Source: Flavobacteriales bacterium | GTDB lineage: Bacteria > Bacteroidota > Bacteroidia > Flavobacteriales_D > Crocinitomicaceae | DNA length: 44,896 nucleotides | Direction of reading: 5' to 3' | Assembly: GCA_947475275.1 (NCBI GenBank) | Contig: CANJNE010000001.1 | Location: 1 to 44,896, forward strand | In this document: positions 1-44,896 of the stretch, piece by piece | How the letters are laid out: every line of letters begins with the position of its first letter | Position numbering within the stretch: position 1 is the first letter of the stretch | The notes under the pieces: generated by a model | Databases searched by the model: none | The model's input: the letters and a program-made list of their open reading frames with translations, nothing else | What the model was told of the DNA's origin: nothing | Translations under genes and position numbers: made by a program

Positions 1-1072
1 AAATGGCGAACAAATACATATTTTTGATACAAAAAAGGAAAACAACCTCATCATTCATCTGAGTGAAAAGTTACCATTCGATGTTTCTGCAACTTTTAAA
101 GCTCATGTAAATGAGAAAAATCGAAACAGTTCTGCATCAAACCATTCGGCAACACATCTTTTACATCATGCTTTGCGATCTGTTTTAGGAAAACATGTCG
201 AACAAAAAGGCTCACTAGTAACTCCAGAATATTTACGTTTTGATTTTTCACACTTTTCAAAAGTTACGGATGAACAATTGGCTGAGGTTGAACAATTGGT
301 AACGCGAGAAATCCATCAAAATATTCTTTTGGATGAACGCAGAAATACGCCAATTGAGGATGCTAAAGCAATGGGAGCAATGGCGCTTTTTGGAGAAAAA
401 TATGGTGATGCTGTAAGGGTTATTAAATTTGGAGATTCAGTTGAGTTATGTGGAGGAACACATGTTCCTTCAACCGGAAAAATAGGACTTTTTAAAATTA
501 TTACTGAAACAGCCGTAGCAGCAGGAGTAAGAAGAATTGAGGCCATTACCTCTGAGGTGGCTGAAAAATATTTTAAAGAAAAGGCTGATATCCTTGATAA
601 CATTTCTAGTACCTTAAAGAACCCTAAAGACCTTGTTAAAGCTGTTGAGGATTTAATATCTAAAAACAATCATTTATCGAAAGAAATAGAGATTCTTCAA
701 CGCGAAAAAGCGATGCATGTGAAAGGAGAATTGAAGTCAAAGATTGAAAATATCAATGGTATCCAATTCTTAGGTACAACTGTTAATTTGGACGGTGGAT
801 CTATCAAAGATATTTTATTCCAATTAAAGGGAGAAATGGATAATTTCATTGGCGTTATTGGTGGGAATGAAGGAGAAAAATGTACAATCAGTATTATTGT
901 TTCAGATTCAATTATTACCTCCCATGGATTGAATGCAGGAAATCTAGTGCGTGAGGTCGCTAAACATATCCAGGGCGGTGGTGGTGGTCAGCCGTTTTTC
1001 GCAACAGCTGGCGGAAAAAATGTAAACGGTCTGAACACTGCAATTGAAGAAGTGAAATCGAAAATATTGTAA
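1..1072 (+). CDS. alaS: Alanine--tRNA ligase, C-terminal part (5' end outside window)
   Basis: This is the editing and C-terminal part of alanyl-tRNA synthetase, which charges tRNA-Ala and hydrolyses mischarged Ser- and Gly-tRNA. The frame is open from base 2, so the aminoacylation domain lies upstream of the window. The editing-site zinc ligands are visible as HSATH (about bases 143-157) and CGGTH (449-463). The C-Ala domain carries the glycine run QGGGGGQ near the end, typical of the DHHA1 region. An in-frame TTG at 173 lies inside the HxxxH region of the editing domain and is not a real start. The stop lies 3 bases from the stop of the convergent flippase gene. Identification is firm. Confidence 0.97.
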   Translation, partial: NGEQIHIFDTKKENNLIIHLSEKLPFDVSATFKAHVNEKNRNSSASNHSATHLLHHALRSVLGKHVEQKGSLVTPEYLRFDFSHFSKVTDEQLAEVEQLVTREIHQNILLDERRNTPIEDAKAMGAMALFGEKYGDAVRVIKFGDSVELCGGTHVPSTGKIGLFKIITETAVAAGVRRIEAITSEVAEKYFKEKADILDNISSTLKNPKDLVKAVEDLISKNNHLSKEIEILQREKAMHVKGELKSKIENINGIQFLGTTVNLDGGSIKDILFQLKGEMDNFIGVIGGNEGEKCTISIIVSDSIITSHGLNAGNLVREVAKHIQGGGGGQPFFATAGGKNVNGLNTAIEEVKSKIL

Positions 1073-1075
1073 TGA

Positions 1076-2578
1076 TTATTTTTTATTGACCGGTAATTTT
1101 TGAACAACAAAAACCAATCCTTTTTTAAAATAATTGATGCTTTCTGGTTCCAATTTAAAGATATAAATTGGAACGCAAAATATGGCAACAAATATTATTA
1201 ACTGAACCGCCAAATCCAGCCAATCATTGGCAATCCAATCGTGAACAATGTAGCCTAAAAACAGAGTTATAAAAGCCAATACAATCATTAATATTTGATT
1301 CCAATTAAAAGGGTGTATTTTAAATGCAGCATACACAAAAATTAATCTACCAACATTATAGACAATTAGAGCAATTGAAGTTGAAATGGCGGCTCCTGGA
1401 ATTCCCCATATTGGAATAAAATAGAGATTTAAAACGAATACGCATACAATCAAAAATAAGGTAAACAAAATGTCGTATTTGTATTTTTTAGAGGTTGTAA
1501 AAATAGAACTGTTCAAACCACCATACATATCAATCAGACGCCCCATCATTAAAAAGAAAAACACCCATATTCCAGGTTGAAATTCAGGTTTTAAAAACCC
1601 AAACAGCAAATCAATATTCATCCAAATTACACAGAAAATAGCCAAACCAATGAAAAGCGAAACAGAACTTACTTTGGTGTACAACTCTTTCATTTTGTCC
1701 ATTTGACGGTGCTTCCAACAATCTGCAATCATTGGCGAACTAATTCTGACTAAGGACTTATACGGAACTTGCAGAGCGCTGGCCAAAAAGATAACTGTAC
1801 TGTATACACCTGTGGCCTTCAATCCTAACATTTGTGCAATCATCATGATATCCATTGAATTGACCAAAACGGTGCCCAATGTATTAATATAGTTAAAAGC
1901 AGAAAATTGAAATATTATTTTGCGAAAGCGTTTTGAAATATCAATGTGTTTGGGTGAAATATGTAGCTCTCCTAATCGATATAAATATGCAAGAAGTATC
2001 ATTGTTGGTAATACATAAATTAAACTCTGCAATGCAACGAATACATCAAAAGTCAGCCAACCAAAATACAACATGAATAGCAAGATGGTCATCGCCAATC
2101 TTAGTACAATTTCTAACGCAAAAACAGCGACAATATTCCTGTAAAAACTCCTAAGGTATATCTCAAGGACCATGAATAGCACATAGGCAATGCCTATAGG
2201 AATAATCCAATAATAATACTCAAGAAAAAGAGGCGATCGTATTTTATAAAGCTCAACAATTTGGGGTTGAAATATAAAGGTGGCAATCGAACATAAAAGA
2301 ATACCTAAACCTGAAATCAGCAACATCAGCAATAAAAAACCATGGTGTTTTTTAGATTCGTTTTTGAAAAACGGCAAAAATTTCCAGGTCGAATAAACAG
2401 TCCCTAAATTTGCAAATTGAGCGAAAAGTGTTCCTACAGATACAACAAGATTAACTAACCCTATTTGTTCTGTCGATAAAATTATTAGGAATAAAACCCC
2501 TTTATTAAGGTAACCAATGACGATTCCAAAATAAGAAATCATCATTGTACGAAAGGCATCTTTTTGGACTAATCCCAT
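1076..2578 (-). CDS. Wzx-like oligosaccharide flippase (MATE/MVF superfamily)
   Basis: This is a polytopic inner-membrane protein of about 500 residues with roughly 12-14 hydrophobic segments spread over its whole length and short charged loops. That is the architecture of polysaccharide biosynthesis/flippase proteins, which turn lipid-linked glycans across the inner membrane. It is divergent from the glycosyltransferase and pseudaminic acid genes, so the likely cargo is the glycan made there; this is inference from position. The start is uncertain: a TTG at 2623 and an ATG at 2599 are upstream in frame, but the ATG at 2578 begins a sequence (MGLVQKDAF) that leads directly into the first membrane segment. 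No strong ribosome binding site separates the options. Confidence 0.85.
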   Translation of the reverse strand: MGLVQKDAFRTMMISYFGIVIGYLNKGVLFLIILSTEQIGLVNLVVSVGTLFAQFANLGTVYSTWKFLPFFKNESKKHHGFLLLMLLISGLGILLCSIATFIFQPQIVELYKIRSPLFLEYYYWIIPIGIAYVLFMVLEIYLRSFYRNIVAVFALEIVLRLAMTILLFMLYFGWLTFDVFVALQSLIYVLPTMILLAYLYRLGELHISPKHIDISKRFRKIIFQFSAFNYINTLGTVLVNSMDIMMIAQMLGLKATGVYSTVIFLASALQVPYKSLVRISSPMIADCWKHRQMDKMKELYTKVSSVSLFIGLAIFCVIWMNIDLLFGFLKPEFQPGIWVFFFLMMGRLIDMYGGLNSSIFTTSKKYKYDILFTLFLIVCVFVLNLYFIPIWGIPGAAISTSIALIVYNVGRLIFVYAAFKIHPFNWNQILMIVLAFITLFLGYIVHDWIANDWLDLAVQLIIFVAIFCVPIYIFKLEPESINYFKKGLVFVVQKLPVNKK

Positions 2579-2642
2579 TGCATTATAACATTCGACCATG
2601 AAATTAAGTAAATTATTGCTCAAGAAAGCTAAAGGAATAATG

Positions 2643-2676
2643 TTGAAGGATTAAATAGCGGAAATTGGTATATTTG
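2643..2676 (+). promoter_or_regulatory. Putative Bacteroidota-type promoter for the glycan/Pse operon
   Basis: TATATTTG at 2669-2676 matches the Bacteroidota -7 consensus TAnnTTTG exactly. A TTG at 2643-2645 sits 23 bases upstream as a -33 candidate, at the long end of the accepted spacing. The -7 box lies 19 bases before the ATG of the GT2 gene. The call rests on consensus matching only, and such boxes also occur by chance in this AT-rich DNA. Confidence 0.35.
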
Positions 2677-2695
2677 AAACGAATTTATCCTGAAA

Positions 2696-3598
2696 ATGCT
2701 CAAAACTTCTATTATAATTTGCACCTACAATAGAGAGGCCTATCTTCCGAAGTGTCTAGAACATCTTCGATTACAAAACGCCGAACCTAAAAGTTTTGAA
2801 ATAGTCCTCATCAACAACAATTCAACGGATAATACAGACTCCATTTGTAAAGAATTTAAACAAAACAATCCCGATCTTAATATTACTTATGTTGTTGAAA
2901 CAACTCCTGGTCTTTCTGCCGCACGGAATTGTGGCATTGAAAATTCAAAAGGCGAAATTCTTTGTTTTATTGATGACGATGGTTTTGCAGTAGCTGAATA
3001 TGTCAAGATCATACAGAACTACGCAAATAATGAAGACTATACTGACTTTATTTCATTTGGAGGTAAAGTAATTCCATGTTACAATGAGGGAAAGGACCCG
3101 AAATGGTTGTCGAAATATATCGATGGTGTGGTTTCAAAGGTTGATTTGGGAGAACAAGTAAAAGATTTCGATAAAAAATACCCTGCAGGATGCAACATGA
3201 TTTTCAGAAGAAAATTCTTTGAAGAATATGGAGGATTTAATGCTGATTTGCATACAAGAGGAGACGACAAGTTTGTTTTTGATAAACTTAAAAAAGCGGG
3301 TCTAAAAACTTTGTACATTCCTGAACTCAAGGTCGAGCATTTTATTGACGATTATCGACTTGAAGCGACGTTCATAAAACGCCTTTCAAAAATTATTGGC
3401 CAAAGTGAGGCTATTCGACTTAGAAATGAATCCATTATTCTGAAAGTTTTAAAATTTGGTGAATACCTTTTTAAATTTGGTGCAGCTTGTATTCTAGGAT
3501 TAGGTTTTCTTTTTCAAGGAGCACCTGCAAAGACAAAATTCATTTTGATGGTGCGGTGGTATGTTATTCTGGGGTTCTTTATTAAATCGAAAATTTAA
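2696..3598 (+). CDS. Glycosyltransferase family 2
   Basis: This is a GT-A fold glycosyltransferase of 300 residues. The N-terminus has the typical SIIICTYNR strand, followed by an NNNSTDNT element and the metal- and nucleotide-sugar-binding acidic cluster DDD at residues 93-95. A further conserved acidic region (RGDD, about residue 188) precedes a probable acceptor-binding part. The C-terminus has one or two hydrophobic segments (about 255-295) that probably anchor it to the inner membrane. It is the first gene of the plus-strand run leading into the pseudaminic acid genes and is followed 11 bases later by the DUF115-like gene. The donor and acceptor sugars cannot be read from the sequence. 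Confidence 0.92.
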   Translation: MLKTSIIICTYNREAYLPKCLEHLRLQNAEPKSFEIVLINNNSTDNTDSICKEFKQNNPDLNITYVVETTPGLSAARNCGIENSKGEILCFIDDDGFAVAEYVKIIQNYANNEDYTDFISFGGKVIPCYNEGKDPKWLSKYIDGVVSKVDLGEQVKDFDKKYPAGCNMIFRRKFFEEYGGFNADLHTRGDDKFVFDKLKKAGLKTLYIPELKVEHFIDDYRLEATFIKRLSKIIGQSEAIRLRNESIILKVLKFGEYLFKFGAACILGLGFLFQGAPAKTKFILMVRWYVILGFFIKSKI

Positions 3599-3609
3599 GA
3601 ACTTTATTA

Positions 3610-4485
3610 ATGATGCTTAAATTCTTGAATAACATAGGAAAAACAGGACTATCGGTAATTAAATTGTTCTTCTTCACGAAATGGTTCGGATTGTTAAACC
3701 ATAGAACAAATAAAAAAACATGTCTGATATTAGGGAATGGCCCTACCCTATTAACAAGTATTGAAAAATATAAAAAATTAGGAACCAAGCTCGATCTATT
3801 TTGTGTAAACAACTTCGCATGCACATCGCAATACGAAGATCTTAAACCTGAATTCTATATTCTTCAAGCGCCACAATTTTTTCTAGATGATGACAAACTT
3901 TCGACGTTTTATATCGAACAGCGGCGAACGCTCTTTAACCACATCCAAACAAAAACAAATTGGGATATTTTTCTTGTGATACCCGTAAAGGCAAAAAAAT
4001 CAACTGCATTCAATCAGCTACTAGCTTCTAATGAACATTTAAAGCCATTGTACTTCAACGACACTGCAATTGAAGGATTTTCTTTCATTAAAAGATTTTG
4101 TTTCAATAATAGTTTAGGTATGCCGAGACCGCACAACGTATTGATTCCAAGCTTGATGAATGCAATAAATATTGGTTTTAAGGAAATCTATATCGTTGGC
4201 GCTGATCATTCTTGGTTAGGCGAAATCGCTGTTAACGATAAAAACGAAGCACTCGTGCATCAAAAGCATTTTTATGATGAGACAAGCTCAAAGCCTGAAA
4301 AAATGCAAGATTATATTCATAGGCCAAGGCGTTTGCATGAAATCATAAACAAATTTTATTTGACATTTCTCGGCTATTGGGAAATCAAGGAATATTCAGA
4401 AAAAAAAGGTGTTCACGTAATAAATGCCAGCGAAACTTCAATGATTGATGCTTTCGAAAGAAGAAGTTTGGAATCATTAAAATAA
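3610..4485 (+). CDS. DUF115/Maf-like Rossmann-fold protein, candidate glycosyltransferase
   Basis: This 291-residue protein has an N-terminal LILGNGPTL motif, then a segment ending in FCVNNFA and, near residue 190, a second Rossmann-like strand with YIVGADHSW. This pattern resembles DUF115/MptE-like proteins and more distantly the motility-associated factors (Maf) and GT42 sialyltransferases, which use a similar GNGPSL loop to bind a CMP-sugar. It sits directly before pseB. Maf proteins attach pseudaminic acid to flagellin in Campylobacter and Aeromonas, so a role in transferring Pse is plausible here, but that is inference. Two adjacent ATGs (3610 and 3613) are both possible starts. The domain assignment is by eye and moderately sure. 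Confidence 0.7.
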   Translation: MMLKFLNNIGKTGLSVIKLFFFTKWFGLLNHRTNKKTCLILGNGPTLLTSIEKYKKLGTKLDLFCVNNFACTSQYEDLKPEFYILQAPQFFLDDDKLSTFYIEQRRTLFNHIQTKTNWDIFLVIPVKAKKSTAFNQLLASNEHLKPLYFNDTAIEGFSFIKRFCFNNSLGMPRPHNVLIPSLMNAINIGFKEIYIVGADHSWLGEIAVNDKNEALVHQKHFYDETSSKPEKMQDYIHRPRRLHEIINKFYLTFLGYWEIKEYSEKKGVHVINASETSMIDAFERRSLESLK

Positions 4486-4486
4486 A

Positions 4487-4517
4487 TTGAACCACAAAAT
4501 TCTTTTTGGTATCTTTA
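4487..4517 (+). promoter_or_regulatory. Possible internal promoter upstream of pseB
   Basis: TATCTTTA at 4510-4517 differs from the TAnnTTTG -7 box only at the last base, and TTG at 4487-4489 lies 20 bases upstream. It would place transcription start a few bases before the GTG at 4535 and so fits the later pseB start. Evidence is weak. Confidence 0.22.
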
Positions 4518-4534
4518 CCCATCAAATTTTAAGC

Positions 4535-5545
4535 GTGAAAGACAAATCAATTCTAATTACCGGCGGAACTGGTTCTCTAGGAAAAGCATTAACGGCTCAC
4601 ATTTTAAAAAACCATCCTGAAGTCAAACGACTTGTTATTTTTAGCCGTGACGAACAAAAGCAGTTCGAAATGGAACAAGAATTTCCGCACAAAACTTATC
4701 CCCAAATACGCTATTTCATAGGTGACGTTAGGGACCAAGAACGACTGGAAAGGGCATTCACAGATATTGATTATGTTATTCACGCAGCTGCAATGAAACA
4801 TGTTCATATTGCAGAATACAATCCTGACGAATGTGTAAAAACAAATGTTGGAGGTGCTGAGAATGTAATTAAAGCTGCCTTAAAAACAAATGTAGAAAAT
4901 GTTGTTGCACTGTCAACAGACAAAGCTTGCGCACCAATTAACCTTTATGGCGCAACAAAATTAACCTCAGATAAGTTATTTGTTGCTGCAAACAATATAA
5001 AAGGAAAACAAAACATCAAGTTTTCTGTCGTTAGATATGGTAACGTGATGGGATCGAATGGTTCGGTAATTCCTTTTTTCATCAAAAAGAAAAAACAAGA
5101 CGGCGTACTACCGATTACTGTAGAAAGTATGACCCGTTTCAATATTACCCTTCAAGGTGGTGTAGACATGGTTATGCATGCTCTTAAAAATGCTTGGGGT
5201 GGAGAAATTTTTGTTCCGAAAATTCCTTCATACAAAATTACCGATGTTGCAGAGGCTATTGGTCCTAATTGCGAAAAACCTGTTATCGGAATTCGTCCTG
5301 GAGAAAAAATACATGAGGAAATGATTACCTCATCAGATTCCTTTTTCACATACGATCTCGGTAAATATTACGCAATAATACCTCAAACTCCACATTGGAA
5401 TGTGAATGAATTCACGAATTTTTTCAATGCTGTTAAAGTCGAGAACGGTTTTTCTTACAATTCATTGAATAATACCGAGTGGGAAAGTATTGATTCACTG
5501 AGAAACCTCATAAAATTACATGTCGATCCAACATTTGAAGTTTGA
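4535..5545 (+). CDS. pseB: UDP-N-acetylglucosamine 4,6-dehydratase (inverting), pseudaminic acid step 1
   Basis: PseB converts UDP-GlcNAc to the 4-keto-6-deoxy-L-arabino sugar, the entry step to pseudaminic acid. It is an extended short-chain dehydrogenase: the NADP-binding GGTGSLG motif is at the N-terminus, and the catalytic T-D-K / YGATK pair occurs in STDKA...NLYGATK. A longer frame begins with TTG at 4487, but GTG at 4535 gives MKDKSILITGG, the usual PseB N-terminus, and a length of 336 residues that matches the family. Its stop overlaps the ATG of pseC by one base (TGATG), indicating translational coupling. Identification is supported by the whole downstream gene set. Confidence 0.93.
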   Translation: MKDKSILITGGTGSLGKALTAHILKNHPEVKRLVIFSRDEQKQFEMEQEFPHKTYPQIRYFIGDVRDQERLERAFTDIDYVIHAAAMKHVHIAEYNPDECVKTNVGGAENVIKAALKTNVENVVALSTDKACAPINLYGATKLTSDKLFVAANNIKGKQNIKFSVVRYGNVMGSNGSVIPFFIKKKKQDGVLPITVESMTRFNITLQGGVDMVMHALKNAWGGEIFVPKIPSYKITDVAEAIGPNCEKPVIGIRPGEKIHEEMITSSDSFFTYDLGKYYAIIPQTPHWNVNEFTNFFNAVKVENGFSYNSLNNTEWESIDSLRNLIKLHVDPTFEV

Positions 5546-6732
5546 TGAATCCAATTCCATACGGTAGGCAAGAAATAACAAAGGAAGATATAGAAGCTGT
5601 TGTTGAAGCACTTCAATCCGATTATTTAACGCAAGGTCCGCTTATCAAAGCGTTTGAGGACCAGTTTGCATCTTATACCGGTGCAAAATACGCTGTGGCT
5701 TTGAGTAATGGGACAGCAGCGCTGCACCTTTCCGTAATGGCATTAGGAATTCAAAAAGACGAATACGTAATTTGTACTCCGCTCACTTTTGCTGCTTCGG
5801 TAAATTGTGTTAAATATTGTGGCGGAAATGTTTTGTTCGCAGATATCGATCCTGAAACTTACCTGATGGATCTTTCTCACGCAGATCAATTGATAAAAGC
5901 AAATCCCGATAAAAAAATTGTGGGTATTATTCCTGTTGATTTTGCTGGTCGTGTAGTTGATTTAAATGGATTTAGAGCATTTGCCGATAACAATAATTTA
6001 TGGTTACTAGAAGACGCATGTCATGCCCCGGGCGGCTACAATGAATCGAAAGATCAAACCGCAGGTGGAGGTGTAGCTGATTTATCTATTTTTTCATTTC
6101 ATCCTGTAAAGCACATCGCTACAGGTGAAGGAGGTATGATCACAACCAATGATAAAGATTTATATGAAAAATTGTTGGTGCTTCGAACCCATGGTATTAC
6201 TAGAAATGATGAACTTTTTCAAAATGATTTAGTCCTAGCAAATGGTAACGCAAAAGAAGACCATAATGATTATCCCGCTTGGTACATGGAAATGCAGGAG
6301 TTGGGATACAATTACAGAATTACTGATTTTCAGTCCGCATTAGGAATCTCTCAATTGAAAAGAGCAGATCAAAACCTGGAGAAACGAAAAGCTATCGCAA
6401 GTAAATATGTTTCAGCTTTAGCTGGACAAAAAGGGATTATTCGCATTCAAGCTTTTAATGAAGGACACGCATATCACCTTATGGTTTTGGAAGTAGAGGA
6501 CAGAAGAGGACTATATGATTATTTAAGAAAACAAAATATTTTTTGTCAAATTCATTATTTCCCGGTACATCTTATGCCTTATTACAAGCAATTTGGATGG
6601 AAGGAAGGTGATTTACCACATGCTGAAAAATACTATTCTCAATGCATTAGTATTCCAATGTTTCCGACATTGGCAATGACAGATGTCAACACTATTATCG
6701 AATTGATAAAAACCTATTACGATAACTTGTAA
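5545..6732 (+). CDS. pseC: UDP-4-amino-4,6-dideoxy-N-acetyl-beta-L-altrosamine transaminase
   Basis: PseC is the PLP-dependent aminotransferase that aminates C4 of the PseB product. The protein (395 residues) belongs to the DegT/DnrJ/EryC1 family. The PLP-binding Lys is residue 189 in the motif SFHPVKHIATGEGG, and the cofactor-contacting LLEDACHAPGG motif precedes it. The N-terminus IPYGRQEITKEDI is typical of PseC. The ATG at 5545 overlaps the pseB stop; an in-frame TTG one codon earlier is disregarded. The product goes to the acetyltransferase domain of the fused pseG-pseH gene downstream. Confidence 0.94.
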   Translation: MNPIPYGRQEITKEDIEAVVEALQSDYLTQGPLIKAFEDQFASYTGAKYAVALSNGTAALHLSVMALGIQKDEYVICTPLTFAASVNCVKYCGGNVLFADIDPETYLMDLSHADQLIKANPDKKIVGIIPVDFAGRVVDLNGFRAFADNNNLWLLEDACHAPGGYNESKDQTAGGGVADLSIFSFHPVKHIATGEGGMITTNDKDLYEKLLVLRTHGITRNDELFQNDLVLANGNAKEDHNDYPAWYMEMQELGYNYRITDFQSALGISQLKRADQNLEKRKAIASKYVSALAGQKGIIRIQAFNEGHAYHLMVLEVEDRRGLYDYLRKQNIFCQIHYFPVHLMPYYKQFGWKEGDLPHAEKYYSQCISIPMFPTLAMTDVNTIIELIKTYYDNL

Positions 6733-6742
6733 AAAATTTATA

Positions 6743-7372
6743 ATGTCACAAAACAATTTCAAAACTGAACAAGAAGCTTTTTGGGCTGGGGAATTTGGAA
6801 ACGAATACATTGGTCGCAATAATAGCGAACAACTTTTAGCTTCGAATTTGCACCTTTTCAGTTCGGCATTAAAACAATTGGGAAAGCTGGAAACTTGTGT
6901 TGAATTTGGCGCCAACATTGGAATGAATCTAAAAGCATTGCAGATGTTGTATCCTGGAGTTCACATGCAAGGAATTGAAATCAATTCAACAGCTGCTTCA
7001 GAACTTGCCCAAGTTATAGGTGAAGAAAACGTTCACAATTGCTCTATTTTTGATGTTGATTTGAACCAAAAGGCAGAATTGTCTTTCATTAAAGGTGTAC
7101 TCATTCATATCAATCCGGAGCATTTGCAAAATGTTTATGAGAAACTCTATACCTCTTCAGAAAAATTCATTTTAATAGCTGAATATTACAACCCATCACC
7201 TGTAGCAATTCCTTATAGAGGGCACATGGATAGACTTTTTAAAAGAGATTTTGCTGGAGAAATGCTAGATAGGTATCCTGATTTAGAATTGGTAGATTAT
7301 GGATTCGCTTATCGTCGCGACCCAGCATTTCCTCAGGATGATATCACTTGGTTCTTGATGCGAAAAAATTGA
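6743..7372 (+). CDS. Pseudaminic acid biosynthesis-associated methylase (SAM-dependent)
   Basis: This is a 209-residue class I methyltransferase-like protein. The N-terminal EQEAFWAGEFG...YIGRN segment is characteristic of the methylase family found in pseudaminic acid clusters (TIGR03587). The SAM-binding loop is CVEFGANIGMN, and a later GVLIHINPEHL segment corresponds to the post-I motifs. It lies 10 bases after pseC and 6 bases before pseF, in the same operon. It probably methylates Pse, a Pse derivative or a neighbouring glycan residue; the exact substrate is unknown for the family. Confidence 0.85.
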   Translation: MSQNNFKTEQEAFWAGEFGNEYIGRNNSEQLLASNLHLFSSALKQLGKLETCVEFGANIGMNLKALQMLYPGVHMQGIEINSTAASELAQVIGEENVHNCSIFDVDLNQKAELSFIKGVLIHINPEHLQNVYEKLYTSSEKFILIAEYYNPSPVAIPYRGHMDRLFKRDFAGEMLDRYPDLELVDYGFAYRRDPAFPQDDITWFLMRKN

Positions 7373-7378
7373 TTTCAA

Positions 7379-8068
7379 ATGAAAATTGCCATCATACCTG
7401 CAAGAGGTGGAAGCAAGAGAATTCCTAATAAGAATATTAAATTGTTCCATGGCAAACCCATTATTGCATACGCAATTGAAAATACGCTTAATTCAGGATT
7501 ATTTGATGAGGTATTTGTTTCAACAGACGATTTAAAAATTGCCGAAATTGCGCAAAATCTGGGTGCAACAGTCCCTGTTTTTCGTTCTTCTGAAAATGCA
7601 GACGATTTTGCAACCACATCTGACGTACTGATTGAAGTATTGGAGTATTATAATGGGTTAGGTCTAAAACTACAAACAGCTTGTTGTATTTATCCTACTA
7701 CGCCTTTGTTAACGCCAATTGATTTAATCGCTGCCAATGATATTTTTTACAAAGAAAAATACGATGTGCTATTGTCCTGCGTTGCTTTCGATTCTCCGAT
7801 ACAAAGAGCATTTGAGTTAAATACTGCATCGGAAGTCATTTTAAGAGAACCACAGTTCATCAATATGCGTTCACAAGATCTTCCTAAGACCTATCACGAT
7901 GCAGGAGCATTTTATTTTTTTGATGTGAATACATTTCTTCAAAATAGGTCACTTTGGCTAGGTAGGATTGGCGCTCACCCCCTACCTGATTCAAAAGTTC
8001 AAGATATTGATACCCTCGAGGATTGGAAATTGGCAGAAATAAAATTCCAACTTCTAAATAATGAATAG
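7379..8068 (+). CDS. pseF: Pseudaminic acid cytidylyltransferase
   Basis: PseF activates pseudaminic acid with CTP to give CMP-Pse, the donor for transferases. The nucleotide-binding motif PARGGSKRIPNKNIK occupies residues 7-21, as in NeuA/PseF. A YPTTPLL segment and the DAGAFYFF motif further on fit PseF; the latter distinguishes it from many NeuA enzymes. Length (229 residues) is normal. Its last 8 bases overlap the start of the pseG-pseH fusion, so translation is probably coupled. It acts in the cytoplasm as the last biosynthetic step, after PseI. Confidence 0.94.
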   Translation: MKIAIIPARGGSKRIPNKNIKLFHGKPIIAYAIENTLNSGLFDEVFVSTDDLKIAEIAQNLGATVPVFRSSENADDFATTSDVLIEVLEYYNGLGLKLQTACCIYPTTPLLTPIDLIAANDIFYKEKYDVLLSCVAFDSPIQRAFELNTASEVILREPQFINMRSQDLPKTYHDAGAFYFFDVNTFLQNRSLWLGRIGAHPLPDSKVQDIDTLEDWKLAEIKFQLLNNE

Positions 8069-9512
8069 GCTAATAGTTTTAACAGCTGGAAATTCAATAA
8101 TAGGATTTGGACATATCGTAAGATGCCAAGCATTAGTTTCGCAACTAAGAAATATTAATGCGACATTTTATTCCACAGAAGATTTGTCCGCAATCATTCA
8201 AAATGAAGCAAATCAAAATTTAAGTTTTCAGCAACTGAACCGATTTGATGACATATTGCCATTGATTTCTGAAAATGACATTGTTTTAATCGATCACTAT
8301 GAAATTTCCAACAATCTTATTATTTCTTTAAAATCGAGAGCGTCTGGTATAATATTCATCGATGATATTGCCGAAAGGTTTTTCTATGCTGATCTTATTT
8401 TAAACCCAACTCCTGGATTTGATATTTTCAAATATCGAGGTTTATTGGATACGCAATTTCTTATTGGAATTGAATATGCATTACTGCGTCAGCCTTTTCA
8501 AGAGCTTGCAAAGCAAACAAAACAGGTTAATGATAAAAACATCATGATTTGCTTTGGAGGGTCCGATCCTAACAACCTAACAGAAAAGGCTTTAATTAAT
8601 GTTCTTGAATTCAATTTTTTTGACGAAATCAATGTTGTAATGGGTTCGGGATACCAGCATTTTGAAAGACTTAGCGAAGCATTCATTTCGGATAGCATTC
8701 ATTTTTATAAAAATTTGAATGCACAGGAAATGGCGGTTTTGATGTCTTCAAATGCGTATGCCATTTATCCGTGCAGTGGAATTTTGTTAGAAGGTTTGGC
8801 GGCAAAGCAAAAAATAGTTTCAGGTTACTATATTGACAATCAAAAATACGTTTATCAGCTGCATAAAAAATTAGGTAGTTTCTTTGATGCAATATCATTT
8901 GGAAAAAGTGACCTTCAACACGCCATTGAACAAATGATAACAAATAAACACACAAATTCTTCGAATCATTTGATAGATGGTAAATCCATTCAACGCATTC
9001 AAAAACATATCGATGTGCTTTTCGAAATGCAAAAGTTTAACATTCGGAATGCAATTCAAGAAGATGTTGAGGTTACTTTTTCATGGGCAAATGATCCTGA
9101 GACTCGAAAATTTTCATTTTCAAAAGATAAGATCTTGTGGGATTCACACTTTAATTGGTTCATGAACAAAATCAATTCTGAAAATTGTATTTATTTAATC
9201 CTCGAAAAAGACACCCATCCTATTGGAAGCATACGCTTTGACCTGAAAGACGGTGATGCTTTAATAAGCTATCTCATCGCCCCGTTAAATCATGGTAAAG
9301 GGTATGGAACTATTCTTCTTAAAAAAGGATTACAATATATAGAAAACCTTCAGGGACATAGCAAATTCAAAACCGTAACCGGAATCGTTCAGGAGGAAAA
9401 TATTGCATCAATAAAAACCTTTGAACGCTTTGGATTTGAGGAAGTGAAAGAAAACGGTAACTTTGTTTTTACAAAACACTTCATTAAAGATGATGAAAAT
9501 TGGAAATCGTGA
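8061..9512 (+). CDS. pseG: Bifunctional PseG UDP-sugar hydrolase / PseH-like N-acetyltransferase fusion
   Basis: Two enzymes are joined in one 483-residue chain. Residues 1 to about 320 are PseG, a GT-B-like hydrolase that removes UDP from the diacetamido-altrose intermediate: GFGHIVR with the expected catalytic His18, CFGGSDP (164-170) and the CSGILLEGL loop are present. Residues 326-483 are a GNAT acetyltransferase with the acetyl-CoA loop NHGKGYGT (410-417), matching PseH, which acetylates the 4-amino group just before PseG acts. No separate pseH is present in the locus, so the fusion supplies both consecutive steps. The frame is continuous through the junction near base 9024. The 3' end overlaps pseI by about 20 bases. 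Confidence 0.92.
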   Translation: MNRLIVLTAGNSIIGFGHIVRCQALVSQLRNINATFYSTEDLSAIIQNEANQNLSFQQLNRFDDILPLISENDIVLIDHYEISNNLIISLKSRASGIIFIDDIAERFFYADLILNPTPGFDIFKYRGLLDTQFLIGIEYALLRQPFQELAKQTKQVNDKNIMICFGGSDPNNLTEKALINVLEFNFFDEINVVMGSGYQHFERLSEAFISDSIHFYKNLNAQEMAVLMSSNAYAIYPCSGILLEGLAAKQKIVSGYYIDNQKYVYQLHKKLGSFFDAISFGKSDLQHAIEQMITNKHTNSSNHLIDGKSIQRIQKHIDVLFEMQKFNIRNAIQEDVEVTFSWANDPETRKFSFSKDKILWDSHFNWFMNKINSENCIYLILEKDTHPIGSIRFDLKDGDALISYLIAPLNHGKGYGTILLKKGLQYIENLQGHSKFKTVTGIVQEENIASIKTFERFGFEEVKENGNFVFTKHFIKDDENWKS

Positions 9513-10530
9513 AATCGGAACAGGACATCCTGTTTTTATCATTGCTGAACTTTCTGCGAATCATAATGGCAGCATAGATACAGCAATAGAAACCATTCGC
9601 GCTGCTAAAAGGTCAGGAGCCGATGCAATTAAATTGCAATCTTATACTGCTGATACCATCACTTTGAAATGCGATAAAGACGACTTTAAAATAAAAGGAA
9701 CTTTATGGGATGGTAGGTATCTTTACGATTTGTACCAAGAGGCCTATACGCCATGGGAATGGCATAAAGTCCTTTTCGATGTTGCCGAAGAAGAAGGGTT
9801 GCTATGTTTTTCGTCACCTTTTGACAAAAGTGCGGTTGATTTTTTGGAAAATATCAATTGTCCTGCCTACAAAATTGCATCCTTTGAAATCACAGATATT
9901 CCATTAATTGAATATGTTGCCTCTAAAGGAAAGCCTGTAATTATTTCAACTGGAATTGCAAGCTTAGAGGATATTCAATTAGCTGTAAATACATGCTTAA
10001 AAGCTGGAAACAATCAAATCGCGCTTTTGAAATGTACATCGAGTTACCCTGCACCTATCAATGAGGCCAATATGGTCATGGTTAAACGCTTGGCGGATGA
10101 TTTTAATGTAATCTCAGGTTTATCTGATCATACGATGGGGAGCACTGTTCCAATTGTATCGGTTTGTTTTGGCGCAAAAATAATTGAGAAACACTTTATT
10201 TTAGACCGCTCATTGGGAGGCCCTGACGCTACATTCTCAATGAATGAAAGTGAATTTACAGAAATGGTTAAGGCTGTTCGTGAAGCAGAATCTGCTATTG
10301 GAATTGAAAGCTATGAATTGACTAAAAAACAAGAAGAAGGAAAAGTTTTTTCGCGATCATTATACATCAGCAAGGACATTAATGCTGGGGAAATTCTTTC
10401 AGAAGAGCACATAAAATCGGTCCGCCCAGGAATGGGTTTACATCCAAAATATTACAATGAAATTTTAGGCAAGCAAGTCAAGCGAGATTTGACTATCGGT
10501 GAGCGAATCGAATTAAAAGATCTGAATTAA
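9493..10530 (+). CDS. pseI: Pseudaminic acid synthase
   Basis: PseI condenses 2,4-diacetamido-2,4,6-trideoxy-L-altrose with phosphoenolpyruvate to make pseudaminic acid. It is a NeuB-family TIM-barrel enzyme: IIAELSANHNG near the N-terminus, GADAIKLQSYTADTITL, the LKCTSSYPAP segment and GLSDHTMG are family hallmarks, and GADAIKLQ with TADT is typical of PseI. The C-terminal part (from about residue 285) is a SAF/antifreeze-like domain ending in VRPGMGLHPK. The frame extends to a TTG at 9463, but the ATG at 9493 (or 9490) gives the normal N-terminus MKIGNREIG. It is the last gene of the operon and converges on the YfhO gene with a 6-base gap. Confidence 0.95.
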   Translation: MKIGNREIGTGHPVFIIAELSANHNGSIDTAIETIRAAKRSGADAIKLQSYTADTITLKCDKDDFKIKGTLWDGRYLYDLYQEAYTPWEWHKVLFDVAEEEGLLCFSSPFDKSAVDFLENINCPAYKIASFEITDIPLIEYVASKGKPVIISTGIASLEDIQLAVNTCLKAGNNQIALLKCTSSYPAPINEANMVMVKRLADDFNVISGLSDHTMGSTVPIVSVCFGAKIIEKHFILDRSLGGPDATFSMNESEFTEMVKAVREAESAIGIESYELTKKQEEGKVFSRSLYISKDINAGEILSEEHIKSVRPGMGLHPKYYNEILGKQVKRDLTIGERIELKDLN

Positions 10531-10536
10531 ATTCTT

Positions 10537-13329
10537 TTACGACTTAACGATTTCGTTTTTATTGTCTCCATTTAAGTAATTCTTCAAATGCATTCCGAGA
10601 ATTCCAAAAAGTGCCAGTAACAAGCTTATAGAACCAATTAAGGCATAGGTACTTCCTTTTGTATATGTTTCCGGTTCAAATCGCCATTCGATTGCATGTT
10701 TACCTGCAGGAACTAAAACAGATCTTAGGATATAATTCGCTCTAAAATAGTCGCTTTTCTTGCCGTCAATGTAGCAATTCCAGCCTTCGGGATAATAAAT
10801 TTCACTGAATACAACCGGTGCGGCTACTTTGCTATTGGATTCATATTTTAACAGATTTGTCTTATAGTCTAATAAACGAACAGTGGCTGTGCTGTCTTTA
10901 TCATATGTAGATTTTATACTTCCTGCGATTTTTGAAAATGCCTTTTGATCAACTACAAGCGCATTTTTAGTATCTAACTTGGCTAAAGCAGCCATTTCCT
11001 GATCAGCATTGTTCACTTTATTGACATAAGTTACAAACCAAGCGTTTCCATTTGCACTTGCATTGACAAAAGGTTTTTTATCAGGGTTGTGCATCAGGTA
11101 CTTCGCGTTCAGCATATTCAAAACGGGTGTATTCAAATTAGTCTTGATAGCATCTAAATCACAATTATTGAAATATCCTTGTACAAATTGATTGCGTTGA
11201 TTTGGATCTTGAATTGAATTGGCTTGCATTACAATTTCCGGAGATCCATTAACAGCTGCCTGAAATAATGAATTTTGTGCATCACCTAATTCTTTAGCAA
11301 TATAGAAATCAATCAATTCTTGAAAACGCCTCATTTTTGCGCCTTGATAACCACCTATACTTTTGTGAAAGTAACTCGTGTAAGTCTCATTAAACGGATT
11401 TTGGAAAGACATTACGCGATAATCCGCATTTAGATTGAGTACCCCAAATGCTGCCAATTCACTTTTAGTATCTTTATTTTTAATTGTAGCATAAACTACA
11501 CTTTCGTCCATTTTCTTGAGATAAGTATCCACCTTTTCATCGAATTTTGCCACATTACTTTTTTCCAAGTCAAGAATAAACATATCGGCTGGTCGGACAG
11601 GATAAGGTGTTGATGCTTTATCTTTCGATTGATAAGATTTATAGGTAGAACCTTTTTTATCACTATTTAGATATCTTCTGGCCACTGATAGATTGTCTCC
11701 AGTTACAATTAAAATAGCTAGAGCAGTTAAAACAGTTGTTGTTAATGCTGAAGCTTTTAAGTATAAATAAGCAAGAACAATTGCGCAGGCCACAAAAATT
11801 AAACCTAGCATTTTTAATATTTCTGTTTGATAAATTCCTGTTCTTGTCGCAATCAATTCAGATTGTAATCCATCAAGAAATGACATTTCTTCTGGATTGT
11901 TCTTAACTTTTGAAGCATATTGTTCAAATTGCAATACCTCATCATCTTTCATGAAAGAGCCAGAAATTGATGGCATAGCGTAAAGAATCAATCCCACGAG
12001 AATTAGGCCTGAAGCCACTATTAAAAACTTCTTCTTATCAAAGGTATAAAGCCCTTCCCTTTTAAAAAGTTTATCGAGAAATAAAATGCCTAAAGCCGGA
12101 ATAATTACTTGCATAAGCACGAGAATCATTTTACTATCTCGAAAGGCATTGTACATTGGGAATTTATGAATAAAGAAGGCATTCAATCCACTTGGATCTT
12201 TAGATGCAAGCGCCGCAGCTAAAAGAAAAATCGCTAAAAAAGCCCATTTGATTGGATCTTTAAGAAATATTAGACCGAAAATAAAGAAGACGAACATCAC
12301 AATACCAAAGTAAAAAGCACCTCCACTCATTTTCTGACCTCCCCAATATTTATCCATTTGTGCAATTTGCTCACGGTAGTTTCGGTCAACTTTTTTCATC
12401 ACAGCTTTGTCATCTCCCAGAGCAGCATTATTGCCACCTTTGGCGTTAGGTGCAACTATTGATAAAATTTCTCCGGAACCATAATTATATTCCAAAATAT
12501 AGTCTTCTGGCAAACCCTGTTGCTGAAGTTCCTTTCCCTCTGCCGGTTTAGTTAACTCAGTATTTCCTCTTGTTGAATAAGGTTTATATTCCGACATCAC
12601 CATTAAGTAACCTATGTTAGGTAATATCCCAAGGAACACTCCCAGCAATAAACCACCTACAACTTTACCAAGGTAAATAAACTCTTTTCTTAAGAGCAGT
12701 CTGACACCTTCAACGCAAGCAACAGCAAAAAGTAAAAACGCTAAATAGTAGGTCATTTGAGGATGTCCTGCCATGATATTAAGTCCAAAAAACAAGGCAA
12801 ACAAAACACTACCAAAGAGCCATTTTCCGCGAAAAGCCAAAATCATTCCACCTAAAGTCGGCGCCATATATGTTATCGCTAAAACTTTTGTGACGTGTCC
12901 GGCTCCGATGTAAAGAATATGAATCGTTGAAAGACCAAAAGCCAAGGAACCTAGCAATCCAAGCCATGGATTTACTCTCAGACAAAGGGCAAAAATATAA
13001 AACCCGAGCATTGCCAAAAACATCAATCCTACAGGTTTGGGTAGTCCCAACATGAGAAACTGATTGACAACTGACAGGTAATTATTTGGGTATAGTGTTG
13101 AAATTGCATAGGAAGGCATTCCACCAAAAATTCCATTTGTCCAAAGGGATTCTTCCCCGTTAATCATTCTGAAATCTTCAATTTCTCTTGACATTCCACG
13201 ATATTGCTGAATATCTCCTTGAATGAGTTCATTCCCTTGGAATGCAGGTAAGAAATACAAACTGGAAACGATTACGAAAGAAACAATTGCAACAATGTGC
13301 GGTAACAAGGCTTTGAAGTTGATTTTCAT
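10537..13329 (-). CDS. YfhO-family multi-spanning membrane protein
   Basis: This is a 930-residue inner-membrane protein. An N-terminal membrane segment is followed by an extracytoplasmic loop with GIFGGMPSYA, then about a dozen membrane segments to around residue 540, a large soluble domain of about 330 residues, and a final membrane segment near the C-terminus. The soluble part contains the FSEIYYPEGWNCYIDGK segment characteristic of YfhO (PF09586). Members are predicted GT-C-type glycosyltransferases; in Bacillus and Listeria homologues are needed for lipoteichoic acid glycosylation. Here it lies tail-to-tail with the Pse locus, so a role in envelope glycan decoration is possible but unproven. 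Confidence 0.88.
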   Translation of the reverse strand: MKINFKALLPHIVAIVSFVIVSSLYFLPAFQGNELIQGDIQQYRGMSREIEDFRMINGEESLWTNGIFGGMPSYAISTLYPNNYLSVVNQFLMLGLPKPVGLMFLAMLGFYIFALCLRVNPWLGLLGSLAFGLSTIHILYIGAGHVTKVLAITYMAPTLGGMILAFRGKWLFGSVLFALFFGLNIMAGHPQMTYYLAFLLFAVACVEGVRLLLRKEFIYLGKVVGGLLLGVFLGILPNIGYLMVMSEYKPYSTRGNTELTKPAEGKELQQQGLPEDYILEYNYGSGEILSIVAPNAKGGNNAALGDDKAVMKKVDRNYREQIAQMDKYWGGQKMSGGAFYFGIVMFVFFIFGLIFLKDPIKWAFLAIFLLAAALASKDPSGLNAFFIHKFPMYNAFRDSKMILVLMQVIIPALGILFLDKLFKREGLYTFDKKKFLIVASGLILVGLILYAMPSISGSFMKDDEVLQFEQYASKVKNNPEEMSFLDGLQSELIATRTGIYQTEILKMLGLIFVACAIVLAYLYLKASALTTTVLTALAILIVTGDNLSVARRYLNSDKKGSTYKSYQSKDKASTPYPVRPADMFILDLEKSNVAKFDEKVDTYLKKMDESVVYATIKNKDTKSELAAFGVLNLNADYRVMSFQNPFNETYTSYFHKSIGGYQGAKMRRFQELIDFYIAKELGDAQNSLFQAAVNGSPEIVMQANSIQDPNQRNQFVQGYFNNCDLDAIKTNLNTPVLNMLNAKYLMHNPDKKPFVNASANGNAWFVTYVNKVNNADQEMAALAKLDTKNALVVDQKAFSKIAGSIKSTYDKDSTATVRLLDYKTNLLKYESNSKVAAPVVFSEIYYPEGWNCYIDGKKSDYFRANYILRSVLVPAGKHAIEWRFEPETYTKGSTYALIGSISLLLALFGILGMHLKNYLNGDNKNEIVKS

Positions 13330-13400
13330 GAATTCAGCATTTGTTGGATTTGACGCTAAATTTAGAAAAATAAGTTGAAAAGCGACTTTCTTATTTGTTC

Positions 13401-14039
13401 CTATTGTTTTAAATAATTCTCAAAAGCTTTCTGAAACTTGTCCATTTTAGGCTGAATTACAAATCTGCAATAAGGTTGATTTCCATTAATCTCAAAATAA
13501 TCTTGATGGTAATTCTCAGCAATATAAAATGGCCCAGCAGGCTCAATCTTTGTCATAATTTTACTTGCATAAGCACCGCTTGCGTCAAGTTCATCGATCA
13601 GATTAACAGCGCGAACACGTTCAATATCATTACGATAAAAAATAACAGATCGGTATTGTGTTCCAATATCAGCACCTTGGCGGTTTAATTGTGTTGGATC
13701 ATGGACACTGAAAAACACTTGCATTAAAGTTTCATAAGATACAGTATTTGTATCGTAAACAATTTGAACAGCTTCAGCATGACCTGTTGTACCCGTACAT
13801 ACCAATTCATATGAAGGGTTAGCGACTGTTCCACCCATATAACCTGATTCAACCGCAACAACTCCATTCAATTGTTCGAAAGGAGCTTCCACGCACCAAA
13901 AACAACCAGCCGCAACGGTTAGCGTATCGTTCCCGGAATTTGCTTGGTTTTGTTCTTTATCAGCTTCTTGCTGACCACAGGCCAGATTGGTCAAAAGTAA
14001 AAGTGCCAACGACAAATATTTATATTTTCCTAAATTCAT
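13401..14039 (-). CDS. msrA: Peptide-methionine (S)-S-oxide reductase, lipoprotein form
   Basis: MsrA reduces methionine-S-sulfoxide in oxidised proteins. The catalytic motif GCFWC places the active Cys at residue 46. The family motifs GYMGG, GHAEAVQIVYD, FFSVHDPTQLNRQG and GTQYRS are all present. The N-terminus is a lipoprotein signal peptide with the lipobox TNLAC (Cys21), so the enzyme is probably anchored in the periplasm or outer membrane, unlike cytoplasmic MsrA. It is divergent from the universal stress protein across a 148-base intergenic region. Confidence 0.95.
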   Translation of the reverse strand: MNLGKYKYLSLALLLLTNLACGQQEADKEQNQANSGNDTLTVAAGCFWCVEAPFEQLNGVVAVESGYMGGTVANPSYELVCTGTTGHAEAVQIVYDTNTVSYETLMQVFFSVHDPTQLNRQGADIGTQYRSVIFYRNDIERVRAVNLIDELDASGAYASKIMTKIEPAGPFYIAENYHQDYFEINGNQPYCRFVIQPKMDKFQKAFENYLKQ

Positions 14040-14187
14040 ATTTTATAAACAATAATTTTAACTCAAAGTTTAAGATCTTATATAGTATTATAGCTCACAA
14101 TGAAACAAATAATGTCAATTTTTGAGTAATTATAATGGTTATTTGACCTATTTTATCTAATCTTGTTACTGCAAATTCTACTAAATT

Positions 14188-15009
14188 ATGGAAGCCAAAT
14201 ATCATATTCTTATTCCTGTTGATTTTACTAAAGCGGCATCAAGCGCCATTAATTATGCACTGGGGATGTCAAAAGAAATCAATCCAGAGATTACCCTTTT
14301 AAATATTATCAACCATGAAAGGGATCAAGTTTTAGCAAAACAACAACTTGAGTCTTTCGTTGCTGACATTAACTTTGGAAATTTGGTAATAAACAAGCGT
14401 GTTATTGTCGGTGATGTTTTGAATGACATGGGTAAAATCGCTGAAGGAATGAATGCCTCTGTAATTTTGATGGGCACCCATGGGGAGAAAGGTTTGCAGA
14501 AGGTATTTGGAAGTTATGCACTAAGAGTTGTAGAACACAGTAAAGTTCCTTTAATTATTGTTCAAGAAGAAACAGCATTCAAAAAAATAGAAAAGATTGT
14601 TATGACAATTGATTTGGAAAGAGAAAGCTTACAAATCGTCAAAACTGCTGCATCATTGGCAAAATATTATAATGCTGAAATAATTCTTGTTGGAGGAAAA
14701 CATGATGATAGTCTTCTAAAGAACAAAGTAAGTTTGAACATGCGCGTGTGCAGAGAATACTTAACGAATGAAAATATAAAACATGCAATTGAATTGCTGG
14801 ATCGCAAAAATTTTGACATGAACCTTATAGAATTTTGCGAAAAGGAAAGTGTGGATATGTTAGCTGCAACATTTTATCAAAATACATTTTACGCGTTTTC
14901 TGATAAATTTGTGCAGCAACTAATAATGAATAAATTGCATATTCCCTTAATGACAATCGATAGTTCAGCAACTGGAGTTTATTCCCAACTGAGTTTTCTT
15001 ACCATTTAA
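14188..15009 (+). CDS. Universal stress protein, two Usp domains in tandem
   Basis: This 273-residue protein holds two Usp folds, residues about 1-135 and 140-273. The first is well conserved, with HILIPVDFTKAA at the start and the nucleotide-loop pattern GTHGEKGLQKVFGS near residues 98-111. The second lacks a clear version of that loop and may only support dimerisation. Usp proteins are cytoplasmic and respond to starvation and stress. The gene is monocistronic and ends 8 bases from the convergent response regulator gene. Confidence 0.9.
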   Translation: MEAKYHILIPVDFTKAASSAINYALGMSKEINPEITLLNIINHERDQVLAKQQLESFVADINFGNLVINKRVIVGDVLNDMGKIAEGMNASVILMGTHGEKGLQKVFGSYALRVVEHSKVPLIIVQEETAFKKIEKIVMTIDLERESLQIVKTAASLAKYYNAEIILVGGKHDDSLLKNKVSLNMRVCREYLTNENIKHAIELLDRKNFDMNLIEFCEKESVDMLAATFYQNTFYAFSDKFVQQLIMNKLHIPLMTIDSSATGVYSQLSFLTI

Positions 15010-15017
15010 TATTAAAT

Positions 15018-16187
15018 TTATTTTCCGGGATTTGCGTAACGAAGAACGTCTTCCTTTGTGATAATATGGTCACATAAAATAATGAGTCTTTCAACGATAT
15101 TTCTTAATTCCCTAATATTCCCTGTCCAATTGATATTCGTCAATTCATTAAGGGCTCCATCGTCAAAATTTTTCCTAGCTATGCCCTGTTCGTCGCACAC
15201 TGAGGTGAGAAAATGATTGGCAAGAACAGGGATATCTTCTTTACGTTCGTTTAAAGTTGGAACATGAATAAGAATAACAGCCAATCTATGATATAGATCC
15301 TCTCGAAAACGGCCTTCAGCTATTTCTTTGCGCAAGTCTTTATTTGTGGCAGCCACAACGCGGCAATCTACCTTGATGTCTTTTTCACTGCCAACCCTTT
15401 GAATCACATTTTCTTGCAAGGCACGTAAAACTTTTGCTTGAGCACTAGCTGACATATCTCCAATTTCATCTAGGAAAAGTGTTCCACCGGACGCCAATTC
15501 AAATTTTCCTTTTTTATCTTTTACTGCAGAAGTGAACGCCCCTTTTTCATGACCAAACAATTCGCTTTCAATTAGTTCAGAAGGAATAGCTGCACAATTC
15601 ACTTCAACAAAAGGCATTTTATTTCTGTTTGAATTGTCGTGTAAAGACCTTGCTACCAATTCTTTTCCAGTACCATTTTCTCCGGTAATTAGAACACGTG
15701 CATCTGAAGGCGCAACCTTTTCAATCATTTCCTTTATTTTTGAAATTCCTTGCGTTTCACCAATAATTGCCGAGCCTTTAAATTTCTTTACAGTTGTTTT
15801 AAGTTGTTTTCTTTCTTCTACCAGAACGGTGCGCTCATTTGCATTTCTTATGGTTACAAGAATGCGATTTAAATCGAGTGGTTTTTCAATAAAATCGAAG
15901 GCCCCTTTTTTCAGGGCTTGAACTGCAGTATCTATAGTTCCATGACCACTAATCATAACAATTGGTGTTTCGGAGTTTTCTTTCATTAAAGCCTCCAAAA
16001 CATCCATACCATCCATCAATGGCATTTTTATATCACAAAAAATTATATCAAACAACGAAGCGTTGGCTTTTTCTACACCTTCCTTACCATTCTCAGCTTC
16101 AACAACTTGATAACCTTCAAATTCTAGGATTTCTCGAAGTGCCCTTCTAATTGCTCTTTCGTCGTCAATAATTAATATTTTGGCCAT
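15018..16187 (-). CDS. Sigma-54-type response regulator (receiver plus AAA+) without a DNA-binding domain
   Basis: Residues 1-120 form a receiver domain with acidic pocket D8/D9, phospho-acceptor D52 and K102. Residues about 142-310 are an NtrC-like AAA+ domain with Walker A GENGTGKE (169-176), Walker [10 protein letters not shown] (237-244 region) and the arginine-finger region [11 protein letters not shown]. The sigma-54 contact loop reads GAFTSA (216-221), not the usual GAFTGA. The chain ends at residue 389, soon after the AAA+ lid, so the Fis-type helix-turn-helix present in most NtrC proteins (about 450-480 residues) is absent. It could activate RpoN from solution or work through a partner. 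No histidine kinase is adjacent. Confidence 0.92.
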
Positions 16188-16253
16188 TTAGTCATTTTTT
16201 CACGAAGTTAAAAAAAGAAACGTGAATTGTTTTTATATCAAGTCATTTAGGAA

Positions 16254-17144
16254 TTACAATTCAAATAAAGCTCCTTCTTTTAAGGAAAAAGGGGAAACAT
16301 AAACTTGTTTTGCTGGTAATTTAGAAAGTACCCATTTGGTTTTTACAGCAGCAATTGGAGCCATTTTCTTTCTGATAGGAATTATCCAAGGATTCATTTC
16401 ACGTTCCTCCTCAGAAGAAAAAATCATTTCATTCAAAATATTTGTCAATTCCTCCATTTTCAAAGGCAGTGCATGTTGACATTCAGGAAATGGTTTTCTT
16501 TCTATAAATTCATAAAAAGTCTCAAATGATCCGGATGCACCAATGAGTATTGTTTCCTGCCTTTTTTCAAAGAAACCACATGATTCCAAATCCAAAAAGG
16601 ATTCTATCAAATCTATTTCATGCTGTTTTAGCGGGTTACTTAATTTGAATTGCTGATAAATTCTCGAAACACCGATATTCAAACTCACCATTTCGATTGC
16701 ATGATTATCCTTGTAGGCAATAAATTCTGTGCTTCCACCGCCGATATCCATGATTATTCCGGGAATTATTAAATCATGGGTTCGAGCAACACCAGAAAAT
16801 ATCAATTCAGCTTCTTTATTTCCATTTATTATCTCTATGGGTATATCCAATTCTCTTTGGATGTAACCAACAAATTCCTTCGCATTTAATGCATCACGTA
16901 TTGCTGATGTACCAAATGCTTTTACATGTTTAACATTATAAAAATCAATTGTTTCCTTAAATTTTCTTAATGTTTTTAATGCCCTATTAATGGCATCTTC
17001 TGTGATTAAATTCCGATGAATTCCTCCCATGCCTAAAGCGACTCCATCTTTTTCAGAATGAATCAAATGAAATTCATTCCCATCAATCTCAGCGATAATT
17101 AGATTGAAAGTATTGGTTCCTAAATCGATTATGGCTTTAAGCAT
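16254..17144 (-). CDS. Ppx/GppA-family phosphatase
   Basis: The protein has an ASKHA-fold phosphatase core: N-terminal AIIDLGTNTFNLIIAE (phosphate 1 loop), GTSAIRDALN and the phosphate 2 loop IMDIGGGSTEF. The family hydrolyses polyphosphate and/or pppGpp. Length is 296 residues, equal to the Ppx/GppA core, and the C-terminal helical domain of the 500-residue enterobacterial enzymes is missing, as is usual for short-form members. It lies 3 bases downstream of the ABC permease gene and is probably cotranscribed. Choice between exopolyphosphatase and guanosine pentaphosphatase is not possible from sequence. Confidence 0.92.
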   Translation of the reverse strand: MLKAIIDLGTNTFNLIIAEIDGNEFHLIHSEKDGVALGMGGIHRNLITEDAINRALKTLRKFKETIDFYNVKHVKAFGTSAIRDALNAKEFVGYIQRELDIPIEIINGNKEAELIFSGVARTHDLIIPGIIMDIGGGSTEFIAYKDNHAIEMVSLNIGVSRIYQQFKLSNPLKQHEIDLIESFLDLESCGFFEKRQETILIGASGSFETFYEFIERKPFPECQHALPLKMEELTNILNEMIFSSEEEREMNPWIIPIRKKMAPIAAVKTKWVLSKLPAKQVYVSPFSLKEGALFEL

Positions 17145-17147
17145 TGC

Positions 17148-18473
17148 CTATTGCTTTTTCAACAAGCGGAATAGCTTAATAAAATTTAACCTATGTCCAT
17201 GTTGTAAAATACCATTTTTATACAACCTTCCAGCAATAAGTAGCATTATTATACCTGAAAGAATAAGTGTCAACAATGACAAATACAACTCATATCCATG
17301 ACCAGGTTCATAACCTTGTGCCAATTTAACCATCACAACAACAGGAGCAGTGAAAGGAAAATAATGAAGAAAATCCGTGAATGTACTCATAGGATATTGC
17401 ATTGCATAGTATCCTGAATAGACACTAAAACACAACAACATAATAAGCGGTAAAACAAATTGTTGCCCATCATTTTCTGATCCAGCTGTTGCGCCAATTG
17501 CTGCAAAAAATGCTGCGTAGAAAAGGTAACTAAAAATGAAAAACATGAGGAAAAATCCTAGCATGTTAAGCAAATTTAATCTTTCAAAAACCAAATCCAC
17601 AAAGGCATTGTATTCCACTGCAGGTAAGGCTTCGTTTGCATTACTAAATTGAAAATTTGACGGATCAAAAATATCAGGAAAGAAAAACTCACGCATAAAA
17701 TAAAGACCTATACCGATTACCGTAAACCAAATTGCGAACTGAAGAAATGCAGCTAAACCAATTCCAATAATTTTCCCAAGCATTAATGATTTAGAGTCAA
17801 CCGAAGCTAATAACACCTCGGCAATTCTGCTGCTCTTTTCGTAGGAGACACTTCTAAGAATCGTCATACCGAAAAGGAAAATAAATACAATTATAACTAC
17901 TCCGAAAAACATTCCTACCCATGATCTCATATCGGAACTGGTGTCATATGGATCATAAACATCCCGATAGGTAAGATTTAGAGGTTGCTTAATTTTACGG
18001 AATTCAGCAATAGAAATGTTCATTTTTTGCTGCACCATAATTTCATCTAACCTTCGTTCTATTTGATAATGTATACGTGTTTGCATTTTTATTGAGGGTT
18101 TTTCTCTAAAAAAAACGAAACATATTTTATTTGACAAAACCTTTTCATTGATTTCAATCAAAGCATCATAATTTTGGAATTCAGGAGCATCTCGAAACTC
18201 CTCAACTTCGACGTATCTGTTTAAAAATTGGTATGTAATCGTCTTATCCTCACTAGGCATGATTTTATTTCCAAACAGACCTGCAGGGCAATTAGGCAAC
18301 TTTGGATCGACAACCAAAACATTCCAACTTTGTTTTCCTTCCCCTCCGTAGGTAAAAAGTAAATACAAAAAAGATAATATTACAAAAGGTCCAAGAATCG
18401 CTGTAATTAGAAAAGTTCTAGAGCCAATTCTTTCTTTCAATTCTCGCAATGCAATAATCCAACTATTCTTCAT
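17148..18473 (-). CDS. ABC exporter permease, NatB-like (ABC-2 type)
   Basis: This is a 441-residue inner-membrane permease. One N-terminal membrane segment (about 20-45) is followed by an extracytoplasmic domain of about 140 residues and then five or six membrane segments (about 185-430). The first residues SWIIALRELKERIGSRTFLI and the arrangement match NatB-type ABC-2 permeases, which in Bacillus extrude sodium. The gene overlaps the ATPase gene upstream by 11 bases, so the two subunits are translated together. The substrate is unknown; NatB is a structural label only. Confidence 0.88.
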   Translation of the reverse strand: MKNSWIIALRELKERIGSRTFLITAILGPFVILSFLYLLFTYGGEGKQSWNVLVVDPKLPNCPAGLFGNKIMPSEDKTITYQFLNRYVEVEEFRDAPEFQNYDALIEINEKVLSNKICFVFFREKPSIKMQTRIHYQIERRLDEIMVQQKMNISIAEFRKIKQPLNLTYRDVYDPYDTSSDMRSWVGMFFGVVIIVFIFLFGMTILRSVSYEKSSRIAEVLLASVDSKSLMLGKIIGIGLAAFLQFAIWFTVIGIGLYFMREFFFPDIFDPSNFQFSNANEALPAVEYNAFVDLVFERLNLLNMLGFFLMFFIFSYLFYAAFFAAIGATAGSENDGQQFVLPLIMLLCFSVYSGYYAMQYPMSTFTDFLHYFPFTAPVVVMVKLAQGYEPGHGYELYLSLLTLILSGIIMLLIAGRLYKNGILQHGHRLNFIKLFRLLKKQ

Positions 18474-19395
18474 GAACCATATTGTTTTTGGATTGAACTT
18501 CTTGCACGAAAATATCTTGCATTGATGGCAGTATCTCCCAAGCTGCTTCTATTTTCACTTGTCCCATAATGGTCTTCAATAGATCTTCAAAATTATTTTC
18601 ACCTCGCATTTTTAATTTGGCAACAAATCGATCAGCACCTAAAACTTCTTTTTCAATCATTTCAAAACCTGTCCATAAAGCATTGACGAACGCAATCATA
18701 TTGCCTTGAAATTTTACAGCATATTCACCTTTTTTTGCTGCCTCTTGCAAATCGCTTACTTTACCTTCGAGTATTTTTTGAGCTTGATGAATCAGCGCTA
18801 CCCTATCGCAAATTTCCTCAACACTTTTCATGTTATGGGTTGATAGAATTATGGTTTTACCTTCAGCTTTCATCGCCATCAACTCACGGTTAATAAGGTC
18901 AACATTTACTGGGTCAAAACCACTAAGGGGTTCGTCAAGAATGAGAAGATTGGGATCATGAAGCACCGTACAAATGAATTGCACTTTCTGGGCCATACCT
19001 TTGGAAAGTTGTTCGATACGCTTTTTCTTCCACTCTTGAATTTCAAATTTTTCGAGCCATTCATCGAGCTTTGTTTTAACTTCTCGCTTTTCAAGACCTC
19101 TCAATCGTCCAAGTAAAATGGCGTGTTCTTCAACAGTCATTGATCGGTATAATCCTCGTTCTTCAGGCAGATAACCAACTGAAGCGAGATGGTGTTGACG
19201 CATCAGTTCACCATTGAGTTTGATACTTCCACGATCAGGTTCAATGATGCGATTAATAATACGAATCAAAGTCGTTTTACCTGCACCATTTGGACCAAGG
19301 AGGCCAAAAATTTCGCCAGAATTCACCGACATTGATATATTATCTATGGCGACCTTTCGATAAAATGACTTAGATATATTTTGAATTTCTAACAT
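18463..19395 (-). CDS. ABC exporter ATP-binding protein, NatA-like
   Basis: This 310-residue ABC ATPase has Walker A GPNGAGKT (34-41), a Q-loop region with YLPEERGLYRSM, the signature LSKGMAQKVQ and Walker B LLILDEPLSGFDP, followed by the switch His in LSTHNM. The extra 80-90 residues at the C-terminus resemble the DUF4162 regulatory tail of NatA-type proteins. It pairs with the permease encoded directly downstream. A hairpin-forming palindrome lies just upstream of its start codon. Confidence 0.92.
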   Translation of the reverse strand: MLEIQNISKSFYRKVAIDNISMSVNSGEIFGLLGPNGAGKTTLIRIINRIIEPDRGSIKLNGELMRQHHLASVGYLPEERGLYRSMTVEEHAILLGRLRGLEKREVKTKLDEWLEKFEIQEWKKKRIEQLSKGMAQKVQFICTVLHDPNLLILDEPLSGFDPVNVDLINRELMAMKAEGKTIILSTHNMKSVEEICDRVALIHQAQKILEGKVSDLQEAAKKGEYAVKFQGNMIAFVNALWTGFEMIEKEVLGADRFVAKLKMRGENNFEDLLKTIMGQVKIEAAWEILPSMQDIFVQEVQSKNNMVHEE

Positions 19396-19399
19396 TTCT

Positions 19400-19420
19400 T
19401 TAGCTTAATTGTAAAGCTAA
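19400..19420 (-). promoter_or_regulatory. Inverted repeat just upstream of the NatA-like start codon
   Basis: TTAGCTT and AAGCTAA form a perfect 7-base-pair stem around a 7-base loop, ending 4 bases before the ATG of the ABC ATPase gene (minus strand). It would overlap the ribosome-binding region. It could be an operator or an mRNA hairpin that limits initiation; a terminator is less likely because no U-run follows. Confidence 0.4.
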
Positions 19421-19446
19421 GAAAATTTGTGTGAAGAGGAATTACT

Positions 19447-20355
19447 TCAATTCAAAGGTTGGAATAATTTCTTTTTCCAATCTTTCCACCTGTAAATCTT
19501 TGCATAGAGTAACAAGAGCAAAGGTTGTATAACTATTAAAGAAAGAATCATTTCAATACCAAAAGTAGGTTTTGAATTATCGATAAAAATAGCATCTGTT
19601 TGAAAAGCTTGCCAAGTATTTGTTACCAAGATTGCACCAAAAACATTATTTGCAGCATGATAGCCCATTGACAACTCTAGACCTTCATCCATAACAGTAA
19701 TAATGGAAAGAAAAACACCTGTTAAAATATAATAAAGCAAAGCAACATACCCTATGTAATCAATTTCAGGATTTCCAGCGTGAATCATCCCAAACAGAAC
19801 AGACGTAATCAATACAGCCAACCAAGGCAAGCGAAATGACGTGCCAAAAAGCTGCAATAGATAACCTCTAAAAAAGACCTCTTCGCATGTTGTTTGAAAA
19901 GGAATCAAAACTATTGATACTAAGAGCAATGGAATAAATGTCTGTACATTAAAATTCCATTGAATGGAATCCGAAAAACGTATGGCCATAAACAGATTTA
20001 TTCCCATAATTGCTAGCCAAACAAATGCAGATAGAAAGAATCGTTTCCAATCTATATTGTTGCGTGAGGTCAATACTGACAAGATAGAGCGCTTATGAAT
20101 GAATTTCATGCAAAATAAAAGCGTAATCAAGGCAAACAAAAAGGGAAGCAACTGAATGGCCAAAAAGGTATTTGCTCCTAAAACATTTACAATTGAATTA
20201 AGATTGGGTGATACCAAATCTTCTAAAGTAAAACTTAATGCAATTATTAATGAAACAACCTGAGCCACAAAAAAAACTGCGACTACAGCAACAATAGTAA
20301 GGAATATGCTATTAAAATTATTATTTCCTTTTTGACCTAGTTGAATGAAGCGCAT
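19447..20355 (-). CDS. CPBP-family intramembrane metalloprotease (CAAX protease-like)
   Basis: This is a 302-residue protein with about eight membrane segments. The ABI/CPBP motifs are clear: EEVFFRG (E158, E159, R163), a second motif FGMIHAG (His192) and a third GYHAANNVFG (His233). These residues bind the metal and form the intramembrane active site in the Rce1/CAAX-protease superfamily. Bacterial members have been linked to bacteriocin immunity and to protein maturation, but the substrate here is unknown. It starts 1 base after the end of dnaJ, so it probably belongs to the grpE-dnaJ transcript. Confidence 0.92.
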   Translation of the reverse strand: MRFIQLGQKGNNNFNSIFLTIVAVVAVFFVAQVVSLIIALSFTLEDLVSPNLNSIVNVLGANTFLAIQLLPFLFALITLLFCMKFIHKRSILSVLTSRNNIDWKRFFLSAFVWLAIMGINLFMAIRFSDSIQWNFNVQTFIPLLLVSIVLIPFQTTCEEVFFRGYLLQLFGTSFRLPWLAVLITSVLFGMIHAGNPEIDYIGYVALLYYILTGVFLSIITVMDEGLELSMGYHAANNVFGAILVTNTWQAFQTDAIFIDNSKPTFGIEMILSLIVIQPLLLLLYAKIYRWKDWKKKLFQPLN

Positions 20356-20356
20356 A

Positions 20357-21469
20357 TTATTGGAACATATCTTTCATTCTATTGAAAAACCCCCTGTCAT
20401 TTTTCTCTGGTTGAGGTTGGAAATTCTCGCTTGCTTTTAATTTTTCAAGTAATTCTCTTTCTTCTTTTGTGAGTTTCTGAGGTGTCCAAACGTTAACATG
20501 AACAAATAAATCACCCGTTCCATAACCTTGCAATTGTGGCAGTCCTTTACCTTTTAAACGAAGAACTTTCCCGCTTTGAGTGCCGGGATCAATTTTTATT
20601 TTGACTTTACCCGAAACCGTCGGCACTTCTACAGATTCTCCTAATGCAACAAAAGCGAAATTTACGAAAGCTTCATAGTGAAGGTTATCACCTTCTCTTT
20701 TAAGTTCTGGATGTTCTACTTCCTCAATAACAACGATTAAATCTCCGGGAACCCCATTAAAAGGCCCGGCATTTCCTTTACCAGTAACACTGAGTTGCAT
20801 ACCCTCTTCTACACCAGCTGGGATTTCGATTTCTATAACCTCCTCCTGGCGCTTCAAGCCAAGTGCATCAGCATCAGAAGGTCTTTTATCGATCATTTTA
20901 CCTGCTCCTTGACAAACATTACAAGTAGATTGCGTTTGCATTGCACCTAAAAAGGTCTGTGCAACCCTTGTAATTCTTCCAGTACCATTACAAGTAGAAC
21001 AATTTTTATAGGTTACGCCTTCAGCATTAACCAACTTATTTACTTTGATTTTTTTCTTTACCCCTTCAGCTATTTCCTCAAGCGTTAGTTTCATTTTAAC
21101 CCTAAGGTTGGTTCCACGAACTACACGAGATCCACCTCGACTTCCACCAAAACTACCTCCACCGAACGCTCCACCAAAGATGTCGCCAAACTGTGAGAAT
21201 ATGTCGTCCATATTCATTCCGCCGCCAAAACCAGAGGCACCTCCCATTCCAGCATGACCAAAACGATCATATTGTGCTCTTTTTTCAGGATTACTCAAGA
21301 TCTCATAAGCCTCTGCAGCCTCTTTAAAATTATCTTCAGCCTGAACATCTCCTGGATTTTTATCAGGATGGTACTTTAATGCCAATTTTCTATATGCCTT
21401 TTTAATTTCGGCCTCATCAGCATTTTTTGCAACACCTAAAACCTCATAATAATCTCTTTTTTGGCTCAT
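20357..21469 (-). CDS. dnaJ: Chaperone DnaJ with a reduced zinc-binding domain
   Basis: DnaJ stimulates DnaK ATPase and delivers substrates. Residues 1-70 are a J domain with HPD at 34-36, followed by a Gly/Phe-rich stretch (72-115). The central region keeps only two CxxCxGxG motifs, CSTCNGTG (157-164) and CNVCQGAG (183-190), where classical DnaJ has four. The fourth-repeat position reads DKRPSDADA with no cysteine. The C-terminal substrate-binding domains (210-345) are intact, including [11 protein letters not shown] and VTGKGNAG. It lies 29 bases after grpE. I recall that this reduced zinc region is frequent in Flavobacteriia, so the gene looks functional. Confidence 0.96.
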
Positions 21470-21498
21470 AATTATTGTTTGTCTATACCTAATATTGA

Positions 21499-22050
21499 TT
21501 ATTGTCCAACAACTACTTTGGCGTAACGGATAACCTTTTCATTCAAATAATATCCTTTTTCGACATCGTCGATTACAATACCCTTTTCTTTTTCATCAGT
21601 TACAGGAACGTTTGCTATTGCTTCATGTAATTCGCTGTCAAAAGGTTTACCCTTAGCATCCATTGGTTTTAACCCTTGGGCTTCAAGGATTGATCTCAAT
21701 TTATTATAAATAATTTGAACACCTTCTTTTATGGCTTTGGCATCATCAATATTTTCATTATTCGCAATCGCCCTATCAAAATCATCTACAACAGGTAATA
21801 AATCCCTTAATATTCCGGAGCTTGCAGTTGATATTAATTCCAAACGCTCCTTATTTGAACGTTTACGATAATTGTCAAATTCAGCAAAAAGTCTTAGAAA
21901 TCTATCATTTAATTCAGCATATTTATCATCTGGTGACAATTCTTTTGGCGCGTCTTCATTCACAGACTCCTGTGTATCGGTATTCAAAGCTTCCTGATCT
22001 CGAGTAGTCTCTTTCTCGTTGTTTTCGTTTTCCAAATTTTCCTCTCCCAT
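21499..22050 (-). CDS. grpE: Nucleotide exchange factor GrpE
   Basis: GrpE releases ADP from DnaK. The 183-residue protein has an acidic, low-complexity N-terminus (1-45), a long coiled-coil helix, and the core [13 protein letters not shown] ... [12 protein letters not shown]. The C-terminal beta-wing includes the AIANVPV and [16 protein letters not shown] segments. It is the first gene of the grpE-dnaJ operon and has a good promoter candidate 28 bases upstream. Confidence 0.97.
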
Positions 22051-22078
22051 GATTTCTAAATTAACTATGGCACTTTTT

Positions 22079-22110
22079 CAAAGATAAGACCAAAACAGAA
22101 ATTCAGACAA
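22079..22110 (-). promoter_or_regulatory. Putative promoter of the grpE-dnaJ operon
   Basis: On the minus strand, TATCTTTG (22086-22079) matches TAnnTTTG exactly, and TTG (22110-22108) lies 21 bases upstream as the -33 element. The -7 box ends 28 bases before the grpE ATG. Spacing and both boxes fit the Bacteroidota sigma-ABfr consensus. No inverted repeat typical of a heat-shock operator was seen beside it. Confidence 0.52.
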
Positions 22111-22164
22111 GGTGTCAGCATTTTGTTTTACATGCAGGAAAGAATGTCACAGAAAAATTAATGC

Positions 22165-23601
22165 TTATGGAATTTTCAATGTCTGTCCTATTTTGATCAT
22201 GTCACTTTTCAGACCATTTTTAGACTTAATTTTAGTTACAGTAGTTCCATATTTTTTTGCAATTCCAGAAAGGGTATCTCCTTGTTTAACTTTATATGTT
22301 TTGGTGGTTTTGGCTGCTGATGTTCCAGCCGATTGGGTTGTTTTCGGTTTTTCAAAGGTTACTAAATCATAGGATTTTGTTGGAACATTTATTAGCAAAG
22401 CGTTATCCACTTTACAATTGTTATAGGTGTTTAAAATAGATTTGTAAATCCAATATCCCTTTAATTCATATCCTTTATCCGTAAGGTGAATATAATCTGA
22501 CTGTGCATAACCTTTTTCATTCCATGTTTTGATAGTGCCGAGCCCACCTGATAAATCATACCAATTCCAGAAGAGACAGTGTTGCTCCTCCGCTATAGAG
22601 TCAATTAAATTTCGGAAAATTGGGCCAGCAGTTATGTAGTTGCCTTTATAGTTCAAATCTTGAACCGATGTTAGGACAATAAGTACATCTGGATTTACAT
22701 CTCTAAAATTTTTTATGGCTGTTCGGATTTGATCTGATAGCTTACCATCAATAGCGTTTGTATATAATATATCATTGGTGCCAAAATCTAAAATCACAAT
22801 ATCCGGATTTAGCATTTTAGCCTGTTCTGGCATTTTTTCTAATTGCAATACAGATTTAAATGGAGCAGCTCCAACTCCTAAAGAATGGTATACAACGCCT
22901 CCAGTTGAAGTCTTTTCAATCGACAAACCGTAAAAAGGAAATTTTTTAGCTATTGGATTGCCATCTGTTAATTTTAACTGCAAGGAACTAATCTCTCCAG
23001 AGTAATTGAACCGGATGGCATTTTCTTCAATTTTATTGTCATTCAAATGAAAAACAAAAACACTGGTATCTATAGTGAATTGAAAATCAAAAAGCGCTGA
23101 ATCAGCATCAGTGAAAATGGTAATTTCGTAGTCATCTTTTGGGATAGGTGATTTGAATTTAAAATTTAGCTCTGCACCAATTGTATTTCCTTCAACAGCC
23201 ATTCCGCAAATACCAAGTGGTATTTTTGGCGAAGTTTGATAACTTTTAGCAAATTTCCATGTCCCTTTGTAAGTTGAACTGTAATTAATGGAAGAATAAG
23301 TATCTGCAGCACCATAATTGAAGACCATTCCGTAGCCACCATCACCAAAATAATTTTGCAACCTTTTTCTTGCTATACTTGTTGGGCGCTCCGCTTGAAT
23401 ATGACTTCCACCGTAGTGAAAGATTACCAATTCATCATTTTTAATATTGTCAATATGGTTTACCAGTTGCTGTCCTAGTGTTGAATCATAGAACTGCAGA
23501 AAGGCATAAGTTGAATCAATCTTTAATTCTGCGGGAATTTGCGAAACAAACGATGAAACAGAACCAAGAATAATCGCAAAAAGTAAACCTAATCCTCTCA
23601 T
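22165..23601 (-). CDS. Secreted SGNH/GDSL hydrolase with C-terminal LysM domain
   Basis: This 478-residue protein has a signal peptide (about 1-20). The SGNH blocks are present: block I reads GGSH with nucleophile Ser66 (Gly replaces the usual Asp of GDSH), block III is GTND (274-277), and block V is SDYIH with D369 and H372. A linker rich in Thr, Ala and Lys (410-435) leads to one LysM domain (436-478) with GDTLSGIAKKYG, which binds peptidoglycan or related GlcNAc polymers. Its ATG overlaps the stop of the DHHW gene (ATGA). By context it may acetylate or deacetylate the polymer handled by the MBOAT/DHHW pair at the cell wall. Confidence 0.9.
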   Translation of the reverse strand: MRGLGLLFAIILGSVSSFVSQIPAELKIDSTYAFLQFYDSTLGQQLVNHIDNIKNDELVIFHYGGSHIQAERPTSIARKRLQNYFGDGGYGMVFNYGAADTYSSINYSSTYKGTWKFAKSYQTSPKIPLGICGMAVEGNTIGAELNFKFKSPIPKDDYEITIFTDADSALFDFQFTIDTSVFVFHLNDNKIEENAIRFNYSGEISSLQLKLTDGNPIAKKFPFYGLSIEKTSTGGVVYHSLGVGAAPFKSVLQLEKMPEQAKMLNPDIVILDFGTNDILYTNAIDGKLSDQIRTAIKNFRDVNPDVLIVLTSVQDLNYKGNYITAGPIFRNLIDSIAEEQHCLFWNWYDLSGGLGTIKTWNEKGYAQSDYIHLTDKGYELKGYWIYKSILNTYNNCKVDNALLINVPTKSYDLVTFEKPKTTQSAGTSAAKTTKTYKVKQGDTLSGIAKKYGTTVTKIKSKNGLKSDMIKIGQTLKIP

Positions 23602-24950
23602 TGCTTTAAAGTATCTTCAATTAATGGTTGTACCAATATTTCCTTTGGCAATATGGTATCTGTAGGGTTTTGTTTCACAGGTTTTGGAGCTGGAGGTCCT
23701 TTTTGGGTTGCCAAATTTCTAATTCGGTTTATAGTACCATTACTCATTGCTGCATACATACCTACAGCAAAAATAAGATCATCTACCTCATTGGTTACCA
23801 TTAAATCTGTTAAATTTTGATAGGCATATCTAAAGTCCATTACCCAAATTTCTTCATAATGGCTCACCAAATAAACTGTGAATGCGTTACCCATTGAATT
23901 TTTAATGACACAAGCTTTTCTACCATTTTTAACTCCGGTAGTAATTTTAATTAAAGGAATGTCACCACAAAGGAAAGTACTGTATGTGTTTCCTCCTGAA
24001 CATGAATTACAGAAGACTTGACTTTTTGACCCTTTATATCCTGTTTTTCCGTATCGTATTGCGGAAGTTTTAACTCTTGGAATAAAATACTCCATTGTAT
24101 CTGGATTATTTCTTACACTAGGGTCTCTGGTGTGTTGATAGAGTGATCCTAAAAATTTGTATTTCACACGTCTATCCATATTTTCAAGAGGCACGGGTTG
24201 GAAGCCTGCTGACTTGCAGAAAGCTACATAAGCATAATAGGCTCCTTTAGCATTCCAATGGTGATCGGTACTAAAAAACATTTTTTCGTTAACGTGATTG
24301 TTCATTTCACCCAACACATCACTAAAAATAGCTCCATTGGTTAAACTATTACCAATTGCTTGAAGCGTTGCCCTATTCTTACCATTGTAATGTTTGTATT
24401 TCTCAGCAGGTATAAATGCTGAAGATAGCGGTGCCACACAAGAAAAAACTCGAGTCTTTGGTCCTAAATTAGCAGCATACTGGCTTACCATTTTTGCAAA
24501 TACCCGACCCATTTTAGGACTTCCCCCGTTAAGTGGAAAAACACTTCCATCAAGAATAAGCATACTTCCTGAATAGGCCTCTTCAAAGTCATCGAGGAAA
24601 TTCATATTGGTATCAAGAGGCATCCCTTCTTCATCAAAAGCTTCATTTTCTTTTTTTGATTTCTTTTGGGAAACAAAAATTTTCTCCTGATCCTTAAAAT
24701 GCAGTCCTTTCTGATATTTCAACCAATCTGCGAACTCTACACATTTATCTCTTGCCGGAAAATGATCGTTGATATATAAATCTACACTATCAGCCCAGGA
24801 TCCATTAATATATCCTTGCCATGTCAAATTTGGGAAAGTCGCTAATCTTCGTTTTTCATCTTCAGAAATTTCTTTAGGTGGAATTAGAAAAAATGAAGAT
24901 AATCCTCCAGCGAGCATCAATAAAAATAATATGACATTAATCCGATGCAT
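23598..24950 (-). CDS. DHHW/AlgX-J-like protein, putative periplasmic O-acetyltransferase
   Basis: This 450-residue protein has a single N-terminal membrane anchor (about 4-24) and a periplasmic SGNH-like domain. The signature STDHHWNAKGA (DHHW at 229-232) supplies the catalytic Asp/His, as in AlgX, AlgJ and DHHW-family proteins; the likely Ser is in KNSMGNAF further on. The C-terminus is Pro-rich and of low complexity. The frame extends one codon to a TTG, but the ATG at 24950 overlaps the TGA of the MBOAT gene (TGATG), indicating coupling. It probably receives acyl groups passed through the MBOAT protein and transfers them to an exported polysaccharide. Confidence 0.88.
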   Translation of the reverse strand: MHRINVILFLLMLAGGLSSFFLIPPKEISEDEKRRLATFPNLTWQGYINGSWADSVDLYINDHFPARDKCVEFADWLKYQKGLHFKDQEKIFVSQKKSKKENEAFDEEGMPLDTNMNFLDDFEEAYSGSMLILDGSVFPLNGGSPKMGRVFAKMVSQYAANLGPKTRVFSCVAPLSSAFIPAEKYKHYNGKNRATLQAIGNSLTNGAIFSDVLGEMNNHVNEKMFFSTDHHWNAKGAYYAYVAFCKSAGFQPVPLENMDRRVKYKFLGSLYQHTRDPSVRNNPDTMEYFIPRVKTSAIRYGKTGYKGSKSQVFCNSCSGGNTYSTFLCGDIPLIKITTGVKNGRKACVIKNSMGNAFTVYLVSHYEEIWVMDFRYAYQNLTDLMVTNEVDDLIFAVGMYAAMSNGTINRIRNLATQKGPPAPKPVKQNPTDTILPKEILVQPLIEDTLKQ

Positions 24951-26344
24951 CAAAATCTAAAATAAATGAAAGGATTGTAGGTTGCATCAACAAGCATTAC
25001 AGTGCACAATAGTAGCAACAAAACATTCATAAATGGTCTAGCATAGTGATTGAATGCACTAGCTTTAAGGTACACATTTGACTCTTTTTTGTAAATTTCA
25101 TCCCAAGGAATACAAAGTAAAATGACCAAAATAAACCAAAAAAGATGTTCGATGAGATCTGTGTAAAAACCATCTCCAGATTGATATTTTGAGGCAAATA
25201 GCTTCACTACAAATTCCTTCAATTGTGCAAAATCTACAAAATAGAAAATTGCACGACTGAAAACAATTAAAATCAGTGTGTACAAGTGTCGAAGAAATCT
25301 TGGTGTTTTAGCGAGGTATTTTTCCAAAAGTTTCTCTATTATCATGAAACATCCAAAGTAAAATCCCCAAAGGACAAAATTCCAACTTGCCCCATGCCAG
25401 AAACCTGTAAGCAACCAAACGACCATAATATTTCTCAGCTGAAACTTTCTATTTCCTCCTAAAGGAATATAAACATAGTCTCTAAAGAATGTACCTAATG
25501 AAATATGCCATCTTTTATAAAAATCTGCTACCGAAATCGCGGCATATGGGTGTCTAAAATTTTCACCATAATGAAAACCAAACATTCTACCGAGGCCTAT
25601 TGCCATATCAGAGTATCCTGAAAAATCAAAATAAATCTGAATGGAGAACATAATAATACCAAACCAAGCCTCAGCACTCGAAAGATCAGTAAAGCCATTT
25701 TCGAGATACTTCTGAACCAATTCACCCGCAACATTAGCGATGATCACTTTTTTGAATAAACCGAAACAAAATCTATTAATGCCAATGCTAATGTCCTCCC
25801 AATTCACAGATCTGCTTTTCAATTGCCCAGCAATTAGCTGGTAACGAACTATTGGGCCCGCAACGAGTTGATGAAAAACGCTTACAAAAAGCATGAAATT
25901 TAATAAACTTTTTTGCGCTTTCACCTCTCCCCTGTAGACATCAACACAATAGGAAATGGTTTGAAATGTGTAGAAGGAAATACCTATAGGTAAAGAATTC
26001 GTAGGTTTATCGAAAGGCAACTCAACGATGGCATTAATATTCTCCCAAATAAAGCCTCCGTATTTAAACGACATGAGTAAGGCAAGATTTCCAATAATAG
26101 AAACCCAAAGCATAATCTTTGCCTTATGAGTTCCATGCCATTTCTCAATGAGTAATCCATTGCCGTAGTCGAATAACGAACTAAAAAGCATCAGAACTAT
26201 CCAAAGAGGTTCACCCCAAGCGTAAAATATGAATGAAAAAATTACAAGAGAAAGGTTCCGAAATGTCATATTTTTTGTGACATAATGGAAGAGCAAGCTC
26301 AAAGGCAGGAAAATATAAAGGAATGTTAAACTCGAAAATACCAT
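24950..26344 (-). CDS. MBOAT family O-acyltransferase (AlgI/DltB-like)
   Basis: This is a 464-residue inner-membrane protein with about 11 hydrophobic segments. MBOAT signatures are clear: DFSGYSDMAIGLGRMFG (about 240-256), RWHISLGTFFRDYVYIPLGG (279-297) and TGFWHGASWNFVLWG with the catalytic His at 317. Family members such as AlgI and DltB move acyl groups from cytoplasmic donors across the membrane. It is the first gene of a three-gene coupled operon with the DHHW protein and the SGNH-LysM hydrolase. The polymer being modified is not identified. Confidence 0.94.
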   Translation of the reverse strand: MVFSSLTFLYIFLPLSLLFHYVTKNMTFRNLSLVIFSFIFYAWGEPLWIVLMLFSSLFDYGNGLLIEKWHGTHKAKIMLWVSIIGNLALLMSFKYGGFIWENINAIVELPFDKPTNSLPIGISFYTFQTISYCVDVYRGEVKAQKSLLNFMLFVSVFHQLVAGPIVRYQLIAGQLKSRSVNWEDISIGINRFCFGLFKKVIIANVAGELVQKYLENGFTDLSSAEAWFGIIMFSIQIYFDFSGYSDMAIGLGRMFGFHYGENFRHPYAAISVADFYKRWHISLGTFFRDYVYIPLGGNRKFQLRNIMVVWLLTGFWHGASWNFVLWGFYFGCFMIIEKLLEKYLAKTPRFLRHLYTLILIVFSRAIFYFVDFAQLKEFVVKLFASKYQSGDGFYTDLIEHLFWFILVILLCIPWDEIYKKESNVYLKASAFNHYARPFMNVLLLLLCTVMLVDATYNPFIYFRF

Positions 26345-26387
26345 GCTCAGTTGACTTTCACTTTGTTTTGTAGTTTATTCGGGTCGG

Positions 26388-26421
26388 CAAAATTAAAAAA
26401 CTAATTTGGTTTTCAGACCAA
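26388..26421 (-). promoter_or_regulatory. Putative promoter of the MBOAT-DHHW-SGNH operon
   Basis: On the minus strand TAATTTTG (26395-26388) matches TAnnTTTG, with TTG (26421-26419) 23 bases upstream. The -7 box is 43 bases before the MBOAT ATG. The surrounding gap (26345-26551) contains no gene and no convincing terminator hairpin for the upstream DUF2071 gene. Confidence 0.4.
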
Positions 26422-26551
26422 TAATTTTAGGAATATCAAGCTTTTTGGAATTCCGATTGATTGACCTATTTTGAATGGGTTTATATCAATTCGATTATTT
26501 CATTTTTTGGATTAAATAAGACCGTTGAAAAACAGGCTGGCAATTTAACCA

Positions 26552-27265
26552 TTAAAAAATATTACGATTATTAAAAACTTGAATTTCAGATCCTTCAGCC
26601 AAAAATACTGAATCAGGTATTTGATTGTTCAAAAACTTAAAATCTTGCCCATACAAGGATGCAAAGTCAACATTAATAGAAAAAGAATTGACAGGATAAA
26701 TTTGCCAACGTGGATGTTCGACGCGGTATTCTAAAGTTTTATTTTCTGATAATTTGGAATAACCCCAATAATGTTCTGTAATAAATTCCTCTTGACTCCC
26801 AATATGAATGGGATTTAAGATATTGGAGGCTTCAACCTGCAATGAATGCCAATTATCTTTTTTCCATTTGTATTCAACCTTCCAACCCTCGTTAATATCT
26901 TGCCATTCATGTTGCATAGGCATAGTCACATAATGTTCTTTGTATAGTTTATTGGCGATAAAACTTAACATGCATTTCGGAACAATTTCTCGAATAAATA
27001 CTACCCCTCTTCTAGAAGCTTCTCCAACAATTTTTCTTTTCACATAAAATCGCAGATTTACTTCTTCAAAATTTACATGAAAAGAAACTTTTATCCCTTT
27101 TACTCTTGTATTGAGGAACATAAAACCAATGAGACTAACAAAACATTTTCCATTCCAAACATCCAATTCTGTATTAGCCGGAAGATATTTTTTTAAGATT
27201 TCAGGATCGATGGCATAATTTGCCATTATCAATTTGCGCCATTCAGCTTCAAGAAAAACCTTCAC
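26552..27265 (-). CDS. DUF2071 (YqjF-like) protein
   Basis: This is a DUF2071/YqjF-family protein of about 237 residues with unknown biochemical role. The family pattern is clear: AEWRKLIMANYAID, LKKYLPANTELD, CFVSLIGFMFLNTRV near the N-terminus and the RRGVVFIREIVP segment. The predicted fold is a single soluble beta-rich domain with no signal peptide. The frame opens at a TTG (27274) overlapping the crtI stop, but GTG at 27265 gives MKVFLEAEWRKL, the normal N-terminus of the family. It is translationally linked to the carotenoid desaturase gene, which suggests a related role, though none is established. Confidence 0.85.
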   Translation of the reverse strand: MKVFLEAEWRKLIMANYAIDPEILKKYLPANTELDVWNGKCFVSLIGFMFLNTRVKGIKVSFHVNFEEVNLRFYVKRKIVGEASRRGVVFIREIVPKCMLSFIANKLYKEHYVTMPMQHEWQDINEGWKVEYKWKKDNWHSLQVEASNILNPIHIGSQEEFITEHYWGYSKLSENKTLEYRVEHPRWQIYPVNSFSINVDFASLYGQDFKFLNNQIPDSVFLAEGSEIQVFNNRNIF

Positions 27266-27270
27266 GCTAC

Positions 27271-28749
27271 TCAATTTTCCACCGAATCGGTGGCGATTTT
27301 AGCGGAGAGCAAACACAGTGGAATACTTGGGCCGGGATGTACACTTCCGCCACAGAAATATAAATTTTTAATCCTTTTCGAAAAATTAGGGTGCCTCAAG
27401 AAAGCTGCAAACTTATTATTGGAACTGTTGCCATAAATGGCACCAAAAGCTGATCTCGTTCTATTTTCAATAACGCGGGGATCAAAAACCATTTCACAAT
27501 CAATTAAAGGACGAATATCTGTTTTCAAAATTCGATTAACCTTTTGAATAACCGCTTCCCTAATCTCATCAATAAAAGTATCCCAATCTTGCCCTTGATT
27601 ATTAGGAACATTTACAAATGAAAACCAATTTTCGCAACCTTCGGGTGCGTCACTGGTTGTATGCTTTGCTGTAATATTGATATAGATTGTTGGGTCGTGA
27701 TATGGTGTTTTTGTTTCAAACATCGCCTTAAATTCTGCCTCATAATCATCTGCAAATAAAATATTGTGAAGATTCAATTCAGGAAATTGCTTCTTAATTC
27801 CCCAATAAAAAATGATTCCAGAACTTGATTTAGGTTGATCAAGAGTCTTTAGTGGCTTTTTTTCTTCGGGAATCAGTTTATGATAGGTATTGTAAACATC
27901 CATGTTGCTTACCACACAATCGAAAATTTCTTTTCCATGTTCAGTAACGATTCCTTTTGCAGTCTTTTGTTCAACAATTATCTGATTTACATGGGTGGAA
28001 AACCGAAATTCAACACCTATATCATGGGCAAGTTTAACCAGTGCTTTGGTTATCGAGTGCATCCCACCTTCTGGATAAAAAGCACCTCGATCGATTTCAA
28101 CGTGAGAAATTACATTTAACGTAGCGGGTGCAACATAGGGATTTGAACCGTTGTAAGTTGCGTATCGGTTAAAAACCTGAACAAGCCTTTTATCTTTAAA
28201 CTCCCGATTATTGGCATTATGCATGGAACTGAATGCTCCAATTTTACCAAAATGCAATAAGCCTTTTGCCACTGCTTTGGTGAAATAGTTTTTAGCTTTA
28301 TGTAAAGAATTGTGTAAAAAAACTTCGTCTGTCAAATTGTACATGCGTTCCGTTTTTTTAAGATAATTCAAAACGGTTTGTTCATCATCATTGGTTTTAG
28401 AAGCCATTTCCTTGGCATATTGCTCTTTACCATTAAATCCATCTAGTACTGTTCCGTCCTCAAAAAAATAGCGGTAAACTGGGTCTAAGCGCTCGTACCT
28501 AAAATAATCTCTGGGATTTTTACCTGAAAGTTCAAACAACTCATCTGCAAAGTGTGGCATGGTAAAAACTGAGGGCCCCATATCGAAACGGTATCCATTC
28601 AAAGACTCTGTAGACAGTTTTCCTCCTGGAAATGAATTGGCTTCAAAAACTGTAGTTTGATATCCCTTGTTTTGCATTCTGATTGCAGCGGCTAAACCAG
28701 CAACACCAGATCCAATTACAGCACAAGTTTTAAAAGATATAGATTGCAT
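27271..28749 (-). CDS. crtI: Phytoene desaturase-type carotenoid oxidoreductase
   Basis: This 492-residue flavoprotein has the N-terminal FAD-binding motif VIGSGVAGLAAA (GxGxxG at 13-18), the MGPSVFTMP segment and the C-terminal CrtI signature FCGGSVHPGPSIPLCLLSAK. CrtI-type enzymes introduce double bases in carotenoids (phytoene to lycopene), while close relatives act later as CrtD desaturases; sequence inspection does not separate them. No phytoene synthase (crtB) is adjacent, unlike many flavobacterial carotenoid clusters. The gene follows an ABC permease by 57 bases and overlaps the DUF2071 gene. A weak -7-like box (AACATTTG on minus, 28792-28785) lies upstream. Confidence 0.88.
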   Translation of the reverse strand: MQSISFKTCAVIGSGVAGLAAAIRMQNKGYQTTVFEANSFPGGKLSTESLNGYRFDMGPSVFTMPHFADELFELSGKNPRDYFRYERLDPVYRYFFEDGTVLDGFNGKEQYAKEMASKTNDDEQTVLNYLKKTERMYNLTDEVFLHNSLHKAKNYFTKAVAKGLLHFGKIGAFSSMHNANNREFKDKRLVQVFNRYATYNGSNPYVAPATLNVISHVEIDRGAFYPEGGMHSITKALVKLAHDIGVEFRFSTHVNQIIVEQKTAKGIVTEHGKEIFDCVVSNMDVYNTYHKLIPEEKKPLKTLDQPKSSSGIIFYWGIKKQFPELNLHNILFADDYEAEFKAMFETKTPYHDPTIYINITAKHTTSDAPEGCENWFSFVNVPNNQGQDWDTFIDEIREAVIQKVNRILKTDIRPLIDCEMVFDPRVIENRTRSAFGAIYGNSSNNKFAAFLRHPNFSKRIKNLYFCGGSVHPGPSIPLCLLSAKIATDSVEN

Positions 28750-28806
28750 TTGAGAAATTTAATTTTAAAACAAGAGAAATAATACAAATGTTCAGTTCGA
28801 GCTCAA

Positions 28807-30096
28807 TCAAACCCTACCTGAAATGCGATTGGCAATTGATGAAATTCCCATCATAACAATAAAAAATACAATCAATTGAATAGCATTGGGTATAATTTCC
28901 AATATACCACCGTTTCTAAGATAAAGACTATAAAAACCTTCTAAGGACCAGTTTAAAGGTGATATAACACTCACATGACGCATCATTTCTGGCATGACAT
29001 AGGTTGGGACTAAAATACCTCCAATAGCAGAAAGCAATAAAATTGAAAGTGAACCGGTTATCGCTCCTTGATGTTCACTTGAAGCAAGGGTACCAATCAA
29101 TACTCCAAAACCTGTTGCTGCAAAGGCTGTACAAAGTGCTAAAAATAATACGGCAAACACACTCGAACCTAAATCCAATGGTGGAAGCCCTAGAAAAGGA
29201 AGTATAAAAATTCCAACCAACAACATCAATAGGAACTGAATGAAACATACCATAACATACACGATAATTTTTCCGTTCATGGATAAGATGTACGAGGTAG
29301 GCATTGTCTTCAAGCGAAAAGAACTGCCCTCCTTTTTCTCTTTCATGACATTATTTACCACTGAAATTACGATGAAAAACATTCCAAAAATTGTCCAAGC
29401 CGGAACGTTGTGCTGCACAGAATTGGGAACAGAAGATCCAATTTTTTCTGAACCGTATATCTCTTTGTAATTGATCATATCTACTTTTTTATAGGCTGTA
29501 TTCGCAATTTTCCCATCCTCTGGAAGCAATGCGCCTATCTGATCTGAAAACGATTGAAACATGATTTGAGTCTTCGTCTCGGATATAAATGCATGAAGGC
29601 TACTGGTAACTGATGAAACAAAAGATTTCTTTGCCACTGGGTCAATGAATAAGGTAATATCAAACGAATCTACTTCATGTTCTTTGGTGTTTTCTCCATC
29701 CATTGCAACCGTCTCGTTCACAATATGCTCAACATTAGAACGAATTGCTTTTGTAGCATCTTTAGGAATTACAACGCCAATTATAAATCTTCCATTCGCA
29801 ACTGCTTTTTGCGCACTTTCTTTTGTAGCTGGTTTGCCATCAATTGTTTCAGATAAGGTACATAATTCTGAATCCATTAATCCCTTTCTGATTGCCAAAC
29901 CGAGAGAATCCTTATCCTCGTTAACCAGAACTACGGGAATTCCTTTTTCATTGATTGATTTAAAAGTGGCGTCTTGAATTAAAGTCATTACCAAAATGAG
30001 AAGGACTGGCATCAGAAATAAAATGGCCATTCCCATTTTGTCCCTAAACAATAACTTAGCCTCTTTAACAACTGCAGCTTTTAACTTATTCCACAT
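28807..30096 (-). CDS. ABC-2 type exporter permease
   Basis: This permease of 429 residues has one N-terminal membrane segment (about 20-45), an extracytoplasmic domain of about 180 residues, and a cluster of five or six membrane segments (225-425), the layout of ABC2_membrane_3 exporters. The PAWTIFGMFFIVISVVNNVM segment marks the start of the membrane cluster. The ATG at 30096 overlaps the stop of the ATPase gene (TGATG), so an in-frame TTG one codon earlier is not used. The substrate is unknown; position between paaZ and crtI might suggest export of a lipophilic metabolite, which is only inference. Confidence 0.88.
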   Translation of the reverse strand: MWNKLKAAVVKEAKLLFRDKMGMAILFLMPVLLILVMTLIQDATFKSINEKGIPVVLVNEDKDSLGLAIRKGLMDSELCTLSETIDGKPATKESAQKAVANGRFIIGVVIPKDATKAIRSNVEHIVNETVAMDGENTKEHEVDSFDITLFIDPVAKKSFVSSVTSSLHAFISETKTQIMFQSFSDQIGALLPEDGKIANTAYKKVDMINYKEIYGSEKIGSSVPNSVQHNVPAWTIFGMFFIVISVVNNVMKEKKEGSSFRLKTMPTSYILSMNGKIIVYVMVCFIQFLLMLLVGIFILPFLGLPPLDLGSSVFAVLFLALCTAFAATGFGVLIGTLASSEHQGAITGSLSILLLSAIGGILVPTYVMPEMMRHVSVISPLNWSLEGFYSLYLRNGGILEIIPNAIQLIVFFIVMMGISSIANRISGRV

Positions 30097-30848
30097 CAAT
30101 CCCTTAGTTTACGTTTTGTTAATGAAAGGAAAACATCTTCCAAATCTTTAGCTCCTTCGCAATTGCTTATGAGTTCCTTAGGTGAGCCAATAGTAAGAAT
30201 AGTACCGTAATCAATAATCCCTATTTTTGAACAAAACTCTTCAGCTTCTTCCATATGATGTGAAGTGTAAATGACTGTCATTCCGGATTGGTTTAAATCT
30301 TTGAGATGTTCAATGATTACGTTTCTCGATTGCACATCTACACCAACAGTTGGTTCATCTAAAAATAAAATTTTGGGTTGATGAAGAATACTTGCAATAA
30401 GATTCACACGTCGCTTCATTCCACCGGAATAGGTCTCAACCTTTTTATCCGCAGCATTTAATAAACCAAATTTATCCAACCATTCGTTGATTTTTGATTT
30501 AGCAACCTTTGGCGAAACACCATACATTGCTGCATAAAAATTCAAATTTTCTCTTGCCGTTAAAGTTGGATACAAGGCTATGTCTTGGGGTACGACTCCA
30601 ATAAGCTGTTTAATTGCATTGGCATTTCTATTCAAATCCAATCCATCAATGAGAATTTTTCCAGTTGAAGCTTGAACTACACCGCAAAGAATAGAAATCA
30701 TTGTTGTTTTCCCAGCGCCATTTGGCCCGAGCAAACCAAAAACTTCATTTTCTAAAATATCAAAGTTGATATTGTTTAACGTCAACTGATCGGCATGCTT
30801 ATACTGCTTGCTTAAATTTTGAATGGTAATTATCGGTTGGGTGGTCAT
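30096..30848 (-). CDS. ABC exporter ATP-binding protein
   Basis: This 250-residue ATPase has Walker A GPNGAGKT (41-48), signature YSGGMKRRVN, Walker B ILFLDEPTVGVD and the switch His in YTSHHMEEAEEF. It resembles the DrrA/CcmA group of ABC-2 exporters used for drugs, lipids or polysaccharides. It lies 6 bases after the paaZ-like gene and overlaps the permease start, so the three are probably one transcript. Confidence 0.92.
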   Translation of the reverse strand: MTTQPIITIQNLSKQYKHADQLTLNNINFDILENEVFGLLGPNGAGKTTMISILCGVVQASTGKILIDGLDLNRNANAIKQLIGVVPQDIALYPTLTARENLNFYAAMYGVSPKVAKSKINEWLDKFGLLNAADKKVETYSGGMKRRVNLIASILHQPKILFLDEPTVGVDVQSRNVIIEHLKDLNQSGMTVIYTSHHMEEAEEFCSKIGIIDYGTILTIGSPKELISNCEGAKDLEDVFLSLTKRKLRD

Positions 30849-30854
30849 GAATAT

Positions 30855-32906
30855 TTATAAAGATTGATCCAATTTTTTGACCATCGTTAAGATTGTTGCT
30901 AAAGCTACTGTCTCTCCAGTTTCATCATAAACGTCAACCAAGAACTTAACTATACCTTTAGCAATATCTTCATCGTTCTTTTTTTCTTGATCTATTTTTT
31001 CTTTAACTGTAAAACGCACTCCTAGGGTAGCTCCAGGATAAACTGGTTTTGTGAATCGAGCTTCATCAATACCATAGTTTAACAATACCGGACCCTTTTT
31101 CGGATCCACGAATAAACCTGCTGCTTTCGACAAGACGAAATAACCGTGAGCAACTCTTCTCTCGAAAATGGTTCCTTCTAAAGATGTAGCATCCATATGC
31201 GCATAGAAATTGTCACCTGAAACATTGGCAAAATTAACGATATCAGCATCTGTGACTGTATGTTTATGCGTGAACACAGTTTCACCAACAACCAGTTCTT
31301 CAAAATGTTTTCTAAAGACATGTGGATTTGCCTCTGGCATTGCTGCTCCAACTTGAAATTGTTGGGTAATTTTCGTTATAGTTGTTGGATGTCCCTGAAT
31401 AGCCGTACGTTGCAAATAATGCAAAACACCCCTTTTTCCTCCCATTTCTTCACCTCCACCGGCGCGACCAGGACCTCCATGGGTCAGAAGTGGCATAGGC
31501 GAGCCATGACCTGTACTTTCTTTAGCACAATCTTTATTTAGCACTAAAATTCTGCCATGCATTGTGGCTGCATTCACAACATATTCAGTTGCTTCCTTAT
31601 CACAGGGTGTAACAATAGAGGATACCAAAGAACCTTTCCCCATTTTTGCCAATTCAATGGCTTCGTCAAGCGTTTTATATGGCATTATGGTTGAAACCGG
31701 TCCAAATGCTTCGATTTCATGAACATCGGTCAAATTAAATGGATCATTATTTCGGAACAAAATTGGCGAAAAGAATGCTCCTTTTTGCGCATCTGCCCCA
31801 TATACATCTACATGATTGATATCACCATAAACGACTTTTTGAGTTTTCGCCAATAGCTCAACATTTTCTCTTACACGATCAACTTGTAAGTGTGTTGCCA
31901 AAGCACCCATGCGAACACCTTCAGCTTTTGGATCTCCCACTTTTGTTGTAGCCAAGCGTGCAGCAATTGCTTTTTCAACTTCATCAATTAGGTTCTCTGG
32001 AACAATAATTCTTCGAACTGCAGTACATTTCTGACCTGCCTTAATGGTTATTTCTTTAACAGTTTCTTTGATAAACAAATCAAATTCCTCTGTTCCGAGG
32101 ACAGCTTTTTCTCCAAGTATTGTGGCATTCAGTGAATCAGCTTCTAAGTTGAAAGGAACACTTTCCTGGGCAAATTGAGGAAGTGATTTCAGCATCTTTC
32201 CTGTTTTTGCGCTTCCTGTAAATGTTACGACATCCTGACAGCCAACATGATCAATAATCCCCCTACCTAATCCACAAACCAATTGCAAAGCACCTTCTGG
32301 CAGAATTTTAGAATCGATGATATCCCTAACCATTACTTCAGTCAGAAAACAAGTAAATTCTGATGGTTTGACAATAGCAGGAACTCCAGCCATAAGATTA
32401 ACCGCAATCTTTTCTAGCATCCCCCATATTGGAAAATTGAATGCGTTAATATGAATAGCAACACCTTCTTTAGGCACCATGATATGATGACCAATAAAGG
32501 TTCCATTCTTTGAGAGAGGTGCAGCAGTTCCATCAACATAATATGGTAAATCAGGAAATTGACGTCTTAAAGAAGCGTTGGCGAAAAGATTTCCTATCCC
32601 ACCTTCGATATCTATCCAAGAATCTACTTTTGTTGCACCAGTCCAATAGGAAACGGCATAATATTTTTCTTTTTGGGTCATGAGGAACAAAGCAAGTGCT
32701 TTCAACATCCTTCCTCTTTCCTGGAAAGTCATTTTTCTCAAAGCATATCCACCTGTTTTCTTTCCATATTCAAGAATAGCTTGATAATCCAATCCGGCAC
32801 TTGAAACTGCGCCAATTAAATCTCCCGTAATGGCGTTGTAAAGATTGGTTTCCACACCTTCACCATCCATCCATTTTCCTAACACGTAATTTTGATAACG
32901 TTGCAT
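30855..32906 (-). CDS. paaZ: PaaZ-like bifunctional aldehyde dehydrogenase / MaoC enoyl-CoA hydratase
   Basis: The protein is 683 residues, the size of E. coli PaaZ. Residues 1 to about 520 are an aldehyde dehydrogenase with the active Cys in GQKCTAVRR and the Glu in NLEADSLN; residues about 530-683 are a MaoC-type hotdog hydratase with SGDNFYAHMD and AHGYFVLSKAAG. In phenylacetate breakdown PaaZ opens the oxepin-CoA ring and oxidises the resulting aldehyde. No other paa gene is in the window, so the pathway genes must lie elsewhere or the enzyme serves another route. It heads a probable operon with an ABC exporter. Upstream is a 172-base divergent spacer with the adenylate cyclase gene. Confidence 0.93.
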   Translation of the reverse strand: MQRYQNYVLGKWMDGEGVETNLYNAITGDLIGAVSSAGLDYQAILEYGKKTGGYALRKMTFQERGRMLKALALFLMTQKEKYYAVSYWTGATKVDSWIDIEGGIGNLFANASLRRQFPDLPYYVDGTAAPLSKNGTFIGHHIMVPKEGVAIHINAFNFPIWGMLEKIAVNLMAGVPAIVKPSEFTCFLTEVMVRDIIDSKILPEGALQLVCGLGRGIIDHVGCQDVVTFTGSAKTGKMLKSLPQFAQESVPFNLEADSLNATILGEKAVLGTEEFDLFIKETVKEITIKAGQKCTAVRRIIVPENLIDEVEKAIAARLATTKVGDPKAEGVRMGALATHLQVDRVRENVELLAKTQKVVYGDINHVDVYGADAQKGAFFSPILFRNNDPFNLTDVHEIEAFGPVSTIMPYKTLDEAIELAKMGKGSLVSSIVTPCDKEATEYVVNAATMHGRILVLNKDCAKESTGHGSPMPLLTHGGPGRAGGGEEMGGKRGVLHYLQRTAIQGHPTTITKITQQFQVGAAMPEANPHVFRKHFEELVVGETVFTHKHTVTDADIVNFANVSGDNFYAHMDATSLEGTIFERRVAHGYFVLSKAAGLFVDPKKGPVLLNYGIDEARFTKPVYPGATLGVRFTVKEKIDQEKKNDEDIAKGIVKFLVDVYDETGETVALATILTMVKKLDQSL

Positions 32907-33078
32907 TTTTCAATGTTTAAAGTTTAAAATTAAAGAATGTAGCGGAATAAGGGCGTATAAAAGTCCGGAATAAAAGCAGAATTGAATAATCTATGGAAGA
33001 ACAAAACAGCTCTAAGAAAAAATTAAATCCATTTTTGTAATCGAAAGTTTATAATTTAAGGCAACCATTTGTTTGATA

Positions 33079-34899
33079 ATGAATCGAATCATCATAATTG
33101 TCATTTTCTTCTTTAGCTATTTAGCTCAAGGTCAAAATAACCTTAGTCAACTCATTGATAACGGATTTAACCCACAAATTTCAGTCAATACAAGGATAAA
33201 AGACTTGCATTTAGCAGCGGATCTAATAACCAATACCAATCCTGACAGTTCTTATATTCTTTTAGATTTTTCACTTTCGTTAATCTCCAAGTCAAGCAAC
33301 GCAGAATTTCTGCAATCCAATCATTTGATACGTGCTAAAACATTTCTTATTCAAGGAGTTTATACAAAAGCGTTAGATTTTGCGCAAAAGTCTTTATTGC
33401 TCTCCGAAAAATTGAATAATAAGCGCCTTATTGCTGATTGCTATAGTGTAATTGGTCAAATCTATGAACGACAGGAAAACAACGCAAAAGCTACTGAATA
33501 CCACGAAAAAGGATTAAGCATTAATCGATCACTGGGAGATTCTTTGCGCATTTCGACCTCTCTTAGTTTGTTGGGAAACATCTATGGAGCAACAAAAAAA
33601 TTTGAGATCGCTCATAAGTTTTATCGTGAAAGTTTAAGTTACATTGATATCAAGACGCATCCTGAACAAGCAGGAATTGCATATGGCAACATCGGTTATG
33701 TAAATTATGAACAAGGAATTGTGGCGATAAAAGATAAAAAGAATGGAGCATCGGACTTCTTCTCTCAAGCCTTGGAAGCATCACAAAAAGCAAAATCAAT
33801 TTTTCAATCCATTAACAATAGGAGATTCCAAATTATAGCTGAATTAAATATTGGATTGGTTTATAACGAACTGAAGGACTTTACTACAGCAAAAAAATGG
33901 TGTTTATCCGCTTATAATACTGCTACTGATTTGAAAATCCCCCCGTTGGAAAGGGATGCCTGTGAATGCCTATACAAAAGCACCAAAGCTATTGGAAATT
34001 ATGATGAGGCATTGGGCTATTTTGAGGTCTACAACAACTTGAGTGACTCCATTGAAAACATTGATAATGAGCGATCTATGGTGGAAAAAGAGCTGAATTT
34101 CAATTATGAAAAAGAACAATTAGCCGACAGTCTTCAGTATGCTCAAAAGGAAATACTTGCTGAGTCTAGAATTCAAAAACAGCAAGTTGGACTCCTATTT
34201 TCAATCGGTATATTGTTGCTATTTATTGTGCTCATAATTGTAGTTGTTCGTGGCAAAAAGAGATCTGACGAATTGTTGTTGAATATTCTTCCCTATGAAA
34301 CTGCGCAAGAACTGAAACAAAAAGGTCAAGCAGAAACCAAGAATTTCGAAAATGTAACCGTCCTATTTACCGACTTTAAAGGATTCACAAGCATTTCTGA
34401 ATCACTCACCCCAAAAGAATTAATTACAGAAATTGATACTTGTTTCAAAGGTATTGACCGTATCATGGTAAAATATGGAATTGAAAAAATCAAAACCATA
34501 GGAGACGCATACATGGCTGCAGGTGGACTTCCCAAAGAAAATACTAGCCATCCTATTGATGTTGTTTTGGCAGCTGAAGATATACTGACCTTTATGGCCC
34601 AACTAAAGCAAGAACGCATCGAAAAGAATTTACCATTTTTTGAAATCCGAATTGGAATACACTCAGGACCTGTAATAGCAGGAATTGTAGGAATAAAGAA
34701 ATTCTCATATGATATTTGGGGTGATACAGTGAATACCGCTTCTCGCATGGAAAGTAGCGGTGAGATTAATAAAATAAATATCTCAGGAAATACATATGAG
34801 TTAATTAAAAGTCACTACCATTGCGAGTATCGTGGAAAAATCGAAGCGAAAAACAAAGGGAAAATTGACATGTATTTTCTCGACAAGAGAATTGCCTAA
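33079..34899 (+). CDS. TPR-containing membrane adenylate cyclase (class III)
   Basis: Residues 1-18 form a signal peptide. Residues about 85-325 are TPR-like repeats, followed by a short coiled coil and a membrane segment (369-391). Residues about 415-606 are a class III cyclase domain. Metal ligands are D432 (LFTDFKG) and D476 (TIGDAYM); the adenine-selecting pair is K472 and D545 (SYDIWG), and the transition-state residues are N552 and R556 (NTASRM). These favour cAMP over cGMP. The sensor part lies in the periplasm and the cyclase inside the cell. An in-frame TTG two codons upstream is not preferred. The gene is divergent from paaZ and converges on dus. Confidence 0.93.
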   Translation: MNRIIIIVIFFFSYLAQGQNNLSQLIDNGFNPQISVNTRIKDLHLAADLITNTNPDSSYILLDFSLSLISKSSNAEFLQSNHLIRAKTFLIQGVYTKALDFAQKSLLLSEKLNNKRLIADCYSVIGQIYERQENNAKATEYHEKGLSINRSLGDSLRISTSLSLLGNIYGATKKFEIAHKFYRESLSYIDIKTHPEQAGIAYGNIGYVNYEQGIVAIKDKKNGASDFFSQALEASQKAKSIFQSINNRRFQIIAELNIGLVYNELKDFTTAKKWCLSAYNTATDLKIPPLERDACECLYKSTKAIGNYDEALGYFEVYNNLSDSIENIDNERSMVEKELNFNYEKEQLADSLQYAQKEILAESRIQKQQVGLLFSIGILLLFIVLIIVVVRGKKRSDELLLNILPYETAQELKQKGQAETKNFENVTVLFTDFKGFTSISESLTPKELITEIDTCFKGIDRIMVKYGIEKIKTIGDAYMAAGGLPKENTSHPIDVVLAAEDILTFMAQLKQERIEKNLPFFEIRIGIHSGPVIAGIVGIKKFSYDIWGDTVNTASRMESSGEINKINISGNTYELIKSHYHCEYRGKIEAKNKGKIDMYFLDKRIA

Positions 34900-34907
34900 T
34901 AACAATT

Positions 34908-35900
34908 TTACACAAATACAAATTCCTCCTCGTGATTGCTAATGTAGTCGAGTAAATCCATAACTTCTTGTAAATCTGTTGATGTGACCAATTTCAATCT
35001 GAACTCTTTGAAATGTGAAATACCTTTAAAATAATTGGTATAATGACGCTTCATTTCAGCTATTCCCAAAGATTCACCCTTCCAATTTACAGACATTTGT
35101 AGGTGATCGCGTGCTGCTGCTACACGATCTTTCAAACTAGGAACTGGCAAATGTGTTCCTGTTTTAATAAAATGCTTGACTTCATTAAAAAACCAAGGAT
35201 AACCAATAGAAGCACGGCCAATCATTATTCCATCTACACCATATCGATTCTTATATTCAACAGCTTTATCAGGCGAATCTATATCTCCATTACCAAAGAT
35301 AGGAATGCGCATTCGAGAATTGTTTTTGACCTCACCAATTAATGTCCAATCGGCATCTCCTTTATACAATTGCACACGCGTTCTTCCATGGATTGAAATG
35401 GCCTCTACACCAACATCTTGTAATTTTTCTGCAGTGCTGACTACAAATTTGGATTTATCGTCCCAACCCAGTCTGGTTTTAACTGTAACGGGCAGATTGG
35501 TTGTTCTTACAATTTCGTCGGTCATTTTAATCAGCTTTGGAATGTCTTGCAACATACCAGCACCTGCGCCTTTGCAGGTTACTTTTTTAACGGGACAACC
35601 GAAATTAATATCGATGATATCTGGATTTGTTTTTTCAATAATTCGAGTAGCCTCTTTCATGCTTTCAATATCGTGTCCGAATATTTGAATTCCCACTGGG
35701 CGCTCATATTCATAAATGTCCATTTTTTGAACACTTTTAGCAGCATCACGAATTAAACCTTCAGATGATATAAATTCGGTGTACATCAAATCGGCACCAT
35801 GTTTTTTGCATAAGGCTCTGAAAGGCGGATCGCTAACATCCTCCATCGGAGCGAGCAGCAGAGGAAAATCGCCAAGTTCTATGTTACGAATTTTGACCAT
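34908..35900 (-). CDS. dusB: tRNA-dihydrouridine synthase (DusB-like)
   Basis: This FMN-dependent enzyme reduces uridines in the tRNA D-loop. The N-terminal LLLAPMEDVSDPPFR motif, the catalytic Cys102 in NFGCPVKKV, TVKTRLGWD, SIHGRTRVQ and the FMN-phosphate site GNGDIDSP...GIMIGRASIG are all present. The GAGAGML motif after the Cys and the 330-residue length suit the DusB subgroup. It is the last gene of the purL-to-dus minus-strand run. Confidence 0.94.
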   Translation of the reverse strand: MVKIRNIELGDFPLLLAPMEDVSDPPFRALCKKHGADLMYTEFISSEGLIRDAAKSVQKMDIYEYERPVGIQIFGHDIESMKEATRIIEKTNPDIIDINFGCPVKKVTCKGAGAGMLQDIPKLIKMTDEIVRTTNLPVTVKTRLGWDDKSKFVVSTAEKLQDVGVEAISIHGRTRVQLYKGDADWTLIGEVKNNSRMRIPIFGNGDIDSPDKAVEYKNRYGVDGIMIGRASIGYPWFFNEVKHFIKTGTHLPVPSLKDRVAAARDHLQMSVNWKGESLGIAEMKRHYTNYFKGISHFKEFRLKLVTSTDLQEVMDLLDYISNHEEEFVFV

Positions 35901-35911
35901 TTATTAAACCC

Positions 35912-36475
35912 TTATTTCTTCACAAATTTGGTAAGAATAACAATTGATTGCCCTTCAATCTTTCCTTCGATTTGTTCAGGGTTGTCATGAACCAAACGAA
36001 TATTTCGAACTGCAGTTCCGCGTTTAGCTGAAAAATTGGCTCCTTTTACATCAAGTTCTTTTATCAGTGTTACAGTGTCGCCATTTTGTAATACTGCACC
36101 ATTACTGTCTAAATGAATAACTTGCTCTATATGATTTGAGGTTTGAGGATCTGCATCAGCCCACTTTTGTAATTCATCATCAAAATAAATCATTTCAAGG
36201 AGTTCTCTGCTCCAATCTTGGTCTATCTTATTCAATATTCGCCACGAAAAGACTTTAACAGCATCGTATTCGCTCCAAATGCTTTCGTTTAAACAACGCC
36301 AATGCTGTACATCCAGAATTTCTTCGGTAAACGCCGTATTATTGCATTTCTCACAAAGGACTATACCGCTATCAAAAACCTTAGTTTCTGGCTCTAGATG
36401 AACAATTTTAAGTTCCAATTGCGACTTGCACAATTCACAAGAATTGCCGCTTCGTTCTAAATAATTATGACTCAC
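35912..36475 (-). CDS. PhnA/YjdM-like zinc-ribbon protein
   Basis: This 187-residue protein has a zinc-ribbon at the N-terminus with Cys pairs CELC (13-16) and CEKC (41-44), a helical middle part, and a C-terminal PhnA-type beta domain (LIKELDVKGANFSAKRGTAVRNI). The family was named for alkylphosphonate use, but its real function is unsettled. It starts with GTG (36475); no in-frame ATG is near. It lies 6 bases after the thioredoxin gene and 11 before dus, so it is within the operon. Confidence 0.85.
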   Translation of the reverse strand: MSHNYLERSGNSCELCKSQLELKIVHLEPETKVFDSGIVLCEKCNNTAFTEEILDVQHWRCLNESIWSEYDAVKVFSWRILNKIDQDWSRELLEMIYFDDELQKWADADPQTSNHIEQVIHLDSNGAVLQNGDTVTLIKELDVKGANFSAKRGTAVRNIRLVHDNPEQIEGKIEGQSIVILTKFVKK

Positions 36476-36481
36476 AAAAAA

Positions 36482-37021
36482 TTAATTAGCTAAGTATTTA
36501 TCTAAAGTCAAATGCAATCCCATTCCTCGAAGTTCTTGACCTTTTGCTACTATTTGCCCTTCGCCATCAATTAGAAAGGCTGAGGGAATTGAATATACTT
36601 GATACAACGTTGATATTTTACCTTCTTTATCCCAGCCATGGTATTTCCAAGTTAATTTATCGGTTGCAATCGCATCTTTCCATGCTTGTTCGTTTCTATC
36701 CAATGAAACACTAAAAACTTCAAATCCTTTTGCATTTTGAAACTTAGATTTATGATACTTTTCATAAGCCTCCACCACATTTGGATTTTCATTTCTGCAT
36801 GGACCGCACCAAGAAGCCCAAAAATCCACAAGGACCATTTTTCCTTTTAATTTGGAAAGTTTAATGGTTTTACCTTTTGGATTGACCAATTCAATTTCAG
36901 GTGCTTCTTCACTTTGCTGTCCTTTGTTTACAAATTGAGATGTATCGTTTTTAGATAAAGATTTAAAAGCGAAAACGAGCCCAACAAAAAGTACTGCTAA
37001 GAATAAAACAACCTTTCTCAT
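36482..37021 (-). CDS. TlpA-like membrane-anchored thioredoxin
   Basis: This 179-residue protein has an N-terminal signal anchor (about 3-20) and a periplasmic thioredoxin fold of the TlpA/ResA/AhpC-TSA type. The active site is FWASWCGPC with Cys72 and Cys75. The cis-Pro loop appears as YSIPSAFLID. Such proteins reduce periplasmic disulfides, for example in cytochrome maturation. Its ATG overlaps the murA stop (ATGA). Confidence 0.92.
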   Translation of the reverse strand: MRKVVLFLAVLFVGLVFAFKSLSKNDTSQFVNKGQQSEEAPEIELVNPKGKTIKLSKLKGKMVLVDFWASWCGPCRNENPNVVEAYEKYHKSKFQNAKGFEVFSVSLDRNEQAWKDAIATDKLTWKYHGWDKEGKISTLYQVYSIPSAFLIDGEGQIVAKGQELRGMGLHLTLDKYLAN

Positions 37022-38325
37022 CCTATTCTTCTAATGTCAGCGCCAAGATTATTCAGACGTATTTCAATATCTTGGTAACCACGATCAATTTGTTCAATAT
37101 TATGAATAACGCTTTTGCCTTTTGCAGACAGCGCAGCAATAAGCAGTGAAACACCTGCTCTGATATCAGGAGAGGTCATTTGAATACCCTTTAATGAATG
37201 TTGTTTATTCAAACCGATAACTGTAGCTCTGTGCGGATCACAAAGGATAATTTGTGCTCCCATATCTATCAACTTGTCTACAAAGAATAAACGTGATTCA
37301 AACATTTTTTGATGAATAAGAACAGAACCTTTTGCTTGAGTAGCAACGACCAAAACGATTGAAAGTAAATCCGGTGTAAATCCTGGCCAAGGTGCATCTG
37401 CTATTGTTAAAATGGAGCCATCAATGAAAGTATCGATTTCATAATGCTCCTGAGCTGGAATGTAAATATCGTCGTTACGTCTTTCTAACTTAATCCCTAA
37501 TTTACGGAAGACGGAAGGAATAATTCCAAGATTATCCCAACTAACATCCTTTATAGTGATTTCTGAACCTGTCATTGCGGCCAAACCAATAAAACTTCCA
37601 ATTTCAATCATATCAGGTAGAATCCTATGGTAGCAACCACTTAATTCTTTTACACCTTCGATATGCAACATATTAGAACCAATTCCCTCAATTTTCGCCC
37701 CCATTGAATTGAGCATTTTACATAGCTGTTGCAGGTAAGGTTCGCAAGCTGCATTATAAATTGTAGTTTTTCCTTCAGCCATAACAGCTGCCATAACAAT
37801 ATTTGCTGTACCTGTTACTGAAGCTTCGTCAAGGTGCAAATAGGTTCCTTTAAGTTTTTTTGATTCTATTGAATAAAAATGTTCTCCAGCATCATAATTG
37901 AATTTGGCACCTAACATCATAAATCCTTCGAAATGGGTATCCAACCTTCTTCTCCCAATTTTGTCCCCACCTGGTTTAGGAATAAAACCTTTTCCAAATC
38001 TTGCGAGTAAAGGCCCAACAATCATGATTGAACCTCTTAACGCTCCTGCACGCTTTTTAAAATCCTCCGTTTCAAGATATTTCAGATCGATATCTTTAGC
38101 TTGAAAAATGAAAGTCCCTTTTTCAACTTTTTCAATTTTCACCCCCATTGTTTGCAAGAGGTTCATCAATTTATTTACATCGATGATATCCGGAACATTG
38201 GAAATGGTTACCTTTTCAGAAGTCAACAAAGGCGCACATAACACCTGTAAAGCTTCGTTTTTTGCACCTTGAGGGATCAATTCACCTTTAAGAGGTTTAC
38301 CTCCATGAATTTCAAATGAGGCCAT
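37018..38325 (-). CDS. murA: UDP-N-acetylglucosamine 1-carboxyvinyltransferase (Asp active-site variant)
   Basis: MurA adds enolpyruvate from PEP to UDP-GlcNAc, the first committed step of peptidoglycan synthesis. The 435-residue sequence matches the inside-out alpha/beta barrel family, with the QGAKNEAL motif (Lys22) and the DIRAGVSLLIAAL segment near the end. The active-site loop reads KPGGDKIGRRRLDTH, with Asp121 where E. coli has Cys115. Asp variants keep activity but are not alkylated by fosfomycin. The start overlaps the DUF4290 stop by one base and the end overlaps the thioredoxin start. Confidence 0.96.
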   Translation of the reverse strand: MASFEIHGGKPLKGELIPQGAKNEALQVLCAPLLTSEKVTISNVPDIIDVNKLMNLLQTMGVKIEKVEKGTFIFQAKDIDLKYLETEDFKKRAGALRGSIMIVGPLLARFGKGFIPKPGGDKIGRRRLDTHFEGFMMLGAKFNYDAGEHFYSIESKKLKGTYLHLDEASVTGTANIVMAAVMAEGKTTIYNAACEPYLQQLCKMLNSMGAKIEGIGSNMLHIEGVKELSGCYHRILPDMIEIGSFIGLAAMTGSEITIKDVSWDNLGIIPSVFRKLGIKLERRNDDIYIPAQEHYEIDTFIDGSILTIADAPWPGFTPDLLSIVLVVATQAKGSVLIHQKMFESRLFFVDKLIDMGAQIILCDPHRATVIGLNKQHSLKGIQMTSPDIRAGVSLLIAALSAKGKSVIHNIEQIDRGYQDIEIRLNNLGADIRRIG

Positions 38326-38963
38326 TATAGCGGTTTTTTAAATTTTTTCTTTTTGTTTTGTTTGAAGCCCGGCTTGTTTCTTTTTCCGTGACCTTGAGAC
38401 ATTCCCATAGATTTTAACAAGGTGTTTGTTGCAACCAATTCATCTGGATTATCCAACACCAATTCTCCTTTAGAAAGCTCTTTAAGTTGATCAGCAATCA
38501 CGTTATTTTCAACTGCATCGTTATTGTGTGCCAAAAACTGAACTTTCATGAAATTGGCCATAGTGCTTTTTAAATATTCTTTTTCTTTGGCATCAGTTAC
38601 AGCTCTAGAATTTTCCAAGATTTTTTGTGTGTAGCTTCCATAATGACCATACCTAATATTCCTTTTGGGATATTCCATAATTTGAGGTTTTTCATTAAGC
38701 ACTTCTTGTCTTGGGATTTCATAAGGTGATTCTACGTCCAATTGGAAATCCGACATTACAAATAAATGGGTCCAAAGTTTATGACGATAATCATCTACAT
38801 CACGTAAATGGGGATTTAGCTGACCCATTACCTCGATGATAGCTTGCGCTGCTCGGTTTCTTTCAGCTTTATCGGCGATCTCCATGGCATGACGAATCAT
38901 ATTCTGCACATTTCTTCCGTATTCTGGAAGAATCAACTTCTCCCTAGTGGTATTATACTCCAT
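38325..38963 (-). CDS. DUF4290 protein
   Basis: This 212-residue protein starts with MEYNTTREKLILPEYGRNVQ, the hallmark of DUF4290, a family confined largely to Bacteroidota. It is predicted soluble and helical, with a very basic C-terminal tail (about 190-212) rich in Lys with GHGKRNKPGFKQNKKKKFKK, suggesting contact with nucleic acid or ribosomes. Function is unknown. It lies between purL and murA, and I recall that DUF4290 is often next to murA in this phylum. Confidence 0.88.
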   Translation of the reverse strand: MEYNTTREKLILPEYGRNVQNMIRHAMEIADKAERNRAAQAIIEVMGQLNPHLRDVDDYRHKLWTHLFVMSDFQLDVESPYEIPRQEVLNEKPQIMEYPKRNIRYGHYGSYTQKILENSRAVTDAKEKEYLKSTMANFMKVQFLAHNNDAVENNVIADQLKELSKGELVLDNPDELVATNTLLKSMGMSQGHGKRNKPGFKQNKKKKFKKPL

Positions 38964-38970
38964 TCTTCAA

Positions 38971-41211
38971 TTAATTTTGCTCTAACTTATTCGACAAGGC
39001 ATTGTTATATAAACTTTTAACTTCTGTGATGAAACCAAAATGCTCATCATCTACCATCAATTTTCCTTTGGTAACATGACCAAGAAGCGTAAAACTTACC
39101 CCTGCGTCAACCATAAATTCAAGAAATTCTGATTCTTTATCTTCATTTACGCTAATAATTGCTCTTCCCTGACCTTCACCAAAAAGAAATGCATCTTCAC
39201 GAATTTCAGAGTCAGTTACAATATCAAAACCTAAATTTCTCGGAATTGACATTTCCACAAGTGCAACATAAATTCCACCATCGGAAACATCATGAACGGC
39301 ATTCACCAACTCGTGTTTTATTAATCCTTTCAAGACGTGCTGCATGGCGTATTCCTCATCCAAATTGAAATATGGAGCAGGTGAAGCTTTGACGCCATGA
39401 TAGCTTGTTAAGTATTCAGATGAAGCGATATCGTTTTTGGATTCACCAATTACAAAAATCAGATCTCCCTTTTGTTTGAAATCGAGGGTCATCATCGTAT
39501 CCTTATCTTCAATTATTCCAATCATACCAATGGTGGGAGTTGGAAAAACTGGAACTTCAACACCATTGGTTGAAGTTTGATTATAAAAAGAGACATTACC
39601 ACCAGTAACTGGCGTCTCAAATTTCAAACAAGCCGCAGACATTCCTTTTATTGCACCTACAAATTGCCAATACGACTCAGGGTTATATGGATTACCGAAA
39701 TTTAAACAATTGGTAATAGCACTAGGTTCACCTCCTGAACATACGATATTTCTTGCTGCTTCAGATACTGCTATCATGGTTCCAACTTCCGGATCTGCAT
39801 GAACATATCTAGAATTACAATCAACAGTCATTGCTAATGCTTTGGAGGTTCCTTTAATATTCACGACTCCAGCATCTGATGGCTTATTGGTGGTCATCGT
39901 TTTTGTACCCACCATAGAATCGTATTGTTCATAAACCCATCTTTTTGATGCAATATTTGGAAATTGAATCAACTTATGGGCAACCTCTTTCAAATCACTC
40001 GGTTGGGATATTTGATCAATGTCAAATTTTTTATATTCTTGAAAATAAGCTGGCTCACGATATTCTCTTTCATATTGTGGAGCTCCACCTCCCAAAACCA
40101 AGGATTGTGCAGGAACATCTCCAACAAGCTCACCATCCATGAAATAACGGACACGATCCGAAGCAGTAACTTCACCTATTTGCTCGGCATGAAGATCCCA
40201 TTTATCAAAAATTTGTTTTACTATTTGTTCTTGTCCTTTGGCAACAACTACGAGCATTCTTTCTTGAGATTCAGATAGTAATATTTCATACGGTAACATA
40301 TTGGCTTGACGCGTTGGAACGCGATCAAGATGAATATCCATACCTACATTTCCTGCTGCACTCATCTCACAAGTTGAACAAGTAATTCCCGCCGCACCCA
40401 TATCTTGCATTCCACGTATCGCATCGGTTTGCGCCAATTCCATAGTTGCTTCAAGTAATAATTTTTCCATGAAAGGATCACCGACTTGTACTGAAGGTAA
40501 ATCATTAGCAGAGTCCTCTGTAATGTCTTTAGATGCAAATGCTGCACCTGCAATTCCGTCTTTTCCTGTAGCTGAGCCAACAATAAAAACAGGATTACCA
40601 GGACCTTGAGCTTTCGATGAAATTATCTTTTTAACATCTACAATTCCAGCTGAAAATGCATTCACCAATGGATTCGTATTGTAAGAATCATCAAAAAACA
40701 CTTCACCTCCAACGATTGGAATACCGAAAGCATTTCCATAATCGCCAATTCCTTTGGTCACACCACGAACCAACCATTTTGTGCGATCATTATCAATATT
40801 TCCAAATCTTAGAGAATTCAATTGAGCAATTGGTCTTGCGCCCATTGTAAAAATATCTCTATTTATTCCACCAACACCCGTAGCCGCACCTTGGTATGGT
40901 TCAAGGGCACTTGGATGATTGTGAGACTCTATTTTAAAGACACAACCAAGGCCATCTCCAATATCTACAATACCAGCATTTTCTTCTCCGGCTTTGACTA
41001 GCATGTGTGGACCTTCTTTAGGTAATTTTTTCAACCAAAGTATACTGTTTTTGTAGGAACAGTGCTCGGACCACATAACTGAGTATACAGCCGTTTCCGT
41101 AAAGTTAGGAATTCTGCCCAAAATGGTTTTAATCATTGAGAACTCATCTTCTCTCAATCCTAATTCTATCGCCTGTTCTAAAGTAGCTTCTTTTGATTGT
41201 GTGATTGTCAT
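38971..41211 (-). CDS. purL: Phosphoribosylformylglycinamidine synthase subunit PurL
   Basis: PurL converts FGAR to FGAM in purine synthesis. The 746-residue length is that of the short PurL that works with separate PurQ (glutaminase) and PurS. The N-terminus has the [10 protein letters not shown] motif and the catalytic loop [34 protein letters not shown] and the C-terminal VHDVSDGGI are further family motifs. purQ and purS are not in the window. The gene heads a six-gene minus-strand run; 7 bases separate it from DUF4290. Confidence 0.97.
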
Positions 41212-41235
41212 CGTTTATACTCGATTAATTTGAAT

Positions 41236-41243
41236 CAAAAGTA
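41236..41243 (-). promoter_or_regulatory. Putative -7 box upstream of purL
   Basis: TACTTTTG on the minus strand matches TAnnTTTG and ends 24 bases before the purL ATG. No TTG-type -33 box was found at the usual distance, so the promoter call is tentative. Confidence 0.33.
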
Positions 41244-41363
41244 ACGAATTTTCCTTGAAATTTTAAATTCATATTATTATAGAGATGACAAGAAAAAATA
41301 ACAACAATATTCTTTTTAAGTTACTTAAATTCATTAAATTGCACGAAATTATACTGAACTACA

Positions 41364-42665
41364 ATGATGTTTTCAAGGCTGATCTTGATTTTTGCTGTAT
41401 CTTTTTTTTATCAAACCATTTGTTCACAAATAGTTGTAGTAGATAATTGTTTGTTTTCATGTACTGCAGGATCTGTAGTTTTTTCAAATGGTGGAATAGA
41501 AATTAGAAATAACTCCCAACTGAACAATGAAGGCAGTATTACTGTAACTAAAAATTCAACTTTTCCTCAAAACGGCAACTTTACATTTAATTCCAACTCA
41601 GTCATTTCAGGAAACGGTAATTATAAAATTGAACAAGATTGGGTAAATGACGCACAATTTAATTGTGGAACAAGTACCGTTGAATTATTTGGAAACACAC
41701 AACAATTAATTAAGTCGAATTCAAACGTATCAACAACATTCAACAACCTTAATTTAACTGGGTTTGGTTCAATAAATGATAGAAAAAAGACTTTAGTTTC
41801 TTGCGATGTTTTTATCAGTAACAATGGTATTCTAAACATTAACGATAGAGAATTAGAAACCCAAGCCAATTCAGTTACTGTAAATAACAATTCATTTAAT
41901 GCAGTCAACAATAGTATTATTTTCGGGCAAGAGGGTTTCGTAAGTAGCATTCAACCCGGGACATTCAATAGAAAAACCAATTCCACGTCATCTTATTTAT
42001 TTCCCGTAGGTTCAAGTGATGGCATATTGAGATATAGACCTGTTGTGATCGCACCATCATCTGCAAACAATAATGAATTTGGTTTAAGAATGAACAATTA
42101 CGATGCTAACTTGGATGGTTATAATAGAACTATAACTGATGGAACCATCAACGCTGCCAATTCTTTATTTTTTCACTCAATAGTTCAGAACTTGGGCACT
42201 GACAATGTTGATTTAAGTATTTTTTATTCGAGTATCGATGATGGCACATGGAGTGCATCGGCAAATTGGGATAATAGTTGGAATACTGTGCAAGGCTCAA
42301 ATTCCTTAATATCGCCTAACTATTCAGAAATAATTGCCAATTCATGGAATATTAAAAATTTCCCTGATCCATATATCATTGTAAATCTTGAAGAACAACT
42401 TGAAATACCAAATATTTTTACTCCTAATGAGGATGGGGATAATGATGTCTTTTTAATAGATTCAAAAAATATTTCAGCCTTCAATATCACAATTGTCAAC
42501 AGATGGGGTCAAGTTGTTTTTGAATCAAACGATATTAATACTTCCTGGGATGGCACATGGAATAACAATATGTGTACCGAGGGCACCTATTTTTATGTCA
42601 TTACTGGTAACTATATAAGTAATCAGGAATTTAAAAAACAAGGGTTCCTACAATTGGAATACTAA
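41364..42665 (+). CDS. Secreted protein with type B T9SS sorting domain
   Basis: This 433-residue protein has a signal peptide (about 1-21). The body (22-340) is rich in Asn, Ser and Thr and looks like repeated beta-strands, with an [13 protein letters not shown]-type pattern that suggests a beta-helix or adhesin-like fold. The last 85 residues form the gliding-motility-type (type B) C-terminal domain: [36 protein letters not shown] and GTYFYVI. Such domains direct export through the type IX secretion system and, in type B cases, often association with SprF-like partners. Two adjacent ATGs (41364 and 41367) are possible starts. The collagen-like gene starts 11 bases after its stop. Confidence 0.9.
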
Positions 42666-42676
42666 AATTTAGAACT

Positions 42677-44011
42677 ATGAAAAATTTGGTTTTTGCAGCA
42701 ATTTTTGGATGCATTTTAACATCAAGTTATACATTATCCCAAAATAATGTAGGTATTGGAACCACGACTCCAGATCCGAGTTCTTTGGTTGATATGACCG
42801 CAACTGATAAAGGTATGTTGGTTCCCAGAATGACAACGGCACAAAGACTAGCAATAGTAAATCCTGCAAATGCCTTGTTGGTTTATGACACTGATTTACA
42901 GTGCTTTTATTTCTATGAATTGACGAGCGCTACATGGTTAAATCTTTGTCAAGCTGGACCTGCTGGTGCAACAGGAGCACAAGGGCCTGCTGGACCTCAA
43001 GGACCTGCCGGAGCAAATGGGGCTGCAGGAGCAGCTGGTCCTGCCGGACCACAAGGAGCAGCTGGTGCCACAGGAGCAGCCGGACCCGCTGGGCCTACAG
43101 GACCTCAAGGACCCGCTGGAGCAACTGGTGCCGCAGGAGCAGCCGGACCCGCTGGGCCTGCAGGACCTCAAGGAGCAACTGGAGCAGCTGGAGCAACTGG
43201 AGCCGCTGGGCCAGCCGGAATAAATGGAACTAATGGTATTAATTGTTGGGATTCTAATGGAAATGGTTTGAATGACCCATTGGAGGACATTAACATTGAT
43301 GGATTTTTTAACGGCTTAGATTGTATAGGTGCTACAGGGCCTACTGGCGCAACTGGTCCTCAAGGTATCGCTGGGCCTGCTGGAGCAACTGGACCCGTTG
43401 GACCTCAAGGACCTGCAGGAGCAGTTGGACCTACCGGAGCGACAGGGCCTGCTGGAATAGCTGGACCAACTGGGGCGACGGGACCTGCAGGAGTAGCTGG
43501 ACCTACCGGTGCGACGGGACCTGCTGGAGTAGCTGGACCTACTGGGGCGACTGGAGCAACAGGGCCACAAGGACCTAGTGGCGTTATCAATCGTTACCAT
43601 GCATATGGCACAGCTGGCAGATTAGCTGTCGCAACAAATGTTGCCACTGTTCAACCTGGACTTTCTCAGACCTTCAATTTAACAGCTCCTGCAACTGTTA
43701 TTATTTGGGCAACAATTGGAGGTAGAACTACACTAACAACAAGTGGTAATTATGCTACGGTTGATATGATCTTGTATTTAAATGGAGCTTTTCTTCCAAC
43801 TGGTGGATGGAATAGATTTACTATTACCAATCCAACGGCGGCAAATGCATTTAATACCGGTGCAATAAACACTATGATAAGTTTGCCGGCTGGCACGCAC
43901 ACAATAGATTTAAGAACTGCAAGACTAAATGGGAATTCTCCTGTTGACATAGGTGGAAATGCAGTTACTGATGTAAATCCTGGTGAGTTAACAATTTTAA
44001 TTCTTCAATAA
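42677..44011 (+). CDS. Collagen-like repeat surface protein with C1q/TNF-like C-terminus
   Basis: This 444-residue protein has a signal peptide (1-21). Residues 23-92 resemble the N-terminal module of Flavobacteriia fibre-like proteins ([33 protein letters not shown]). Two collagen-like blocks of Gly-X-Y follow: 32 triplets (94-189) and 28 (218-301), rich in Pro, Ala and Thr. Between them is a 28-residue break with Cys190 and Cys216 bracketing two EF-hand-like loops. Residues 305-444 are beta-rich with [17 protein letters not shown] features and may be a C1q/TNF-like trimer domain. No T9SS sorting domain is seen. It is probably a trimeric fibre at the cell surface; this is inference. Confidence 0.85.
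42956..43243 (+). repeat. Collagen-like Gly-X-Y block 1 (32 triplets)
   Basis: Residues 94-189 of the collagen-like protein have Gly at every third position without a break. X and Y are mostly Pro, Ala, Gln and Thr; GPAG, GPQG and GATG units dominate, with GINGTNGIN at the end. At DNA level the block is imperfectly repetitive and locally GC-rich compared with its surroundings. Confidence 0.93.
43250..43321 (+). other. Two adjacent EF-hand-like calcium loops in the collagen break
   Basis: Residues 192-203 ([12 protein letters not shown]) fit the 12-residue EF-hand loop: D1, N3, N5, G6, E12. Residues 204-215 ([12 protein letters not shown]) fit again: D1, N3, D5, G6, D12. Cys190 and Cys216 flank the pair. 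The loops may bind calcium and a disulfide may lock them; neither has been shown. Confidence 0.6.
43328..43579 (+). repeat. Collagen-like Gly-X-Y block 2 (28 triplets)
   Basis: Residues 218-301 have unbroken Gly-X-Y periodicity, dominated by GPTGAT and GPAG units. Bases 43427-43570 are four copies of a 36-base (12-residue) unit, [10 protein letters not shown](I/V)A three times, then a diverged copy [12 protein letters not shown]. The unit is a likely site of length change by slippage or recombination. Confidence 0.92.
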
Positions 44012-44018
44012 TTGATTC

Positions 44019-44270
44019 ATGAAAACCATTTTATTCAGTACATTGTTTTTTACGTGTTCAAATTTATTCGGACAACAGCTTCAGAGTAATTCTAGAGAAT
44101 TTAAATTGGAACCTGTATCAGGTGCAGTGAATTCAATCGAATTGAATGAAGAAACGGAAACTTTAACTACAAAAATTCCAAAAGAAAAAAGAAGAAGAAA
44201 AGTTAAAAATGAAGTTCCAATTAGTATAAACAATTCAGAACCTGTTTCAACTGGAAAATCCAAACAGTAG
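44019..44270 (+). CDS. Small basic secreted protein of unknown function
   Basis: This 83-residue protein has a clear signal peptide (about 1-18, ending near LFGQQ). The mature part is about 65 residues, hydrophilic, with an acidic stretch followed by a basic patch KEKRRRKVK (about 55-63). No known domain is recognised. It begins 7 bases after the collagen-like gene and is probably its operon partner. A signal peptide and tight spacing support a real gene rather than a chance frame. Confidence 0.62.
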   Translation: MKTILFSTLFFTCSNLFGQQLQSNSREFKLEPVSGAVNSIELNEETETLTTKIPKEKRRRKVKNEVPISINNSEPVSTGKSKQ

Positions 44271-44346
44271 TTGTTGATTTTAGAATTTTGCTGGAATTGA
44301 AGGTATATTTGAAGTAACTAATTTATCGATAGACTTATCGTGAAAT

Positions 44347-44896
44347 CTATTCACCTAACTTAACTCTAATTCCAAAAGAAGAATTAAAAATCCAATTCGT
44401 AATGTTTTCTGCTGGCTTTGAATCAAAAAAAGTATTGAATTCAAATTTGAAATCGGTTCGCGACCCTATAGAGAAAGTCAAAGTATATTGCCCCATGAAT
44501 CTGTAGTCTTTGAAATCATTCCAAACCGGTTGATAATAGGTTACGGCAGTAAAAGAAGTTGTAGATGTCGGATTGAAATACCAAGATATATAATTGCTCC
44601 ATCGAATGTCTTCAATTTTCAACGCTGACGATTGAATTTCTTCGTATTCATAAAAAGTTGAAGTGCCTGCAAAAATTCTATAACCATTTTTATCTAATGC
44701 TTTGACTCGAATACCTGTTCCTAATAAAGTACGCAGTCTTTGATCAAGCAATTGATTGTATTGCACTTGCGCATAACTTTCCCATTTCCATGGACTTTTC
44801 TTCGTTGCATTTTTTTTATTCAAGCGATAAGCATAGCGAAAATGTGCCATACCGGAGTTGGCATAAACCCTATCTGCTCCCTTTGAATAAAACCAG
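44347..44896 (-). CDS. DUF481 outer-membrane protein, C-terminal part (5' end outside window)
   Basis: The frame is open to the window edge, reading WFYSKGADRVYANSG before an internal Met, so the true start lies beyond base 44896. About 182 residues are visible. Alternating hydrophobic/polar strands such as SFTAVTYYQPVW and YTLTFSIGSR, LLGTGIRVKAL and a C-terminal strand ending in FGIRVKLGE suggest an outer-membrane beta-barrel of the DUF481 (YdiY-like) family. It converges on the small basic protein gene across a 76-base gap that holds no convincing terminator. Confidence 0.75.
   Translation of the reverse strand, partial: WFYSKGADRVYANSGMAHFRYAYRLNKKNATKKSPWKWESYAQVQYNQLLDQRLRTLLGTGIRVKALDKNGYRIFAGTSTFYEYEEIQSSALKIEDIRWSNYISWYFNPTSTTSFTAVTYYQPVWNDFKDYRFMGQYTLTFSIGSRTDFKFEFNTFFDSKPAENITNWIFNSSFGIRVKLGE

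Follow-up and report, generated by a model that had tools for sequence, protein, structure and literature searches.

The window (the whole 44,896-nucleotide stretch of DNA analysed) contains what is probably a pseudaminic acid (Pse) glycan cassette, in which a single-domain MptE-like protein would act as a CMP-Pse transferase onto a lipid-linked, non-flagellar glycan. The plus-strand run at positions 2696-10530 comprises, in order, a GT2 gene, the MptE-like/DUF115 gene, pseB, pseC, a methylase gene, pseF, a pseG-pseH fusion and pseI, and the features in and around it are:

1076..2623, minus strand: Wzx-like polysaccharide flippase, transcribed away from the Pse run (PF01943, 38.3 bits); a conserved neighbour within the genus
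2696..3598, plus strand: GT2 glycosyltransferase adjoining the MptE-like gene (PF00535, 110.1 bits)
3610..4485, plus strand: MptE-like/DUF115, Maf-core-like protein, the proposed CMP-Pse transferase (PF01973, 30.9 bits, short of the curated Pfam threshold of 34.6; AlphaFold2 pLDDT 93.2; best fold match Maf 5mu5)
4487..5545, plus strand: PseB, inverting UDP-GlcNAc 4,6-dehydratase (TIGR03589, 497 bits; cut-off 407.75)
5542..6732, plus strand: PseC aminotransferase (TIGR03588, 441.9 bits; cut-off 423.5)
6743..7372, plus strand: Pse-associated methylase (TIGR03587, 290.2 bits; cut-off 112.05)
7379..8068, plus strand: PseF, CMP-Pse synthetase (TIGR03584, 272.4 bits; cut-off 205.7)
8061..9512, plus strand: PseG hydrolase fused to a PseH-type GNAT acetyltransferase (TIGR03590, 150.2 bits, below the cut-off of 153.55; TIGR03585, 54.7 bits, below the cut-off of 93.1; PF13302, 57.1 bits)
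9463..10530, plus strand: PseI, pseudaminic acid synthase (TIGR03586, 513.9 bits; cut-off 340.25)
10537..13329, minus strand: membrane protein resembling YfhO, which closes the cassette slot at its far end (PF09586, 25.2 bits, under the cut-off of 28.5)

All four of PseB, PseC, PseF and PseI exceed their curated NCBIfam cut-offs; the PseG and PseH parts of the fused ORF score under theirs, so that both assignments rest on gene order too. A similar fused ORF occurs in the relatives G005, G009, G018, G021, G023 and G025. The NCBIfam and Pfam families bear out the first-pass annotation, which had placed the Pse pathway genes together in one plus-strand run; its list was right for the Pse genes but overlooked the methylase, and the GT2 gene also lies in the range. 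By the listed starts, neighbouring genes are separated by 1-11 bp or overlap. Two of these starts are probably too early: that of pseB is probably GTG 4535, 49 bp past the MptE-like gene (homologue alignments begin at residue 17), and that of pseI probably ATG 9490, several homologues aligning from residue 10 or 11 and others from 1 or 2.

Around the run, the flippase gene occurs in 38 of the 60 genomes compared (own one counted), including some devoid of PseI, and therefore marks the slot rather than Pse. The YfhO-like gene, present in 57 of the 60, was not taken as evidence of a part in the Pse machinery. A collagen-like protein is also encoded in the window, where no tRNA genes were found; scans of the window gave 35 promoter sites (41.2 expected) and 0 terminators (7.0 expected).

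The MptE-like protein has 291 amino acids. The PF01973 model that it approaches is that of Maf_flag10 (PMC11339370), and at E 0.001 it matched no NCBIfam family, thus not the BFO_1060 family NF046086 either. The top fold match of its AlphaFold2 model was the catalytic domain of Maf (5mu5; Foldseek E 7.7e-07; Z 13.2 over 202 residues), only residues 256-510 of the 632 in that chain being matched. Other matches included SteA (Z 11.3), the MptE pterin diphosphokinase (8sd5, the M. jannaschii HPPK; Z 10.7) and the sialyltransferases Cst-I and Cst-II (Z 10.2-11.2), the Z of MptE and SteA lying within ~2.5 of that of Maf. The structural check for a pterin enzyme suggested in the first-pass annotation thus gave a divided answer: Maf is the top match, but the fold is also that of MptE, so that the fold alone is not decisive and gene context decides.

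At the sequence level, we built a profile from alignment A2, whose 58 rows are the window protein and 57 of 61 representatives. Near-copies with >80% identity (including L113) and the short L091 had been removed beforehand, and the fused proteins L100, L103 and L115 were omitted together with L104, which contains X. Against PDB sequences, the two best matches of this profile were Cst-II (whole-sequence E 0.0045) and Cst-I (E 0.021), the third being unrelated (E 1.4); an earlier 7-sequence profile had found a single unrelated match (E 0.15). The profile aligns with Cst over N-G-P-S-L and, scoring only 4-5 bits there, over G-Y-K-x-I-Y-L-x-G-x-D. All 58 rows of the alignment retain His200 and His220, candidates for a catalytic His of the GT42 kind; Asn43 and Asn67 are also invariant. 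A quick tree was made from 82 rows, without L091, with the X letters of one row deleted and every row truncated at 310 residues.

With Maf as the best fold match, a true Maf glycosylating flagellin has to be considered, but this reading, already disfavoured, is barely credible. We detected no match to flagellin (PF00669) in the own genome, which is 95% complete and by its kin belongs to Crocinitomicaceae, and none to the flagellar rod family PF00460 in any of the 60 genomes, own included, with searches that were each positive in 4 of 14 control genomes; the initial presumption of a non-flagellated lineage is thus supported. In addition, Maf has N-terminal and C-terminal domains around its core (PMC11339370), and these outer domains are absent here (291 versus 632 residues). 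The name Maf is not supported for the protein, as only the central catalytic domain is present, and, being a Maf/GT42-type core without the outer domains, it largely dissolves the puzzle of a Maf without flagella. The contrast initially drawn between Pse and the lack of flagella is likewise weaker, since Pse is already known from flagella-free Bacteroidota: it has been reported from Cellulophaga fucicola as part of the O-polysaccharide (PMC3210612) and from Tannerella forsythia as part of the S-layer O-glycan (PMC6120980, PMC6388019). The operon is therefore ordinary, and the new part is the transferase family.

No relative emerged when genome contigs were scanned with the MptE-like sequence alone, but a profile scan confirmed 144, of which the best 80 were kept for locus counts. 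Among these 80, which are not independent of one another and belong to a family seeded from mostly nonulosonate-linked members, a NeuB-family synthase was found in 65 loci, always within 7 kb, and in 37 of the 41 loci having at least 7 kb on both flanks, compared with 0 of 18 control stretches (a small set, 20 kb each, from three genomes). The clusters beside these best 80 of 144 relatives were of the Pse (31), KDN (29), Leg (1) or other NeuB type (8), with no nonulosonate cluster in reach in 11. L064 is a clean counterexample, having none despite ~10 kb on either side, and no NeuB gene was found near a distant MptE-like match in G032. Cytidylyltransferase matches occurred in 70 of the 80 loci, a count that takes in weak matches in Saprospiraceae GT2-type ORFs and one KdsB-like gene, so that the NeuB count is safer; in 4 of the 80, the MptE-like protein was fused to a cytidylyltransferase. 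Of the 80 loci, 47 contained a GT2 match, which in 42 directly adjoined the MptE-like gene, and 24 contained a flippase gene. Gene order varies: the MptE-like gene lies downstream of pseI in G056, and an ORF with a T9SS tail separates it from pseB in G025.

This context bears on the possibility that the protein is a pterin diphosphokinase of the MptE type, or another nucleotide enzyme, with an incidental Pse neighbourhood. The shared fold and the name of the Pfam family speak for it, but the NeuB linkage relative to the control stretches, the cytidylyltransferase fusions, a PF01973 score below the curated cut-off and the separate canonical HPPK, above its cut-off, already encoded in the own genome make it very unlikely. 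By contrast, CMP-nonulosonates are well supported as the donor class of the MptE-like protein, and its specificity for Pse is likely. The original proposal of a DUF115/Maf-like nonulosonate transferase with a non-flagellar acceptor thus remains, given the fold and the NeuB linkage, the best reading of this gene, although the acceptor is putative.

The protein might also use a CMP-nonulosonate in another way, for instance as a transferase of Kdo or Pse to the lipid A core or as a CMP-sugar hydrolase, Pse being transferred by the product of a gene elsewhere. One relative (L065) adjoins what was judged by eye to be a KdsB-type CMP-Kdo synthetase, and for one Maf the use of Kdo has been reported (PMC11339370). 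Nevertheless, we consider such a role unlikely, because adjacency tracks Pse, KDN and Leg gene sets and because an exchange of genes at the slot before pseB fits a nonulosonate transfer step.

This exchange appeared in the 60-genome comparison, which shares contigs with the locus set (the 80 include contigs of G002, G018, G023 and G025). At E 1e-60, a limit that misses weaker NeuB genes such as one beside the BFO_1060-type gene of G033, a NeuB-type synthase was detected in 17 genomes; 7 of these carried the MptE-like gene, compared with none of the 43 others (one-sided Fisher p 5e-5), or 1 of those 43 with the weak G032 match counted (p 3e-4). Instead of the MptE-like gene, kin genomes carry, in the slot ahead of pseB, a transferase of the family named after BFO_1060, which we take to be the counterpart of GtfS. 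PseI of at least 51% identity occurs in 14 genomes, 6 of them with the MptE-like gene, 6 with a BFO_1060-type gene, none with both and two (G010, G049) with neither. The two were together in 0 of the 60 genomes, and the swap statistic (p 0.009) assumes independent genomes, which these are not. Four BFO_1060-type proteins tested scored 411-421 bits on NF046086 (cut-off 200); of three compared with Pfam, only one had a match (PF04464), and those of G005 and G021 differ by 2%. We dropped the TagB domain described in SpsB as support for the swap: Leg transfer in B. subtilis reportedly does not require SpsB (PMC7439481), so that a domain of the TagB type is by itself no proof. In a phylum sample of 198 genomes, 131 contained the NeuB family but just one, that of the window, the MptE-like family (at E 1e-20), indicating that most nonulosonate makers manage without it.

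We propose that PseB, PseC, PseH, PseG, PseI and PseF would convert UDP-GlcNAc to CMP-Pse, with the methylase probably altering it. The MptE-like protein, of GT42/Maf-core type, would then, in the cytoplasm, move Pse from CMP-Pse to a sugar of a glycan that is linked to a lipid and may be started or extended by the GT2 enzyme next door. Once turned over by the flippase, this glycan would be displayed on a surface glycan, such as an O-glycoprotein or O-antigen, and not on flagellin. A protein O-transferase with Maf-like chemistry, attaching Pse in the cytoplasm directly to Ser/Thr of a secreted non-flagellar protein, would agree with the Maf core fold, the T9SS-tail ORF of G025 and the collagen-like protein of the window. 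We regard it as improbable, since the frequency of adjoining GT2 genes and of flippases among the best 80 of 144 relatives suits a lipid-linked oligosaccharide, and Bacteroidota glycans are reported to be assembled on a lipid carrier before periplasmic transfer (PMC12871550).

The occurrence of relatives beside other sialic-acid-like pathways points to a little-studied transferase family. On balance, we lean towards a separate family of single-domain CMP-nonulosonate transferases across Bacteroidota and Ignavibacteriota that would share a Maf/Cst core and work in Pse, KDN and Leg pathways; some members are fusions with a CMP-sugar synthetase, and the family would form a module exchanged with the BFO_1060 type at one slot that sets the surface glycan of the strain. 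We call it undescribed on the basis of open-access literature searches: no paper there joined pseudaminic acid and DUF115, the papers listed for DUF115 apparently include none on nonulosonates, 'MptE-like' was absent among the matches listed, 6-hydroxymethylpterin with sialic acid gave one Campylobacter coli paper, and no paper on BFO_1060 was found. Nonulosonate synthase genes are common in Bacteroidota, but knock-out proof of a transferase in this phylum is given, in the available parts of the sources, for the Tannerella enzyme GtfS and its Leg counterpart alone. Given its donor-linked context, a second, unrelated family would make it easier to predict from sequence the sialic-acid-like sugar that a glycan receives, would show what proteins annotated as MptE-like/DUF115 do when they come from neither archaea nor flagellated bacteria, and would supply small single-domain enzymes for Pse- and KDN-glycan synthesis.

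Among known systems, the Maf flagellin glycosyltransferases (Maf_flag10, pfam01973) share the catalytic core fold and a position beside pse genes, but here we find one domain, without the N-terminal Rossmann-like and C-terminal helical ones, with GT2 and flippase neighbours and no flagellin detected. The GT42 enzymes Cst-I and Cst-II resemble it in fold and in the profile-aligned N-G-P-S-L and G-x-D stretches; the sequence similarity is only marginal and the context here is one of Pse, KDN or Leg genes. Cellulophaga fucicola likewise offers a flavobacterial genus with Pse in a surface polysaccharide, the chemistry of which is known, no transferase being named in the available part of the source (PMC3210612). 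GtfS of Tannerella forsythia and the BFO_1060 family (NF046086, GT-B/TagB-like) share with it the proposed role in nonulosonate transfer and the setting, a glycan locus of flagella-free Bacteroidota that also contains wzx and pse genes. The MptE-like protein belongs to a different family, GtfS being reported to have a GT-B fold, and it is the BFO_1060 type that occupies the same slot in sister genomes.

ORF and family searches confirmed the compact gene run that the first-pass annotation had placed at window positions 2696–10530; the Pse genes that it listed were right, and it had left out a methylase and a GT2 gene. PseB, PseC, PseF, PseI and the methylase exceeded their NCBIfam cut-offs. PseG and PseH form one fused ORF, with PseG slightly below its NCBIfam cut-off and PseH far below.

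1076–2623, divergent from the run: flippase gene, behind the end of an alaS-like gene (the latter read by eye)
2696–10530, plus strand, single run, in order: GT2 glycosyltransferase, MptE-like/DUF115 protein, PseB, PseC, Pse-associated methylase, PseF, PseG-PseH fusion, PseI
10537–13329, minus strand: YfhO-like gene

The lineage had been presumed non-flagellated, and the search for flagellar genes agreed: this 2.68 Mb assembly of 183 contigs, 95% complete, had no flagellin match, and none of 60 genomes, this one included, matched the flagellar rod family; each search was positive in 4 of 14 control genomes. Since Pse is known in Tannerella and, according to PMC3210612, in the O-polysaccharide of Cellulophaga fucicola, such an operon is nothing unusual in a lineage without flagella. 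The point of interest is the transferase, not the operon.

AlphaFold2, run on an alignment of 58 family members, predicted the structure of the MptE-like protein with a mean pLDDT of 93.2 and a pTM of 0.91. Foldseek ranked the flagellin glycosyltransferase Maf first (PDB 5mu5, E 7.7e-07), followed by human ST8SiaIII and M. jannaschii HPPK, and VIA-align gave Z-scores of 13.2 for Maf (202 residues, Maf residues 256–510), 11.3 for SteA, 11.2 for Cst-I, 11.0 for Cst-II and 10.7 for HPPK. The Maf likeness seen in the first pass thus held as the top match, but the pterin enzyme HPPK and SteA have the same fold; that it is common to MptE and SteA counts against a transferase, and by the predicted fold alone sialyltransferases and pterin enzymes cannot be told apart. 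In a PDB search with the family sequence profile, Cst-II and Cst-I came out as the top two chains, with marginal E-values. Asn67, His200 and His220 are invariant in all 58 rows of the alignment and Asn43 is found in 57, the other row having a gap; in Cst-II, Asn9, Asn31 and His188 are presumably important. Because the Maf match is confined to residues 256–510, the MptE-like protein is a Maf/Cst core without the outer domains of Maf described in PMC11339370.

A profile scan with motifs of the MptE-like family only yielded 144 confirmed loci, the best 80 of which came from Bacteroidota and related phyla. A NeuB-family synthase gene occurred in 65 of these best 80, always within 7 kb (in 37 of the 41 whose flanks reach 7 kb or more to either side), and in none of 18 control stretches of 20 kb. 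By gene content, 31 of the best 80 were Pse loci, 29 KDN-type, one Leg and eight other NeuB, with 11 having none; the KDN label is based on the KDN-9-phosphate phosphatase model NF058599 in two representatives, both above the cut-off of 180 (L120, 254.2; L067, 185.4), the others being labelled by similarity. In 22 of the 80, the distance from the end of the MptE-like gene to the start of the PseB match ranged from a 19 bp overlap to a 108 bp gap, and a GT2 match adjoined the MptE-like gene directly in 42. Four of the 80 encode the MptE-like domain fused to a cytidylyltransferase domain, a fusion that points to a CMP-sugar substrate more strongly than any other single observation. On a quick tree, labels changed 8 times for Pse (25.9 in shuffles) and 5 times for KDN (24.2), low counts that are partly owed to shared ancestry; one Pse locus within a KDN clade (L105) looks like a change of donor.

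Other loci point the opposite way. Two with long flanks lack NeuB (L064, L065) and two have PseB and PseC with no NeuB in reach (L059, L070), all counting against a transferase; the weakest MptE-like genome match (G032) also has no NeuB nearby. As the profile seeds were mostly nonulosonate-linked, distant family members may differ. The family is rare: in a phylum sample of 198 genomes it was found, at E 1e-20, only in this genome, and NeuB in 131.

In Saprospiraceae loci L077, L080, L083 and L086, ORFs directly before the MptE-like gene have an apparent GT2 domain and a weak cytidylyltransferase-like tail. Two Pse-type clusters contain, besides a normal PseI match, a 592–593 aa ORF (L041, 6218–7996; L050, 11945–13726), which in L041 joins a NeuB to a cytidylyltransferase domain (PF03102 + PF02348).

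The 60 genomes, this one included, allowed a comparison among the 14 with PseI of at least 51% identity. Six have the MptE-like gene (this genome, G018, G023, G025, G045, G056), six others a protein of 463–471 aa (G005, G009, G021, G028, G029, G035), and G010 and G049 neither; no PseI genome has both (0/14; p 0.009 under independence). The MptE-like gene is also present in a seventh genome, G002, together with a Leg-type cluster, and in a seventh genome with the longer protein, G033, the gene of that protein lies beside a weaker NeuB match. Across all 60, the MptE-like gene was associated with a NeuB-type synthase (Fisher p 5e-5). Four of the longer proteins, from G009, G021, G029 and G035, were compared with the NCBIfam model for the 'BFO_1060 family glycosyltransferase' (NF046086, cut-off 200) and scored 411–421 bits; we take BFO_1060 to be the counterpart of the Tannerella Pse and Leg transferases. 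The gene of the longer protein is the neighbour of pseB in five of its six genomes, G028 having it on a separate contig, and the MptE-like gene is the neighbour of pseB in four of its six; one slot is thus filled by two unrelated proteins, as expected if both did the same step. The Tannerella Pse transferase GtfS is reported as GT-B type (PMC6120980), and the Pse and Leg transferases as TagB-domain enzymes (PMC7439481) with sialyltransferase motifs and knock-out proof (PMC6388019).

The MptE-like protein probably represents a second nonulosonate transferase family in Bacteroidota. What the analysis shows is the gene content, the fold, the linkage and the swap; in the most likely mechanism, CMP-Pse would be made in the cytoplasm and perhaps methylated, the GT2 and MptE-like proteins would build a Pse-bearing glycan on a lipid carrier, the flippase would turn it over, and its final carrier would be a protein or lipid A-core. 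Further window features include:

22165–23601: GDSL/LysM protein
24950–26344: MBOAT O-acyltransferase, near the former (stretch 22165–26344)
33073–34899: TPR repeats joined to a catalytic domain of adenylate/guanylate cyclase type (PF00211, 183 bits)
41364–42665: T9SS CHU_C protein, adjoining the next
42677–44011: collagen-like protein (PF01391, 91.9 bits; Gly-Pro-Thr type repeats)

The last two are, speculatively, surface glycoproteins, and the MBOAT and GDSL/LysM pair might fit glycan O-acetylation. GC content is 51% in kilobase 43001–44000 and 31–41% in the rest of the window.

The interval between alaS-flippase and yfhO varies within the genus. It holds Pse genes, GT2 and the MptE-like gene in this genome, G018, G023 and G025; Pse genes, GT4 and the BFO_1060-type gene in G005, G009 (fetched stretch without the alaS end) and G021; and a Leg set (LegC, NeuC and NeuB models above cut-off), GT4 and the MptE-like gene in G002. 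In G006, G014 and G017, BLAST with the chosen nonulosonate genes found no match in the cassette. On shorter contigs, G001 and G007 have Leg-like genes, GT4 and another protein of 491–494 aa beside the flippase. Such a protein occupies the transferase slot of Leg-like clusters (L165, 4259–5743; L166, 4273–5748), had no Pfam or NCBIfam match in L165 and is a candidate third transferase type. In G025, a protein whose C-terminus is a T9SS sorting domain lies between the MptE-like gene and pseB (L010, 10063–11505). Together with the flippase, the interval appears to form a strain-specific glycan locus, comparable in plan to the Bacteroidota O-glycosylation loci described in PMC12871550, although those end at metG and this one at alaS.
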